Source of the DNA: Pyropia yezoensis
Taxonomy: Eukaryota > Rhodophyta > Bangiophyceae > Bangiales > Bangiaceae
Length of the DNA stretch: 64,000 bases
Direction of reading: 5' to 3'
Assembly: GCA_009829735.1 (NCBI GenBank)
Contig: CM020618.1
Coordinates: 15,482,568 to 15,546,567, forward strand
A program made the position numbers and the translations under genes. The notes beneath the pieces are model-generated. The model made no database searches. It had not been told where the DNA came from and saw only the letters and a program-made list of their open reading frames with translations. Shown piece by piece: positions 1 to 64,000 of the stretch (position 1 is the stretch's first letter; every line of letters starts with the position of its first letter).

Positions 1-1
1 C

Positions 2-1318
2 ACCGTCACCGCGTTTGACTTTCTTCTCCTCTGTGGCCGGGACTTTGTCATCACCCCTTCGGCCGGCACCTTCCTGGCCCGTCACGCGTTTGACTGGAAC
101 GCCATGTTCACTGAGGGCATCCCGTATGAGCGCGCCGCGTCGGTACCGGTCAAGGCGGGCTCGCCAGCCGCCGCAGCCGCCGTGCCGGCCAAGGCGGGCC
201 AGGCGGCGGGTGCCACCCCTGGTGCGGCCCCCGGTGGCGGGCTCTCGCGTGCACAGCAAAAGAAGCGCAGGCGGGCGGCGGCTAACGCAGAGCTCCTCGG
301 CCTGGCCGCGTCGCCGGCGGGGGCGACGCCACCCGCTGCGGCGGCGGCCGCCGCTGCCAATGGCGGCGGCGCGCCCCAGTGGGAGTGGTCCCCCTGGCCC
401 GGTGGGCTGCTCCACCGCCTGAGTCGCGCGCCCGGCCTGCCGCTCGTCACCCACAATGGGCTGGCGGACCTGGCCCTCCTGTACGGCGCCTTTCACGGGC
501 CCCTCCCGCCGACCGTGTCGGGCTTTTGTGCCGCCCTGGGCGCCGTGACGGCCGGGGTGTACGACACCAAGGTGGTGGCCGAATCGGTGGGCGGCCAGCG
601 GCTCACCTCCCTTGGCTACCTCTATGCCAAGTGTGGACGCCTGTGTGGGCGGGGCGGTGCGGGCGGGGGGCTCCTGGTTCCCCGCCCACCCGACGCTGCC
701 GCCGTCGTGGACGCGGCAGACGCGCTGGCCCCCGCGGGCGCCGCCCACGGGGGCGGGGGCGGCCCCCCCTCCCCACCCGCGTCGCGGGTGCTGTGTGAGC
801 AGTTTGCGGCGCGGGGCTACTGTTCCATCACCGGCTGCAGCCTTCTGCACGACATTGCGGCCGTGTTGGACCGGGAGGAGGCAGACGCCGCGGCGGGCGC
901 GGCGGGCGAGTGGGCGCCCGACCGCCGACAGGCGGCGGGGGAGCAGCGCCGGGTGGCGGCGGCGGCGGCGGCGCTTGCGCTCTCAGAAGCCGCAACCGCG
1001 GCGGCATCGGCAGAGGGGGCGGGGGGAGGGCGGGTGGGCCACAAGCGCCCGCGCGAGGCGGAAGCGGCCGACGCCGCCACGGCGGAAGTGTCGGCCCCGC
1101 CCACTTCCGCTGCCGCCGCCGCCGCCGCCGCCACTGGCGGGGCCGCCCCCACGGACGCAGCGCACGCAGCTGGCTATGATGCCTACATGACTGGGTACGT
1201 GTTTGGCGCCCTCCGGCGGGTGGTGGGCGACGGCGTGGGAGGGTGTGTGGACAAGGTCAATGTGGTCCGCCGGGCGGCGCCGTTGCTGGTGGGCCGCAGC
1301 AAGTATGGCGCGGGATGA
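2..1318 (+). CDS. TOE1: TOE1-like CAF1-family 3' exonuclease (deadenylase), 5' end outside window
   Basis: The frame is open from the first full codon of the window, so the start and the first catalytic motifs lie upstream; 438 residues are visible. Visible blocks follow TOE1 in order: LLLCGRDFVITPS and GIPYE (nt 30–130), the exonuclease motif HNGLADL near nt 452, GVYDTK near nt 556, a CCCH zinc finger (C-x8-C-x4-C-x3-H, about nt 794–850) followed by HDIAAVLD, and a C-terminal block GYDAYMTGYVFGALRR with DKVNVVRRAAPLLVGRSKYG ending at the TGA. TOE1 is a nuclear CAF1/DEDD-type 3' exonuclease that trims tails of small nuclear RNAs. Between the conserved blocks lie long Ala/Gly-rich tracts encoded by GCG/GCC runs, which make the protein longer than usual in the linkers. 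No intron is seen. It converges on the cupin gene 480 bp downstream. The family assignment is firm; the exact substrate is inferred. Confidence 0.85.
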   Translation, partial: TVTAFDFLLLCGRDFVITPSAGTFLARHAFDWNAMFTEGIPYERAASVPVKAGSPAAAAAVPAKAGQAAGATPGAAPGGGLSRAQQKKRRRAAANAELLGLAASPAGATPPAAAAAAAANGGGAPQWEWSPWPGGLLHRLSRAPGLPLVTHNGLADLALLYGAFHGPLPPTVSGFCAALGAVTAGVYDTKVVAESVGGQRLTSLGYLYAKCGRLCGRGGAGGGLLVPRPPDAAAVVDAADALAPAGAAHGGGGGPPSPPASRVLCEQFAARGYCSITGCSLLHDIAAVLDREEADAAAGAAGEWAPDRRQAAGEQRRVAAAAAALALSEAATAAASAEGAGGGRVGHKRPREAEAADAATAEVSAPPTSAAAAAAAATGGAAPTDAAHAAGYDAYMTGYVFGALRRVVGDGVGGCVDKVNVVRRAAPLLVGRSKYGAG

Positions 1319-1795
1319 GGGGGGGGCAGAGGGAGGGAGGATGGGGGACGGTGGGAAGGCGATTGTCACGTGCAGTCTTTTTGGTCTGTTCGTGTCGTTC
1401 ACACTTCATAGGAAAACTGAAGGTGGTGCTGAACGGTGGTGCCGCAGAGTATGCAATACATCTTGGTGGGGACCGGCGGTCGCCGGATGGGGGGTTAGGG
1501 AAGTAGTCAGTGAAACGCGAAGTAAGGGTGGCGGGGGGGGGGTTGGTCACTCGGGCCACCATGGCAACAAACCGCCTATACAAGGTCCACGGGGTGCCCC
1601 ATCCCAGTCATTGCGCGGTGTCGAGCGGTCTACTCCACTTGAGGTCCACGGGCGGTCCACTTGGAGTCCACAGGTTGACCACTCGGCTGTGTGCAGAGCG
1701 GCGCCTGGAGATGCGCACCAGACTCAGTTAAGATTGTTTATGATCACACTCCCGTCACATCCACCACCACCGCACACATGGCCGCGCCAGATGCT
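1319..1795. other. Spacer between convergent host genes
   Basis: This is the 3' flank of both the TOE1-like gene and the cupin gene. It holds G-rich stretches and, at about 1628–1680, several copies of a GTCCAC-containing motif. No coding signal, RNA gene or clear AATAAA is seen. Confidence 0.5.
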
Positions 1796-2410
1796 CTAAA
1801 AGACACCGCCCATGCAGACCTTCTCCGCCTCGGCCGGGCTCGTGCCCAGCGACGTGGCCACCTGCATCGGCGCGAGAGTGCAGATGCTCGACTGGGCCAG
1901 CGCCGTGCCCGGGTCCGCGCTGTTGAGCATGGCAATGAAGAGGCAGCCTTCGCTGCCCATGCACGTCTGCGCGTGGACGAGGCCCTCGGGGATGACGCCC
2001 ACCTCCCCCGCGTGGAGGATAGCATCAATGGACGGGCGCGCCGACCCAAACTCCTCCACGATGCTGTTCTTGACCACCCCATAGACGACATAGTCCATCT
2101 CGGTCGCCCTCGGGTGGGTGTGGGCGGGGAGGGTGGCCCCCGCGTTGAGCTTGACCGCCACGTAGCTCATTTGGATGTCGGGCGCGCCAAGGAGCGGGCT
2201 GTTGTCCACGGTGCCCAGGCTCACCTGCCCAATCGGCAGGGACAGCGTGTTGTCCGCCCCGAAGGTGGTCATCTTGAAGTCGGCAGGCGAGAAGCCAGAC
2301 CGGATGGCGTTGGCCGACATGCCGTTGAAGGAGCGCACAATCGCCGTCGCGGGGGTGGCGGCGGCGAGCAGCAACGCCGCGGCGGCGGCGGCAGCAGTCG
2401 TGAACGTCAT
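1796..2410 (-). CDS. Germin-like cupin protein, secreted
   Basis: This is a 204-residue protein starting at the ATG at 2410–2408. I chose this start because it opens directly into a signal peptide (about residues 1–23, MTFTTAAAAAAALLLAAATP then ATA); the frame stays open further upstream but that part looks like leader. Cupin motif 1 is complete: G-ATLPA-HTH-PRAT-E-MDYVVY-G, matching G(x5)HxH(x4)E(x6)G, with the metal-binding His, His and Glu. Motif 2 is GEVGVIPEGLVH, with the PxGxxH core and the fourth ligand His. The length is typical of germin-like proteins, which are Mn-binding extracellular or wall proteins, some with oxalate oxidase or superoxide dismutase activity; which activity applies here cannot be read from sequence. 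A TATA-like box lies about 165 bp upstream of the start. The gene is intronless and convergent with the TOE1-like gene. Confidence 0.85.
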   Translation of the reverse strand: MTFTTAAAAAAALLLAAATPATAIVRSFNGMSANAIRSGFSPADFKMTTFGADNTLSLPIGQVSLGTVDNSPLLGAPDIQMSYVAVKLNAGATLPAHTHPRATEMDYVVYGVVKNSIVEEFGSARPSIDAILHAGEVGVIPEGLVHAQTCMGSEGCLFIAMLNSADPGTALAQSSICTLAPMQVATSLGTSPAEAEKVCMGGVF

Positions 2411-2576
2411 GATGGTGGAGGGACGTGAAGGTGGGTAGGGGGGGGATGACTGGTGCTGGTGCGAAGGGGAAGGTGGAATAAACGGACGGTGAGGGAGTCG
2501 GAGGAGAGGCCGCTGATGCTGCTTGCTGCTGGTGCGAGTGCGACAGATGGGCGCCTCCTGCGACGAGCCGGCACGC

Positions 2577-2585
2577 CCTTTATAC
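2577..2585 (-). promoter_or_regulatory. TATA-like box of the cupin gene
   Basis: Read on the minus strand the site is GTATAAAGG, about 165 bp before the cupin ATG, leaving room for a leader of roughly 130 nt. It is a single motif match in a GC-rich flank, so the support is modest. Confidence 0.4.
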
Positions 2586-3460
2586 ACAGCCCCGTCTCGG
2601 ACGCTAGTCACCGCCAGTGGGATGAGGCAGCTCCTGCTTGCTGGATGAGGCAGCTCCTGCTCACGCCCCCCCTCCTCACACAACCAATTCGGCCACACCA
2701 AGAAAAGGTGCATCCCAAGGTGAGTCCAGGCGCCCAGCGCAGGCACTGTACATGGTGTAAATACCTGCCTCAATGGAGGGAGGCTGCGGCGGAAGGTGTG
2801 CGGCGCGAGGGCGGCGGCCACGACACCAGCCAGATCTGCGGGCGACAGGGAGGAGGGCGCGGGCGTCCTCGCGCCGCCGCCTCGGGGTACCCCGGGTGCC
2901 AGTCGGCCCGTGGTGGGGGTGGACAAACCCACCTACCGCCCCCCCGGCCCCCCCGGACCCCCGGCCCCAGCTGGTCCCGGTCCTCGCATCGCCAAGCCAA
3001 AACCAAAGAGGACCCAACCCGCGGGGGGACAGCCGCCCCGCCGTGGCCAATGACGTGCGCTCCGCCGCCCCCTCCCGCCCCCCACCCCACGCCCAGTTAT
3101 TGTGCGTCCCGCAAAAAGTGGACGTGCACGGGTCGTGCAGTGTGCGTTTGATTGGTCCAGTGACCGATAATTGACCGATGAAAACAAGAAAATTTGTGCA
3201 TCAAAAAGAGGAACTCATAGCGCATCTGACGGGGCTTGGCATGGATATCTTCCCGATGTCAGACTGGCCTCAAGTGCCTGTTTGTGTCTTTTCTGCGCGG
3301 CCTTGCACCCTCTCTCTGGTTTTTTTTAGCCAATGAGGTGTGGGTCTTTGGACCCAAGAGACCGCCCCCACCTGCAAGCATCCCCCGAGAGGGAATTTGA
3401 ACCGCCGCCACCCACGTGCGTCGTCGGGGGATCCCCCCGCGCCGCTACCAGCAACATAGA
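2586..3460. other. Upstream flank of the cupin gene, no gene seen
   Basis: GC-rich spacer with overlapping proline- and glycine-rich frames on both strands that show no family resemblance and look like compositional artefacts. An AT-richer patch with a CCAAT sits near 3329. I see no supported gene. Confidence 0.4.
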
Positions 3461-4220
3461 TATGTATGGTGCTTTTCCAAAAAATGGCCACATCGGTGTG
3501 GAATGCAACCTTTGACGGGACCTCGACACCGCCCCTGGATGGTCTTCCAGGCGTGTCACACGTCCGCCAGACTTTCGGGGAGCTCGATTGTGTCGGTAAG
3601 TAGTGCTGGTTGTGGGGGTCACGTGCTCGGCGATGGCCAGTTCGCGGGCTTCCGGGGACCACTGCGCAAACCGTGTCACAGGTTGCCGTGGGTTGCTGTG
3701 GACCGGTGAAATGGGCGAGGTGGTTCCAGTCCGGTGTGCTAATGCGGGCCTCGGGTTGTTAACTATGTGGCCTCACGACCCCCTCAGGCCTTCATGGTTA
3801 TTGGCCGTTTGAATCTCAGAGGCGGACCCGAGTCGTTCCGTGAAACCAGGCCGGGTCTTCCAGTCCGGGTTGCGGCCTGCGAGTGCTGGTTGCGGACGCT
3901 TCCGGCAACCTGCGAAAACGTGTCGAGCATGCGATTGGTCAATGTAATCACGAGGCTTGTCTTGCAACGTGTGCTGATTTGATTGCTCAGCATGCGTGGG
4001 CAGATGGCCTAAATGACGTGCCCAACCGTCACATTCTCTGGAGGTACATGCATCTCAGCCTGTGGCCGGTGCGATCTGCGCGCTCCGTGCCCTACTATTG
4101 GCTGCACGTGATGTGGACCAGTCCCGCGATCAAGTGGGCCAGATACTGTTGCTGTTTGCATCGAAGGTTGCGTTCCCACACCGAGGTGGCCATTTTTGGG
4201 AAAAGCACCATATCCAGGTA
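3461..4220. repeat. Inverted repeat pair flanking about 650 bp (possible MITE or DNA-transposon remnant)
   Basis: The segment at 3461–3512 (core GGTGCTTTTCC, then AATGGCCACATCGGTGTGG) reappears as its reverse complement at about 4163–4220 (core CCACACCGAGGTGGCCATTT, then GGGAAAAGCACCATAT). The arms are about 50–55 bp and about 85% alike by eye. The interior (3513–4162) has no recognisable transposase. I could not define a target-site duplication, so the class is uncertain; a degraded non-autonomous element or a chance foldback are both possible. Confidence 0.5.
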
Positions 4221-4289
4221 TATCTACTCTCAGTATTATGGCGTCGTAGCAGTATTATTGCTTAGAAAGACTATTTTGGCCTTTGTGGT

Positions 4290-4334
4290 AGGGACGCCCG
4301 GCACGCCCGGCATGCCCGACACGCCCGGCACGTG
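4290..4334 (+). repeat. 9-bp tandem repeat (ACGCCCGGC)n
   Basis: About four imperfect copies of a 9-bp unit (ACGCCCGGC, ATGCCCGAC and the like). They give a collagen-like GTPGTPGMPDTPGT in one frame, but no gene is supported there. Confidence 0.6.
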
Positions 4335-5046
4335 ACGTTATCCGCGTGGGGGGGCCGGGGAGGACTTGCAAGGCCAGGCGTGGGGCTAGCGCGGCGGCAG
4401 TGGCGACGGCGGAGGCGGCGTCGGCGTTGCCGGCAGCGACCGCTTCAGGGGCGACCGCGGTGACCGCGGCGACGGCGGCGACGGCGGCAGCAGCACTACC
4501 AGAGGCGGTGGCGGCCGGGGGGGGGTCGCCCCCCCCGCAGACGCCCCCCCCCGCACCACGGAGAGGAGCGGCGGCGGCGGCGGCGACGACGGCAGCGGCA
4601 ACGGCAGCGGCGACGGCGGCGGCGGGGTAACCCCCCCGCCGGCGGCGGCGGCCCGCCTGGCCAGTGGGGGCGTCGGCGGTCGCGGGAGCAGCGGCGGCGT
4701 CGCTGCTGCCGGCAGCGACGGCGTCAGCGATGGCGGCGGCGCCGGCGTCAGGGACGGCAGCGGCGCCGGCGTCAGCGACGGCAGCGGCAACGGCGTCAGC
4801 GACGGCGGCGGCGACAGCGGCGACGGCGGTGCCGGCGGTGACGACGGCGGCGGCGGCGGTGGCGACGACGGCGGCGGCGGTGGCGACGGCGGCACAACGG
4901 GGTGCACGGTGGCCACGGCGGGGTGGCCGCGGCGCGGCTGGCCGCCGCCGCTGCTGCTGGCGGGGGAGGCGGGCGGCGGCCCCAGCCGCCGCCGCCGCCA
5001 GTCGTCGCGCCGCCGCCGCCGTTTCACCATCGCCGCCGCCGCCGCC

Positions 5047-5064
5047 GCGTCTGCGTCTGCGTCA

Positions 5065-5095
<31 letters not shown>

Positions 5096-5140
5096 TGTCT
5101 GCGTCCGCGTCTGCGTCCGCGTCTGCGTCTGCGTCCGCGG
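5047..5140 (+). repeat. Hexanucleotide microsatellite (TCTGCG)n
   Basis: About 15 imperfect copies of TCTGCG or TCCGCG in tandem. The minus strand reads as Asp-Ala repeats and the plus strand as Ser-Ala repeats. Confidence 0.85.
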
Positions 5141-5290
5141 CCGCGGCCGCGTCGGCGGCCGCCACCAGCGGCGGTCCCGGCCGCGACGGCGGCGGCGGCG
5201 GCGGCGGCGAGAGGGGGGACTGTGGGGGGGGGGAGCCCCCCACGCCGAGCACCTCCACCCCCGCCGCCCACCGGACCGTCCGCACCGTCC

Positions 5291-5292
<2 letters not shown>

Positions 5293-5337
<45 letters not shown>
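5293..5337 (+). repeat. (GGC)15 trinucleotide repeat
   Basis: An uninterrupted run of about 15 GGC units inside the low-complexity block. Confidence 0.9.
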
Positions 5338-5339
<2 letters not shown>

Positions 5340-5999
5340 CCGCCCCCCGCGGAGGCGGCGGCGTCAGCGGCAGCACCGAGTGGCGGCGCCGCGGCCGGCA
5401 ACCGCTGCCGCCGCGCCGCCGCCGCCACCGCCGCCACCGCCGCCGCCCGTTGCGTACGTGATGCGGTTGGCTGCGCCGCCGCAGCGCGCGGGGGGGGAGC
5501 CGTGGGAGGGGGAGTGGTGGGGAGAACGGAGGTCGGGGAGCAGGGGGGGGAGGGCATTGGTGGCCAGGCCGTCGGCGGGGGAAGGGGGGGGGGGGGGGAC
5601 GGCGGGGCGGTGAGGGAGCGGCGGCGGCCGGCGGGCGCGTCAGTGGGTGGCCCCTGCCGGCGGCGGCGGCGGCGGCGCAGCCGGCGGAGCTGGGCGGCGG
5701 GCGGGGTACGCCCTCCCCGCCCCCCCTCCCCCCGCTTGCCCTCACTACCCTCCCCACAGCTCCCCTTCCCCCCCCCCCGCGCTGCCGTCGCGGTCCCTCC
5801 CCTGCGGGGGCCGCCCCGCGGCGGCGGCCACGCGTGGCCGCCGCGGTCGGCCAGACGTACCTCGAAAGACGACGGGCGCCGCTGCCGCCGCCGCCGCCGC
5901 CGGTGCCATGGCCGGTGGGCCCCCCCCCCCGCCGCTGCCACCGTCGCCGCTGTCGCCGCCGCCACCGCTGTCGCTGCCGCCGCCGCCACCGCTGTCGCT

Positions 6000-6000
<1 letters not shown>

Positions 6001-6036
<36 letters not shown>
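6001..6036 (+). repeat. (CCG)12 trinucleotide repeat
   Basis: An uninterrupted CCG run of about 12 units; similar interrupted CCG runs precede it from about 5880. Confidence 0.9.
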
Positions 6037-6037
<1 letters not shown>

Positions 6038-6223
6038 TGCCCCTTCCCCTGGATGGAACCCGCGTCTTCCCCACCGCCTCCCCCGCGTGGCCGTCCCGCC
6101 GCCGTCGCCCACTGCTGCCGCCGCCGCCGCCGTCGCCGCCGCCAGTGGCGGTGTCCCCCTGGCGCCCCCCCGCGGGGGTGACCCCGCGTCGCCCGCAGCG
6201 CGCCTGCGCAGGCGACCAGCGGC

Positions 6224-6224
<1 letters not shown>

Positions 6225-6254
<30 letters not shown>
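6225..6254 (+). repeat. (GGC)10 trinucleotide repeat
   Basis: A run of about ten GGC units on the opposite strand sense to the CCG run 200 bp upstream, so the two could pair as a hairpin. Confidence 0.85.
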
Positions 6255-6260
<6 letters not shown>

Positions 6261-6946
6261 CAGCGCCAGCAGCGGCAGCAGCAGCGGCGGCGGCAACGGC
6301 GGCGGCGCCCCCCCCCCCTGGTTGCCACGCCCGCCGGCCGGCCACCCGCCGGCGGCGTTGCGGCGGGTTGGGGAGCGGGGGCAGGGGGCCCCCCCGTGGG
6401 CAGCGGGCGGGAGCGCGCGCGCAAGCGCGCGCGGGTGTGGGGAGGGGGGAGCGGGGGGGGAGGAGGCGCGCGCTTCCTCATGACCGTCCTCGGCACCTTT
6501 ACCCGCCGTGAGGTGCTCCGGCTGCTGCCGGTGCTCGTCGCCCACCCGCCGGCGGCGGCGGTCACCGCTGCCGTATTTTCGGCGGAAGCGGCGGGGGGCC
6601 CGGTGGGCGGGGGGGAAGGGGCGGGCAGATGCAGCCGCTGGTGGGGGGCCTGGCGGGGAAGGGGGGGCGGGAGGGCCCAGAGAGCCGCAGTCAATGCCTA
6701 GGCTGAATACAGCATGGTATCCGCTGCCTTCCTCAGCAGGCGCAAATTGTAGGGTGTGGGTGGCAGAGGACGCCGCTGTCATTTGCTGGGCGGGTGCAAT
6801 GGCGGGTGGGAGGGGAAATGAGCGGAGGCCGTGGCTTGCGGTGGAAGCTGAGTGAAGGGTGAGGAAGGCGGCAGACGGCACCATTGGCCGGAAAAAAGGG
6901 CAAGAGAAAAAAAAATGTTGGTGTTTTGATGAGCGCTGTCAAGGCG

Positions 6947-6952
6947 AATAAA
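6947..6952 (+). terminator. AATAAA polyadenylation-like signal
   Basis: A canonical AATAAA on the plus strand, about 245 bp after the stop at 6701 and just before the convergent stop at 6986. It is only meaningful if a plus-strand gene ends near 6701. Confidence 0.25.
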
Positions 6953-6985
6953 GCAATGATATTTTTCCTCTTCACAGCAACGTGT

Positions 6986-7780
6986 TTACTTTTTCCCGTT
7001 TTTGGCCGCCGCTTCTTTCTCCAAGAGGACGCGGATTCCCTTCAGCGTGCGGGGTTTGCCCGAGGGATCCATCTCATAGTCAACTCGAAACTTCTCACGT
7101 CCCACCCCCGCGACACCGTCCCCCCCCAAAACCTTCACAGCAATACGGCGGTGGTCGCCCAACTGCTTCCGCTCGTTACGGCCCAGCTTGAATGTAGGGT
7201 GCTTGTTACCGACAAACACGGACATCGGCAGCAGCCCATCAATACCGACCTCTCATGCGGTCAGCACTGCGTCAACGGTAGTCATGCCTTTCGGCAGCTT
7301 CTGCTTCTGCAGGATGACAGCGGGCGCAGAGAGGGACGGGCCGGCCGGCCCAGGGGAAACGTGGCCGTTCTCGGCAAGAGCGGCCTGCGGCGGCCGCGAT
7401 GCGGTGCCGCAGGTCAAGTTGGGCGCAGATGATGCCGTTGGCGGTGGAGATAGGCCGGGATGACCCCCGTCCAGGACAAGCGCGCTGAGAGCTGCTGCGT
7501 TGACAGGCGCTGCTTCAAACACAGCGAGTGAAAAGTCGTTGAGCCACTCGTCCGTGGAGGCATCGGCCCCAGCCTCGTACATGCCGCGATACAGCTGTAG
7601 TGTTGCGTCAGGAATGGGGGAGCGTGTGTACAAACGGGCAGCCACTTTATCGTCCAAGTGGCTGCCCTCCCACCGGAAGGCCATGTTCACCTGCGAGATG
7701 GGTTCAACCACAGGACAGCCCGCTGCCCTTGCGATACAGGCGGGGCAGGCGGGCCTTGGGAACGGCGCTGACTGCGACAC
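6986..7780 (-). pseudogene. Unrecognised protein gene, interrupted by one in-frame stop
   Basis: On the minus strand one frame runs from about 7780 to a TAA at 6988–6986, interrupted once by a TGA at 7255–7253; the frame is the same on both sides, so the simplest reading is a nonsense change. The first ATG is at 7684 (MAFRWEGSHLDDKVAARLYT); the open frame extends about 32 codons further up and may include exon sequence. The first part has a well-mixed segment (PDATLQLYRGMYEAGADAST then DEWLNDFSLAVFEAAP), then a Pro/Ala-rich linker. The last 79 residues are basic and end in KEAAAKNGKK. I do not recognise a family. It is divergent from the tyrosine-recombinase gene 450 bp away and could be its partner in one mobile element, a host gene, or a decayed gene. 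Confidence 0.45.
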
Positions 7781-8238
7781 TCACGGAAAAGGCCGCACAC
7801 GGCGAGAGGACCGTGACGTAATGTGCTCGGGAGAAGCACCACCGCACAGAGTACGAGCAGTTCCCGGAAAGTTCCTGTCCGCCGCAACAACTCCATTTAT
7901 TAATGAACAAATCTGACGAAATTCTCTTTTCTAAGCATAGCGGCACTGCACTCAGACATATGGTGCAGAGGCACTCCTGCAGCAGCCATGGCGAGCGCCA
8001 CAGATGCTCGCTGTCAAAGTCGCGAGCTCACCCACATATGGCTCATAGATGTAAATATTGTTGAACTCAGGTTACACGTTTTTGTAAATACCTGCAAGAG
8101 TTACGCTATGGTCAGTAACTGTTGTGCCACTTACGGTCACGTGGCTGTTCTACCTGGATGTCGCGGTGGCCCCGTGTGCAACGGCAGACCTGCGTCCCGT
8201 CTCCTGGTGTCAACGTGCTCGCACCCACCTTGACCACG
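7781..8238. other. Spacer between divergent genes
   Basis: An AT-richer spacer between the unrecognised minus-strand gene and the recombinase gene, so both promoters should lie here. It holds AT-rich patches near 7895–7960 and 8040–8100. No confident TATA box or terminal repeat was found. Confidence 0.35.
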
Positions 8239-9545
8239 ATGGGTCGCAAGCAGCACCGACATGGGTCCGTTCACTCCGGCCGGGTGCAGAAGCCTTCCAT
8301 CTCGGAGAGCATCAACACTGATGACGTGATCCAGGCATCGCAGGAAGTCGCAACCAAGGTTGCCTACAGCAGGTATACCACTGGGAAGCGAGGGTGGCTG
8401 GAGTGGACCGCGGCGCAGGGGTGCAGCAGCACTGGGCTGGATGAGCACGCCGCGAAGAGAGTGGCTGAGTATATGTATTATCGCACGGATGCATTTACTT
8501 TGATGGGCTCCACGGCCAGCCAGCTTTTGGCGGCCGTGGCGCAGTACTACACTTCAAACACCTCGTGTGGCGAGAGCGAGTGGACTGTCGTTGCTCCGAC
8601 TGGGGGCGCAACCTCTACATCTGGGAATCCTGTGAACTCCTCGATGGTGAAGAAGGCGAGAGATGCCCACAAAAAGGCGCTTGTGCGGGCCGGAAATGCA
8701 TCAAGTGACTCCGTTGACGTGATTGAGCCGGTCCACATTCGCACTTTTTTTTCCATGTACCTCTCTGGCCGTGATTTGGGTGCATGTGACCCGTGCGGCG
8801 TGATGCTTCACGCGACCCTTCTCATGGGCATGTCCCTGATGCTTCGGTTCAATGAGCTCGCAGCCCTCCATACTGATCATTTAGGGCGCGGCGAAGTCAA
8901 CCTCACCTTCAGCATACCAACTGGGACCAAGAATTTCTTCCAGAAGAAGTACTACAGCCTGACGCCTTGGCCAACGACCGTCAATCTGGACCCTCGGTAC
9001 GTGTGCGCGGTTATTCTGACACTTGTGCCACTCTAGCTGCTTCTGATTGTGTCCTGATACAGGCTGTGAAGCGCAGACCTGTCTTGCATTCATCGTTTTT
9101 CTGACGCGATCGTCTTTTTTGTATCTTTCCACGGAGCCACGATCGTTTCCTCCCTCCATATTTTCTTTTTCCACGCAGCCTTGACCCACTGCTTGCATTT
9201 TGTACCTGGATGCGACTCCGAGGCAGAACGCCCGGGTTTATATTTTGCCTGGTCAAGGAGGTCGGGGGCCGCGTCAGATTCTACGAGAAGGAGCCCATGA
9301 GTGGGGACGCCCTGGTCGCTCTTATGCGCAAGTTCTACCAGCCGTGCGGCGTGCTAGACGCTATGGAGCTGGCAACACATTCCGCCAAGCGCTCGGGTGT
9401 GCAGCTCTACGAGGCCCTGCACCAGACGCCATCCTGGATAATGGAGGAGGGAGGATGGACCGACCCTGCCTCTTTTATGCGGTACCGCGCGCTGTGCAAC
9501 AGACCTGAACAGCGGTTCGCTATGAACCGTCCTGATTCTTTGTAG
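8239..9545 (+). CDS. Tyrosine recombinase (Crypton/DIRS-type), two exons
   Basis: Exons 8239–8996 and 9179–9545 give 374 residues; the phase-2 intron joins NLDP-R to LDPLLAFCTWMRLRG in a continuous frame. The start is the ATG at 8239 in a good context (ACCACGATGG). Residues 35–110 look like the helical core-binding domain (VAYSRYTTGKRGWLEW). The catalytic domain has the first active-site Arg in LMLRFNELAAL (about Arg203), a TGTKN strand-turn, then THSAKRSG (His320, Lys323, Arg324), where the family consensus is HxxR. GGWTDPASFMRY follows, with a candidate nucleophile Tyr355. This arrangement is that of phage-integrase-type tyrosine recombinases. Carriage in a eukaryotic genome with an intron points to Crypton DNA transposons or the recombinase of DIRS-like elements; no reverse transcriptase is seen nearby, which favours Crypton. 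The frame is unbroken. Confidence 0.7.
8997..9178 (+). other. Spliceosomal intron in the tyrosine-recombinase gene
   Basis: A 182-bp intron with donor GTACGTG and acceptor TTTTCTTTTTCCACGCAG, the latter carrying a strong pyrimidine tract. Removing it restores a continuous recombinase frame in phase 2, which supports both boundaries. Confidence 0.75.
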
Positions 9546-9813
9546 AGGTACTTTCTGGTCAGAGTATATGCGTTAGTCTCCACCCCGTGTGCAGAGAACG
9601 GTTGGCGGCGAGGTACATGCGTCTTCTGATATGATAACGTGCGGTCCCCATCCCACATACTGCAAATACTGACCGCATCTGGAGTACCTTCTTCAAGAGC
9701 AACTGCCAACTGCTCCACCTTCCCCCATCCCACTCATGTGTCTCTCAAAACTTCTGCAGGTGCAAAGCAAAATCGGCCGCGCGGAGTTCGAGAAGATGAT
9801 TTTCTTTCTTTTG

Positions 9814-9923
9814 GTATGTACACTGGAGCTGGTGAGATGGGGCATCTTTTGGTGTGTCTGGGTGGGTGGGGCGGCCATGTGGTTGTGTGGGAGGAGGTGC
9901 TGGACGCGGGGGGAGGTGGCTGA
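9814..9923 (+). repeat. Direct repeat, copy 1 (110 bp)
   Basis: It begins GTATGTACACTGGAGCTGG and ends at GGAGGTGGCTGA. It is almost identical to 10204–10313. The preceding 55–60 bp of each copy are also related but more diverged, so the original duplicated unit was probably about 390 bp in tandem. Confidence 0.85.
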
Positions 9924-10203
9924 ATAGGGGGGGAGGCATGCCATTCTTTCGCGCAGCGGCGGTGGTGCTGGGAGGGTTGGTCGAGAAGACCAGGCTTGTG
10001 CGCCTTTCGGAGAGCTTCTGTGGTCACCCCGTGGTCTCTTGGCCTGGGATATGTCTGACAGGTTGTGTTTGACTCGGTTTGAGCGCCCGTCATCTTCGCT
10101 GGCGTCCACCGCCCCCCTCCCCTATCGGTCGATTGCAACCTTGATTTTTCTGTGCAAACGGAAATTGGTCCCCAGTGGTCTGAGGTGGTGATGTTTTTTT
10201 CTC

Positions 10204-10313
10204 GTATGTATACTGGAGCTGGTGAGATGGGGCATCTTTTGGTGTGTCTGGGTGGGTGGGGCGGCCATGTGGTTGTGTGGGAGGAGGTGCTGGACGCGGA
10301 GGGAGGTTGCTGA
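10204..10313 (+). repeat. Direct repeat, copy 2 (110 bp)
   Basis: Second copy of the 9814–9923 repeat, with only a few differences by eye. Function unknown. Confidence 0.85.
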
Positions 10314-10528
10314 GTTCGTGTGGGCGCGTGCCTTTTTGTTTGATCTTCGGCGGGGGCGCTGTGAGGGTGACAGGTGATGGAGTGGTTTTGCCTCTTCGTT
10401 TTTTTCTCGTGGGCGCCACTTCCCCGCGCACTCCGTGTCGGCCGCCGACGCTGGCCCGCCGCAAAAAGCGGCCACCACTCCCTCGTACACACCGAGGGCG
10501 GCGGAGTAGGTAGCCACCCACGGAGCCA

Positions 10529-10556
10529 CCCCCCCCCCCCCCCCCCCCCCCCCCCC
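10529..10556 (+). repeat. 28-base poly-C run
   Basis: A homopolymer of about 28 C residues. Its length is likely uncertain in the assembly, and it can form G-quadruplex or i-motif structures. Confidence 0.8.
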
Positions 10557-10717
10557 GGCGTCGCCTACCCCCCCGTCCGCCTTTCTCACCGCCGCCGCCC
10601 ACACCCCCCAGTCGGTCGCCAGCCGGACGCCCCCGCCCCCTCTCATATTGACGAGCGCGTCGGCCTCGTAGGACACGGCGGCGGCGCCCGCCCCCCCCCT
10701 GCAACGGTGGCGGCCAG

Positions 10718-11258
10718 TGTGGGAGATTGGGCCGGAATTCGGTACCAATACTTTGAAGATTCGGGTCAAGTGGACCTGACCGGAAGTCGAAATTCACCCG
10801 ACCCACGATGGTGAAACTTCTGACTTCTGGACGGAAATTCGACTAGGACTTCCGACATACTAGAGCAGGGTAATGCTGCTGGTATTTGTTTCTTGGGATT
10901 TTTGCACGGGAGCCAGACGGATTTCTACGCTTTGAGTTCTTTGCATGTGGAGTGATATGATTGGTTTGTTTGAGGGTTCATTTTCTGAGTGTTTTGAGGG
11001 GTTGCGTGAGCGTGTGAGGAGGGTTGATAAGGAGGGACAGCAAGGCGGGGAGGGCCCACCTTGGCTGGCCAAGCAAGAAAACACCGTCTGGCTCCGACAC
11101 ATCTTGTTCGTGCCTTGGTGAGTGGACCCGCTCACCACACGCAAGAAGCGATGTCCGGTTGTTTGGAGGTGCTTGCTTCCGGTGTCCCAAGTTGGGATAT
11201 CGGCAGTTCTCCCTCTTCCTTCCCTAACTCGGGGTTGGTGCTTGGGAGTACTGCTACA
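10718..11258 (+). repeat. A-family LTR, first copy in A1
   Basis: 541 bp, TG…CA bounded. It matches the LTRs at 11816–12354 and 54491–55029 but is the most diverged of the three, mainly in its last 130 bp. The primer-binding site follows directly. Confidence 0.85.
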
Positions 11259-11260
11259 GT

Positions 11261-11277
11261 TGGTGGATCAGCGGGGG
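11261..11277 (+). promoter_or_regulatory. Primer-binding site of element A (first)
   Basis: TGGTGGATCAGCGGGGG lies two bases after the LTR end and starts with TGG, the complement of a tRNA CCA end. It recurs at 12357–12373 and after the partial LTR near 11709. It differs from the site shared by B, C and D at two internal positions. Confidence 0.6.
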
Positions 11278-11530
11278 AGAGGATATCGACTTTGGTACCT
11301 CCCTTGACCGGAGACGGGACCAAGTTGGCCCCTCTCCCCCTTCGGCACCGAGACTTCCGGTGACACGATCGACTCGCCTACGTTCCGAGCGTTCGCTGGG
11401 CGACGAGGTTGGCCACCGTGAGTCTTGGTGGGAGACACGGAGTTTCGGGAAACCTCACCGCCTTCCTTGAGGCAGGTGGAGGGGTGGAACGTGCTCTAGG
11501 AACTCCCTAGCTGACGATCCCCGACTCTGG

Positions 11531-11706
11531 ACACCGTCTGGCTCCGACACATCTTGTTCGTGCCTTGGTGAGTGGACCCGCTCACCACACGCAAGTTCCG
11601 TGTTCGGCTGTGTGGAGGTGCTTGCTTCCGGTGTCCCAAGTTGGGATATCGGCAATACTCCTCTTCCTTCCCTGACTCGGGGTTGGTGGTTGGGAGTACT
11701 GCTACA
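11531..11706 (+). repeat. Partial A-family LTR (3' third)
   Basis: It matches the last about 176 bp of the A LTR, beginning at the shared word ACACCGT, and is followed by the primer-binding site and about 100 bp of leader before a full LTR at 11816. It is part of the compound 5' end of A1. Confidence 0.8.
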
Positions 11707-11815
11707 GTTGGTGGATCAGCGGGGGAGAGGATATCGACTTTGGTACCTCCCTTGACCGGAGACGGGACCAAGTTGGCCCCTCTCCCCCTTCGGCACCGAG
11801 ACTTCCGGTGACACG

Positions 11816-12354
11816 TGTGGGAGATTGGGCCGGAATTCGGTACCAATACTTTGAAGATTCGGGTCAAGTGGACCTGACCGGAAGTCGAAATTCACCCGAC
11901 CCACGATGGTGAAACTTCTGACTTCTGGACGGAAATTCGACTAGGACTTCCGACATACTAGAGCAGGGTAATGCTGCTGGTATTTGTTTCTTGGGATTTT
12001 TGCACGGGAGCCAGACGGATTTCTACGCTTTGAGTTCTTTGCATGTGGAGTGATATGATTGGTTTGTTTGAGGGTTCATTTTCTGAGTGTTTTGAGGGGT
12101 TGCGTGAGCGTGTGAGGAGGGTTGATAAGGAGGGACAGCAAGGCGGGGAGGGCCCACCTTGGCTGGCCAAGCAAGAAAACACCGTCTGGCTCCGACACAT
12201 CTTGTTCGTGCCTTGGTGAGTGGACCCGCTCACCACACGCAAGTTCCGTGTTCGGCTGTGTGGAGGTGCTTGCTTCCGGTGTCCCAAGTTGGGATATCGG
12301 CAATACTCCTCTTCCTTCCCTGACTCGGGGTTGGTGGTTGGGAGTACTGCTACA
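11816..12354 (+). repeat. A-family LTR, second full copy in A1
   Basis: 539 bp, TGTGGGAG…GCTACA. It is nearly identical to the LTR at 54491–55029, with about one difference by eye. It is the LTR directly upstream of the A1 gag region. Confidence 0.85.
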
Positions 12355-12671
12355 GTTGGTGGATCAGCGGGGGAGAGGATATCGACTTTGGTACCTCCCT
12401 TGACCGGAGACGGGACCAAGTTGGCCCCTCTCCCCCTTCGGCACCGAGACTTCCGGTGACACGATCGACTCGCCTACGTTCCGAGCGTTCGCTGGGCGAC
12501 GAGGTTGGCCACCGTGAGTCTTGGTGGGAGACCCGGAGTTTCGGGAAACCTCACCGCCTTCCTTGAGGCAGGTGGAGGGGTGGAACGTGCTCTAGGAACT
12601 CCCTAGCTGACGATCCCCGACTCTGGACACCGTTTGGTCGTTTTGGTTGACTCCACGTGACTCTTGTGGAG

Positions 12672-14436
12672 ATGGCTGGTGAGGGAGACCCCCCCATTGC
12701 GCCGAGTGTACCTGGGGAGGGGGAGCGTAGTCCTCCCCCGACGGGCGGAGTACCACCCAGGCCGGGCAGTGCGGATGTGGTGGGTCCAGAGGTTGGACCC
12801 CGACGGCGATCGGCCAGGTTCCTTCCCAGGCCGTCACCGGAAGAGACGGGCGGAGTTCGCCCTTCTCCGGTGGGAGCGCCGAGCCAGCGTCAGGCTCCGG
12901 CAACCTCTTCGGGGAGTGACGACACTCACTTCGGCATGGGACCGCCGACCGGCAGAGGTGACGGGACAGGGAGTTCTGTACCCCGGGTTGGTGGGTCCGC
13001 GCCACGACTGGTGCCGGAAGGACCGGGTGGGAGCTCGAGTCAAGCTCCACCTGGATCATCCGGTATCGTGGATAACTCGGTGATGACTGCCATCGCACAA
13101 GTCGTGCGAGAGGAGGTGGGGAAGGCGTTGAAGGGGAGCACCCCTCCGCCTGAGCAGGCCTCGAGGCGTCAGAAGCGACGGGAGATTCGACGTACTCTCC
13201 GTCGTGAGGTGGACTCGGAGTCTGAGTCCTCTGCAAGTGGCAAGTCGGGTGAAGAAGATCCTACTCGACATGGTCGTGTGACTCACACGGACCGTCTTGG
13301 GACTAGAGTCGTCCCAGGAAAGATCGTGGTGAATAATCCATTGTTCAAGGATGTCTTCGACTGTGAGACATATGGGTTGGTCAACAAGTCGTTGACCTAC
13401 TCAAATAGCCAGGCCCGTACCCTGGGCCGGCGCAAGAAACACGTTGCGCAATCCTTCGGGGTCCGTTCAGAATGGGACGGGACTCCACCCCTGAAGGTCT
13501 TCCAGTTTTTTGCGGAAGTTCGCAAAAGCCTGCGATGACAATGATGTCTCTGAAGCTGAAGCGTTTTTCATGCTTCAGGACTTCACCAAGGAGCCACTCC
13601 GCTCCGAGGTGATGAACGTCATGCCAAGTCGGCATGGTGGGAATCCGGGTGAGGTGACCTCCTACCTGGAGTTGGTTAATTGGATCCTTCGTCTTCACGC
13701 AGACGAGGCTTCCTTGGCTGTGCAGGTTGAAGAGTTCAACCGCGCCACCCAGAGTAAGGGTGAAGAGGAACGGGAGTTCGCTGAACGACTTCGTCAGCTG
13801 AACGTCCTCTGTGGATTCCTATATCCCCAAGGAGTCATTAAGGGACGCTTTGTGGAGGGTGTCCACCGAGCAGCTCGAGCGACTGTGCGAGAGCGTAATA
13901 CTCCGACCATGACTCTGGCGGAGTTGGCACGCATCGCCCAGACTAAGGGTGATGAGTACCGCTGGCTCGTGTCTGAGCAGCGGAAGGAACGAGAGAAAGA
14001 AGTTAAGGGAATGGAAGCAAGTCGCTTCCGCAGAACTGCAAGGATGCCTTCCTACACGCGGACGTACCCTGCAGTACCTTCGTCCTCAACTCGAGAGACG
14101 GAAGGTATGGTGGCCGCCATCCCTGATAAGTCACAGGGAAAAGCGGGGCCATCGGCGTCGATGAGTGATCGGCCGTGTTGGCAGTGTTCCAAGTCGGGAC
14201 ACTGGGCAGCCCAATGCCCCACTCTGGACGTTCGTTTGAGAGCCCTGTTGGCTCGTATTGGGAAGCTCGGTATTCCGAGGACTGATTCGGATACCCGGCC
14301 ACACACCACACGTGTGACGGCCATGACTCAACCTAAGTCAGAGGATGAGTCCACGCTTGAGAAGGGGGAAACCTCTTCCCCCAGCTCAAGTGGCAAGGAT
14401 ACTCCATCATCCGAGTCGGATGAGGGAAACGCCTAG
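12672..14436 (+). pseudogene. gag region of A1
   Basis: It opens at ATG 12672 (MAGEGDPPIAPSV). It has a Pro/Gly-rich N-terminus, an Arg-rich stretch, a conserved gag core (FDCETYGLVNKS, EWDGTPPLKVF, TSYLELVNW) and a zinc knuckle CWQCSKSGHWAAQC near 14176. The same gag type is seen in element D. Fossil copy; broken. Confidence 0.8.
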
Positions 14437-14474
14437 CCGCTGGGACTAAGACTGACCCAAAGGCTCCAGCGGTA

Positions 14475-17400
14475 ATGAAGCGGGTTGCTTCACGCTCACC
14501 GACCCATGGGAGAGTGAAGGTCCTGACTCGACCTCGAGGGGTGAGACCTAGGGACAAGGCCCCTCCTCAGAAGCACGACCCGAGTCGGATTGTGTCAGTG
14601 CTGGTAGGGAGTAACTACCAGGTCGCAGCTCGACTCTGGCTGCAGGATGGATATGAGTTTACCTCTCGTGTCATAGTCGACACAGGCTCTGCTGCCTCTC
14701 TCATTAGGCAAGACTTATTGCCAGAGGGGACGGATGTGAGCCCCGCCGGCTCACCCGAGTGGCGTATGTTTGATGTCAATGGGGGACTCCTCCCCATTGT
14801 TGGGTCTATTGCATTGACTGTTTGCATTGGGTTCTACCAGACGCAGGTGAACTTTGGAGTAGTCTCCAATATGTCAGTCCCCGTACTCCTGGGAACTGAC
14901 TATCTGGACCTCCATGTCCCGGCCGTCTGTGGACCGGAAGGGATAATCCGAATGCGTAATGGAGAGACTGTCCCCATATTGCGTAAAGGGAGGACTGTTT
15001 CCCCTACGACTCATCAACCTAGGGAAAACTCTCCCAAGGGTGGAGGCTCTACGACCCATGTACGAGTATGTAAGGGTACGGTAGTCCCGCCCCGATCAAG
15101 GACCTTTGTGCGAGTACGCACACGGTTTCGAGGGAATGGACTTGTTTCCCCCGTGGACCGAGTCTATTATACTCACCAAGTGCAAGTTGCTTGGGGCCCC
15201 ATGACTTGTGGGGATGACCAAACCTGGTGGGTGGAGGTCCTCAACACGTCGGAGGAACCTCGACGACTCCCCGGAGGCATGAAGATTGCGTCGATCTCTA
15301 CCTTTGAGGGGAATGTCGTTGCTGTGACTCAACAGCAATGGGAGGATATTGGAATGGCAGGCTCTGCCGACCAATCGAGTTCATCGACGGCTAAGTCGCC
15401 GACGGTACATCGGGAGAACATCCCGGAGTGTTTACATGGACGACTGGATGAGTTAATCCAGAAGCATCACAAGTTGTGGAATGGTGACCTTGGGCTCATC
15501 AAGGCCACCGAACACAGAATCGTGTTGAAGCCAGGGGCTAGGCCAGTTCGCCTGAGTCCCTACCGTATGGGACCAGACTCACGGGAACTCACCCGAGAGC
15601 AGGTCCAACGGATGCAAGACATGGGTGTCATTGAGCCTTGCTCAAGTGAGTGGGCCAGTCCCATAGTCTTGGTGCCCAAGTCAGACGGCACGATGCGGTT
15701 CTGCATCGATTATCGTAAGCTAAACGAGCGGACGGTAAGGGATAGTTACCCCTTACCCCGTATGGACGATTGCCTTGACTCACTCGGTGAGGCACAGTAC
15801 TTTTCCACGTTGGACTGCAACGCGGGGTACTGGCAGATACCCATCCGCAAGGAGGACAGACACTTGACCACCTTCACGTGTCACTGTGGAGTTTATCAGT
15901 GTACACGGCTCCCTTTTGGGCTTTGCAATGCACCTGCGACTTTCCAGCGTGCTATTGACTTGATACTTGCCGGAGTCAAGTGGCAGATCGCCCTGGTGTA
16001 TCTGGACGATATCATTGTGTTCTCCGGGACTGCCGAAGAACACTTGTCCCACTTGGACAGAGTGTTTACCCTGTTGGGTGAAGCAGGAGTAACACTCAAA
16101 CCTACGAAGTGTCACCTCTTTAGTAATGAGGTGGAGTACCTCGGCCATATAGTCCGGCCAGGTCGCATTCTGGTCAATGAGAAGAACCTCATGGCCATCC
16201 GTCGGGCGAAGTTCCCCCAGACGCAGACACAACTCAGGAGCTTCCTGGGTATGTGTAACGTATACAGACGCTTTTTGGCGAACTATGCCAAAGTGTCTGC
16301 ACCGTTGAACCACTTGGTAAGTTCCAAGATGCCCAAGCGCTTGGATGCTCCCAAACCCCCGGAGCAAGAAGCGTTTGATAGGTTGCGAGAGCTCCTCTGC
16401 AACCCACCGGTGTTAGCGATCCCGAGACCGGGGGCTCACTACATCGTTGATGTGGACGCAAGTTACGACCAACTCGGTTGTTGCTTACTCCAACAACAGC
16501 CTTCGGGGGAGTATTTACCCGTTGGCTATTTCAGTAAGGGACTCTCACCCGCCCAGAAGAACTATTCTGTGACGGAGGTAGAGGGTCTTGGCGTGGTATG
16601 GGCAGTCTCCATGCTACGGCCATACATCGAAGGAAGGAAGTTCCTCATTCGATGTGACCACAAGGCTTTGAAGTGGATACTCACCACTACAGCCTGTACG
16701 AATAACCGACTCAATCGATGGCGACTCTGCCTCGCTGAGTTCGATTATGATGTTGAATATCGGCCAGGCCCGAAGCATGCGGTTGCGGACGCGTTGTCTC
16801 GCATACCGACGGATGGGAAAGACACTTCCCCTATCCCTGAGGAACTCCCTCATGTGGCAGTGACCACTCGCTCCGGAACTGTCCTCGACCCGAGGATGCC
16901 TGGCATGGCCAAATTATTACCCGTGTCTTTGGATGAGTTTGTCCAGGCACAGGAGAGCGACAAACTTTGTCGACGACTCAGGAAGGAGCTCGACCAGGCT
17001 CAACCGACTCGGTTCTTCCTGAATGACAACGGCATACTCTGCCGTAAGGGATATACCCAGGGGGACAAGCAAGTCGTCGTCCCAAGGAGTTACGCAAGAG
17101 TATCCTCCAACGGGAGCACTCCTCACCGTTGGGTGGACACCCAGGGTCTACGAGGATGTATCAGACCCTACGTAAGAAGTACTATTGGCCATCACTCGTG
17201 GCTGATGTGTACGGATATGTAGCCGCATGCGCGACTTGCGCAAAGAATAGACTCATGGAGTCCCGGCAGACTTCTTCCATGAGACTCTTTCCTGCAACAG
17301 AGCCGTTTGCAGCGATAGCAGTGGACTTACTCGGTCCACTACCACGAACACCTGAAGGATATGAGTACCTTCTGGTGATGTGTGATCGCTTCACTAAGCT

Positions 17401-17520
17401 CACACGGGTATCCCCACTCAAGGATATCACAGCCGTGGACGTTCTGAGTGAGTTACTCGACGTCTGGGTTGCCAGTTATGGCATCCCCGACTCTATCCTT
17501 TCGGATAACGGACCACAGTT
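14475..17520 (+). pseudogene. pol region of A1, ending in gap
   Basis: Domain order is protease (IVDTGSAASLI near 14680), reverse transcriptase (FCIDYRKLN near 15700; VYLDDIIVF near 16000), RNase H (VDVDASYDQLG near 16450), then integrase zinc-binding and catalytic core, running into the N gap at SDNGPQ. This is the Ty3/gypsy order. Fossil copy; broken. Confidence 0.85.
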
Positions 17521-18020
17521 NNNNNNNNNNNNNNNNNNNNNNNNNNNNNNNNNNNNNNNNNNNNNNNNNNNNNNNNNNNNNNNNNNNNNNNNNNNNNNNN
17601 NNNNNNNNNNNNNNNNNNNNNNNNNNNNNNNNNNNNNNNNNNNNNNNNNNNNNNNNNNNNNNNNNNNNNNNNNNNNNNNNNNNNNNNNNNNNNNNNNNNN
17701 NNNNNNNNNNNNNNNNNNNNNNNNNNNNNNNNNNNNNNNNNNNNNNNNNNNNNNNNNNNNNNNNNNNNNNNNNNNNNNNNNNNNNNNNNNNNNNNNNNNN
17801 NNNNNNNNNNNNNNNNNNNNNNNNNNNNNNNNNNNNNNNNNNNNNNNNNNNNNNNNNNNNNNNNNNNNNNNNNNNNNNNNNNNNNNNNNNNNNNNNNNNN
17901 NNNNNNNNNNNNNNNNNNNNNNNNNNNNNNNNNNNNNNNNNNNNNNNNNNNNNNNNNNNNNNNNNNNNNNNNNNNNNNNNNNNNNNNNNNNNNNNNNNNN
18001 NNNNNNNNNNNNNNNNNNNN
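17521..18020. other. Assembly gap (500 N)
   Basis: Exactly 500 N, a placeholder of nominal length. It lies inside the integrase region of A1; different element sequence (E/B) resumes on the other side. Confidence 0.99.
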
Positions 18021-18031
18021 CCTCACCCGGG

Positions 18032-18396
18032 TGTAGCAATATGGTTGTCCGTATTGTGACGCTAATATCAGGGGGGCTACTTCTAACCCTTAACTTTCAA
18101 TTTGATAGTTCGTACTGGTCACGGTATCTATAAGTTACGTATGACCAGAGAGGGACTTGCATCTTGGGGTGGAGGGTAGTTAGTAGTGTCTCCGAGGGTT
18201 TATAACGAGGGGGCCGGTGGCGAATCCACCGCCGGCCAAGGTAGAACAACAAACCCCTCCCATTTGGGCTCCCATCTTGGTCCCGTGGCTTGCGCTCCAA
18301 GGACAGCAACCTTGGCCTCCCGGTGACGTTGGTGCCGATCCCCCTTGGTGAGTGTTCCCTGAGAGTGGACGCGCGACGGATCCCTATTGTGCTACA
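18032..18396 (+). repeat. 5' LTR of element B
   Basis: 365 bp, starts TGTAGCAATATGG and ends TGTGCTACA. A TATA-like TATCTATAAG lies near 18125. Confidence 0.92.
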
Positions 18397-18397
18397 T

Positions 18398-18414
18398 TGG
18401 TGGAGCAGCAGGGG
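18398..18414 (+). promoter_or_regulatory. Primer-binding site of element B
   Basis: TGGTGGAGCAGCAGGGG, one base after the 5' LTR. The identical 17-mer follows the LTRs of C (29915–29931) and D (44044–44028, minus). The cognate tRNA would end in CCCCTGCTGCTCCACCA; I could not assign its amino acid. Confidence 0.75.
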
Positions 18415-18619
18415 ACGGGTTTCCGTCACCCTTGTGGTGACGCCGTCTTCGGCCCTGGCACACGGATAGGGATCCGGTCCTTTTCTTGTACTCGTGGTGT
18501 TGCGACCTGATCGATTGTGTTGAGTTTTTACCTTTGACTGTGATCTACTGTACTCTCCCCATCTACCCCCTCGCTCTCTTGTTCGTGGTGATTGATACGT
18601 CGGTTGACTGATTGTGACC

Positions 18620-20954
18620 ATGTCTACCCAAAGACGGGGAACGTTCAAGATGACGGATCGGCGTCGACGCCGACCCGGAGGTGACTACGGGAAACCGGGA
18701 TCGGGAACCCCGATCGATAACATTGAGACGCCAATGCTTTCCGGTGCCGGATCGACGTTTGGCACGGCTCGGACGGCAGGAGGCGGGGGCCCGCCTCAAC
18801 TGTCGTCGACCGACCTCACTCCGCCGCCTCCTTCACCAGGGGATTCCCTGATGGCATCGTTGGCCCGCATCGAGGCCCGGTTTTCCGGGCTCGACGCCCG
18901 TCAAGATCGGACGGAGGACGCAATGGCAGTGTTGATGTCAACACGGCACACGACGGGACCCCGTCGTGTTCCTCCCACACCAGTACGGTTCGAACCGGCC
19001 GGACTACTTTCGGAGTCCACCAGGGTCAACCCCGGTGTTGCTACTCCTGGACAACCCCCGGACACAATGGGGTATGGGTCCGACTCGTCGGCAGAGTTGG
19101 AACGGAGTCACACGGAGCGATACGCTCGGAGCACCCGAAGCGGACTCCGCGGACACGACCCGGCGGATACGTACGCCGGGGGAGAATCGGTTATTGGAGG
19201 AGGGGGTACCCTCTCGCAGTACCCCCACGACGAAGGAGGCCCGGCAACTCGGGTTCCCGAGGTGCCGACGCCTGAAGTACCATCTTCAGTGGTGGAAGCT
19301 ATGACCGCGCAGGTAACTGCGAGCCTACTGAAGCGGATGGAGTCCGATGAGTTCGCTCATCAAACTGGCTAAGCGACTGGATATCCAGGACGCTGACACG
19401 GAGATCGTCAACGAGGTCTTCCGGTCGGTTCTTACTCCGGAACGTTATCGTTTGGAGGACCGCTCTACCACCGTATCGGAATCGATGCGTAATACGTCGC
19501 ATCGGGCGATCCGCTCTATGCAGACCCTTATGAAGGGAGTCCCTATGTTCGGGGGGCCGAACGGACGCCCGTTGGCAGTCATCGGCTTCTTGACTAGCTT
19601 CAAGGCAGCCGCAGACAAGGCGCTCGTTAACGAGGGGCTGGCCCTGGAGATCCTCCCGTTCTTTGTTGATGAACGGGTGCGAGGCATTCTTCGCCAGGCA
19701 TCCCCGATGCCGGGAATGAGGGTCGCGGCCACCCCCATGGATTACCGTGGGATATTGAAGGAGCTGCTGAGCAGCTACCTCAGTGAGGACAAGTGCGAGG
19801 ACCACTATCGGGCCCTTCGCACTGCCACCGCCCAGTCCTGGGAGGATGAGGAGATGTTTGGACGCCGGATCCAAGAGCTCGACTACGAGCTGGGGAAGCT
19901 CCTCGGAGAAGGGGAGCTACGGGCCATCCTGTTCGCAGGAGTACCCAACTACGTGCGGATATCCGCACGGGGCGCCAACACGGCACGGACGAACTTCAGT
20001 CGACTGATGCATATGTGCAAGTCCCTAGGGGACGCCTACCGGGTTCTACACCCGGAGTGTGCCTTGGCCCCGAAGCCCAAGGGTGAGGGAGGCAAGCCCA
20101 GTCTTACCCCGGTACCGAGGCAAGAGAAGGTGGAACGTAAGGCCGCACCAGTACTGGTGGCGACCGAACATACCCCTATTGGTGAGGGTGACCCTCTGGT
20201 CGACCAACAGGGCCACCTGTTGCTACCGGCGACGCCGGTGATTGATGAACATGGTACGGTAGCGTACATCGCCCCGGCTGGAACCCAGTTCTAGGTCAAC
20301 GAAGGAACGGGACGGCGCGTCCCGTATGTGCGGACTACGGGGTACTCCCCGGTGACGGGTAACCCTCACCAACCCTTGCCAACATGGGCGGTGCGCACGG
20401 AGGCACCCCCGCAGATTGCGGGCCGACCCAACCGGTTGGGGGAGTCCATGTTCCGGTTGACCCAAGGACCCAAGGCCTACCAGGGAGCAGGCACTCGGGC
20501 GCCCGAGGGAGGCAACCGTAGCTACGGGGCTACCCCGATGCGACCTCAAGGGGGGACCGGCACGTCCGGATGTATGTTGTGTGGGGATCCCCAGCACTGG
20601 GTGTCTTCCTGCCCACTCATCCCCGAGGAGTCTCGGCGGGCAGCGGCGCAACGCAAGGCATCCACCGGGGGTATCCCGCCCGAGCACCCGGACCCGCACC
20701 GGGTAGGCAGCCAGCTCCAGGTGGAGTACTGGCCGTCGAGGGGGCACCTCCTCAGCCGGATGTCCCGGCGGACAGCACCCTACCAAGGGCGGGAAACGAG
20801 TAAGAGGAAGGATGACCGGGGGGCGCTGGGGTCACCCAAGCAAGCCACCCCGGAGTACCGCGGGGAAAGCCCCACGGAGAGCGCGGTTGAGCCGACGCCG
20901 CATCAACCCCCGGGTACACCTTCCGGCCCCGACGACACGGCGTCAGGGGATTGA
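18620..20954 (+). pseudogene. gag region of element B
   Basis: It starts at ATG 18620 (MSTQRRGTFKMTD). The N-terminus is Pro/Gly-rich, the middle is helical (about 19350–20100), and a zinc knuckle CMLCGDPQHWVSSC lies at about 20571. The end overlaps the pol frame by about 140 bp in another frame, as is common where pol is reached by frameshifting. Fossil; about two breaks. Confidence 0.7.
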
Positions 20955-23900
20955 TGACCAACCTCCAAGGTTGGGAGGAGAGGACGGGAAGCCCCGTCAC
21001 GTTGAACCAGACAAGGGCCCTGTTCAGGATGCCCGAGCTACACCGGATATCGGTGTAGGACATGTGTTGTTTACCTTGGAGAACTTCAAGGTATCAGCCA
21101 CACTGGGGGTTGACCCCCAGTCGACACGATCGTACTACCCTGTACTGGACACAGGGGCTGGACCCAACCTTATCCGGAAGGATACCCTCCCGGACAAGTG
21201 GCTTCCACGAGTCAGAGTGACTCGGGGACCCACCATCAAGGACGCGAATGGTCGACTCATTCGTACGACCGCAGCGATGTCGCTGCAGGTTACCATCGGG
21301 GATCTCACCACGGAAGTTGACTTCCTGGTATGTGAAACGCTATCGGTGCCCTGCATACTGGGGTGCACCTTCATCAACGTTCACGTTGATGCAATCCGGC
21401 CAGGCCGGAGGACCGTCGAGCTTCAAGAAGCCGACGGGACGAAGCGAGGACACACGGCCATCGTCAGGGACCTGACGCTACAAGGAAGCCACGTTAACGT
21501 GGCTGAGGTGTACGCAAGCGTCGAGCCGAAGACACTTCGGTTGGCCAAGCGAACTCGCTTTGAGCCGTTGTCAGAGACAGTCCTCCCGGTTAACTGCGAC
21601 CTCGCAGGCATCTGCAGAGTCCAGTCCAACCTACGGACGTACAAGCGCCATGGGTTGACCATGGCCAACGGTCTCATAGACCTCCCAGCAGGAGGGTCGT
21701 CCCTCCTAGTGATGGCGAACTACCGCCGTAAGGCAGTCACCCTCCCGAAGGGAACTATCCTCGGGATTGCCGAACTCTACGAAGGAGATATCCTTACCCC
21801 TGATAAGGAAGTTCAAGTGGAACCACTGGAAGTACTGGCGGTCGCCGAGACCACCGAGCGACAGCAACCCGATGACGGGAAGCCTAACCCATCGGCGGCT
21901 CCGGCGGACCTGCCGCCAAAGGACCAAGAGGCCTTGAAGGCACTGGCCGAGGCTGACCTCGACCACCTTCCCCCTTCGGTAGCCGAAGGGGTACGACGGA
22001 TGCTAAGAAAGCATGACGTTATGTGGACAGGCGGGGCCTTGGGGACCATTGGGGCAACCCAACATCGTATAGACCTGGTACCAGGCGCACGACCCGCCCG
22101 GTCACAACCGCACCGAGCGGGACCTATGCAACGAGAGATCGTTGATGGAGAAGTGAAGAGGATGAGTGAAGCTAAGGTGATCCGACCTTCGATGTCGGAA
22201 TGGGGTGCCCCAGTCGTTATTGTGCCGAAGAAGGATCAAACCCCTCGGTTTTGCATCGATTATCGACGCCTCAACTTGGTTACCAAGAAGGACTCATACC
22301 CTTTACCAAGGATGGATGAATGCATCGACTCCCTGGGGGAGGCTACGGTGTTTACCACCATCGACTGCAACGCCGGATACTGGCAGATCCCGGTGGCGGA
22401 CGAGGATATCCCCAAGACGGCATTCGTCTGTCACAGTGGAGTGTACGAGTTCCTAAGGATGCCCTTCGGATTGTCCAACGCCCCCGCTACATTCCAGCGG
22501 GCTATCGACATCATACTGTCGGGGGTGAAGTGGCGTAACTGCCTAGTGTACCTCGATGACGTCATCGTCTTCTCGCGTAACATGGATGACCATGTACAAC
22601 ATGTTGACGAGGTACTCACCCTCTTGAGGAACGCCGGGGTAACCCTGCGTCTGAAGAAGTGCGCCTTCTTCCAACAGACGGTCGAATATCTGGGTCACCA
22701 GATAACCCCTGGTAAACTAGGGGTACTCGAAGCCAATACCCGGGCACTCCGGGATGCCCGGTTCCCTAACACCCAGACGCAGCTCAAGAGCTTCCTGGGA
22801 ATGTGCAATGTATACCGACGGTTCGTCAAGGACTTCGCTCGGATAGCTAAACCGTTAACGGTTCTTACGAGCAGTACCTTACCCAAGGTACTCCAACCCC
22901 CTTCGCCTAGCGAAGAGGAGGCATTCGAGTCGCTGAAGCGAGCCCTACTAGCCCCACCCGTCCTTGCGTTACCGCATAGACGGGGTACCTTCGTCATCGA
23001 TGTCGATGCGTGTGATACACAAGTGGGATGCACCCTGTTCCAGGGAGAGACGTTGATCGGTACCGATAACGTTATCCCGGACCTACGTCCGGTAGGGTAC
23101 TTCAGCCGGACACTCAACCCGGCTGAGCGGAACTATAGTGCCACCGAGCGTGAATGCCTCGGAGTTATATGGGCAGTGCAACTGCTCCGTCCATACCTGG
23201 AAGGCTCCAGGTTCATCGTGAGGTCCGACCACGAACCCCTGCGATGGCTCCTCAACCTTGGTGACAAGGATTCCGATAGCCATGGGAGGCTAGCCCGATG
23301 GAGGCTGAAGATGGCCGAGCACGACTGCCGCACGGTGTATAAGGCTGGGTCAACCCACCACCTCGGAGACGCGTTGTCTCGACTCGACACCCCGAGCGGG
23401 GATACCCGCCCGGTGGACGAGGACATCCCGGTAGTACCGGTGTGCATGGTGGGTAATGCTACCCAGGGTATGGCTGACCATACCATGGCACACCTTGCGT
23501 GCCCATTGACCCTCGCGGACTTCCGCGAGGCACAGGCCAACGACGATGACTGTAGACGTCATCGTGCTAACCTCCTGGCCGGTACGGCCGGCATCTTCTC
23601 CGAGAACGAAGACGGACTCATATACCGGCGGGCACCCGCCGATGGACGACATCAAGTCGTGGTTCCCGTGTCCTTACGGCAAGCCGTCATGAAACGAGAA
23701 CATGAGAACCCTACAGCCGGACACCCGGGGGGTTCACGTATGTTCGCAGCAATGCGAAGGTTCTTCTACTGGCCAGCAATGGCCGTCGACGTGGTCGACC
23801 ACGTACGGGGATGCCACCCCTGTGCACGTAACCGCATGAGTCTACATAGGCGGGCGTCTGCCATGAAGCTATTCCCACCTGATGGGCCCAACGAGCAAGT

Positions 23901-24978
23901 CGCTATCGACATACTCGGGCCACTTCCGATAACGGAAGAAGGGAACAGGTACATCCTGGTCATGTCTGACCGCTTCACTAAGCTGTCAAGAGCGGCAGCC
24001 ATCCCGAATGATACGGCATACACGATCATGAACGCAGTGGTTGACCACTGGATCAGTGCATACGGAGTCATGAAGCAACTCCTCTCCGATAACGGAGCAA
24101 ACCTTACGTCGGCATTCTGCACTAAGGTCCTGGGCATGTTCGGTATCGAACCACGTCGGGCATCCGACTACCACCCGCAGTCCAACGGGCAGGTGGAGCG
24201 GTTCAACCGCACCATCGTAAAGATGCTACAGTGCTACGTGGCCGAGCACACGAACACTTGGGACAGGCTTCTGTCCGTACTCACCCTGGCATACAATGCC
24301 AGGCCACATCGGAGCACAAACATTGCTCCGCTGGAGTGGGTCATGCCACTAGGCGTCGGTAACCTGACGCTGCCACCCGGCAGGTGCACTCGGTATGATA
24401 CACCGAAGGGCCGACCCGCCGAACGCATCCACCTAGCTTGGTTGGCCAAGCTATCGTGGATGATTCCTAAGCTCAAGGGTGCCCTTGACAGAACACAACT
24501 TCGGTATAAGAAGAACTTCGACGCCCGACTACGGGTGCGCAACGCAACCCTGGTAACAGGTGACTGGGTCTATATCAGACACCAGAAGTTCCGAGGGAAC
24601 AAGCTTATGCAACCGGTCAAGGGACCGTACCAGATCCTCCACAGAGATGACCACTCTGTTATCTTACACTCCGATACGGAGATCCAACGCATCAGTATGA
24701 ATGATGTCACACCTGCTCCGAAGCCGGAACAGCCTCAGCCGGTACCGGCTGGGTTTCTACATGAAGCTCTTACAACCCACCGGTCGGATGACCCGGTGGG
24801 ACCGGATGGGATTCCATACCAAGTAGAGAGCGTGGTCGGACACACCGACCCGGACATACCAGGACCCTGGTACGTCAAGGTTATGTGGGTCGGATACGAC
24901 TCACCCACCTGGGAACAGGCGGCGAATATACCCCGCCAACTCCTCATGCCGTACATGAGGCGACGACGCCTCCTGTAA
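20812..24978 (+). CDS. Pol polyprotein of element B, with C-terminal chromodomain
   Basis: A 1388-codon open frame (the true start may be a frameshift in the gag overlap). Domains by residue: aspartic protease LDTGAGPNLI near 110; reverse transcriptase about 440–620 with FCIDYRRLN near 480 and VYLDDVIVF near 580; RNase H with IDVDACDTQVG near 730; integrase zinc-binding H-H-C-C about 960–1005 and catalytic core with VAIDILGPL, LLSDNGAN and GQVERFNR, about 1030–1150; chromodomain about 1335–1380 (VESVVGHTDPD, then WYVKVMWVGYDSPTWEQ). The chromodomain places B with chromoviruses, which use it to steer integration to marked chromatin. The polyprotein acts in virus-like particles and the nucleus. 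It looks whole as it stands. Confidence 0.9.
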   Translation: MTGGRWGHPSKPPRSTAGKAPRRARLSRRRINPRVHLPAPTTRRQGIDDQPPRLGGEDGKPRHVEPDKGPVQDARATPDIGVGHVLFTLENFKVSATLGVDPQSTRSYYPVLDTGAGPNLIRKDTLPDKWLPRVRVTRGPTIKDANGRLIRTTAAMSLQVTIGDLTTEVDFLVCETLSVPCILGCTFINVHVDAIRPGRRTVELQEADGTKRGHTAIVRDLTLQGSHVNVAEVYASVEPKTLRLAKRTRFEPLSETVLPVNCDLAGICRVQSNLRTYKRHGLTMANGLIDLPAGGSSLLVMANYRRKAVTLPKGTILGIAELYEGDILTPDKEVQVEPLEVLAVAETTERQQPDDGKPNPSAAPADLPPKDQEALKALAEADLDHLPPSVAEGVRRMLRKHDVMWTGGALGTIGATQHRIDLVPGARPARSQPHRAGPMQREIVDGEVKRMSEAKVIRPSMSEWGAPVVIVPKKDQTPRFCIDYRRLNLVTKKDSYPLPRMDECIDSLGEATVFTTIDCNAGYWQIPVADEDIPKTAFVCHSGVYEFLRMPFGLSNAPATFQRAIDIILSGVKWRNCLVYLDDVIVFSRNMDDHVQHVDEVLTLLRNAGVTLRLKKCAFFQQTVEYLGHQITPGKLGVLEANTRALRDARFPNTQTQLKSFLGMCNVYRRFVKDFARIAKPLTVLTSSTLPKVLQPPSPSEEEAFESLKRALLAPPVLALPHRRGTFVIDVDACDTQVGCTLFQGETLIGTDNVIPDLRPVGYFSRTLNPAERNYSATERECLGVIWAVQLLRPYLEGSRFIVRSDHEPLRWLLNLGDKDSDSHGRLARWRLKMAEHDCRTVYKAGSTHHLGDALSRLDTPSGDTRPVDEDIPVVPVCMVGNATQGMADHTMAHLACPLTLADFREAQANDDDCRRHRANLLAGTAGIFSENEDGLIYRRAPADGRHQVVVPVSLRQAVMKREHENPTAGHPGGSRMFAAMRRFFYWPAMAVDVVDHVRGCHPCARNRMSLHRRASAMKLFPPDGPNEQVAIDILGPLPITEEGNRYILVMSDRFTKLSRAAAIPNDTAYTIMNAVVDHWISAYGVMKQLLSDNGANLTSAFCTKVLGMFGIEPRRASDYHPQSNGQVERFNRTIVKMLQCYVAEHTNTWDRLLSVLTLAYNARPHRSTNIAPLEWVMPLGVGNLTLPPGRCTRYDTPKGRPAERIHLAWLAKLSWMIPKLKGALDRTQLRYKKNFDARLRVRNATLVTGDWVYIRHQKFRGNKLMQPVKGPYQILHRDDHSVILHSDTEIQRISMNDVTPAPKPEQPQPVPAGFLHEALTTHRSDDPVGPDGIPYQVESVVGHTDPDIPGPWYVKVMWVGYDSPTWEQAANIPRQLLMPYMRRRRLL

Positions 24979-25024
24979 CAACCCAACCGACACCGACTTC
25001 GGCTGTTGGGGGGTGAGGCTTATA

Positions 25025-25144
25025 CCTACTAAGTAGGGTGTGACATGGTTACGGCAGACTTAGGTTTCTAAGTCAAATCAGACTTAGGTTTCTAAGTCGA
25101 ACCAAGCTTAGGTAACTAAGTAGAGCTAAGCTTAGGTAACTAAG
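25025..25144. repeat. Cluster of short palindromic hairpins between convergent ORFs of B
   Basis: Five small inverted repeats in a row: CCTAC-TAA-GTAGG at 25025–25037, GACTTAGGTTTCTAAGTC at 25057–25074 and again at 25081–25098, and CTTAGGTAACTAAG at 25107–25120 and 25131–25144. The stems are 5–7 bp with 3–4-nt loops. They lie exactly between the pol stop (24978) and the antisense-ORF stop (25460), where a two-way transcript end or insulator would be expected; that role is inference. Confidence 0.7.
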
Positions 25145-25459
25145 TAAAAACCTGAACCTTAATAAGTTAACTTAAAGGTAAAGGCTAACTCCGATAATAT
25201 CGAAGTAACTAGGGAGCTTACACGGGAGGATGACCTCCCCAAGCCAAGACACAAAGTGAGGGAGGATAACCTCCCCAAGCATGAACCAACCGGAAGAAGT
25301 TGGGCGGGAGGCAAGGCACCACTGAGCCAGAAGGGGTACTCCCCAGGGCAGCAAACAGAGGCAAGCAATGCCCCCAGCGGGGGATGAGTTTATACTCACT
25401 ACTACCCGGCGACCATAAGGGTTGCCGGGGCCCTCTCCCTCACAAACAAATAGCACTCC

Positions 25460-27907
25460 TCAGTGGGTAGACCCACTGCCCGAGGGAGGCCACTCACGCG
25501 TAAGCGCGTATACCTCCGTGCTCCACCGGTCGGCAATGTCACGACGGTCGACCACCCGAGTTACCTCGGTGCATAGCTGGACGAGGGTGCTGCGGCCAGC
25601 CTCCACGTCCTCCAGAGCTTTCTGGAGGCGGTCCAGCACGCCACCAAAGCAACGCGCTGACCCAACCAGCGCAGCACCTGGGGGGATATCCCCCCAGCTA
25701 ACAGAGAGACCCCCACGCATTGCGCGGGTAACAAGGGCGTCAACGCCTTCATACCAGAGACGGGGACCCCCGTCATGTAGGACAGGAGCGGGAGGTGACA
25801 CTGGCGCAGCCAGAGGAGCCACAGGAGCCGACACGGCTACCACCGGAGCCGGTGGCACCTGATACGAGGCCCGGTAGGACCCTACCGAAGGGGCTCCACC
25901 GTAACCACGGCGGTACTCCGCCCGACGACGGGACACCTCACGCTCCCCACCCACAGAGCCCCACTCTCGGGGACGACGGCCAACCGCCGCCGGCATCGGG
26001 TAACCGAACCACGGAGCAAGGACCTGAAGAGGGTCATGGATAACCATGGGAATACCCAGGTCAGGAACGGCCTCGGTGGACGCCCACCCATGGCAACTAG
26101 GCTCACCCGGCTGAGTACGCCGGACACGCAACGAGTGACGAGGCAAGGGGGAAGCCCCAGCCTGCGGGTCCCGGTACGGGGGAAGGGCCAACACCCCAGC
26201 CCAGTTCACGGCATCGTGAACAGCCAGCAGGGCTTCGAACTCCCGGGCCAACCCGGTCTTGGCGGCTATCAGATCCACGCCCAACTGCGCGATGTGCCGA
26301 CGGACACCCGTCGGAAGATGAAACAGACGACCCTGCCGGCGGACGGACAGCAAGAAGGATGAAGCCTGCCCGAGGGTAACCTCAAGGGTGAAGGTACCCT
26401 GCAACGGGTGGACCGGCCGGGAGGCCAACACACTCCCGAAGTATCGGAGGCAGGAGCCGGTGTCAAACCGGAAAGCAGGGGCGGGTTCCCACCCCTCCTG
26501 CCATAGCGGCGGGCGCACGGGAGTGTATACCGGAGCACGACCGTTGCCGGTCTGCAACGCACACGTTATATCCGTGCGGAACGCATCCGCCATGAAACCA
26601 TGGTTACGTCGCCAACTCGATGCCGACTTCAACCCCGCCATGGGCGGGTAGGGAGCCGTCAACGACAGATACGGGGGTACCCCCGGGTAGTAGTCAAAGT
26701 CGGGATACCGACCGGTACGGCTCACCGTCTCCCCAAACGCAACCGGCTCCGCCGCCGCCGCAATCCCCCGAGCACTAGCCGGGTAGTCAATCTCCCGCGG
26801 CAACGCGGGGGCAATCAAGTCGCAGACCCCGAAGTTGGGGTCGAGGTAGACCTCACCCCGTCCCACCCGGGTGCGCCAGAGCTGCGCATGCCGGTCGTCC
26901 GGCTGACTCAGGATCCAATGGTGTTCCACCCGGACCGCGTTCGGCTGGTTGACCAGCCGCACCAACTCCCGCTCCCAGCACGGGTCCACCTTGACGCGCC
27001 GGGAGGATTCTCCACGGGGATGCACCAGGTGGAAGTCCACCCGCATACGCCCATCGGACTCCATCGACTCTTGCACCGTGAGGCCTCGAACCCGAGCCAC
27101 CAAGTCGGACACCGACATGGCGGGTTGACCCGCCGCCACGGCGACGCCGCCACCCAACGGGGCAACCCGGGCAGGACCAGGAAGAATCGGGGGCGCCGGG
27201 GGACGCACCACCGGCAGAGGGGCCGACGTCGGAGATGGACGAGGCCGAGGAGGAAGAAGAAGGGCGGGCGCCCGCCCGGAGTAACTCCCGGTGTCAACCG
27301 CCATGGGAGAAGGAGCGTCTTGACCGCTCGACGCCCGCGGCACCGCAGGTACGGCACCGGCGCCGGCACCACCCGTCGGCGTAGCCCCCGCCTCGGAAGG
27401 GGAAGGCACTTGGACAGCCTCCGGAGCCGGAGCCCCGGCCGTGCGGACACCCGCACCGTCTTGACCCGCCGCACCGGGTGTCGCACCGCCACCACCACCC
27501 GCGTCAACGTCGGGACCGCCTCGAGGAGTCACCGCCCGGACACCCGGACCACCTTGACCAGCCGGAGTCGGCTGCGGGTCGCGACCTCCGCCGCAGGGCG
27601 GACCATCTTGAGGTACCTGCGGTGAGCCGGCATCGGCACCAGGCCCCATCCGGGCAGCCGGCAGAGAGGGGGTAGAAGCCGCCACGCGCGGTTGACCGCC
27701 GGGTTGACCTCCGGCCGACGGCACCGTCGTGCCGCTGCACACGGACGACAGTCCTCCGGCCGACAGACGGACGGACACCGCAGGCCCGTCGTCGTCAGAC
27801 GAGCTCACCCCGTAACGCGCGGCGTCGGGACCGACAGGCGCGTCGTCCTCCATCTCCTCCCCGATCAGGAGGTCTTCCTCCTCTTCAAGCACCTGGGGAT
27901 AGGACAT
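25460..27907 (-). CDS. Antisense ORF of element B (conserved ORF3 family, function unknown)
   Basis: An 815-residue frame read against gag-pol and converging on it. I chose ATG 27907 (MSYPQVLEEEEDLLIGEEME) because the acidic start resembles the D and E versions; the frame remains open to 28162. Residues about 20–350 are Pro/Gly/Ala-rich and likely disordered. A folded-looking core follows, with YFGSVLASRP, GRLFHLPTGV and VHDAVNW, matching the YFGSV/HFGSV, L(W/F)HLP and LHxxxxW spots of the A and D proteins. The end carries FGGVLDRLQKALEDVEAG and DRRDIADRWS. No known domain is recognised. It is intact as it stands. A structural, regulatory or nucleic-acid-binding role is possible but cannot be read from sequence. 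Confidence 0.7.
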   Translation of the reverse strand: MSYPQVLEEEEDLLIGEEMEDDAPVGPDAARYGVSSSDDDGPAVSVRLSAGGLSSVCSGTTVPSAGGQPGGQPRVAASTPSLPAARMGPGADAGSPQVPQDGPPCGGGRDPQPTPAGQGGPGVRAVTPRGGPDVDAGGGGGATPGAAGQDGAGVRTAGAPAPEAVQVPSPSEAGATPTGGAGAGAVPAVPRASSGQDAPSPMAVDTGSYSGRAPALLLPPRPRPSPTSAPLPVVRPPAPPILPGPARVAPLGGGVAVAAGQPAMSVSDLVARVRGLTVQESMESDGRMRVDFHLVHPRGESSRRVKVDPCWERELVRLVNQPNAVRVEHHWILSQPDDRHAQLWRTRVGRGEVYLDPNFGVCDLIAPALPREIDYPASARGIAAAAEPVAFGETVSRTGRYPDFDYYPGVPPYLSLTAPYPPMAGLKSASSWRRNHGFMADAFRTDITCALQTGNGRAPVYTPVRPPLWQEGWEPAPAFRFDTGSCLRYFGSVLASRPVHPLQGTFTLEVTLGQASSFLLSVRRQGRLFHLPTGVRRHIAQLGVDLIAAKTGLAREFEALLAVHDAVNWAGVLALPPYRDPQAGASPLPRHSLRVRRTQPGEPSCHGWASTEAVPDLGIPMVIHDPLQVLAPWFGYPMPAAVGRRPREWGSVGGEREVSRRRAEYRRGYGGAPSVGSYRASYQVPPAPVVAVSAPVAPLAAPVSPPAPVLHDGGPRLWYEGVDALVTRAMRGGLSVSWGDIPPGAALVGSARCFGGVLDRLQKALEDVEAGRSTLVQLCTEVTRVVDRRDIADRWSTEVYALTREWPPSGSGSTH

Positions 27908-28494
27908 GATAACGGGTGCGGAGTCCCCCGCGCCCACAAGCCGTCGACGGCTACAACCCGGTACGGTGGGATAACCGGGACGAGCCAGGGAAGCGCGGAC
28001 ACCCGCGCTTATGACCACAAACGGCCACGAGAAGCGCCGCAGGCACGCGGGTCGACCCGCGCCCCACGGGGCTACGACCGCGCTCCACCCAGGCACCTGG
28101 GCGGGACGGGGCCACACCCACACACGGGGTAAGCAAGGGGGGTCACCCCCAACCGCCCCCACGCAACGCGGGCAGCCCCCGCCCCCCTCTCAATCGTCCA
28201 CACGAGAGGGGCCCCCCTACCACCAGGCACCTGGTGGCGGATCCGCTTGCACCACCCCTCGGAAAGGGGGGGCGTGAACAGCAACCCGCATCGGGAATTT
28301 AACGGTCCGGAAAACGGATCGTGTGTGTGTACCACGCAAAGGGGGGCACCCCCCTGAGACAACCTCGAAAAGGGGTGTCTGTCGCGACGGGGCGCAAAGC
28401 CCCACCCGACGGGTAAACGGTCACGCGACCCACTTACATTCGGTATCCCGAATGCAACTCGACCCGAGGACGGGCCGAATCTAAGGGGGGGATA

Positions 28495-28857
28495 TGTAGC
28501 AATATGGTTGTCCGTATTGTGACCCTAATATCAGGGGGGCTACTTCTAACCCTTAACTTTCAATTTGATAGTTCGTACTGGTCACGGTATCTATAAGTTA
28601 CGTATGACCAGAGGGACTTGCATCTTGGGGTGGAGGGTAGTTAGTAGTGTCTCCGAGGGTTTATAACGAGGGGGCCGGTGGCGAATCGACCGCCGGCCAA
28701 GGTAGAACAACAAACCCCTCCCATTTGGGCTCCCATCTTGGTCCCGTGGCTTGCGCTCCAAGGACAGCAACCTTGGCCTCCCGGTGACGTTGGTGCCGAT
28801 CCCCCTTGGTGAGTGTTCCCTGAGAGTGGACGCGCGACGGATCCCTATTGTGCTACA
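28495..28857 (+). repeat. 3' LTR of element B
   Basis: 363 bp, nearly identical to 18032–18396, preceded by the polypurine tract and followed by the CCGGG duplication. Confidence 0.92.
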
Positions 28858-28862
28858 CCGGG

Positions 28863-29339
28863 TCACCCCACGCTGGGGAGGCCCCCGGTGTATCCACGAT
28901 ATAAGTCCCCCTCAACTCGAGGTTGGCCTCGGGCAGTTGCGACCGAGTTGCCTCTCCCTACTTGGGGAGAGACATGGTGTACTCCGGGGTGGAGTCTGAC
29001 TCCCTGGACGAGCGCATGGAGGACACGCCTCGCGTTGCAGCACCCGTCTGGACTTCCGGCGGGAGCTCCGCGATTGCCCCAGGGGATGGGATGCCTGCGC
29101 CACCCGACTCTGGGTTGGCTGCGGGCTCTCCCCCGGAGGTAGGCCCCGATACTCCACAAGTGGCCCTGGGGAGGTGGTACTACCCACCCTGGTCCCTGTA
29201 CGAGGAGGGCTTGACGATTATCCGCTGCGGCCGAGTTGGCACAGCGATGGATCGCATCTGGGGGCGCTTACGGGAGAAGTTCCCCGGTAGGGTCGGGTTC
29301 CCTCCCGACTTCAAGACGGACCAGTTTTCCTTTCTTGAC
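28863..29339 (-). mobile_element. Remnant element E (D-like), antisense-ORF start region
   Basis: It resembles the start of the D antisense ORF and its leader (CCCACGCTGGGGAGGC, CCCCCTCAACTCGAGG). It has a start codon at 28974 opening MVYSGVESDSLDERMED on the plus strand, against D's MATPGVETDSLDEHMED. By analogy with D, the element itself lay on the minus strand. The 11 bases at 18021–18031 are its other visible flank, so B sits within E. It ends at 29339, where the C LTR begins. Fragmentary fossil. Confidence 0.75.
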
Positions 29340-29910
29340 TGTAGCAACCCTGGCCCCGACTTGAAGCCGACCCGGGATGGCGACCAGAGGGCACCAGGTG
29401 CCAGAACACGCCCGCCGTGTGGTGATGGTTGGCGGTCGTGGGCCGTGCCCGGCACTGGGATGCGGTGGACTACGCTACCCACACGTGGGAGAGGGATTTC
29501 TGATGGGATTTTGCATATTTGTGAGGGACTTGACTTAAGAGAATTTGAGTGTGAGATTAGTGAGTGGGAATAGAATTAGTAGTGATAGTGGCCCCCGACC
29601 TGACGAGGTTATACTCGGGTCGGGGCCACTCGGGGGTATGGGGGGGCTACCTGGCCAACGTGCCGAGGCTGCCCCAGGTGCACGTTAAGAGGGACAGCGA
29701 GGCGCCCTTGGCCCGCGCCCTCAGGAAAAAGACAACTGCGCGTTTGCTTTCTTCTTCCCCGTGTGCACTACGGTGCGGATCTGTTTGCTCTGCGAGCAGG
29801 CACGTGAGGCAACAGGCATACCACTCTCGTAGTTCCCCTTTCTGTATTACCTGTCCCTTTCCCCCGAGGGATATTGACACGTGTCTGAGAGGATCGAGTT
29901 TTATACCACA
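29340..29910 (+). repeat. Probable 5' LTR of element C
   Basis: About 571 bp, from TGTAGCAACCCTGG to ATACCACA, with the primer-binding site right after. The start resembles the B LTR (TGTAGCAA). No second LTR copy is present to confirm the ends, so the boundaries are inferred from where E homology stops and the binding site begins. Confidence 0.6.
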
Positions 29911-29914
29911 TATT

Positions 29915-29931
29915 TGGTGGAGCAGCAGGGG
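29915..29931 (+). promoter_or_regulatory. Primer-binding site of element C
   Basis: TGGTGGAGCAGCAGGGG, identical to the sites of B and D. Confidence 0.7.
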
Positions 29932-30119
29932 ATTGGAGTCTTTGAGAAGGGACATTTGGGAGCAGCGGTTGGGTTGTTCCTGTTCTGCCCTCTTCTGTGG
30001 TTTGGGAATTATTCGCGCCCGTTCACGGGAGTCCCACTCCTGGCTTCCTAACCCCTCTCTTGTGGTGTTGCGATCTTTGGACACGCAGGCAACTGGACTG
30101 TGCCTGTCAAGAGACCAAC

Positions 30120-31653
30120 ATGGCTACGCTCCCTGGCACGAAGATGCCCGAAGGGGCAGACCCCGCGTCCCTTGACGCATCCCTGGTCACCGCGGGGGAC
30201 GGTGTTCAACCAGGCGTTGTCCCTACGGGCGAAGCAGACCTGGGCGTGACACCCGGTAGCGGACTGGAGTCTACAGGCGGCCAAGTACCTTCTGCTCCAT
30301 TTCCTCCGGCTGTCCCTCCTGTGGGAGCCACCCCGGGGTCAACGGCGTTTGCATCCGCTCGAAGCAGACGTCTCCCGCCTGTCGGTTGTACTCCTGAACT
30401 TCCAGGGATAGCCCCTGGTGCGCTTACTCCTGGACCTACACATGGCAGCTGGGTGTATACACCTCTTCCTGTGGGCACTAGCAGTGCCAGAGGCACCGCC
30501 GTGACTGGTTCTACGGGTCTTCCTGAGACCTCGACTCCTGGGACCGGCCAAGCTTTTCCTCCCCTGGAATCCTATGGGGCGGGGAGCTCCCAGACCGGTA
30601 ACCGGAGCAGCCGGAGGCGGCGGCGTCGTCGCCGTCGCTCTAGCACCAGCGAGACCAGTTCCTCCAGCTCTGAGGAGGGATACGACTGGGACGCATCCCC
30701 TGGTCCCACCCGGCGCAGGCTTGTCGAGTTTGACTTTCCTGCCCACCAAGTGGGGATGCCACCCTGAACAAGGTCACGTATTGGGGAACTGCCGGCTGGA
30801 GAACCAAGACCAAGGTTACACCCGGAAGATGGCCAAGAAGATGGCATCCCTGAACCGGCGCATGCAGGCGAGTTTCGGGGGACATCCTAAGTTTTCCGGG
30901 AAGAAGCCGGCGCTTATCTTTGCCTTCCTCCGCCGGTTTGTCAAGGCATGCAGCGATAACGATGTGTCCGAGGGCAAGGCACTCTACCTCCTGGTTCAAT
31001 TCATGACCGGAGAAGCGGAACAGCGGTTCGCACAGGTTCTCCCAGACTCAGCCGGACACATCGTCGGTCGTACCGTTGGGAGCTATCTGGAAGTGGTCAA
31101 CTGGCTCCTGTCCAACTACGCTGACGCGGACTCCTACACCCAGGGCAAGTACCGGCAAGCCAAGGCCCTCCAAGCTCCCATGGTATCGACTCCCAAGCCG
31201 TTGTCGCGAGTTTGCCCCGGACCCGAAAATTATAAGGGAGGTGATAGCCCTGTACCGGTGCTGGCAGTTGGCGAGACCTCACCCGTGGTGTCAGGTGACA
31301 AGTGGGGCGGCTTTGTCTCTAAGAAGCAACCTTCCTTGGTTGCCCCCGAGCAGGTCAAGAACCAGCGTTTCCGGTATTGTTGGCTGTGCCAGAAGGAGGA
31401 CCACATGTCCTACCAGTGCCCGACCATCCCCAAGGATCTTCAGGAGAAGCTCAAGCGTCAAGGACTAGTGTTTGCGAAGGCAGTCAACTGGGCTGACCGG
31501 CGAGCGCCCTCCAAGACGGACAAGGAACACGTACACGCAATTCGGGTGGCAAGCTTGCACAGCATCACCGAGGCCCTAACCAAGGAGGCTCCTACGGACT
31601 TTGGCCTGGAGACCGAGACCTCCAAGGAATCGTCGGACCCGGGAAACGAGTAG
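30120..31653 (+). pseudogene. gag region of element C
   Basis: It opens at ATG 30120 (MATLPGTKMPEGAD). It has a Pro/Thr/Gly-rich N-terminus, an Arg-then-Ser-rich stretch near 30610–30680, a gag core (FLRRFVKACSDNDVSEGKAL, SYLEVVNWLLSNY) related to the A and D cores, and a zinc knuckle CWLCQKEDHMSYQC near 31379. Fossil; broken. Confidence 0.75.
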
Positions 31654-31699
31654 GGCAGGCGCTCTCCCCAAGTGTCTTCCCGAATCTCCGACGGCAGGG

Positions 31700-34600
31700 T
31701 ACTTCTACCAGTTCTCCCCTTGCGTGCCGGGAGAAAGGACGGCAGTTACCTGCTCAACTGGTAGCCGCCTGGACACCCTGTTTGTTCAAGGGGACCTTGC
31801 TAGTCTTTCGTAAGGAGAATTTCAAGATCAATGCTCGTATGCGTGTGGGGGATAGTCTTCCCCAAGCTCTTACTCCGGTGGTTGACACGGGAGCCGGACC
31901 ACGCGTCATCACTGAGAACCTGCTACCTCCGGGCTGGCGTCGACATGCCTGGAGAGTTCCTACCAGGACCCGGATCGTAGACAATTCAGGTCAAACCCTA
32001 CGACCGCTTGGCCGCCTTCCTGTCGCCATCTATGTCAACAATGAACGAACGCTTTTTCCCTTTCTAGTAGTCAAGACCCTCTCAGTCCCCCTCATCCTAG
32101 GCTGGGACTTCCAGAAGCAGCATGTCAAGAGTATCCTGCCCGGAGAAGGGAAGTTGCAGTTCAACCATGGGTTTGTGTCGCCGGTGCTGGAGAATCTGGA
32201 CGCCAAGGTTCGTGTAGTCAAGAACAAGAAGAACCGCATCCCACCCTCTACCATGACTCTCTTCAAACCGGTGCTCCTTCCTCCTCGTTCGGAGACCAAA
32301 GTTCAAGTAACCACTCGGACTACGGGTCAATGCCTAATCTACGGACGTAAGGAACTTCTGGCGAAACACCGGCTATACTTGGCCCACGGGCATCACAAGA
32401 AGGTGAGAAGGCATACCCCATTCTCGGTGCTAATCGTCAACGTGAGCCGGAAGCCGATAACTCTCGCCAAGGGCACTCGAGCTGGAACGGCAGAACCCTA
32501 CCGAGGATCTGCCCGTGCCATGAGCAAGGAGGACCTCTTCAACCGGCAACAAGAGCTAGCATCCAACCTAACCGCCCTAGACGTACCTCAGGAACAAGCG
32601 AAGGCTGGTGGCGTTACCCCAAAACCCGATCAAGCTCCACCCGGGATGCCGAATGTTAACCAAGAAAATGTTCATCCCGACCTGGAGGAGGCACTGGAGA
32701 AGCTTCTTCAGGAATATCGGCACCTGTGGTCTGGAGAGCTGGGCAAGATGGACGCAACCCTACTTCGGATTCAACTCAAGCCGGATGCCAAGCCAGTGCA
32801 CCTGCAACCGTATCGGGCTTGACCACATCGCCGGGATGAGATTGAGAAGCAGGTTCACAAGAGGCTCAAGATGGATTTTATCGAGCCCTCTGATGGCGAA
32901 TGGGCCTTCCTGGTGGTAGTCGTCCCGAAACCTGGCGGTCACTTCCGTTTCTGCGCTGACTACGGGCGCCTGAACGAGATGACAGTAAAGGATGTATACC
33001 CGATACCCCGGATGGACGATTGCATCGACTTCCTTGCTGATGCCACCCTCTTCTCATCGCTGGATTGTAATGCCGGTCATTGGCAGATCCCCCTGGCTGA
33101 CGATGACGAGGACAAGACCACCTTGACGTGCAATATGGGGCTGCTCCGGTGCAAGCGCCTTCCTTTTGATCTCACCAATGCTCCGGCTACCTTCCAGAGA
33201 GCCATTGACATCATCCTGTGTGGGCTAAGGTGGAGAACATGTTTGGTCTACCTGGACGACATTTTTGTCTTCTCCAAGACCCCAGCGGGACACCTAGAGC
33301 ACCTTCGAAAGGTTCTGGCTCTCCTGTCCAAGGCTGTAGTTACCCTGAAGGCCGAGAAGTGCCACCTGTTCGAGACGGAAGTGGAGTACCTGGGGCACGT
33401 GCTGAGTCCGGGGGAGCTCCGGGTCAACGAAAAAAATATCAAGGCTCTTCGGCAAGCCGGGCAACCTAAGACCCAGACGGAACTCAAAAGCTTTCTGGGT
33501 ATGTGCAACGTCTACCGCCGGCTCGTACGGGGCTATGCCCTTATTGCCCGGCCGTTGACCAAGCTCACCAGCAAGAAGCTCCCCGCAGAACGCCCGGTGT
33601 TCGACGAGAAGCAGACAGCTGCCTTCGAGGAGCTCAAGAAGCGCCTGACCACGACTCCAGTACTGGTGCTACCCAAGCGGGAGTGCCAGTAGTCCTAGAG
33701 ACTGACGCTTGTGGCATCCCGGTGGGGTGCTCTCTACTCCAGCAACAACCTGACGGGCACGTTTTCCCGGTGGGCTACTACAGTCGCGTCCTGACTCCAG
33801 CCGAGAAGAACTATTCCACAACGGAGCGCGAGTGCTTGGCGGTCATCTGGGCTTGTTTCCTGTTACGCCTCTATCTAGGATGACAAGAGATTCTCATCCG
33901 GACGGACCACGCCAGCCTAAGGTGGCTGCTATGCATGGACAGCAGCCAAGGAAGGGTTGCCCGGTGGCGCCTACGCCTCTCGGAATACAAGTATAAGGTG
34001 TGGACCAGAGCAGGGAGGGAGCACCACTGCGCCGATACCATGTCCCGGTTGGAGACTCCTGCAGCCTGTACGGGCCCTATCCCGGAGCAAATACCTTGTT
34101 TCATCCTCCCGAATGTCGGACGTGGCTGGCACGCTCCCTTGTACGAGTCACTTGAGCTCACCAGCCGGTAACCATTCACCGGATGCTGGAGGCACAGCTC
34201 AATGATCCTCATTGCTTAGAGCTCCGCCACGAGATAGATCTGAACCGGAATAGTCGCTTCTCCGAGTCTACGGATGGACTCCTGATACGGGTGTCACCCT
34301 TCGACGGGGCACCTCAAGTCTACGTACCCCGAAGTCTACGAGCTGATATCCTCCGCCTGGAACATTCGTCTCTCCAGGCCGGAAACCCTGGCATCAACCG
34401 GATGTATGCCTCGCTGCGGCGGCACTACTACTGGGAAATCATGGCAAGTGACGTCCACAAGCATCTAGAGGCTTGTGTCTCCTGTGCAAGGAACCGGTTG
34501 ACCCAGAGGAAGAATCCTTCTAAGCTACGCCTGTTCCCTGCGGCGGAACCTTTTGCAAGCTTGAGCATGGACATCCTGGGGCCCCTACCTGAGACATCCA

Positions 34601-35120
34601 GTGGTAACATCTACCTGCTCATTATCTGTGACCGGTTCTCCAAGCTCACCCGAGCAATCCCACTGAGGACCATCATGGCCCTGGATTTTACGTCGGCCTT
34701 CTGCGAGTACTGGACAGCTGCCTATGGCCCTCCAGACTCCGTCTTAACCGACAACGGTCCCCAGTTTGCGTCCCTGTTCTTCCAAGGAGTCTGTGACCTG
34801 ATGGGTATCAAGAACTTGTTCACTACGACGTATCACCCACAAACGAACGGCCAGGTGGAACGATTCAACCGGACCCTGTTGGACATGCTGCGGCACTACG
34901 TTGAGGAGCATCAACAAGACTGGGACGAGCTCTTGGCCGTCCTCACGCTCTCGTACAACTCTCGTGTTCACTGGACAGCAGGGGTCGCTCCACTAGACCT
35001 CGTCACCCCAAGGCGGCTGACCAGCTTCTCCCTGGAAAGAATACGAGACGGTCTCCTGCCTGCCCTGAAGTCGGGCCCCAAGGCAAAGGACGACTTCCTG
35101 GAACAACTGAAGCTCCTGCT
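31700..35120 (+). pseudogene. pol region of element C, before the D insertion
   Basis: Protease-like VVDTGAGPRVI near 31880, reverse transcriptase with FCADYGRLN near 32950 and VYLDDIFVF near 33250, RNase H, integrase zinc-binding segment (CVSCARNRL near 34470) and core (MDILGPLPE, LTDNGPQFAS, GQVERFNRTL). It is less well kept than in the other elements. Fossil; several breaks. Confidence 0.8.
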
Positions 35121-35125
35121 CCCGC

Positions 35126-35594
35126 TGTGGCAAAAACCACAAGCACACACGGCACCCAAGTTGGGGCGGTGTGCCAGGGCTGCCTCCCGTGTCGGGGGAA
35201 CCGGAAGAAGTGCAAGTCGCACACACTCTGTCCCTGTTGTGGGGCAAACCCCCCACGGACAAACAAGAAGATGGTGTGTGGTCCAACAGTTTCTTGGTCG
35301 GGACGGGGACGCAGGGCCAAGCCCCGCTGTCCCTCCCCTTATCCCCCCAGGGTCCACTCAGAATCTCGCCACTCAGAATCTCCCACCCCAGCACCTGCCC
35401 ACCGGGCCACACGAAAATTCAAGACGATAAATGCAGAAAACCCTCAAATCCAAGTTGGATTTACTACTAAGCTAACTATCCCAAACTTAGGGAATATGGA
35501 CCCAAATGCAGGGGGAGGAACGGATCAGGCTAGTGGCCTGCCGCCCCTTGCATGGCACGTGTTGCCCCCCTACCTGGGGGTCAATACTGCCACA
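35126..35594 (-). repeat. 3' LTR of element D
   Basis: 469 bp, bounded by the short inverted ends TGTGGC and GCCACA. Confidence 0.95.
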
Positions 35595-35932
35595 CTCCCC
35601 TCTCCTCAGTTCCGACCGACCCGGTCGGCCCTGTGAGGGGGTGCGTAAACGCACGTCTCGACGTTGGGGGCGCGACTTGCTGTCCCCCATCGAGTACGTA
35701 ACACGGATGTGGAGGCGGTCACGTGGACCGCCCCTCTCCTCAAGCTTGCCCACTCGGCAGCTTGCTCTCCTCAGTTCACACTTCACCATCACCACCACCT
35801 CCCCTTCACCTTCCACTGGGCCGCCCCACGCTGGGGAGGCCACCCGTATACCCACGATCCGAGTCCCCCTCAACTCGAGGCGGGTCTCGTGCTGCGATAG
35901 CCAGAGCGTCTCTCCCCAACTTGGGGAGAGCC

Positions 35933-37891
35933 ATGGCGACTCCGGGAGTGGAGACGGACTCTCTTGACGAGCACATGGAGGACACCTCCTACGGTGCAGC
36001 ACCCGCCGGGACTTCCGGCGGGGGCTCCGCGATCGCTCCGGGGGATGGGATTCCCGCGTCACCCGGCTTTGGGTTGACGGCGGGATCTCCCCCGGAGGCG
36101 GGACAAGTTGTCCCGCGTGAGGCCTTGGGGCGGTGGTTTTACCCCGCTTGGCCTCTTTATGAGGAGGGGTTGACTGTTCTTCGCTGTGGCCGACTTGGCG
36201 CAGCGATGGGCCGGGTATGGGACCGCCTACGGGAGAAGTATCCCCGTAGGGTCGGGTTCCCGGCCGGCTTCAGGACGGACCAGTTTGCCTTCCTGGACGA
36301 CGAGGAGGTTGAAGACGTCCAACGTGCCAAGGCCATGGTGGACCGCGGGGGAACTATCCCGGGTCCCGGCGACTTGCCGACCTTCACGTGGGACGCTGTG
36401 GCAACTCGCCCACCGTACCTCCACGAGGCCGATCCGCACACTCATCACTTTGATGTGCGGATGGAGAAAGACTTCCGGCGAGGTCCCTACTTGGTGACCT
36501 CGGCTCAACTTGAGTTTCCTCAACAGTCTGCTGCCAGTAAGGAGCAGTACTATCCGAAGAAGCCCGAGTGGTGGCCTCAAGTTGAGGTCCCCTATGGGTT
36601 CCCGGCGTTGTTGCCCCGGTTGCTTGACCACTTCGGCTCCGTCATGTTGACGGCTGCCCCTGATCACCTGGTGTGGGCCATGTTGGCCACCCAGTGGCTC
36701 CTCGAGGTCATGTCGACCTGGGTGTCCTGTGTTCAGCGGCGGGGGATGCTCTGGCATCTCCCCCTCCGGCTCATCCAGGGTTTGGAACAGCTCACCCCTC
36801 AGCTAGTTGCTGAGGGGTGCTCATCAGGACAACTCACTCTACTTGAGGAGATGCTCCGGCTCCATAAGTTTATCGAGTGGGAGAGCATTGAGCACAAGTT
36901 GCGCCGCCCCACTCGTGGGCCCAAGGACGATGGCGCACTTCGCCAGTTCGTGTGGGTCGCTCGTGAACTTCACGACGGCCGTGTGGTCCTACGAGAGGGG
37001 TTGGGCATCGGGGACTACCCGTATGCCCCGGGGGTGGATCGCCACACTGCGCCACCCCCGGACAAGCCCATAGTTATGGCCGTGCCGTCCTATGATGACC
37101 ACATGACTCAACCCACTGCGGGAGCCCCAAGTCGGGGTCGCAGTTACACCCGGGTACCGCCACCTCGGCGGGCCCCTCCGCTTCCTCCTGTTCCTTTCCA
37201 ACCTCACGGGAACATCCCGATCAGCGTGGCCGTGGAGTCTTCCACCCCGGTGTCCCCCAACTTGGGGGCCACCCTCCTGACGGTATACCCCAAGTTGGTG
37301 TTGCCGCCCACGCCTCTAACCTCAGAGATGATAATCACCACGTTGGTGCGCACCATTTCCTGGTTGGCCGCGTCGACCGCAACCCTACAGAGTTCCGAGA
37401 CTCCTCAACTTGAGGAGCGCGTTCGTACTGCAGTAGCGACCGCGAGTTGCGAGTCGGTGGCGGAGTTTATGACAGCCGAGTTGGCTCGTATTGGGGCTAT
37501 TATGCCCCAGCCAGCCCCACTTGGGCGTGGCAAACGTCGCGCGAGCCGGGCATACTCGCCTCCTCGCCGTCGTCGCCGACACTCTCGGCGCTCTCCCTCC
37601 GTGTCGGAAGACGAGTTGTCTTACTCCGTCTCGGAGTCCTCTACCCCGTCGGAGACGGAGTCTGTCCAGCGTCTGCGTCGCAAACTTGCGCGCAAGACCA
37701 GGCAGAAGAGTGGCCACGGTCGGCGCCACTTGCGCGACCGTGAGGGGCGCGACCGTGAGGGGCGCGACGGTTCCGACTTGGAGCCGCCGCCCCCTCCAAC
37801 GAGTGGAGACCGTTATCGGCGTGGGTCTCGCCGCTCGCCTCCACGTGAGGGCGAGGGCCGTGGAGTGGGAGAGTCTAGCATGCGTGCCTAG
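35933..37891 (+). CDS. Antisense ORF of element D (conserved ORF3 family, function unknown)
   Basis: 652 residues on the strand opposite to gag-pol, lying between pol and the 3' LTR. ATG 35933 (MATPGVETDSLDEHMED) is supported by remnant E, which keeps the same start and diverges before it. The core has WPQVEVPYGFPALLPRLLDH then FGSVM, GMLWHLPLRL, RLHKFIEW and VVLREGLGIGDYPYAPGV, matching the A protein (VEVPCGFPA, YFGSVL, YLWHLPPAL, LHNRLDW, LFLREGLG…PYAEGV). The C-terminal 120 residues are Arg/Ser-rich (RRRRRHSRRSPSVSEDE; RDREGRDREGRD repeats), like RNA-binding or SR-type tails. No known domain is recognised. It is intact as it stands. Confidence 0.75.
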   Translation: MATPGVETDSLDEHMEDTSYGAAPAGTSGGGSAIAPGDGIPASPGFGLTAGSPPEAGQVVPREALGRWFYPAWPLYEEGLTVLRCGRLGAAMGRVWDRLREKYPRRVGFPAGFRTDQFAFLDDEEVEDVQRAKAMVDRGGTIPGPGDLPTFTWDAVATRPPYLHEADPHTHHFDVRMEKDFRRGPYLVTSAQLEFPQQSAASKEQYYPKKPEWWPQVEVPYGFPALLPRLLDHFGSVMLTAAPDHLVWAMLATQWLLEVMSTWVSCVQRRGMLWHLPLRLIQGLEQLTPQLVAEGCSSGQLTLLEEMLRLHKFIEWESIEHKLRRPTRGPKDDGALRQFVWVARELHDGRVVLREGLGIGDYPYAPGVDRHTAPPPDKPIVMAVPSYDDHMTQPTAGAPSRGRSYTRVPPPRRAPPLPPVPFQPHGNIPISVAVESSTPVSPNLGATLLTVYPKLVLPPTPLTSEMIITTLVRTISWLAASTATLQSSETPQLEERVRTAVATASCESVAEFMTAELARIGAIMPQPAPLGRGKRRASRAYSPPRRRRRHSRRSPSVSEDELSYSVSESSTPSETESVQRLRRKLARKTRQKSGHGRRHLRDREGRDREGRDGSDLEPPPPPTSGDRYRRGSRRSPPREGEGRGVGESSMRA

Positions 37892-38002
37892 TTGGCAGCT
37901 GCCTTTGTTGTGAGAGTGTGAGGGTTAGGGCTGTAGTTAAAAGCCACTCTGCGTACCACTTCGACTTGACGCACTCTCGTGGCACTGTTGCTCGGCCTTC
38001 CC

Positions 38003-41000
38003 TCACGTTGAGGGAGGGCTGTTAGGGTCTATCTCATTCCGGGCACAGTACGCCCGGACCTTCTCAGCAGGAAGGTCCTCCACATACTCCCATGTATCGT
38101 CCTTGGCTTTGTAGCCAAACCAACGCACCCTCAACATGAGGCGGTCAGTGTCTTCATCCCATCCGTGGTCGATGAACTTATCGAACACGTACTCCTGTGG
38201 GCCCTGTTTGGCCGCAGGCAGTGAGGGGAGGCGCCACGATTCCAACGCACGCGCCCAAGCTGGGTCGCCTGCAGGCGGTGGTGCAACTTTGACCACGTCC
38301 TGTCCGTTCACTGTGCGGACCCCATCGTCACTTTCGATGGTGAAGCGCCGCCCATCAGTACGAAGGACCTGGTACGGTCCCTTCGTCTGGAATACCAGCT
38401 TACCCCCAGTTGGGGTGTGCGAGTGTACCAGCACCCAGTCACCCTGCTCGGGGACATGTTTAGCATTGCGCACCTTTTTGTCAAAGGTACGCTTGTAGCG
38501 CTTTTGTGCTTTGTCCATCTCAGCCCTGACTTTAGGGATGAGGTTTTCAAGCCTAGCGGCGAACTCCGCCTTACTCTCAGTAGGAGTAGGCGTACTGCCA
38601 CCATCCTCCCTAGTTGGGAGCGACCGCCGCACGGCAATAGACCGCACGCGACGGGGGGTCACAAAAGCGAGGGGTACTTCCCCTGTAGATGAGTGAACCT
38701 GCGAATTGTAGGCAGTAGTAAGGATAGAAATATATTGGTCCCACGTCTTCACGTGCTCACTCACATAGTGGCGCAGCTGCCTAACAATAGTTTTGTTGAA
38801 GCGCTCCACCTGCCCATCAGTTTGTGGGTGGTAGGGGGTGGCATAGTTTGCCTTAACCCCCAACATATCCAGCACTCCCTGAAACAGTACAGACGCAAAT
38901 TGCGGTCCATTGTCCGATAGTGTACTATCTGGGATGCCATACGCGGCAACCCAGTGATCTAGGAAGGCTGACACGACCGACATGGCCGTGATCTCTGCCA
39001 GTGGGATCGCTCGCGTAAGTTTCGTGAAGCGGTCACAGATGACCAGGAGGTACTGGTTGCCCTCCTCGGTCACGGGCAGTGGCCCAAGGATGTCCATCGC
39101 CAACGCGGCGAAGGGCTCCTTGGCCGGGAACAATAGCATAGCCGTAGTAGGCCGCCGTTCCATCAGACGATTCTGTGCACAACTGGTGCAGGCAGCCACC
39201 CAACTGTAGATGTCCACCACCATGGACGGCCAGTAGTACCTGGTCCTCAGGGTCTGGTACAGTTTACTAGACCCCAGGTGTCCACCCGTTGGAGCGTTGT
39301 GCTCCCTCTCAAGGATACTGTCCTTGAGGGATGCGGGGACGACAAGTTGTTCGGTCCCCTGGAATACCCCCCTCCTCATGAGGAGGCCATCGTCTCCCAG
39401 AAAGAAGCGCGTCTCAACCACCGTATCCAGTATATCCCTCTGCGACTTGCAGAAGGGATCCTCGGCCTGGGCCTTCACCACCTCGTCCAGGGACAGGGGC
39501 AAGTACTTCTTGTTCCCTGGCGCCTCGGGGTTCAACGCCTGACCCGAGCGCGTGACTACCCCCACGATGGGGATGTCCTCATCGACTGGGTTAGTGTCCA
39601 GCCCCTCGGTAGGTACCCGAGAGAGGCCGTCGGCAAGGGCATGTTGCCTGCCAGGTCGGTACTCAATGTCAAAGTTGAAGGGTGCCAGTCGCACCCTCCA
39701 CCGGTTGAGACGAGTGTTCGTACAGTCCGTCTTGAAGATAAACTGCAACGCGCGGTGGTCACAGCGGATGAGGAACTTCTCACCCTCCAGGTAGTGACGA
39801 AGTGACGTCACCGCCCATACCACTGCGAGTCCTTCCAACTCGGTGACTCCGTAGTTCTTCTCGGCCGAGTTCAGCCCCTTACTGAAGTATCCCACCGGCA
39901 AGTACTCCTTGTCCGGCTGCTGCTGAAGCAACACACAACCAAGTTGGTCGTAACTAGCGTCCACATCCAGGATGTAGTGGACTCCCAACCTGGGAATTGC
40001 CAAGATGGGGGGCTTCAGCAGAAGGTCCCGAAGAGTCTCAAAGGATTCCTGCTCCACCCGACTTGGGGGAGGCAGGTTCTTCGGTAGCGTTGAGCTCACT
40101 AGCTCATTCAACGGCTTCGCCACCTTGGCGAAGCCCTTGGTGAAACGTCGGTACACGTTACACATCCCGAGGAAGCTCCTCATCTGGGTCTGGGTCCGGG
40201 GGTACTGAGCCTTACGAATGGCCCTCAAGTTCTTCTCGTTAACACTGAGACGCCCCGGACGGACAACATGTCCCAAGTATTCCACCTCTTGAGTAAAGAG
40301 GTGGCACTTACTCGCCTTCAGTGACACACCGGCGTCAGCAAGTAGCTTGAACACCTGGCCAAGATGGCCAATGTGTTCCTCCGGACTTCGGGAGAACACA
40401 ATGATGTCGTCTAGGTACACAAGGCAGATCTGCCACCGTACTCCGGCCAGAATCATGTCCATAGCGCGCTGGAAAGTTGCCGGCGCGTTACACAGACCAA
40501 ACGGTAGGCGCTTGCACTGGTAGGTACCACAGTGACAGGTAAAGGTAGTTTTATGCCTGTCCTCCGGGGCAATGGGAATTTGCCAGTACCCCGCGTTACA
40601 GTCCAGGGTAGAGAACACGTTTGCCTCCCCCAGAGAGTCCAGACAGTCATCCATCCTAGGTAGGGGATAACTGTCCTTCACCGTGCTCTCGTTGAGCTTA
40701 CGGTAGTCGATACAAAACCGGGGGGTCCCATCAACTTTGGGGACTATAACCACCGGACTCGCCCACTCGGCGTTGCTGGCCTCGATCACATCGAGGGCCT
40801 CCATGCGAGCAACTTGCTCCTTAACGAGGGCCCTTGAACGGGGTCCTCCCCTATACGGTTGTTGGCGTATAGGGGGTGCACCGGGCTTCAACTCGATCCG
40901 GTGTTGGGTGGCTCTCATGAGTCCCAATTGACCATCCCACAACTTGTGATATTGGTCCAAGAGGCGTTCAACTTGAACCCTCAACCTGGGGGGAACACCC

Positions 41001-41986
41001 TCCATGTTCACATGGAGCCGAGGAGAGGTGGCCGACTTGGCTTGATGCTTCTCCTTTCCGGACTTCGGGTCGCTACTTGCGCCCGCGTTGAGGGTGACCG
41101 CTACTACCGGTCCCTCATGTTGGTCGATATAGCCGAACTTGGCTCCCGACTTGAAGTACTTGGGCGTCGGACTCAGGTTCATCACCTGGATCCTCCACGG
41201 GACTCCGGCTTTGGAGTCCATCGTGCCAAGGGCAACATGCACTTGGTGCTTGCGAGCAAGACGGGGGTTAGGGTGCACCAACCCGTTCCCCGAAAAATCA
41301 GTTACAACGTCAACGTGCGCCACCGAGTTGGGGGGCAACGTGACTTTGCGGGCTAAACGCAGGGTAGCAGTAAACCCTTCCCTCACAGAGCAAACAGGCT
41401 TCGACTGTGAGACTGTCACAGGAGCCACAGACTTTCCCTTACCAAGGATGGGGATAGTCTCCCCATTCATCAACTTGACCCAGTACTCGGGGCCACAGAT
41501 CAAAGGCACTTGTGTTACGACATAAGGGGTACCCAGAAGCAGGGGTACCGATATATTCTCAACTACACCATAGGTCACGTCGACCTCATGGGTCCCCAAG
41601 CTAGTTGGTAGGGTCACGGCACCAACGATGGGAAGTACCCCACCATTGATGTCAATCATATGGTCAGCCTTGGACCTCCAGCGTTGGAGCTTCACCTCCT
41701 TTGGTAATAGCGACTTGCGTATCAAGGAGGCTCCTGACCGGGTATCAAGCACGATACGGGCACAACAGGCGCGGCCGGGGGCAAGTTGCACCCGTCCAGC
41801 CACCTGGAAGTTCTCACCCGTCAGCACCGCGATGACGCGACGTGGGTTTACGTTCTTGGGGAGTCCTACCCGAGGTGGGCGGACTCCCTTAGGTCGCCAC
41901 AGTATCCGGCACGGTTGGTTCGTCCTCCTGGCCCACTTGGCCGAGGCTGCCGTTGTCAGCTTCGGACGACCAGCCCCAACGGTCAT
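38003..41986 (-). CDS. Pol polyprotein of element D, with chromodomain-like end
   Basis: 1327 residues from ATG 41986, which overlaps the gag stop. Order by residue: protease-like segment near 80; reverse transcriptase about 390–570 (FCIDYRKLN near 422, VYLDDIIVF near 525); RNase H (LDVDASYDQLG near 670); integrase zinc-binding H-H-C-C about 895–945 and core about 965–1090 (MDILGPLPVT, LSDNGPQFAS, GQVERFNKTI); chromodomain-like segment about 1270–1315 (FDKFIDHGWDED, then LMLRVRWFGYKAKDDTWEY). Length and order fit Ty3/gypsy chromoviruses. It closely resembles the pol of element A and is less similar to B. It converges on the antisense ORF with 111 bp between the stops. Confidence 0.9.
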   Translation of the reverse strand: MTVGAGRPKLTTAASAKWARRTNQPCRILWRPKGVRPPRVGLPKNVNPRRVIAVLTGENFQVAGRVQLAPGRACCARIVLDTRSGASLIRKSLLPKEVKLQRWRSKADHMIDINGGVLPIVGAVTLPTSLGTHEVDVTYGVVENISVPLLLGTPYVVTQVPLICGPEYWVKLMNGETIPILGKGKSVAPVTVSQSKPVCSVREGFTATLRLARKVTLPPNSVAHVDVVTDFSGNGLVHPNPRLARKHQVHVALGTMDSKAGVPWRIQVMNLSPTPKYFKSGAKFGYIDQHEGPVVAVTLNAGASSDPKSGKEKHQAKSATSPRLHVNMEGVPPRLRVQVERLLDQYHKLWDGQLGLMRATQHRIELKPGAPPIRQQPYRGGPRSRALVKEQVARMEALDVIEASNAEWASPVVIVPKVDGTPRFCIDYRKLNESTVKDSYPLPRMDDCLDSLGEANVFSTLDCNAGYWQIPIAPEDRHKTTFTCHCGTYQCKRLPFGLCNAPATFQRAMDMILAGVRWQICLVYLDDIIVFSRSPEEHIGHLGQVFKLLADAGVSLKASKCHLFTQEVEYLGHVVRPGRLSVNEKNLRAIRKAQYPRTQTQMRSFLGMCNVYRRFTKGFAKVAKPLNELVSSTLPKNLPPPSRVEQESFETLRDLLLKPPILAIPRLGVHYILDVDASYDQLGCVLLQQQPDKEYLPVGYFSKGLNSAEKNYGVTELEGLAVVWAVTSLRHYLEGEKFLIRCDHRALQFIFKTDCTNTRLNRWRVRLAPFNFDIEYRPGRQHALADGLSRVPTEGLDTNPVDEDIPIVGVVTRSGQALNPEAPGNKKYLPLSLDEVVKAQAEDPFCKSQRDILDTVVETRFFLGDDGLLMRRGVFQGTEQLVVPASLKDSILEREHNAPTGGHLGSSKLYQTLRTRYYWPSMVVDIYSWVAACTSCAQNRLMERRPTTAMLLFPAKEPFAALAMDILGPLPVTEEGNQYLLVICDRFTKLTRAIPLAEITAMSVVSAFLDHWVAAYGIPDSTLSDNGPQFASVLFQGVLDMLGVKANYATPYHPQTDGQVERFNKTIVRQLRHYVSEHVKTWDQYISILTTAYNSQVHSSTGEVPLAFVTPRRVRSIAVRRSLPTREDGGSTPTPTESKAEFAARLENLIPKVRAEMDKAQKRYKRTFDKKVRNAKHVPEQGDWVLVHSHTPTGGKLVFQTKGPYQVLRTDGRRFTIESDDGVRTVNGQDVVKVAPPPAGDPAWARALESWRLPSLPAAKQGPQEYVFDKFIDHGWDEDTDRLMLRVRWFGYKAKDDTWEYVEDLPAEKVRAYCARNEIDPNSPPST

Positions 41987-43929
41987 TCGTTTCCCGCCGA
42001 CTTGGCGTCCGAATCTGAGGGCGGGGAGGAAGACGACGAGTCCGAGGACGACGTGTCCGCCTCCTCCGCCGAGGGTGTGGCGACCGCGACGGTCGGTCGA
42101 GACCCACCCTCGCGGCGTGAACGTACTTCGCTCGTAGCCGACTTCTTACTCGCATTCCTAACAAGTTGTTGGATGCGTTTACTCAACTTGGGGCAGTCAT
42201 ATGCCCAGTATCCATCGGAGTTGCAGTTCCAACACCGATGGTCAGTTCCCGGAGGGGTCTTCCCAACTGGGGAAGACGAAGAGGTACCCTGGGAAGTTCC
42301 CACGGCAGCTACCACCCTCTCCTTGCGGATTCGGCGTGCCTCTCTCAACTCTCTGGCTTGGCGCGCCTCCTCCCGTTCCTTGGCCAACTCGGCCTGACGC
42401 TCCTGGCGTTGTTCCTCCCGCAACTTGCGGTAGGCCTCGCCTCTGCGATAGGCGAACCTGGCCAACTCGGCCAGGGTCGCCCGGGCAGTGTTATGCTCCC
42501 GGGTCTCCATCCGGACTGACCAATGGAGTCCCTCCACAAACCGACTCTTCACCACAGCTTGTGGATGAAGAAACCCACAGAGATTGTTGAGCTTACGGAC
42601 TCGCTCCGCAAAGGACAACTCGTCCTCCGCCTCTTCCTGATGGGCTTGCGTAAACTCCTCGACTTGAGAAGCCAACGCTGCCTCATCAACCATGGCTCTC
42701 AACAACCAGTTGACGAGCTCCAAATAGGACGTCACCTCCCCAGCGCCTCCACTTGAGGAGCTGGGCATGACGGACATAAGCTCTGTCCGCAGGTCTCCCT
42801 TCGTAAACTCCAGTAGCATGTAAAAAGCCATGCCTTCACTTATGGCATTGTCGTCACAGGCTTTTGTGAAACGACGTAGGAGCTCAAAGACACGGAGGGG
42901 GGGAGTTCCATCCCACTCCGCTCTGTGCCCAAAAGAATGAAGTGCATTCTTCTTGGCACGGCCCATAGCTCGGGCCTGGTCAGGACCATACGCCACCGAC
43001 TTGTTGTGGAGGGCGTAGGTCTCACAGTCAAAGATCCGCTGGTAGACCGGGTTGGTTACCTGAATCTTGGGCGGCACCTCACGTTGAGGGAACAGCCGCT
43101 GTGGCCTTGGGGTAAGTCCACCCTCAGTGCCTGTAGTCTGGTACGGCGAGCTTGGTGTAGCCGCCGGCGTTTCCGAGGGGAACTCCCCCGTGAAGGGCGT
43201 ACGCCCCACCGAGTATGGTGTGGCTCCCTCGTTGGGAGTCACAGGTGTCGCCCCCAGTTCGGGGCGACCAGAGATAGGCGTCAGGAGAGATTCCCCCTGC
43301 GCCTGTGGGCTCGAAAGCCCCAATCCGGTCTGGACATTAAGGCCATCTGGCAAACTCGCCACAATCTGATTTAAAATGGTATTCGTCATCGTGACCACCA
43401 GGTCCGGCAAAGTCTGCCGCAACACATTGGTCGCCTCCCGACGGACAGTTTCCGCGAGGAGGGGATTGACGACTCCAGTTGAGTCTCGGTCCGCCTCCGG
43501 GAGTCCACCTGAGGGGTAACCACGTTCCTCAGGGGTCTCAACCGGGGGCATGGGCGCGAGCCCATCGCCGACCAACGGAGGTCCACCGTCCTCCGAAAGC
43601 CTAGTTGGCGACGGCTCCAAGCCAAAGTTGGCTCCAACCCGAGTGGAACCCGCGGGGACAGTCCTCACCCCTTGGGACGTTCCCGTTGAGTATACCACAC
43701 GGTGGCCAGACTTCGGCCCACCCACATCAGAAGTGTCACCCGAGTGAACTCCCGACTGAGTCGGGGTGGCCTGTTGCCCGCCCGTACTTCCAGTCCTGCT
43801 GGCTTGAGGGACCTCTAGTCCCTCTGCGACCCCAGGTAAACCCACCTGTGTCTCACCAGTATTCAAAGGCACTGAAGTACGTGCGTCACCCGTGTACTCC
43901 CCGGACGACGGGGGGTCCGAGCTAGCCAT
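41983..43929 (-). CDS. Gag protein of element D
   Basis: 648 residues from ATG 43929 (MASSDPPSSGEYTG), chosen because it is the first ATG after the primer-binding site and parallels the A gag start; the frame itself runs open back into the LTR. Residues about 1–290 are Pro/Thr/Gly-rich. The gag core follows (IFDCETYALHNKS, EWDGTPPLRVFELLRR, TSYLELVNWLL, LNNLCGFLHPQ), closely matching element A. A charged coiled-coil-like stretch rich in Glu/Arg (EEQRQERQAELAKEREEARQ) and a zinc-knuckle-like CWNCNSDGYWAYDC precede a Ser/acidic tail. Gag builds the particle shell. The stop overlaps the pol start as ATGA, suggesting pol is translated by termination–reinitiation or a frameshift. Confidence 0.85.
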   Translation of the reverse strand: MASSDPPSSGEYTGDARTSVPLNTGETQVGLPGVAEGLEVPQASRTGSTGGQQATPTQSGVHSGDTSDVGGPKSGHRVVYSTGTSQGVRTVPAGSTRVGANFGLEPSPTRLSEDGGPPLVGDGLAPMPPVETPEERGYPSGGLPEADRDSTGVVNPLLAETVRREATNVLRQTLPDLVVTMTNTILNQIVASLPDGLNVQTGLGLSSPQAQGESLLTPISGRPELGATPVTPNEGATPYSVGRTPFTGEFPSETPAATPSSPYQTTGTEGGLTPRPQRLFPQREVPPKIQVTNPVYQRIFDCETYALHNKSVAYGPDQARAMGRAKKNALHSFGHRAEWDGTPPLRVFELLRRFTKACDDNAISEGMAFYMLLEFTKGDLRTELMSVMPSSSSGGAGEVTSYLELVNWLLRAMVDEAALASQVEEFTQAHQEEAEDELSFAERVRKLNNLCGFLHPQAVVKSRFVEGLHWSVRMETREHNTARATLAELARFAYRRGEAYRKLREEQRQERQAELAKEREEARQARELREARRIRKERVVAAVGTSQGTSSSSPVGKTPPGTDHRCWNCNSDGYWAYDCPKLSKRIQQLVRNASKKSATSEVRSRREGGSRPTVAVATPSAEEADTSSSDSSSSSPPSDSDAKSAGNE

Positions 43930-44027
43930 GTTGGCTGACGATCCGTATGACACGTCAAGACCACCGTTCCTCTGAGACAGAGGGCCCCCTACACCCGGGT
44001 GCACCCGGAGGTAAAGTTTACCTCTGT

Positions 44028-44044
44028 CCCCTGCTGCTCCACCA
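44028..44044 (-). promoter_or_regulatory. Primer-binding site of element D
   Basis: On the minus strand it reads TGGTGGAGCAGCAGGGG, two bases inside the 5' LTR, identical to B and C. Confidence 0.75.
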
Positions 44045-44046
44045 AA

Positions 44047-44515
44047 TGTGGCAAGAACCACAAGCACACACGGCACCCAAGTTGGGGCGGTGTGCCAGGG
44101 CTGCCTCCCGTGTCGGGGGAACCGGAAGAAGTGCAAGTCGCACACACTCTGTCCCTGTTGTGGGGCAAACCCCCCACGGACAAACAAGAAGATGGTGTGT
44201 GGTCCAACAGTTTCTTGGTCGGGACGGGGACGCAGGGCCAAGCCCCGCTGTCCCTCCCCTTATCCCCCCAGGGTCCACTCAGAATCTCGCCACTCAGAAT
44301 CTCCCACCCCAGCACCTGCCCACCGGGCCACACGAAAATTCAAGACGATAAATGCAGAAAACCCTCAAATCCAAGTTGGATTTACTACTAAGCTAACTAT
44401 CCCAAACTTAGGGAATATGGACCCAAATGCAGGGGGAGGAACGGATCAGGCTAGTGGCCTGCCGCCCCTTGCATGGCACGTGTTGCCCCCCTACCTGGGG
44501 GTCAATACTGCCACA
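44047..44515 (-). repeat. 5' LTR of element D
   Basis: 469 bp, with about one difference from 35126–35594. The primer-binding site is adjacent at 44044. Confidence 0.95.
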
Positions 44516-44520
44516 CCCGC

Positions 44521-45129
44521 GAGTCAAGGAGTCAATCGCGAAGACCCGGGAGCGATACAAGCGGGACTACGACAAGGGTGTTCGGGAGAAGAACAAGGAG
44601 CTGGGTGGTGGCGACTGGGCTTTCGTGACATAGCAAGACCCGGGGGAAGCTGGACTCCAAGACGGACGGGCCCTATGAGATTCTGAGTACGGACGGCTGG
44701 ACATTTCTTCTAGACGTGGATGGCTCCCCGTACCGGGTGAGCAGCGACCACGTCACCCGAGCTCCACCGCCAAGCAAACGGGAGCTGACCCGGCGAAAGC
44801 GTGCCGCAGTACCCTGGTTATCCCAAGAAGAAGGCCGAGAGTATGTCTACGTTAAGTTCGTTGACCATGCCTGGAGAGACGGGCGCTTGTACCTGCGAGT
44901 ACGCTGGTTCGGTTTCAACCCGGCTGGTGATAGCTTGGAACCGTCCAACCGGTTGCTCATTGCGGATGTATGCGCCTACACGCGTCGGAACGGTATTGAA
45001 GGCACTCCAGTGGCCAGAGCCGGCAAGATCCTGGAATCGGACTCGGAGGATGACGAGAAGGAAGGAGCTGATGAAGACATGCGGGACGAGCCGAACTCAC
45101 CCGCAACAGACGCGGAACAAGAGGATTGA
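44521..45129 (+). pseudogene. pol end of element C, after the D insertion, chromodomain-like
   Basis: It begins directly after the CCCGC duplication with the segment expected next in pol. It contains a chromodomain-like stretch (YVKFVDHAWRDGRLYLRVRW, then FGFNPAGD) near 44840–44960 and an acidic end. Fossil. Confidence 0.7.
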
Positions 45130-45435
45130 GAAGAAGGCGACGGGTGTATCAAGGAAAACAGGCAATACAAGCATGAAACTACCAGAAAACAAGCAAGCAC
45201 CCGCTCGAGCAACCCTTCTCTCCGCCTCTTCCCTCTTCCCTTCTCCCTGGGCTCTCACCCTCCTCACCTCCATGTGCTACTCTCGGCGCGGACGCTGCGC
45301 CGCGGGAGCGTCCTCCAGCGCCGCGTCCGCAGCACTACGGGACCCGGAGGACGACGGGATGACGTAATGCGGCGGGCGAGGTGCTTCCACGTACTCCGCC
45401 ATCGGAGCAGCACCCGTAGTCGCAGGGCGCTCCCG

Positions 45436-46160
45436 CTCCTAGAGATACGCCTGCCGGTGCCATTGGAAGCTAGTGAAGGTCCTCGACCAACGCTGGGCCA
45501 AGCCATGCCGGGTCAGGGTTGCCAGAAGCTTTCCAACCACCGGACTGTCCGACATCTGGCCGCTATCCGCACAAGCAAACACCTGGTCGACCACGTCGTT
45601 CAAGACGCTGGCATATGTGCCCAGCACCAAGGAAGACCCGACGCCCCCGACCTGCACCGGAAGACGGCCCAGCTGGTCCTCGATCATGCCGACGTCGTAC
45701 TGGTCGCACGTCGGCCCCCCTTGGGTCAGGTACCAGTTGGGCACCCGAATGTGGGAAAGGCGCAGAGTCGGCGCCGGGATCTCGAACCGACCCGAGCTTG
45801 CCAGACCGGGACGGCTAGCAGCGGCGCCGGGAAACCGGAGTTCCCAACTCGATGGTGGGCACCGGGCCGCCACCTGGCGTAGGAGGCGCCCGAGGAGGAA
45901 CGGCCGGAGTGGTCGGCGACCGACCGACCGCCGCGGCCAATCCTGACTCTTGTACCGGCGGCTCAGTCGGCAAAAGATCAAGAGGGACCGGCGCAGGAAG
46001 ACCTCCCAGCTGCGGCCACGCCGGCAGCGGCGTCGCCAGCTGCACCTTGGCCGGAGAAGATTGGTAGACCACCTGCACCCAACCCGAGCCATCCCGACGC
46101 GGGCTGTTCTGGTCAGCGATCATGTTCAAGAAGCTCCGGTCATGCACCGGGGAATTGACG
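45436..46160 (-). pseudogene. Traces of the antisense ORF of element C
   Basis: Minus-strand reading gives protein-like segments: IPAPTLRLSHIRVPNWYLTQ, YASVLNDVVDQVFACADSGQ and LTRHGLAQRWSRTF. The last resembles the end of the B antisense protein (VDRRDIADRWSTEV), and the position just after the pol end matches the antisense ORFs of A, B and D. Fossil; not open throughout. Confidence 0.45.
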
Positions 46161-46307
46161 CCGGAAGTCGATCATCGCCTGGAAGAGCTCCTTGTATTCC
46201 TCGTCCCTGGCTGCACAGGTAGTCGACGGTCAGCTAGTCGACGATCCAGACCATCATGAGGTCTGTGTAGCAGAAGTCACCTTGAAATCGCCGGAAGAAT
46301 CGATGTT

Positions 46308-46384
46308 GGATGCCCGGAATCGAACCCACGCCATGGAACATATGTTAACCAGGCGTTGTGGGAACCACTGCGCCACGGGTTGAA
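46308..46384 (-). tRNA. tRNA-like sequence with A and B boxes (tRNA relic or SINE head)
   Basis: On the minus strand TGGCGCAGTGG (A-box consensus, 46375–46365) is followed by GGTTCGATTCC (perfect B box, 46326–46316) at normal spacing. The acceptor and T stems do not pair well, so this is not a sound tRNA gene. It may be a decayed tRNA or the promoter head of a tRNA-derived SINE, lying in the tail of element C. Confidence 0.35.
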
Positions 46385-46543
46385 TCCTTGACATCTTGGG
46401 CATATAGGCTTTTCAGCCCAAATCCTTACAGCACCGATCGCTGGGTTCGTTATACGTGGCAGTCGCGATACTGCCACGGTCTGGGAGAAGCCAGGCCGGT
46501 TGGACACCGAGACCTCGTGGAGCCAGTGGTTGGCAGCCAAGAC

Positions 46544-47043
46544 NNNNNNNNNNNNNNNNNNNNNNNNNNNNNNNNNNNNNNNNNNNNNNNNNNNNNNNNN
46601 NNNNNNNNNNNNNNNNNNNNNNNNNNNNNNNNNNNNNNNNNNNNNNNNNNNNNNNNNNNNNNNNNNNNNNNNNNNNNNNNNNNNNNNNNNNNNNNNNNNN
46701 NNNNNNNNNNNNNNNNNNNNNNNNNNNNNNNNNNNNNNNNNNNNNNNNNNNNNNNNNNNNNNNNNNNNNNNNNNNNNNNNNNNNNNNNNNNNNNNNNNNN
46801 NNNNNNNNNNNNNNNNNNNNNNNNNNNNNNNNNNNNNNNNNNNNNNNNNNNNNNNNNNNNNNNNNNNNNNNNNNNNNNNNNNNNNNNNNNNNNNNNNNNN
46901 NNNNNNNNNNNNNNNNNNNNNNNNNNNNNNNNNNNNNNNNNNNNNNNNNNNNNNNNNNNNNNNNNNNNNNNNNNNNNNNNNNNNNNNNNNNNNNNNNNNN
47001 NNNNNNNNNNNNNNNNNNNNNNNNNNNNNNNNNNNNNNNNNNN
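46544..47043. other. Assembly gap (500 N)
   Basis: Exactly 500 N, a nominal-length gap between the tail of C and the gag region of A2. Confidence 0.99.
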
Positions 47044-47759
47044 AAGAGGAACGGGAGTTCGCTGAACGACTTCGTCAGCTGAACGTCCTCTGTGGATTCC
47101 TATATCCCCAAGGAGTCATTAAGGGACGCTTTGTGGAGGGTGTCCACCGAGCAGCTCGAGCGACTGTGCGAGAGCGTAATACTCCGACCATGACTCTGGC
47201 GGAGTTGGCACGCATCGCCCAGACTAAGGGTGATGAGTACCGCTGGCTCGTGTCTGAGCAGCGGAAGGAACGAGAGAAAGAAGTTAAGGGAATGGAAGCA
47301 AGTCGCTTCCGCAGAACTGCAAGGATGCCTTCCTACACGCGGACGTACCCTGCAGTACCTTCGTCCTCAAACTCGAGAGACGGAAGGTATGGTGGCCGCC
47401 ATCCCTGATAAGTCACAGGGAAAAGCGGGGCCATCGCGTCGATGAGTGATCGGCCGTGTGTTTGGCAGTGTTCCAAGTCGGGACACTGGGCAGCCCAATG
47501 CCCCACTCTGGACGTTCGTTTGAGAGCCCTGTTGGCTCGTATTGGGAAGCTCGGTATTCCGAGGACTGATTCGGATACCCGGCCACACACCACACGTGTG
47601 ACGGCCATGACTCAACCTAAGTCAGAGGATGAGTCCACGCTTGAGAAGGGGGAAACCTCTTCCCCCAGCTCAAGTGGCAAGGATACTCCATCATCCGAGT
47701 CGGATGAGGGAAACGCCTAGCCGCTGGGACTAAGACTGACCCAAAGGCTCCAGCGGTAA

Positions 47760-50700
47760 TGAAGCGGGTTGCTTCACGCTCACCGACCCATGGAGAGTGA
47801 AGGTCCTGACTCGACCTCGAGGGGTGAGACCTAGGGACAAGGCCCCTCCTCAGAAGCACGACCCGAGTCGGATTGTGTCAGTGCTGGTAGGGAGTAACTA
47901 CCAGGTCGCAGCTCGACTCTGGCTGCAGGATGGATATGAGTTTACCTCTCGTGTCATAGTCGACACAGGCTCTGCTGCCTCTCTCATTAGGCAAGACTTA
48001 TTGCCAGAGGGGACGGATGTGAGCCCCGCCGGCTCACCCGAGTGCGTATTGATGTCAATGGGGGACTCCTCCCATTGTTGGGTCTATTGCATTGACTGTT
48101 TGCATTGGGTTCTACCAGACGCAGGTGAACTTTGGAGTAGTCTCCAATATGTCAGTCCCCGTACTCCTGGGAACTGACTATCTGGACCTCCATGTCCGGC
48201 CGTCTGTGGACCGGAAGGGATAATCCGAATGCGTAATGGAGAGACTGTCCCCATATTGCGTAAAGGGAGGACTGTTTCCCCTACGACTCATCAACCTAGG
48301 GAAACTCTCCCAAGGGTGGAGGCTCTACGACCCATGTACGAGTATGTAAGGGTACGGTAGTCCCGCCCCGATCAAGGACCTTTGTGCGAGTACGCACACG
48401 GTTTCGAGGGAATGGACTTGTTTCCCCCGTGGACCGAGTCTATTATACTCACCAAGTGCAAGTTGCTTGGGGCCCCATGACTTGTGGGGATGACCAAACC
48501 TGGTGGGTGGAGGTCCTCAACACGTCGGAGGAACCTCGACGACTCCCCGGAGGCATGAAGATTGCGTCGATCTCTACCTTTGAGGGGAATGTCGTTGCTG
48601 TGACTCAACAGCAATGGGAGGATATTGGAATGGCAGGCTCTGCCGACCAATCGAGTTCATCGACGGCTAAGTCGCCGACGGTACATCGGGAGAACATCCG
48701 GAGTGTTTACATGGACGACTGGATGAGTTAATCCAGAAGCATCACAAGTTGTGGAATGGTGACCTTGGGCTCATCAAGGCCACCGAACACAGAATCGTGT
48801 TGAAGCCAGGGGCTAGGCCAGTTCGCCTGAGTCCCTACCGTATGGGACCAGACTCACGGGAACTCACCCGAGAGCAGGTCCAACGGATGCAAGACATGGG
48901 TGTCATTGAGCCTTGCTCAAGTGAGTGGGCCAGTCCCATAGTCTTGGTGCCCAAGTCAGACGGCACGATGCGGTTCTGCATCGATTATCGTAAGCTAAAC
49001 GAGCGGACGGTAAGGGATAGTTACCCCTTACCCCGTATGGACGATTGCCTTGACTCACTCGGTGAGGCACAGTACTTTTCCACGTTGGACTGCAACGCGG
49101 GGTACTGGCAGATACCCATCCGCAAGGAGGACAGACACTTGACCACCTTCACGTGTCACTGTGGAGTTTATCAGTGTACACGGCTCCCTTTTGGGCTTTG
49201 CAATGCACCTGCGACTTTCCAGCGTGCTATTGACTTGATACTTGCCGGAGTCAAGTGGCAGATCGCCCTGGTGTATCTGGACGATATCATTGTGTTCTCC
49301 GGGACTGCCGAAGAACACTTGTCCCACTTGGACAGAGTGTTTACCCTGTTGGGTGAAGCAGGAGTAACACTCAAACCTACGAAGTGTCACCTCTTTAGTA
49401 ATGAGGTGGAGTACCTCGGCCATATAGTCCGGCCAGGTCGCATTCTGGTCAATGAGAAGAACCTCATGGCCATCCGTCGGGCGAAGTTCCCCCAGACGCA
49501 GACACAACTCAGGAGCTTCCTGGGTATGTGTAACGTATACAGACGCTTTTTGGCGAACTATGCCAAAGTGTCTGCACCGTTGAACCACTTGGTAAGTTCC
49601 AAGATGCCCAAGCGCTTGGATGCTCCCAAACCCCCGGAGCAAGAAGCGTTTGATAGGTTGCGAGAGCTCCTCTGCAACCCACCGGTGTTAGCGATCCCGA
49701 GACCGGGGGCTCACTACATCGTTGATGTGGACGCAAGTTACGACCAACTCGGTTGTTGCTTACTCCAACAACAGCCTTCGGGGGAGTATTTACCCGTTGG
49801 CTATTTCAGTAAGGGACTCTCACCCGCCCAGAAGAACTATTCTGTGACGGAGGTAGAGGGTCTTGGCGTGGTATGGGCAGTCTCCATGCTACGGCCATAC
49901 ATCGAAGGAAGGAAGTTCCTCATTCGATGTGACCACAAGGCTTTGAAGTGGATACTCACCACTACAGCCTGTACGAATAACCGACTCAATCGATGGCGAC
50001 TCTGCCTCGCTGAGTTCGATTATGATGTTGAATATCGGCCAGGCCCGAAGCATGCGGTTGCGGACGCGTTGTCTCGCATACCGACGGATGGGAAAGACAC
50101 TTCCCCTATCCCTGAGGAACTCCCTCATGTGGCAGTGACCACTCGCTCCGGAACTGTCCTCGACCCGAGGATGCCTGGCATGGCCAAATTATTACCCGTG
50201 TCTTTGGATGAGTTTGTCCAGGCACAGGAGAGCGACAAACTTTGTCGACGACTCAGGAAGGAGCTCGACCAGGCTCAACCGACTCGGTTCTTCCTGAATG
50301 ACAACGGCATACTCTGCCGTAAGGGATATACCCAGGGGGACAAGCAAGTCGTCGTCCCCAAGGAGTTACGCAAGAGTATCCTCCAACGGGAGCACTCCTC
50401 ACCGTTGGGTGGACACCCAGGGTCTACGAGGATGTATCAGACCCTACGTAAGAAGTACTATTGGCCATCACTCGTGGCTGATGTGTACGGATATGTAGCC
50501 GCATGCGCGACTTGCGCAAAGAATAGACTCATGGAGTCCCGGCAGACTTCTTCCATGAGACTCTTTCCTGCAACAGAGCCGTTTGCAGCGATAGCAGTGG
50601 ACTTACTCGGTCCACTACCACGAACACCTGAAGGATATGAGTACCTTCTGGTGATGTGTGATCGCTTCACTAAGCTCACACGGGTATCCCCACTCAAGGA

Positions 50701-51739
50701 TATCACAGCCGTGGACGTTCTGAGTGAGTTACTCGACGTCTGGGTTGCCAGTTATGGCATCCCCGACTCTATCCTTTCGGATAACGGACCACAGTTTGCG
50801 TCCGTCCTGTATCAGGGAGTCATGAAGATGTTGGGGGTGCAGACGAACTTCGCCACCCCTTACCATCCCCAGACTAATGGGCAGGTGGAACGATTCAACA
50901 GGACTCTAGTGCGCCAGTTGCGTCACTATGTCCATGACCATGTAGTCACATGGGCTCGTTATGCGTCACTACTCGTGACAGCATACAACTCCCAGGTACA
51001 CAGTAGTACGGGAGAGGCACCGTTTGCCTTCGTCTGCCCCCGACGACTTCCGTCAGTAGCTGTGGAGCGTCTCACCCAGACTGAGGGTGAGACTTCGACT
51101 CAAACACCGAGTCAGGCGAAAGCCTCCCTACTCCAGAGACTGGAGGAGATGATACCCCTTGTCCGGGCTACTATGGAGAAGGCCCAAGCCCGTTACAAGA
51201 GGTACTTCGATGTCCGAGTCAGACATCGTCGCGATCCGCTCCGAGTTGGAGATTGGATTTATGTTAACTCCCACGACAATAAGGGAGGGAAATTGGTCTT
51301 CAAGACTCTGGGACCATATCACATCCTTAAAACGGATGGACGTCGGTTAACCATCGAGAGTGATGATGGTATCCGGACAATAAATGGGAATCACGCGACT
51401 CGCGCACCCGAACCCCCAGAGGGAGATCCCGCTTGGGAAAGGGCTTTGCAAGCATGGAAAGTCCCATCCTTGCCGACCTCTTCCAATAAGCCATTGGAGG
51501 CGGTGTTCGACAAGTTTGTCGGGCACGGATATGATGAGTCGGGGCGACTCATGCTCCGAGTCAGGTGGTTCGGGTATGGACCAACTTCCGACACATGGGA
51601 GTTTGTAGAGGACCTACCAGTAGAGAAGGTCCGTAGATACTGCCAGACTGTGGGCATATCTATACGCCGACGTAGCACTCGTACGTCGGGGGATGAAGTC
51701 CCTGCTCCAAGTCAGAGCAGAGCGGCAAGCCAACCATGA
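47760..51739 (+). pseudogene. pol region of A2
   Basis: Protease, reverse transcriptase (VYLDDIIVF near 49270), RNase H, integrase (LSDNGPQFAS near 50780) and chromodomain-like end (LMLRVRWFGYGPTSDTWEF near 51550–51610), as in A3. Fossil; broken in its first part. Confidence 0.85.
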
Positions 51740-51867
51740 GTACAAACACATACCATGGTTCTTCAAAGATTCTCTACTAACAAAGCCGACTATGGCACAA
51801 TACAAAACGAGAAGAATACCCACCACTCTTCTCACCAAGGAAAGAACAAGTCGTTCGACCGCTGACT

Positions 51868-54237
51868 CTAGCGTTCCATATGGCCACCCCCACCACTATA
51901 GGGACCGCCCGACCACGAACCCCCAGGGTCGTAGGCCGGTAGCGGAGGGGCGTAACCCACTCGGGAGGGCCCCGGAGTGGAAGCACTGGGAGGGGCCCGC
52001 CGACTCGCGGACCCATCCCCGTCGTAAGATAGATGTCCGGAGGTACTCCCTCCGTGACGCGGAAGCTGCTGCTGAGTCGACAGCAGCCGTTGGACAAACT
52101 CGTGTCCAACCGCGAGGCGAGTGACCTCAGCTGCCAATGACTGTCGCGCCGTGGCTGAGTCGCCCGACGCGAGGAAGTGACTGACACGCCGGGTGACCCA
52201 AGCCAACGTGTCAAGGGAGGCCACGAGTGAGGCCTCCACCGTGGCGTCATACATGATGGCTCCCAAGTTGGGAAGCATCTCGCCAACGCCACGCGCAATC
52301 GGCATGGGTACCGGAGTTCGGACCCGTAGCGAACCCAACGCCACGTCGGGGAAGGGCTCGAGGAACTGGAAGGGTGGAGCCTGAGTCGGCTCCACACCCC
52401 CCGAGGTCGGAGTCGCGACCCGCGGGGAAGTCGTCGGCACAGCTCGCCCGCGGCTTCGAGGGGCTCCTCGATGAGCACCACGACGAGTCGTCGCCGATGA
52501 TGTCGCCCACCCAGAGCCAGGGGGCGACGTAGAGGGAGTAACCCCCTCTGCGTAGGGAAGGGAAGAGTCCCCCAACCCCTCACGCAAGAACAGCTGTCCC
52601 TGCACCAGAGTATGGGTGACATGGACGAACTCCCGGGGTGGCTCACTCTCCAACCCCGGCTCTGGACGCTTGTTGCGGCGGAGGAAGGGTTCCAGCTGCG
52701 CCCAATCGAGTCGATTGTGCAGGGTGACCATACCCTTAAGGAGGAACGGAGCCAGGTCCCCCGCGCCCAAGGCTAACCAGTGGAAGCCAAGGGTTTCCAT
52801 ACCCTCCACCAGAGCCGGTGGGAGGTGCCACAGGTAACCCTGATGGACTACATCGGAGTACCAGCCCCGAGTCACCACGACCACCCAGTGCGTGGCGAGG
52901 TAGGCGAAGACCCGGTTACCCTCCGAGCTGGAGCGTAGCACGGAGCCAAAGTAGGCAACGAGGAGGGGGATCCGAGCCGGAAACCCACAAGGTACCTCCA
53001 CTGTCTCCCACCACCCTGGGAGAAAAGGGTACTGGTGCTCACGCTCCTCCAGAGGTACGTGGGTGAACTCCACCCGCGACCCGTGGATGAGGAAGCCCGA
53101 GGAGCCCCGGAGTCGGAACTCCTCTCGCACCACGCCGTGTTGGGCGTGGGCGTCCTCTCCGCCCAGGTAGGGACGGGGAAGGGCACACCACTCGGTAGAC
53201 ACAACCGCGTGGGTGTCGTCGATCTCCTTGTCGCCCGACCCCAAGGCGAGGGAGGTTGACAACGCCTGGACTTCAGGCGCGTCCGCCAGGCAGAGTAGCG
53301 CTGGTAGGTCGCAGACCACCCCATCAGGTAGAGTCACCTGGTTGGGGTACCGACGAGTCCGGCGGTACCATACGTCGGTCCGCCGTGGCTCGGGGATGAT
53401 CAAGTAGACATCCTTGAGCTTGCAGTCGGGAAGCTCCCCGACTGACTTGGGAGGCGCCCAGGCTCGGGGCCCCATAGGAGAAAGGGGCAGCGCGGGGAAG
53501 ACACAACCCCGCCAACGAGGACAAAGGGGGGGGAACACGACCCGCTCCCCCTCCGACGACAACCAACCTTGACCGACTCGGTGAGGTAGAGCAAGGGGGG
53601 GGGACACGACCCACACCCCCCACCGACAACGAAGAAGCCCGACACAAGGGGCAGCGCGGGGAAGACACAACCCCGCCAACGAGGACAAAGGGGGGGGAAC
53701 ACGACCCGCGCCCCCACCGACAACGAAGACGCCCGACACAGGGGCGGAAGGGGGAAGACACCACCCCAACCAACGACACCAACCGCACGGCGGGAAGAGA
53801 CAGACCCGCCGACGCGAGGGAGCAGCGGCGGGAAGGCACACACCCGCCCGCACACACGAAGGGGAGAGAAGACCCCGCACCGGCGGCCGAGTCCCACCGC
53901 CGGCGACCGAGTGCAACACCCCCAACTCGGGGTGCGCACACCCCTCAACCCTGACTAGAAAGGGGGGGAAGGAGTGAGGAACACCCCGCAGAGAGCCAGC
54001 TGGGGGTGGATCGAGCTGAAGGGGGGACACAACCCGACCCCCCGAGAGCAACCGTACCCCAACTGAAGGGGCAGGTGCAGGTCGACGTTCCGAGTGAGAA
54101 CGTCGACGCCCTACTCCTCCAGTTGAGGGGCAGGGGGTGTGGCGGAGGTACGCCGACACCCAGATTAGGGGGCTCACCCACACGTGAGTCCACCCGTGGA
54201 GCACCCTGACCAGGTGGGGGACGACTTTCCCCCACAC
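51868..54237 (-). CDS. Antisense ORF region of A2 (conserved ORF3 family)
   Basis: A long open minus-strand frame converging on pol, 128 bp between stops. Its conserved part (ELPDCKLKDVYLIIPEP to the HMER end, about 51868–53470) is almost identical to A3. The upstream part runs through the minisatellite of 53480–53760 and differs from A3, so the true start here is uncertain. See the A3 entry for motifs. Confidence 0.6.
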   Translation of the reverse strand: MWGKVVPHLVRVLHGWTHVWVSPLIWVSAYLRHTPCPSTGGVGRRRSHSERRPAPAPSVGVRLLSGGRVVSPLQLDPPPAGSLRGVPHSFPPFLVRVEGCAHPELGVLHSVAGGGTRPPVRGLLSPSCVRAGVCLPAAAPSRRRVCLFPPCGWCRWLGWCLPPSAPVSGVFVVGGGAGRVPPPLSSLAGLCLPRAAPCVGLLRCRWGVWVVSPPLALPHRVGQGWLSSEGERVVFPPLCPRWRGCVFPALPLSPMGPRAWAPPKSVGELPDCKLKDVYLIIPEPRRTDVWYRRTRRYPNQVTLPDGVVCDLPALLCLADAPEVQALSTSLALGSGDKEIDDTHAVVSTEWCALPRPYLGGEDAHAQHGVVREEFRLRGSSGFLIHGSRVEFTHVPLEEREHQYPFLPGWWETVEVPCGFPARIPLLVAYFGSVLRSSSEGNRVFAYLATHWVVVVTRGWYSDVVHQGYLWHLPPALVEGMETLGFHWLALGAGDLAPFLLKGMVTLHNRLDWAQLEPFLRRNKRPEPGLESEPPREFVHVTHTLVQGQLFLREGLGDSSLPYAEGVTPSTSPPGSGWATSSATTRRGAHRGAPRSRGRAVPTTSPRVATPTSGGVEPTQAPPFQFLEPFPDVALGSLRVRTPVPMPIARGVGEMLPNLGAIMYDATVEASLVASLDTLAWVTRRVSHFLASGDSATARQSLAAEVTRLAVGHEFVQRLLSTQQQLPRHGGSTSGHLSYDGDGSASRRAPPSASTPGPSRVGYAPPLPAYDPGGSWSGGPYSGGGGHMER
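53480..53760 (-). repeat. Minisatellite upstream of the A2 antisense ORF
   Basis: A unit of about 160 bp (GGGGCAGCGCGGGGAAGACA, then GACAAAGGGGGGGG and CACGACCCGC) occurs about twice in tandem and contains a shorter sub-repeat CTCACCGAGTCGGTCAAGG (minus sense). The A3 counterpart has a different arrangement. Confidence 0.7.
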
Positions 54238-54490
54238 CTGTTTCGCGTGGAGGGGGCTCCTCTACCCAGTGTCAGGGCAGAGAGCGCACCCCACGGAGAG
54301 GGACTGCCTCTCCCGGAGGGCCCCGCCGGACGCGAGTGCAACCCCGGCGTAACCCTGGTGCACGCTAGACGCCAGCGATGCACCGTACTTTGCATCTCAA
54401 CTCGGGAATTGCATCCTCCTCTCCCGGTCACTGCGACTCGCCGCTGATTGGACGTCCACCGGGACGGCTGGACTTTTGAGAAGGGGGAAA

Positions 54491-55029
54491 TGTGGGAGAT
54501 TGGGCCGGAATTCGGTACCAATACTTTGAAGATTCGGGTCAAGTGGACCTGACCGGAAGTCGAAATTCACCCGACCCACGATGGTGAAACTTCTGACTTC
54601 TGGACGGAAATTCGACTAGGACTTCCGACATACTAGAGCAGGGTAATGCTGCTGGTATTTGTTTCTTGGGATTTTTGCACGGGAGCCAGACGGATTTCTA
54701 CGCTTTGAGTTCTTTGCATGTGGAGTGATATGATTGGTTTGTTTGAGGGTTCATTTTCTGAGTGTTTTGAGGGGTTGCGTGAGCGTGTGAGGAGGGTTGA
54801 TAAGGAGGGACAGCAAGGCGGGGAGGGCCCACCTTGGCTGGCCAAGCAAGAAAACACCGTCTGGCTCCGACACATCTTGTTCGTGCCTTGGTGAGTGGAC
54901 CCGCTCACCACACGCAAGTTCCGTGTTCGGCTGTGTGGAGGTGCTTGCTTCCGGTGTCCCAAGTTGGGATATCGGCAATACTCCTCTTCCTTCCCTGACT
55001 CGGGGTTGGTGCTTGGGAGTACTGCTACA
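54491..55029 (+). repeat. A-family LTR shared by A2 (3') and A3 (5')
   Basis: 539 bp. Upstream lies the A2 polypurine tract; downstream lies the A3 leader and gag. A single LTR therefore serves two adjacent copies, with no target duplication between them. Confidence 0.9.
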
Positions 55030-55242
55030 ACACGATCGACTCGCCTACGTTCCGAGCGTTCGCTGGGCGACGAGGTTGGCCACCGTGAGTCTTGGTGGGA
55101 GACCCGGAGTTTCGGGAAACCTCACCGCCTTCCTTGAGGCAGGTGGAGGGGTGGAACGTGCTCTAGGAACTCCCTAGCTGACGATCCCCGACTCTGGACA
55201 CCGTTTGGTCGTTTTGGTTGACTCCACGTGACTCTTGTGGAG

Positions 55243-57006
55243 ATGGCTGGTGAGGGAGACCCCCCCATTGCGCCGAGTGTACCTGGGGAGGGGGAGCGTA
55301 GTCCTCCCCCGACGGGCGGAGTACCACCCAGGCCGGGCAGTGCGGATGTGGTGGGTCCAGAGGTTGGACCCCGACGGCGATCGGCCAGGTTCCTTCCCAG
55401 GCCGTCACCGGAAGAGACGGGCGGAGTTCGCCCTTCTCCGGTGGGAGCGCCGAGCCAGCGTCAGGCTCCGGCAACCTCTTCGGGGAGTGACGACACTCAC
55501 TTCGGCATGGGACCGCCGACCGGCAGAGGTGACGGGACAGGGAGTTCTGTACCCCGGGTTGGTGGGTCCGCGCCACGACTGGTGCCGGAAGGACCGGGTG
55601 GGAGCTCGAGTCAAGCTCCACCTGGATCATCCGGTATCGTGGATAACTCGGTGATGACTGCCATCGCACAAGTCGTGCGAGAGGAGGTGGGGAAGGCGTT
55701 GAAGGGGAGCACCCCTCCGCCTGAGCAGGCCTCGAGGCGTCAGAAGCGACGGGAGATTCGACGTACTCTCCGTCGTGAGGTGGACTCGGAGTCTGAGTCC
55801 TCTGCAAGTGGCAAGTCGGGTGAAGAAGATCCTACTCGACATGGTCGTGTGACTCACACGGACCGTCTTGGGACTAGAGTCGTCCCAGGAAAGATCGTGG
55901 TGAATAATCCATTGTTCAAGGATGTCTTCGACTGTGAGACATATGGGTTGGTCAACAAGTCGTTGACCTACTCAAATAGCCAGGCCCGTACCCTGGGCCG
56001 GCGCAAGAAACACGTTGCGCAATCCTTCGGGGTCCGTTCAGAATGGGACGGGACTCCACCCCTGAAGGTCTTCCAGTTTTTGCGGAAGTTCGCAAAAGCC
56101 TGCGATGACAATGATGTCTCTGAAGCTGAAGCGTTTTTCATGCTTCAGGACTTCACCAAGGAGCCACTCCGCTCCGAGGTGATGAACGTCATGCCAAGTC
56201 GGCATGGTGGGAATCCGGGTGAGGTGACCTCCTACCTGGAGTTGGTTAATTGGATCCTTCGTCTTCACGCAGACGAGGCTTCCTTGGCTGTGCAGGTTGA
56301 AGAGTTCAACCGCGCCACCCAGAGTAAGGGTGAAGAGGAACGGGAGTTCGCTGAACGACTCCGTCAGCTGAACGTCCTCTGTGGATTCCTATATCCCCAA
56401 GGAGTCATTAAGGGACGCTTTGTGGAGGGTGTCCACCGAGCAGCTCGAGCGACTGTGCGAGAGCGTAATACTCCGACCATGACTCTGGCGGAGTTGGCAC
56501 GCATCGCCCAGACTAAGGGTGATGAGTACCGCTGGCTCGTGTCTGAGCAGCGGAAGGAACGAGAGAAAGAAGTTAAGGGAATGGAAGCAAGTCGCTTCCG
56601 CAGAACTGCAAGGATGCCTTCCTACACGCGGACGTACCCTGCAGTACCTTCGTCCTCAACTCGAGAGACGGAAGGTATGGTGGCCGCCATCCCTGATAAG
56701 TCACAGGGAAAAGCGGGGCCATCGGCGTCGATGAGTGATCGGCCGTGTTGGCAGTGTTCCAAGTCGGGACACTGGGCAGCCCAATGCCCCACTCTGGACG
56801 TTCGTTTGAGAGCCCTGTTGGCTCGTATTGGGAAGCTCGGTATTCCGAGGACTGATTCGGATACCCGGCCACACACCACACGTGTGACGGCCATGACTCA
56901 ACCTAAGTCAGAGGATGAGTCCACGCTTGAGAAGGGGGAAACCTCTTCCCCCAGCTCAAGTGGCAAGGATACTCCATCATCCGAGTCGGATGAGGGAAAC
57001 GCCTAG
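55243..57006 (+). CDS. Gag protein of element A (copy A3)
   Basis: 587 residues from ATG 55243 (MAGEGDPPIAPSV), an intact frame as it stands; the frame is open a few codons further upstream without an ATG. Residues 1–170 are Pro/Gly/Ser-rich. An Arg/Glu-rich stretch (RRQKRREIRRTLRREVDSES) near 185 precedes the gag core (VFDCETYGLVNKS, EWDGTPPLKVFQFLRKF, TSYLELVNWILR, LNVLCGFLYPQ), a helical EQRKEREKEVKG stretch, the zinc knuckle CWQCSKSGHWAAQC (nt 56746–56787) and a Ser-rich acidic tail. It is a close relative of the D gag. It forms the particle shell and binds element RNA. Confidence 0.85.
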   Translation: MAGEGDPPIAPSVPGEGERSPPPTGGVPPRPGSADVVGPEVGPRRRSARFLPRPSPEETGGVRPSPVGAPSQRQAPATSSGSDDTHFGMGPPTGRGDGTGSSVPRVGGSAPRLVPEGPGGSSSQAPPGSSGIVDNSVMTAIAQVVREEVGKALKGSTPPPEQASRRQKRREIRRTLRREVDSESESSASGKSGEEDPTRHGRVTHTDRLGTRVVPGKIVVNNPLFKDVFDCETYGLVNKSLTYSNSQARTLGRRKKHVAQSFGVRSEWDGTPPLKVFQFLRKFAKACDDNDVSEAEAFFMLQDFTKEPLRSEVMNVMPSRHGGNPGEVTSYLELVNWILRLHADEASLAVQVEEFNRATQSKGEEEREFAERLRQLNVLCGFLYPQGVIKGRFVEGVHRAARATVRERNTPTMTLAELARIAQTKGDEYRWLVSEQRKEREKEVKGMEASRFRRTARMPSYTRTYPAVPSSSTRETEGMVAAIPDKSQGKAGPSASMSDRPCWQCSKSGHWAAQCPTLDVRLRALLARIGKLGIPRTDSDTRPHTTRVTAMTQPKSEDESTLEKGETSSPSSSGKDTPSSESDEGNA

Positions 57007-57044
57007 CCGCTGGGACTAAGACTGACCCAAAGGCTCCAGCGGTA

Positions 57045-60000
57045 ATGAAGCGGGTTGCTTCACGCTCACTGACCCATGGGAGAGTGAAGGTCCTGACTCG
57101 ACCTCGAGGGGTGAGACCTAGGGACAAGGCCCCTCCTCAGAAACACGACCCGAGTCGGATTGTGTCAGTGCTGGTAGGGAGTAACTACCAGGTCGCAGCT
57201 CGACTCTGGCTGCAGGATGGATATGAGTTTACCTCTCGTGTCATAGTCGACACAGGCTCTGCTGCCTCTCTCATTAGGCAAGACTTATTGCCAGAGGGGA
57301 CAGATGTGAGCCCCGCCGGCTCACCCGAGTGGCGTATGTTTGATGTCAATGGGGGACTCCTCCCCATTGTTGGGTCTATTGCATTGACTGTTTGCATTGG
57401 GTTCTACCAGACGCAGGTGAACTTTGGAGTAGTCTCCAATATGTCAGTCCCCGTACTCCTGGGAACTGACTATCTGGACCTCCATGTCCCGGCCGTCTGT
57501 GGACCGGAAGGGATAATCCGAATGCGTAATGGAGAGACTGTCCCCATATTGCGTAAAGGGAGGACTGTTTCCCCTACGACTCATCAACCTAGGGAAAACT
57601 CTCCCAAGGGTGGAGGCTCTACGACCCATGTACGAGTATGTAAGGGTACGGTAGTCCCGCCCCGATCAAGGACCTTTGTGCGAGTACGCACACGGTTTCG
57701 AGGGAATGGACTTGTTTCCCCCGTGGACCGAGTCTATTATACTCACCAAGTGCAAGTTGCTTGGGGCCCCATGACTTGTGGGGATGACCAAACCTGGTGG
57801 GTGGAGGTCCTCAACACGTCGGAGGAACCTCGACGACTCCCCGGAGGCATGAAGATTGCGTCGATCTCTACCTTTGAGGGGAATGTCGTTGCTGTGACTT
57901 AACAGCAATGGAAGGATATTGGAATGGCAGGCTCTGCCGACCAATCGAGTTCATCGACGGCTAAGTCGCCGACGGTACATCGGGAGAACATCCCGGAGTG
58001 TTTACATGGACGACTGGATGAGTTAATCCAGAAGCATCACAAGTTGTGGAATGGTGACCTTGGGCTCATCAAGGCCACCGAACACAGAATCGTGTTGAAG
58101 CCAGGGGCTAGGCCAGTTCGCCTGAGTCCCTACCGTATGGGACCAGACTCACGGGAACTCACCCGAGAGCAGGTCCAACGGATGCAAGACATGGGTGTCA
58201 TTGAGCCTTGCTCAAGTGAGTGGGCCAGTCCCATAGTCTTGGTGCCCAAGTCAGACGGCACGATGCGGTTCTGCATCGATTATCGTAAGCTAAACGAGCG
58301 GACGGTAAGGGATAGTTACCCCTTACCCCGTATGGACGATTGCCTTGACTCACTCGGTGAGGCACAGTACTTTTCCACGTTGGACTGCAACGCGGGGTAC
58401 TGGCAGATACCCATCCGCAAGGAGGACAGACACTTGACCACCTTCACGTGTCACTGTGGAGTTTATCAGTGTACACGGCTCCCTTTTGGGCTTTGCAATG
58501 CACCTGCGACTTTCCAGCGTGCTATTGACTTGATACTTGCCGGAGTCAAGTGGCAGATCGCCCTGGTGTATCTGGACGATATCATTGTGTTCTCCGGGAC
58601 TGCCGAAGAACACTTGTCCCACTTGGACAGAGTGTTTACCCTGTTGGGTGAAGCAGGAGTAACACTCAAACCTACGAAGTGTCACCTCTTTAGTAATGAG
58701 GTGGAGTACCTCGGCCATATAGTCCGGCCAGGTCGCATTCTGGTCAATGAGAAGAACCTCATGGCCATCCGTCGGGCGAAGTTCCCCCAGACGCAGACAC
58801 AACTCAGGAGCTTCCTGGGTATGTGTAACGTATACAGACGCTTTGTGGCGAACTATGCCAAAGTGTCTGCACCGTTGAACCACTTGGTAAGTTCCAAGAT
58901 GCCCAAGCGCTTGGATGCTCCCAAACCCCCGGAGCAAGAAGCGTTTGATAGGTTGCGAGAGCTCCTCTGCAACCCACCGGTGTTAGCGATCCCGAGACCG
59001 GGGGCTCACTACATCGTTGATGTGGACGCAAGTTACGACCAACTCGGTTGTTGCTTACTCCAACAACAGCCTTCGGGGGAGTATTTACCCGTTGGCTATT
59101 TCAGTAAGGGACTCTCACCCGCCCAGAAGAACTATTCTGTGACGGAGGTAGAGGGTCTTGGCGTGGTATGGGCAGTCTCCATGCTACGGCCATACATCGA
59201 AGGAAGGAAGTTCCTCATTCGATGTGACCACAAGGCTTTGAAGTGGATACTCACCACTACAGCCTGTACGAATAACCGACTCAATCGATGGCGACTCTGC
59301 CTCGCTGAGTTCGATTATGATGTTGAATATCGGCCAGGCCCGAAGCATGCGGTTGCGGACGCGTTGTCTCGCATACCGACGGATGGGAAAGACACTTCCC
59401 CTATCCCTGAGGAACTCCCTCATGTGGCAGTGACCACTCGCTCCGGAACTGTCCTCGACCCGAGGATGCCTGGCATGGCCAAATTATTACCCGTGTCTTT
59501 GGATGAGTTTGTCCAGGCACAGGAGAGCGACAAACTTTGTCGACGACTCAGGAAGGAGCTCGACCAGGCTCAACCGACTCGGTTCTTCCTGAATGACAAC
59601 GGCATACTCTGCCGTAAGGGATATACCCAGGGGGACAAGCAAGTCGTCGTCCCCAAGGAGTTACGCAAGAGTATCCTCCAACGGGAGCACTCCTCACCGT
59701 TGGGTGGACACCCAGGGTCTACGAGGATGTATCAGACCCTACGTAAGAAGTACTATTGGCCATCACTCGTGGCTGATGTGTACGGATATGTAGCCGCATG
59801 CGCGACTTGCGCAAAGAATAGACTCATGGAGTCCCGGCAGACTTCTTCCATGAGACTCTTTCCTGCAACAGAGCCGTTTGCAGCGATAGCAGTGGACTTA
59901 CTCGGTCCACTACCACGAACACCTGAAGGATATGAGTACCTTCTGGTGATGTGTGATCGCTTCACTAAGCTCACACGGGTATCCCCACTCAAGGATATCA

Positions 60001-61034
60001 CAGCCGTGGACGTTCTGAGTGAGTTACTCGACGTCTGGGTTGCCAGTTATGGCATCCCCGACTCTATCCTTTCGGATAACGGACCACAGTTTGCGTCCGT
60101 CCTGTATCAGGGAGTCATGAAGATGTTGGGGGTGCAGACGAACTTCGCCACCCCTTACCATCCCCAGACTAATGGGCAGGTGGAACGATTCAACAGGACT
60201 CTAGTGCGCCAGTTGCGTCACTATGTCCATGACCATGTAGTCACATGGGCTCGTTATGCGTCACTACTCGTGACAGCATACAACTCCCAGGTACACAGTA
60301 GTACGGGAGAGGCACCGTTTGCCTTCGTCTGCCCCCGACGACTTCCGTCAGTAGCTGTGGAGCGTCTCACCCAGACTGAGGGTGAGACTTCGACTCAAAC
60401 ACCGAGTCAGGCGAAAGCCTCCCTACTCCAGAGACTGGAGGAGATGATACCCCTTGTCCGGGCTACTATGGAGAAGGCCCAAGCCCGTTACAAGAGGTAC
60501 TTCGATGTCCGAGTCAGACATCGTCGCGATCCGCTCCGAGTTGGAGATTGGATTTATGTTAACTCCCACGACAATAAGGGAGGGAAATTGGTCTTCAAGA
60601 CTCTGGGACCATATCACATCCTTAAAACGGATGGACGTCGGTTAACCATCGAGAGTGATGATGGTATCCGGACAATAAATGGGAATCACGCGACTCGCGC
60701 ACCCGAACCCCCAGAGGGAGATCCCGCTTGGGAAAGGGCTTTGCAAGCATGGAAAGTCCCATCCTTGCCGACCTCTTCCAATAAGCCATTGGAGGCGGTG
60801 TTCGACAAGTTTGTCGGGCACGGATATGATGAGTCGGGGCGACTCATGCTCCGAGTCAGGTGGTTCGGGTATGGACCAACTTCCGACACATGGGAGTTTG
60901 TAGAGGACCTACCAGTAGAGAAGGTCCGTAGATACTGCCAGACTGTGGGCATATCTATACGCCGACGTAGCACTCGTACGTCGGGGGATGAAGTCCCTGC
61001 TCCAAGTCAGAGCAGAGCGGCAAGCCAACCATGA
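57045..61034 (+). pseudogene. pol region of A3
   Basis: Protease (IVDTGSAASLI near 57245), reverse transcriptase (FCIDYRKLN near 58270; VYLDDIIVF near 58567), RNase H (VDVDASYDQLG near 59020), integrase zinc-binding part (HPGSTRMYQTLRKKYYWP near 59710) and core (VDLLGPLPRT, LSDNGPQFAS, GQVERFNRTL to about 60210), and a chromodomain-like end (FDKFVGHGYDESG, then LMLRVRWFGYGPTSDTWEF, 60800–60900). About one break. Confidence 0.88.
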
Positions 61035-61162
61035 GTACAAACACATACCATGGTTCTTCAAAGATTCTCTACTAACAAAGCCGACTATGGCACAATACAA
61101 AACGAGAAGAATACCCACCACTCTTCTCACCAAGGAAAGAACAAGTCGTTCGACCGCTGACT

Positions 61163-63079
61163 CTAGCGTTCCATATGGCCACCCCCACCACTATAGGGAC
61201 CGCCCGACCACGAACCCCCAGGGTCGTAGGCCGGTAGCGGAGGGGCGTAACCCACTCGGGAGGGCCCCGGAGTGGAAGCACTGGGAGGGGCCCGCCGACT
61301 CGCGGACCCATCCCCGTCGTAAGATAGATGTCCGGAGGTACTCCCTCCGTGACGCGGAAGCTGCTGCTGAGTCGACAGCAGCCGTTGGACAAACTCGTGT
61401 CCAACCGCGAGGCGAGTGACCTCAGCTGCCAATGACTGTCGCGCCGTGGCTGAGTCGCCCGACGCGAGGAAGTGACTGACACGCCGGGTGACCCAAGCCA
61501 ACGTGTCAAGGGAGGCCACGAGTGAGGCCTCCACCGTGGCGTCATACATGATGGCTCCCAAGTTGGGAAGCATCTCGCCAACGCCACGCGCAATCGGCAT
61601 GGGTACCGGAGTTCGGACCCGTAGCGAACCCAACGCCACGTCGGGGAAGGGCTCGAGGAACTGGAAGGGTGGAGCCTGAGTCGGCTCCACACCCCCCGAG
61701 GTCGGAGTCGCGACCCGCGGGGAAGTCGTCGGCACAGCTCGCCCGCGGCTTCGAGGGGCTCCTCGATGAGCACCACGACGAGTCGTCGCCGATGATGTCG
61801 CCCACCCAGAGCCAGGGGGCGACGTAGAGGGAGTAACCCCCTCTGCGTAGGGAAGGGAAGAGTCCCCCAACCCCTCACGCAAGAACAGCTGTCCCTGCAC
61901 CAGAGTATGGGTGACATGGACGAACTCCCGGGGTGGCTCACTCTCCAACCCCGGCTCTGGACGCTTGTTGCGGCGGAGGAAGGGTTCCAGCTGCGCCCAA
62001 TCGAGTCGATTGTGCAGGGTGACCATACCCTTAAGGAGGAACGGAGCCAGGTCCCCCGCGCCCAAGGCTAACCAGTGGAAGCCAAGGGTTTCCATACCCT
62101 CCACCAGAGCCGGTGGGAGGTGCCACAGGTAACCCCGATGGACTACATCGGAGTACCAGCCCCGAGTCACCACGACCACCCAGTGCGTGGCGAGGTAGGC
62201 GAAGACCCGGTTACCCTCCGAGCTGGAGCGTAGCACGGAGCCAAAGTAGGCAACGAGGAGGGGGATCCGAGCCGGAAACCCACAAGGTACCTCCACTGTC
62301 TCCCACCACCCTGGGAGAAAAGGGTACTGGTGCTCACGCTCCTCCAGAGGTACGTGGGTGAACTCCACCCGCGACCCGTGGATGAGGAAGCCCGAGGAGC
62401 CCCGGAGTCGGAACTCCTCTCGCACCACGCCGTGTTGGGCGTGGGCGTCCTCTCCGCCCAGGTAGGGACGGGGAAGGGCACACCACTCGGTAGACACAAC
62501 CGCGTGGGTGTCGTCGATCTCCTTGTCGCCCGACCCCAAGGCGAGGGAGGTTGACAACGCCTGGACTTCAGGCGCGTCCGCCAGGCAGAGTAGCGCTGGT
62601 AGGTCGCAGACCACCCCATCAGGTAGAGTCACCTGGTTGGGGTACCGACGAGTCCGGCGGTACCATACGTCGGTCCGCCGTGGCTCGGGGATGATCAAGT
62701 AGACATCCTTGAGCTTGCAGTCGGGAAGCTCCCCGACTGACTTGGGAGGCGCCCAGGCTCGGGGCCCCATAGGAGGACGGGGCCGCGGCGGGAGTAGCAG
62801 CCGTGACTCAGGAAGGCGGGGGATGGGAGTCACATCCCCTTCCGCCACCGGGTTGGAAGACCCATCCCCCGGTGGGACCACGGCCGAGGGGGCAGTAGGA
62901 GGTGATGGGGCGGGGACGGTTGAGGCGGCCGCCTCCGACCCTCGCCCGGGACGAGTCGTCTCCATGGCCGACCCCCGGCTGAGAGACTCCTCAGTCCCGA
63001 GGGCCTCCTCTCCCGTCCGTCGCTTGTCCGACAGAGACGTCGGAGACGGGGACAAAGGCCGACTCGGCTCACCCGCCAT
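61163..63079 (-). CDS. Antisense ORF of element A (copy A3; conserved ORF3 family, function unknown)
   Basis: 638 residues from ATG 63079 (MAGEPSRPLSPSPTSLSDKR), chosen because it follows the G-rich repeat zone; the open frame continues to 63655 but that part reads as Val/Pro/Gly-rich repeat translation. A Ser/Pro-rich N-terminus (about 105 residues) leads to a folded-looking core: ELPDCKLKDVYLIIPEPRRT, WWETVEVPCGFPARIPLLVA then YFGSVL, YLWHLPPALVEGMETLG, LHNRLDW, LFLREGLGDSSLPYAEGV, then a Ser/Gly-rich tail. The middle block aligns by eye with the D and B antisense proteins. No known domain is recognised. It converges on pol with 128 bp between stops. It is intact as it stands. Confidence 0.75.
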   Translation of the reverse strand: MAGEPSRPLSPSPTSLSDKRRTGEEALGTEESLSRGSAMETTRPGRGSEAAASTVPAPSPPTAPSAVVPPGDGSSNPVAEGDVTPIPRLPESRLLLPPRPRPPMGPRAWAPPKSVGELPDCKLKDVYLIIPEPRRTDVWYRRTRRYPNQVTLPDGVVCDLPALLCLADAPEVQALSTSLALGSGDKEIDDTHAVVSTEWCALPRPYLGGEDAHAQHGVVREEFRLRGSSGFLIHGSRVEFTHVPLEEREHQYPFLPGWWETVEVPCGFPARIPLLVAYFGSVLRSSSEGNRVFAYLATHWVVVVTRGWYSDVVHRGYLWHLPPALVEGMETLGFHWLALGAGDLAPFLLKGMVTLHNRLDWAQLEPFLRRNKRPEPGLESEPPREFVHVTHTLVQGQLFLREGLGDSSLPYAEGVTPSTSPPGSGWATSSATTRRGAHRGAPRSRGRAVPTTSPRVATPTSGGVEPTQAPPFQFLEPFPDVALGSLRVRTPVPMPIARGVGEMLPNLGAIMYDATVEASLVASLDTLAWVTRRVSHFLASGDSATARQSLAAEVTRLAVGHEFVQRLLSTQQQLPRHGGSTSGHLSYDGDGSASRRAPPSASTPGPSRVGYAPPLPAYDPGGSWSGGPYSGGGGHMER

Positions 63080-63330
63080 CACGCGACCAACCTTGACCGA
63101 CTCGGTGAGGTTGAGCACGGGGGGGGACACGACCCGCTCCCCCTCCGACGACAACCAACCTTGACCGACTCGGTGAGGTAGAGCAAGGGGGGGGGACACG
63201 ACCCACACCCCCCACCGACAACGAAGAAGCCCGACACAAGGGGCAGCGCGGGGAAGACACAACCCCGCCAACGAGGAACAAGGGGGGGGAACACGACCCG
63301 CGCCCCCACCGACAACGAAGACGCCCGACA
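63080..63330 (-). repeat. Minisatellite upstream of the A3 antisense ORF
   Basis: Two copies of an about 58-bp unit containing CAACCTTGACCGACTCGGTGAG (first 20: CAACCTTGACCGACTCGGTG), starting near 63088 and 63146, followed by related CACGACCCGC / CACCGACAACGAAGA units. It lies right before the antisense start codon, where its promoter and leader would be. Confidence 0.7.
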
Positions 63331-64000
63331 CAGGGGCGGAAGGGGGAAGACACCACCCCAACCAACGACACCAACCGCACGGCGGGAAGAGACAGACCCG
63401 CCGACGCGAGGGAGCAGCGGCGGGAAGGCACACACCCGCCCGCACACACGAAGGGGAGAGAACCCCCCGCACCGGCGGCCGAGTCCCACCGCCGGCGACC
63501 GAGTGCAACACCCCCAACTCGGGGTGCGCACACCCCTCAACCCTGACTAGAAAGGGGGGGAAGGAGTGAGGAACACCCCGCAGAGAGCCAGCTGGGGGTG
63601 GATCGAGCTGAAGGGGGGGACACAACCCGACCCCCCGAGAGCAACCGTACCCCAACTGAAGGGGCAGGTGCAGGTCGACGTTCCGAGTGAGAACGTCGAC
63701 GCCCTACTCCTCCAGTTGAGGGGCAGGGGGTGTGGCGGAGGTACGCCGACACCCAGATTAGGGGGCTCACCCACACGTGAGTCCACCCGTGGAGCACCCT
63801 GACCAGGTGGGGGACGACTTTCCCCCACACCTGTTTCGCGTGGAGGGGGCTCCTCTACCCAGTGTCAGGGCAGAGAGCGCACCCCACGGAGAGGGACTGC
63901 CTCTCCCGGAGGGCCCCGCCGGACGCGAGTGCAACCCCGGCGTAACCCTGGTGCACGCTAGACGCCAGCGATGCACCGTACTTTGCATCTCAACTCGGGA

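Follow-up and report, generated by a model that had tools for sequence, protein, structure and literature searches.

A conserved antisense open reading frame beyond pol in one clade of Ty3/gypsy elements of the red alga Pyropia yezoensis

Extra genes lying antisense to gag and pol in LTR elements have already been described and are still unexplained. The closest described case is the TRP28 ORF (PF04195, Transposase_28) of the plant Retand/Tat Ty3/gypsy elements, which is antisense, lies between pol and the 3′ LTR and, in the sections of the two accounts drawn on here, is kept throughout the Retand lineage, recently active copies included, with a nuclear or DNA-binding role suggested for its product (PMC11963269; PMC7264820). 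According to the cited part of the first of these accounts, TRP28 is apparently confined to flowering plants, Retand is termed a non-chromovirus and the conserved residues of the domain are G21, P25, L34, P46, N47 and F55 (PMC11963269). Two further systems are relevant. The antisense genes of HTLV, of the HBZ type, encode an accessory protein and are driven from the 3′ LTR by an antisense promoter, as relayed in excerpts of the same two accounts (PMC11963269, PMC7264820). The envelope-like ORFs of plant LTR elements also lie between pol and the 3′ LTR; they are described, in the section cited, as running in the sense direction and carrying transmembrane segments (PMC7264820).

The window analysed here, a stretch of 64,000 nucleotides of the Pyropia yezoensis genome, is a nest of Ty3/gypsy LTR elements, recognised by the order RT, RNase H, integrase and by flanking LTRs. 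In three of them (A3, B and D) pol carries all three domains and a long frame, referred to as ORF3, follows beyond it on the opposite strand. An earlier sequence-only reading had described these frames as antisense, converging on pol and followed by the 3′ LTR, and re-reading of the ATGs and stops confirmed both the coordinates and the arrangement. In A3 a gag frame (55228–57006, plus strand), with a zf-CCHC zinc-knuckle scoring 20.0 bits, just under the cut-off of 20.8, is followed by pol (57924–61034, plus), which ends in a weak chromodomain-like tail, and by ORF3 (61163–63079, minus), which runs from the ATG at 63079 to the stop at 61163, encodes 638 aa and is open to a TTG at 63655. The 5′ LTR of A3 (54491–55029, plus), directly preceded by a purine-rich tract, is also the 3′ LTR of the neighbouring copy A2, the two elements lying head to tail with this single LTR between them; the 3′ LTR of A3 starts at about 64083, just beyond the window and behind a purine-rich tract, as read in the copy L044. 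The ORF3 of A2 (51868–54237, minus) is without the approximately 0.3 kb that hold the ATG of A3. In D, which is inverted, pol with its chromodomain-like tail spans 38003–41986 (minus) and ORF3 35933–37891 (plus; 652 aa from the ATG, open from a GTG at 35723, with an arginine-rich tail), whereas in B pol spans 20812–24978 (plus) and ORF3 25460–27907 (minus; ATG at 27907, stop at 25460, 815 aa, open from a GTG at 28162, with an acidic N-terminus). The stops of pol and ORF3 are separated by 128 bp in A3, 481 bp in B and 111 bp in D. Beyond ORF3 lies the 3′ LTR, at 35126–35595 (minus) in D and at 28495–28857 (plus) in B, 99.8% and 98.9% identical to the respective 5′ LTRs at 44047–44516 and 18032–18396. 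In addition, a piece of ORF3 from D′, a family resembling D, lies at 28932–29339 (plus), with 65% amino-acid identity to D, and a possible decayed remnant at 45442–46119 (minus) occupies the usual ORF3 place and direction in a further element, E, its match (E-value 4.7) not being significant alone.

A long frame of this kind could be an accident of GC-rich sequence or the shadow of a constraint acting on the sense strand, and the ORF3 region does have a GC content of 63–66%. Its length, however, exceeds that of all shuffles: in 1000 dinucleotide shuffles of each pol–LTR region none reached the longest observed ATG frame, the shuffle maximum being 568 aa in A (observed, 638), 411 in D (652) and 384 in B (815). 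Moreover, the longest sense ATG frames of the same stretches measure only 113 aa in A, 176 in D and 341 in B, and no conserved sense-strand protein was seen opposite ORF3 in any of the three elements.

Substitutions among natural copies point in the same direction. The pN/pS ratio in the ORF3 frame is 0.34 for A (30 distinct copies), 0.31 for D (9 copies) and 0.45 for B (20 distinct copies), against 1.06–1.73 in four of the remaining frames. The one further frame, with which ORF3 has wobble positions in common, is also low (0.40–0.58), as a shadow would have it, and among D variants present in two or more copies it gives 0.34 against 0.38 for ORF3. The window copy entered the A set a second time (as L044), and likewise the B set (as L028), which may inflate the tallies of variants found in several copies. 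Selection of the copies relied on a protein match, taking the first 30 of 69 matches for A, the first 8 of the best 150 for D and the first 20 of the best 150 for B. This disfavours amino-acid changes and stops, and the complete lack of stop variants in the frame of ORF3 is partly due to it. Outside the stretch used to pick the copies, pN/pS is 0.37 for D and 0.64 for B, the latter being a weak estimate. More diverged pairs give similar figures. Specifically, A and L064, the most diverged copy fetched, differ with a dN/dS of 0.23 (control frames 0.99–2.58, wobble-sharing frame 0.41), and D and D′ with a dN/dS of 0.34 over 136 codons (control frames 1.15–1.56, wobble-sharing frame 0.51); D and D′ were also aligned in a different frame, with a dN/dS of 0.65, and that alignment was set aside. 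Over six fetched copies the comparison with A yields 0.23, 0.42, 0.35, 0.33, 0.48 and 0.78, the final two values resting on few changes (18 and 12).

By these substitution patterns, the ORF3 copies are shown to be under purifying selection, and the frame is best read as coding for a selected protein. The sequence-only reading had proposed precisely a conserved and selected antisense protein family, open to challenge by neutral dN/dS, by a shadow of overlapping sequence or by a lack of homologues beyond the copies at hand. The ratios obtained are not neutral, the comparison of frames does not support a shadow, with the wobble-sharing frame alone giving similarly low values, and homologues were found both in other families and outside this genome, as described below. 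With protein homology spanning five families, we regard a compositional accident or a shadow as very improbable.

The ORF3 proteins of A, B and D are homologous as judged from their alignments, B being a remote relative. In particular, the A and D proteins share 37% identity over 288 aa (BLASTP, E-value 2e-45), and the A protein likewise proved homologous to the sequences P0001–P0009, while B is matched by BLASTP at an E-value of 9e-10 from D and 1e-6 from A. Default blastp gave no match between A and B, nor did hmmsearch at default settings recover B from a profile built without it; with the filters off, the same profile retrieved B at an E-value of 2.9e-6, ranked directly behind the frames of A and D and the D′ piece, the following piece being at 0.5. 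Local alignments to B scored 13.6 SD (A) and 18.3 SD (D) above 500 shuffles, whereas three control pieces of gag and pol scored 0.2, −1.1 and −0.8 SD. The motifs noted by the sequence-only reading are present as described, except for LHxxxxW, which fails in B, where the spot reads VHDAVNW.

Ten homologues lie outside the genome of the window, namely four from Pyropia vietnamensis, five from ENA or 'lgn' contigs and one from a JGI metagenome, and a restriction of ORF3 to red algae would be a tentative conclusion. Among viral contigs 14 pattern matches were obtained, and among contigs of prokaryote genomes 40, none of which was confirmed as an ORF3 homologue. No Pfam domain was detected in the ten outside homologues, nor any Pfam match in ORF3 of A, B and D or in the cores of two further families, F and G, which bears out the earlier impression that no catalogued family carries these motifs. 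No similar solved structure was found in the PDB at an E-value of 10 or less, and no published account of the family was found in the literature searched, which lies mostly outside the subscription journals.

The generality of ORF3 was probed by reading stretches downstream of RT genes beyond the window. In one of these, L070 (family F), an antisense frame matches the ORF3 profile with an E-value of 8.1e-6 (0.0016 when B is left out of the profile), and its core scores 15.5 SD above shuffles for D and 7.8 for A; against B it gives no match (−0.4 SD), and F's C-terminal piece shows no significant similarity to A, D or B. The F copy read here carries a frameshift, but others are open. A genome search with the F core returned 148 matches from the best 150 of 1164 candidates, of which 67 belong to F, 2 to G (E-value 1.1e-6) and 79 show 24–27% identity, these last including at least one D copy. 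Among the matches listed, 13 of the 67 F and both G matches have an RT no more than 9 kb away, and all 15 are antisense to it and on its 3′ side. In the 13 F copies ORF3 and RT are on opposite strands and 3417–3439 bp apart, and in G the pol frame and ORF3 converge with approximately 160 bp between their ends. For F and G the placement is defined relative to RT, as antisense and on its 3′ side. From the RT side, in a comparison that used 150 RT matches, 15 of the 27 RTs of that class are paired with an ORF3 among the matches listed, and 12 are without.

Some observations were made alongside this survey. The G pol, assembled from L075 and L069, has an extra domain past its chromodomain-like tail, with a weak match to a Dam methyltransferase (PF05869, E-value 0.0059, below the cut-off), a domain which presumably resembles the region after RT in DIRS elements. 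L068, the single informative downstream stretch of the second clade, gave no ORF3 match; downstream of its RT an antisense frame of 406 aa occurs that bears no similarity to ORF3 and may be due to chance in GC-rich DNA. L067 was considered as evidence on its RT family and was discarded, since it turned out to consist of 5′ ends belonging to D and B elements and thus says nothing on that family.

The elements that carry ORF3 are themselves related. In a tree of 13 pol pieces, from which L006 was excluded, A, B, D, E, F and G separate with full support from seven other Ty3-like pieces, with supports of 98/98 for A+D, 100/100 for F+G and 93/97 for B+(F,G). The grouping of the carriers alone (A, B, D, F and G) reaches only 74/76, since E, represented by a third of the columns and with an ORF3 that is at best a remnant, is unplaced. 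On the pol phylogeny, A, B, D, F and G therefore fall in one Ty3/gypsy clade, and the simplest history is a single gain of ORF3 in the ancestor of this first clade. The pol proteins of the five families are 44–66% identical (A–D 66%, A–B 45%), and gag identity is 50% between A and D, over part of its length, and 24.5% between D and B (E-value 2e-15). Consequently, the conservation across unrelated elements that had been put forward does not hold, as it overstates the divergence of A, B and D. ORF3 nonetheless diverges faster than pol, the A–D identities being 37% and 66%. The end of the integrase scores 22.6 bits in D (E-value 1e-4), 19.2 in A and 13.3 in B against the Chromo profile, all under the cut-off of 25.1; the F and G tails were called chromodomain-like by eye.

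How, then, does ORF3 compare with the plant Retand gene? The comparison with the Tat lineages made by the sequence-only reading is apt in position and orientation, as described in the cited sections (PMC11963269): in both cases an extra gene, antisense to gag-pol, occupies the interval between pol and the 3′ LTR, the LTR having been read for A, B and D. It does not extend to the protein. PF04195 was detected in none of the ten ORF3 members, in neither the F nor the G core and nowhere in the genome, in searches run with the HMMER filters on and no true-positive control; the host is a red alga; and the integrase tails are chromodomain-like, albeit below the cut-off, which would set these elements apart from the non-chromovirus Retand. 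ORF3 might still be a distant TRP28 member, by common ancestry or by transfer between lineages. The identical place and orientation would fit, and the ORF3 core has a G-P followed by an LL..FG block, judged by eye; on the other hand, A does not keep the P-N position and, together with the missing domain match and the tails, this makes such kinship unlikely. Hence, ORF3 resembles the Retand ORF in arrangement and is not filed in the TRP28 family.

The ORF3 protein has a recurrent layout, with a variable N-terminus, a core followed in D, F and G by a stretch rich in arginine, and C-terminal helices, the last being a low-confidence prediction. The first 50 residues have a net charge of −12 in B, −7 in D and −1 in A. 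The core, without strong net charge, is made of a W-rich block followed by FGS, G-L-W/F-HLP and H....W blocks, and after it arginine reaches 15–19% in D, F and G. Two AlphaFold2 models are mostly helical and of low confidence (mean pLDDT 33.8 and 46.1). No membrane segment is predicted in the 10 sequences scanned, whose hydropathy maxima are 1.05–1.57, none above 1.6, and an envelope-like protein was rejected on this basis; ORF3 thus shares with the envelope-like plant ORFs its site between pol and the 3′ LTR, and differs in being antisense and in having no predicted transmembrane segment. The idea of an RS domain, as in SR-like proteins, was also dropped, RS/SR dipeptides being at or below the level expected from composition in A, D, B and P0003; they are slightly above it in P0008, F and G.

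A possibility, which we favour while holding it tentatively and at somewhat less than even confidence, is that ORF3 is an accessory protein gene, antisense to gag-pol, whose product is a nuclear regulator of the element in one Ty3/gypsy clade. Transcription of the antisense mRNA would start at a promoter close to the 3′ LTR, and the protein would act in the nucleus, where it may regulate the RNA or DNA of its own element at the level of expression, export, integration or escape from silencing. By analogy, this would parallel the supposed role of the antisense proteins of plant Retand and of HTLV; with the HBZ type, ORF3 is alike as an antisense accessory gene, the comparison being one of arrangement alone and the ORF3 antisense promoter hypothetical. 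An acidic start (B and D), a core and an arginine-rich tail (D, F and G) are compatible with a modular nuclear protein, a fit and not a proof. Counting against the reading are the N-terminus of A, which is not acidic, the weak net charge of the core, the RS/SR counts, the missing match between the F core and B, the C-terminal piece of F and the weak selection estimate for B outside the stretch used to pick copies.

Two other functions can be envisaged. ORF3 could be a structural protein or a component of the particle, such as a second gag-like protein or one associated with the capsid, or have some other cytoplasmic function, translated from an antisense RNA. The mostly helical, low-confidence prediction would suit such a protein, and so would the A–D identity of ORF3, which is nearer to that of gag than to that of pol; but neither a Pfam gag domain nor a PDB structure is matched, A already has a separate gag frame with its sub-cut-off zinc-knuckle, and an antisense structural gene needs a transcript of its own timed with gag, so that this reading appears rather doubtful. 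Alternatively, the antisense RNA itself might matter, with the protein secondary, by forming dsRNA with the genomic RNA and thereby tuning silencing or copy number, a form of control that is discussed for other elements in the section cited (PMC7264820). Selection, however, follows the amino-acid frame and the long frames stay open across families, a frame-specific constraint that already strains an RNA-based explanation and leaves it with a low probability. Under the nuclear-regulator reading, ORF3 would possibly be the founding member of a class of antisense accessory regulators that originated independently of TRP28, in Ty3/gypsy elements of chromodomain type and outside flowering plants, a suggestion that is slightly more tentative than the reading on which it builds. 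If true, two distant retroelement lineages would have reached the same converging antisense gene before the 3′ LTR, and such a gene would be a strategy of general use and not a peculiarity of plants.

The red-algal ORF3, whose near-identical copies number in the hundreds and which occurs in several diverged families, offers a second system in which to study the function of such genes, and allows testing whether the antisense arrangement is convergent. At least 150 matches at 99–100% identity, at the scoring ceiling, were obtained both for D (the best 150 of 2625 candidates) and for B (the best 150 of 2258), whereas the A-type search gave 69, of which 60 have no in-frame stop, the 30 A copies fetched being at least 95% identical to A. 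These near-identical copies, together with the LTR pairs at 98.9–99.8% identity, indicate a recent amplification in which ORF3 was kept. LTR elements are reported, in the part of the source cited, to account for genome growth in Pyropia (PMC7423979), and a regulator of theirs would therefore bear on genome size in this crop.

Finally, the window holds features that lie apart from ORF3. Upstream of the element A1, positions 10718–12637 contain a direct repeat of approximately 825 bp that includes A-type LTR sequence. At 4386–6884, in very GC-rich, triplet-like sequence, long frames overlap on both strands and are probably an effect of composition. An E-type pol end with a chromodomain-like tail resumes at 44716–45129 after the D insertion, and this continuation of E-type pol past D indicates that D is nested in E.
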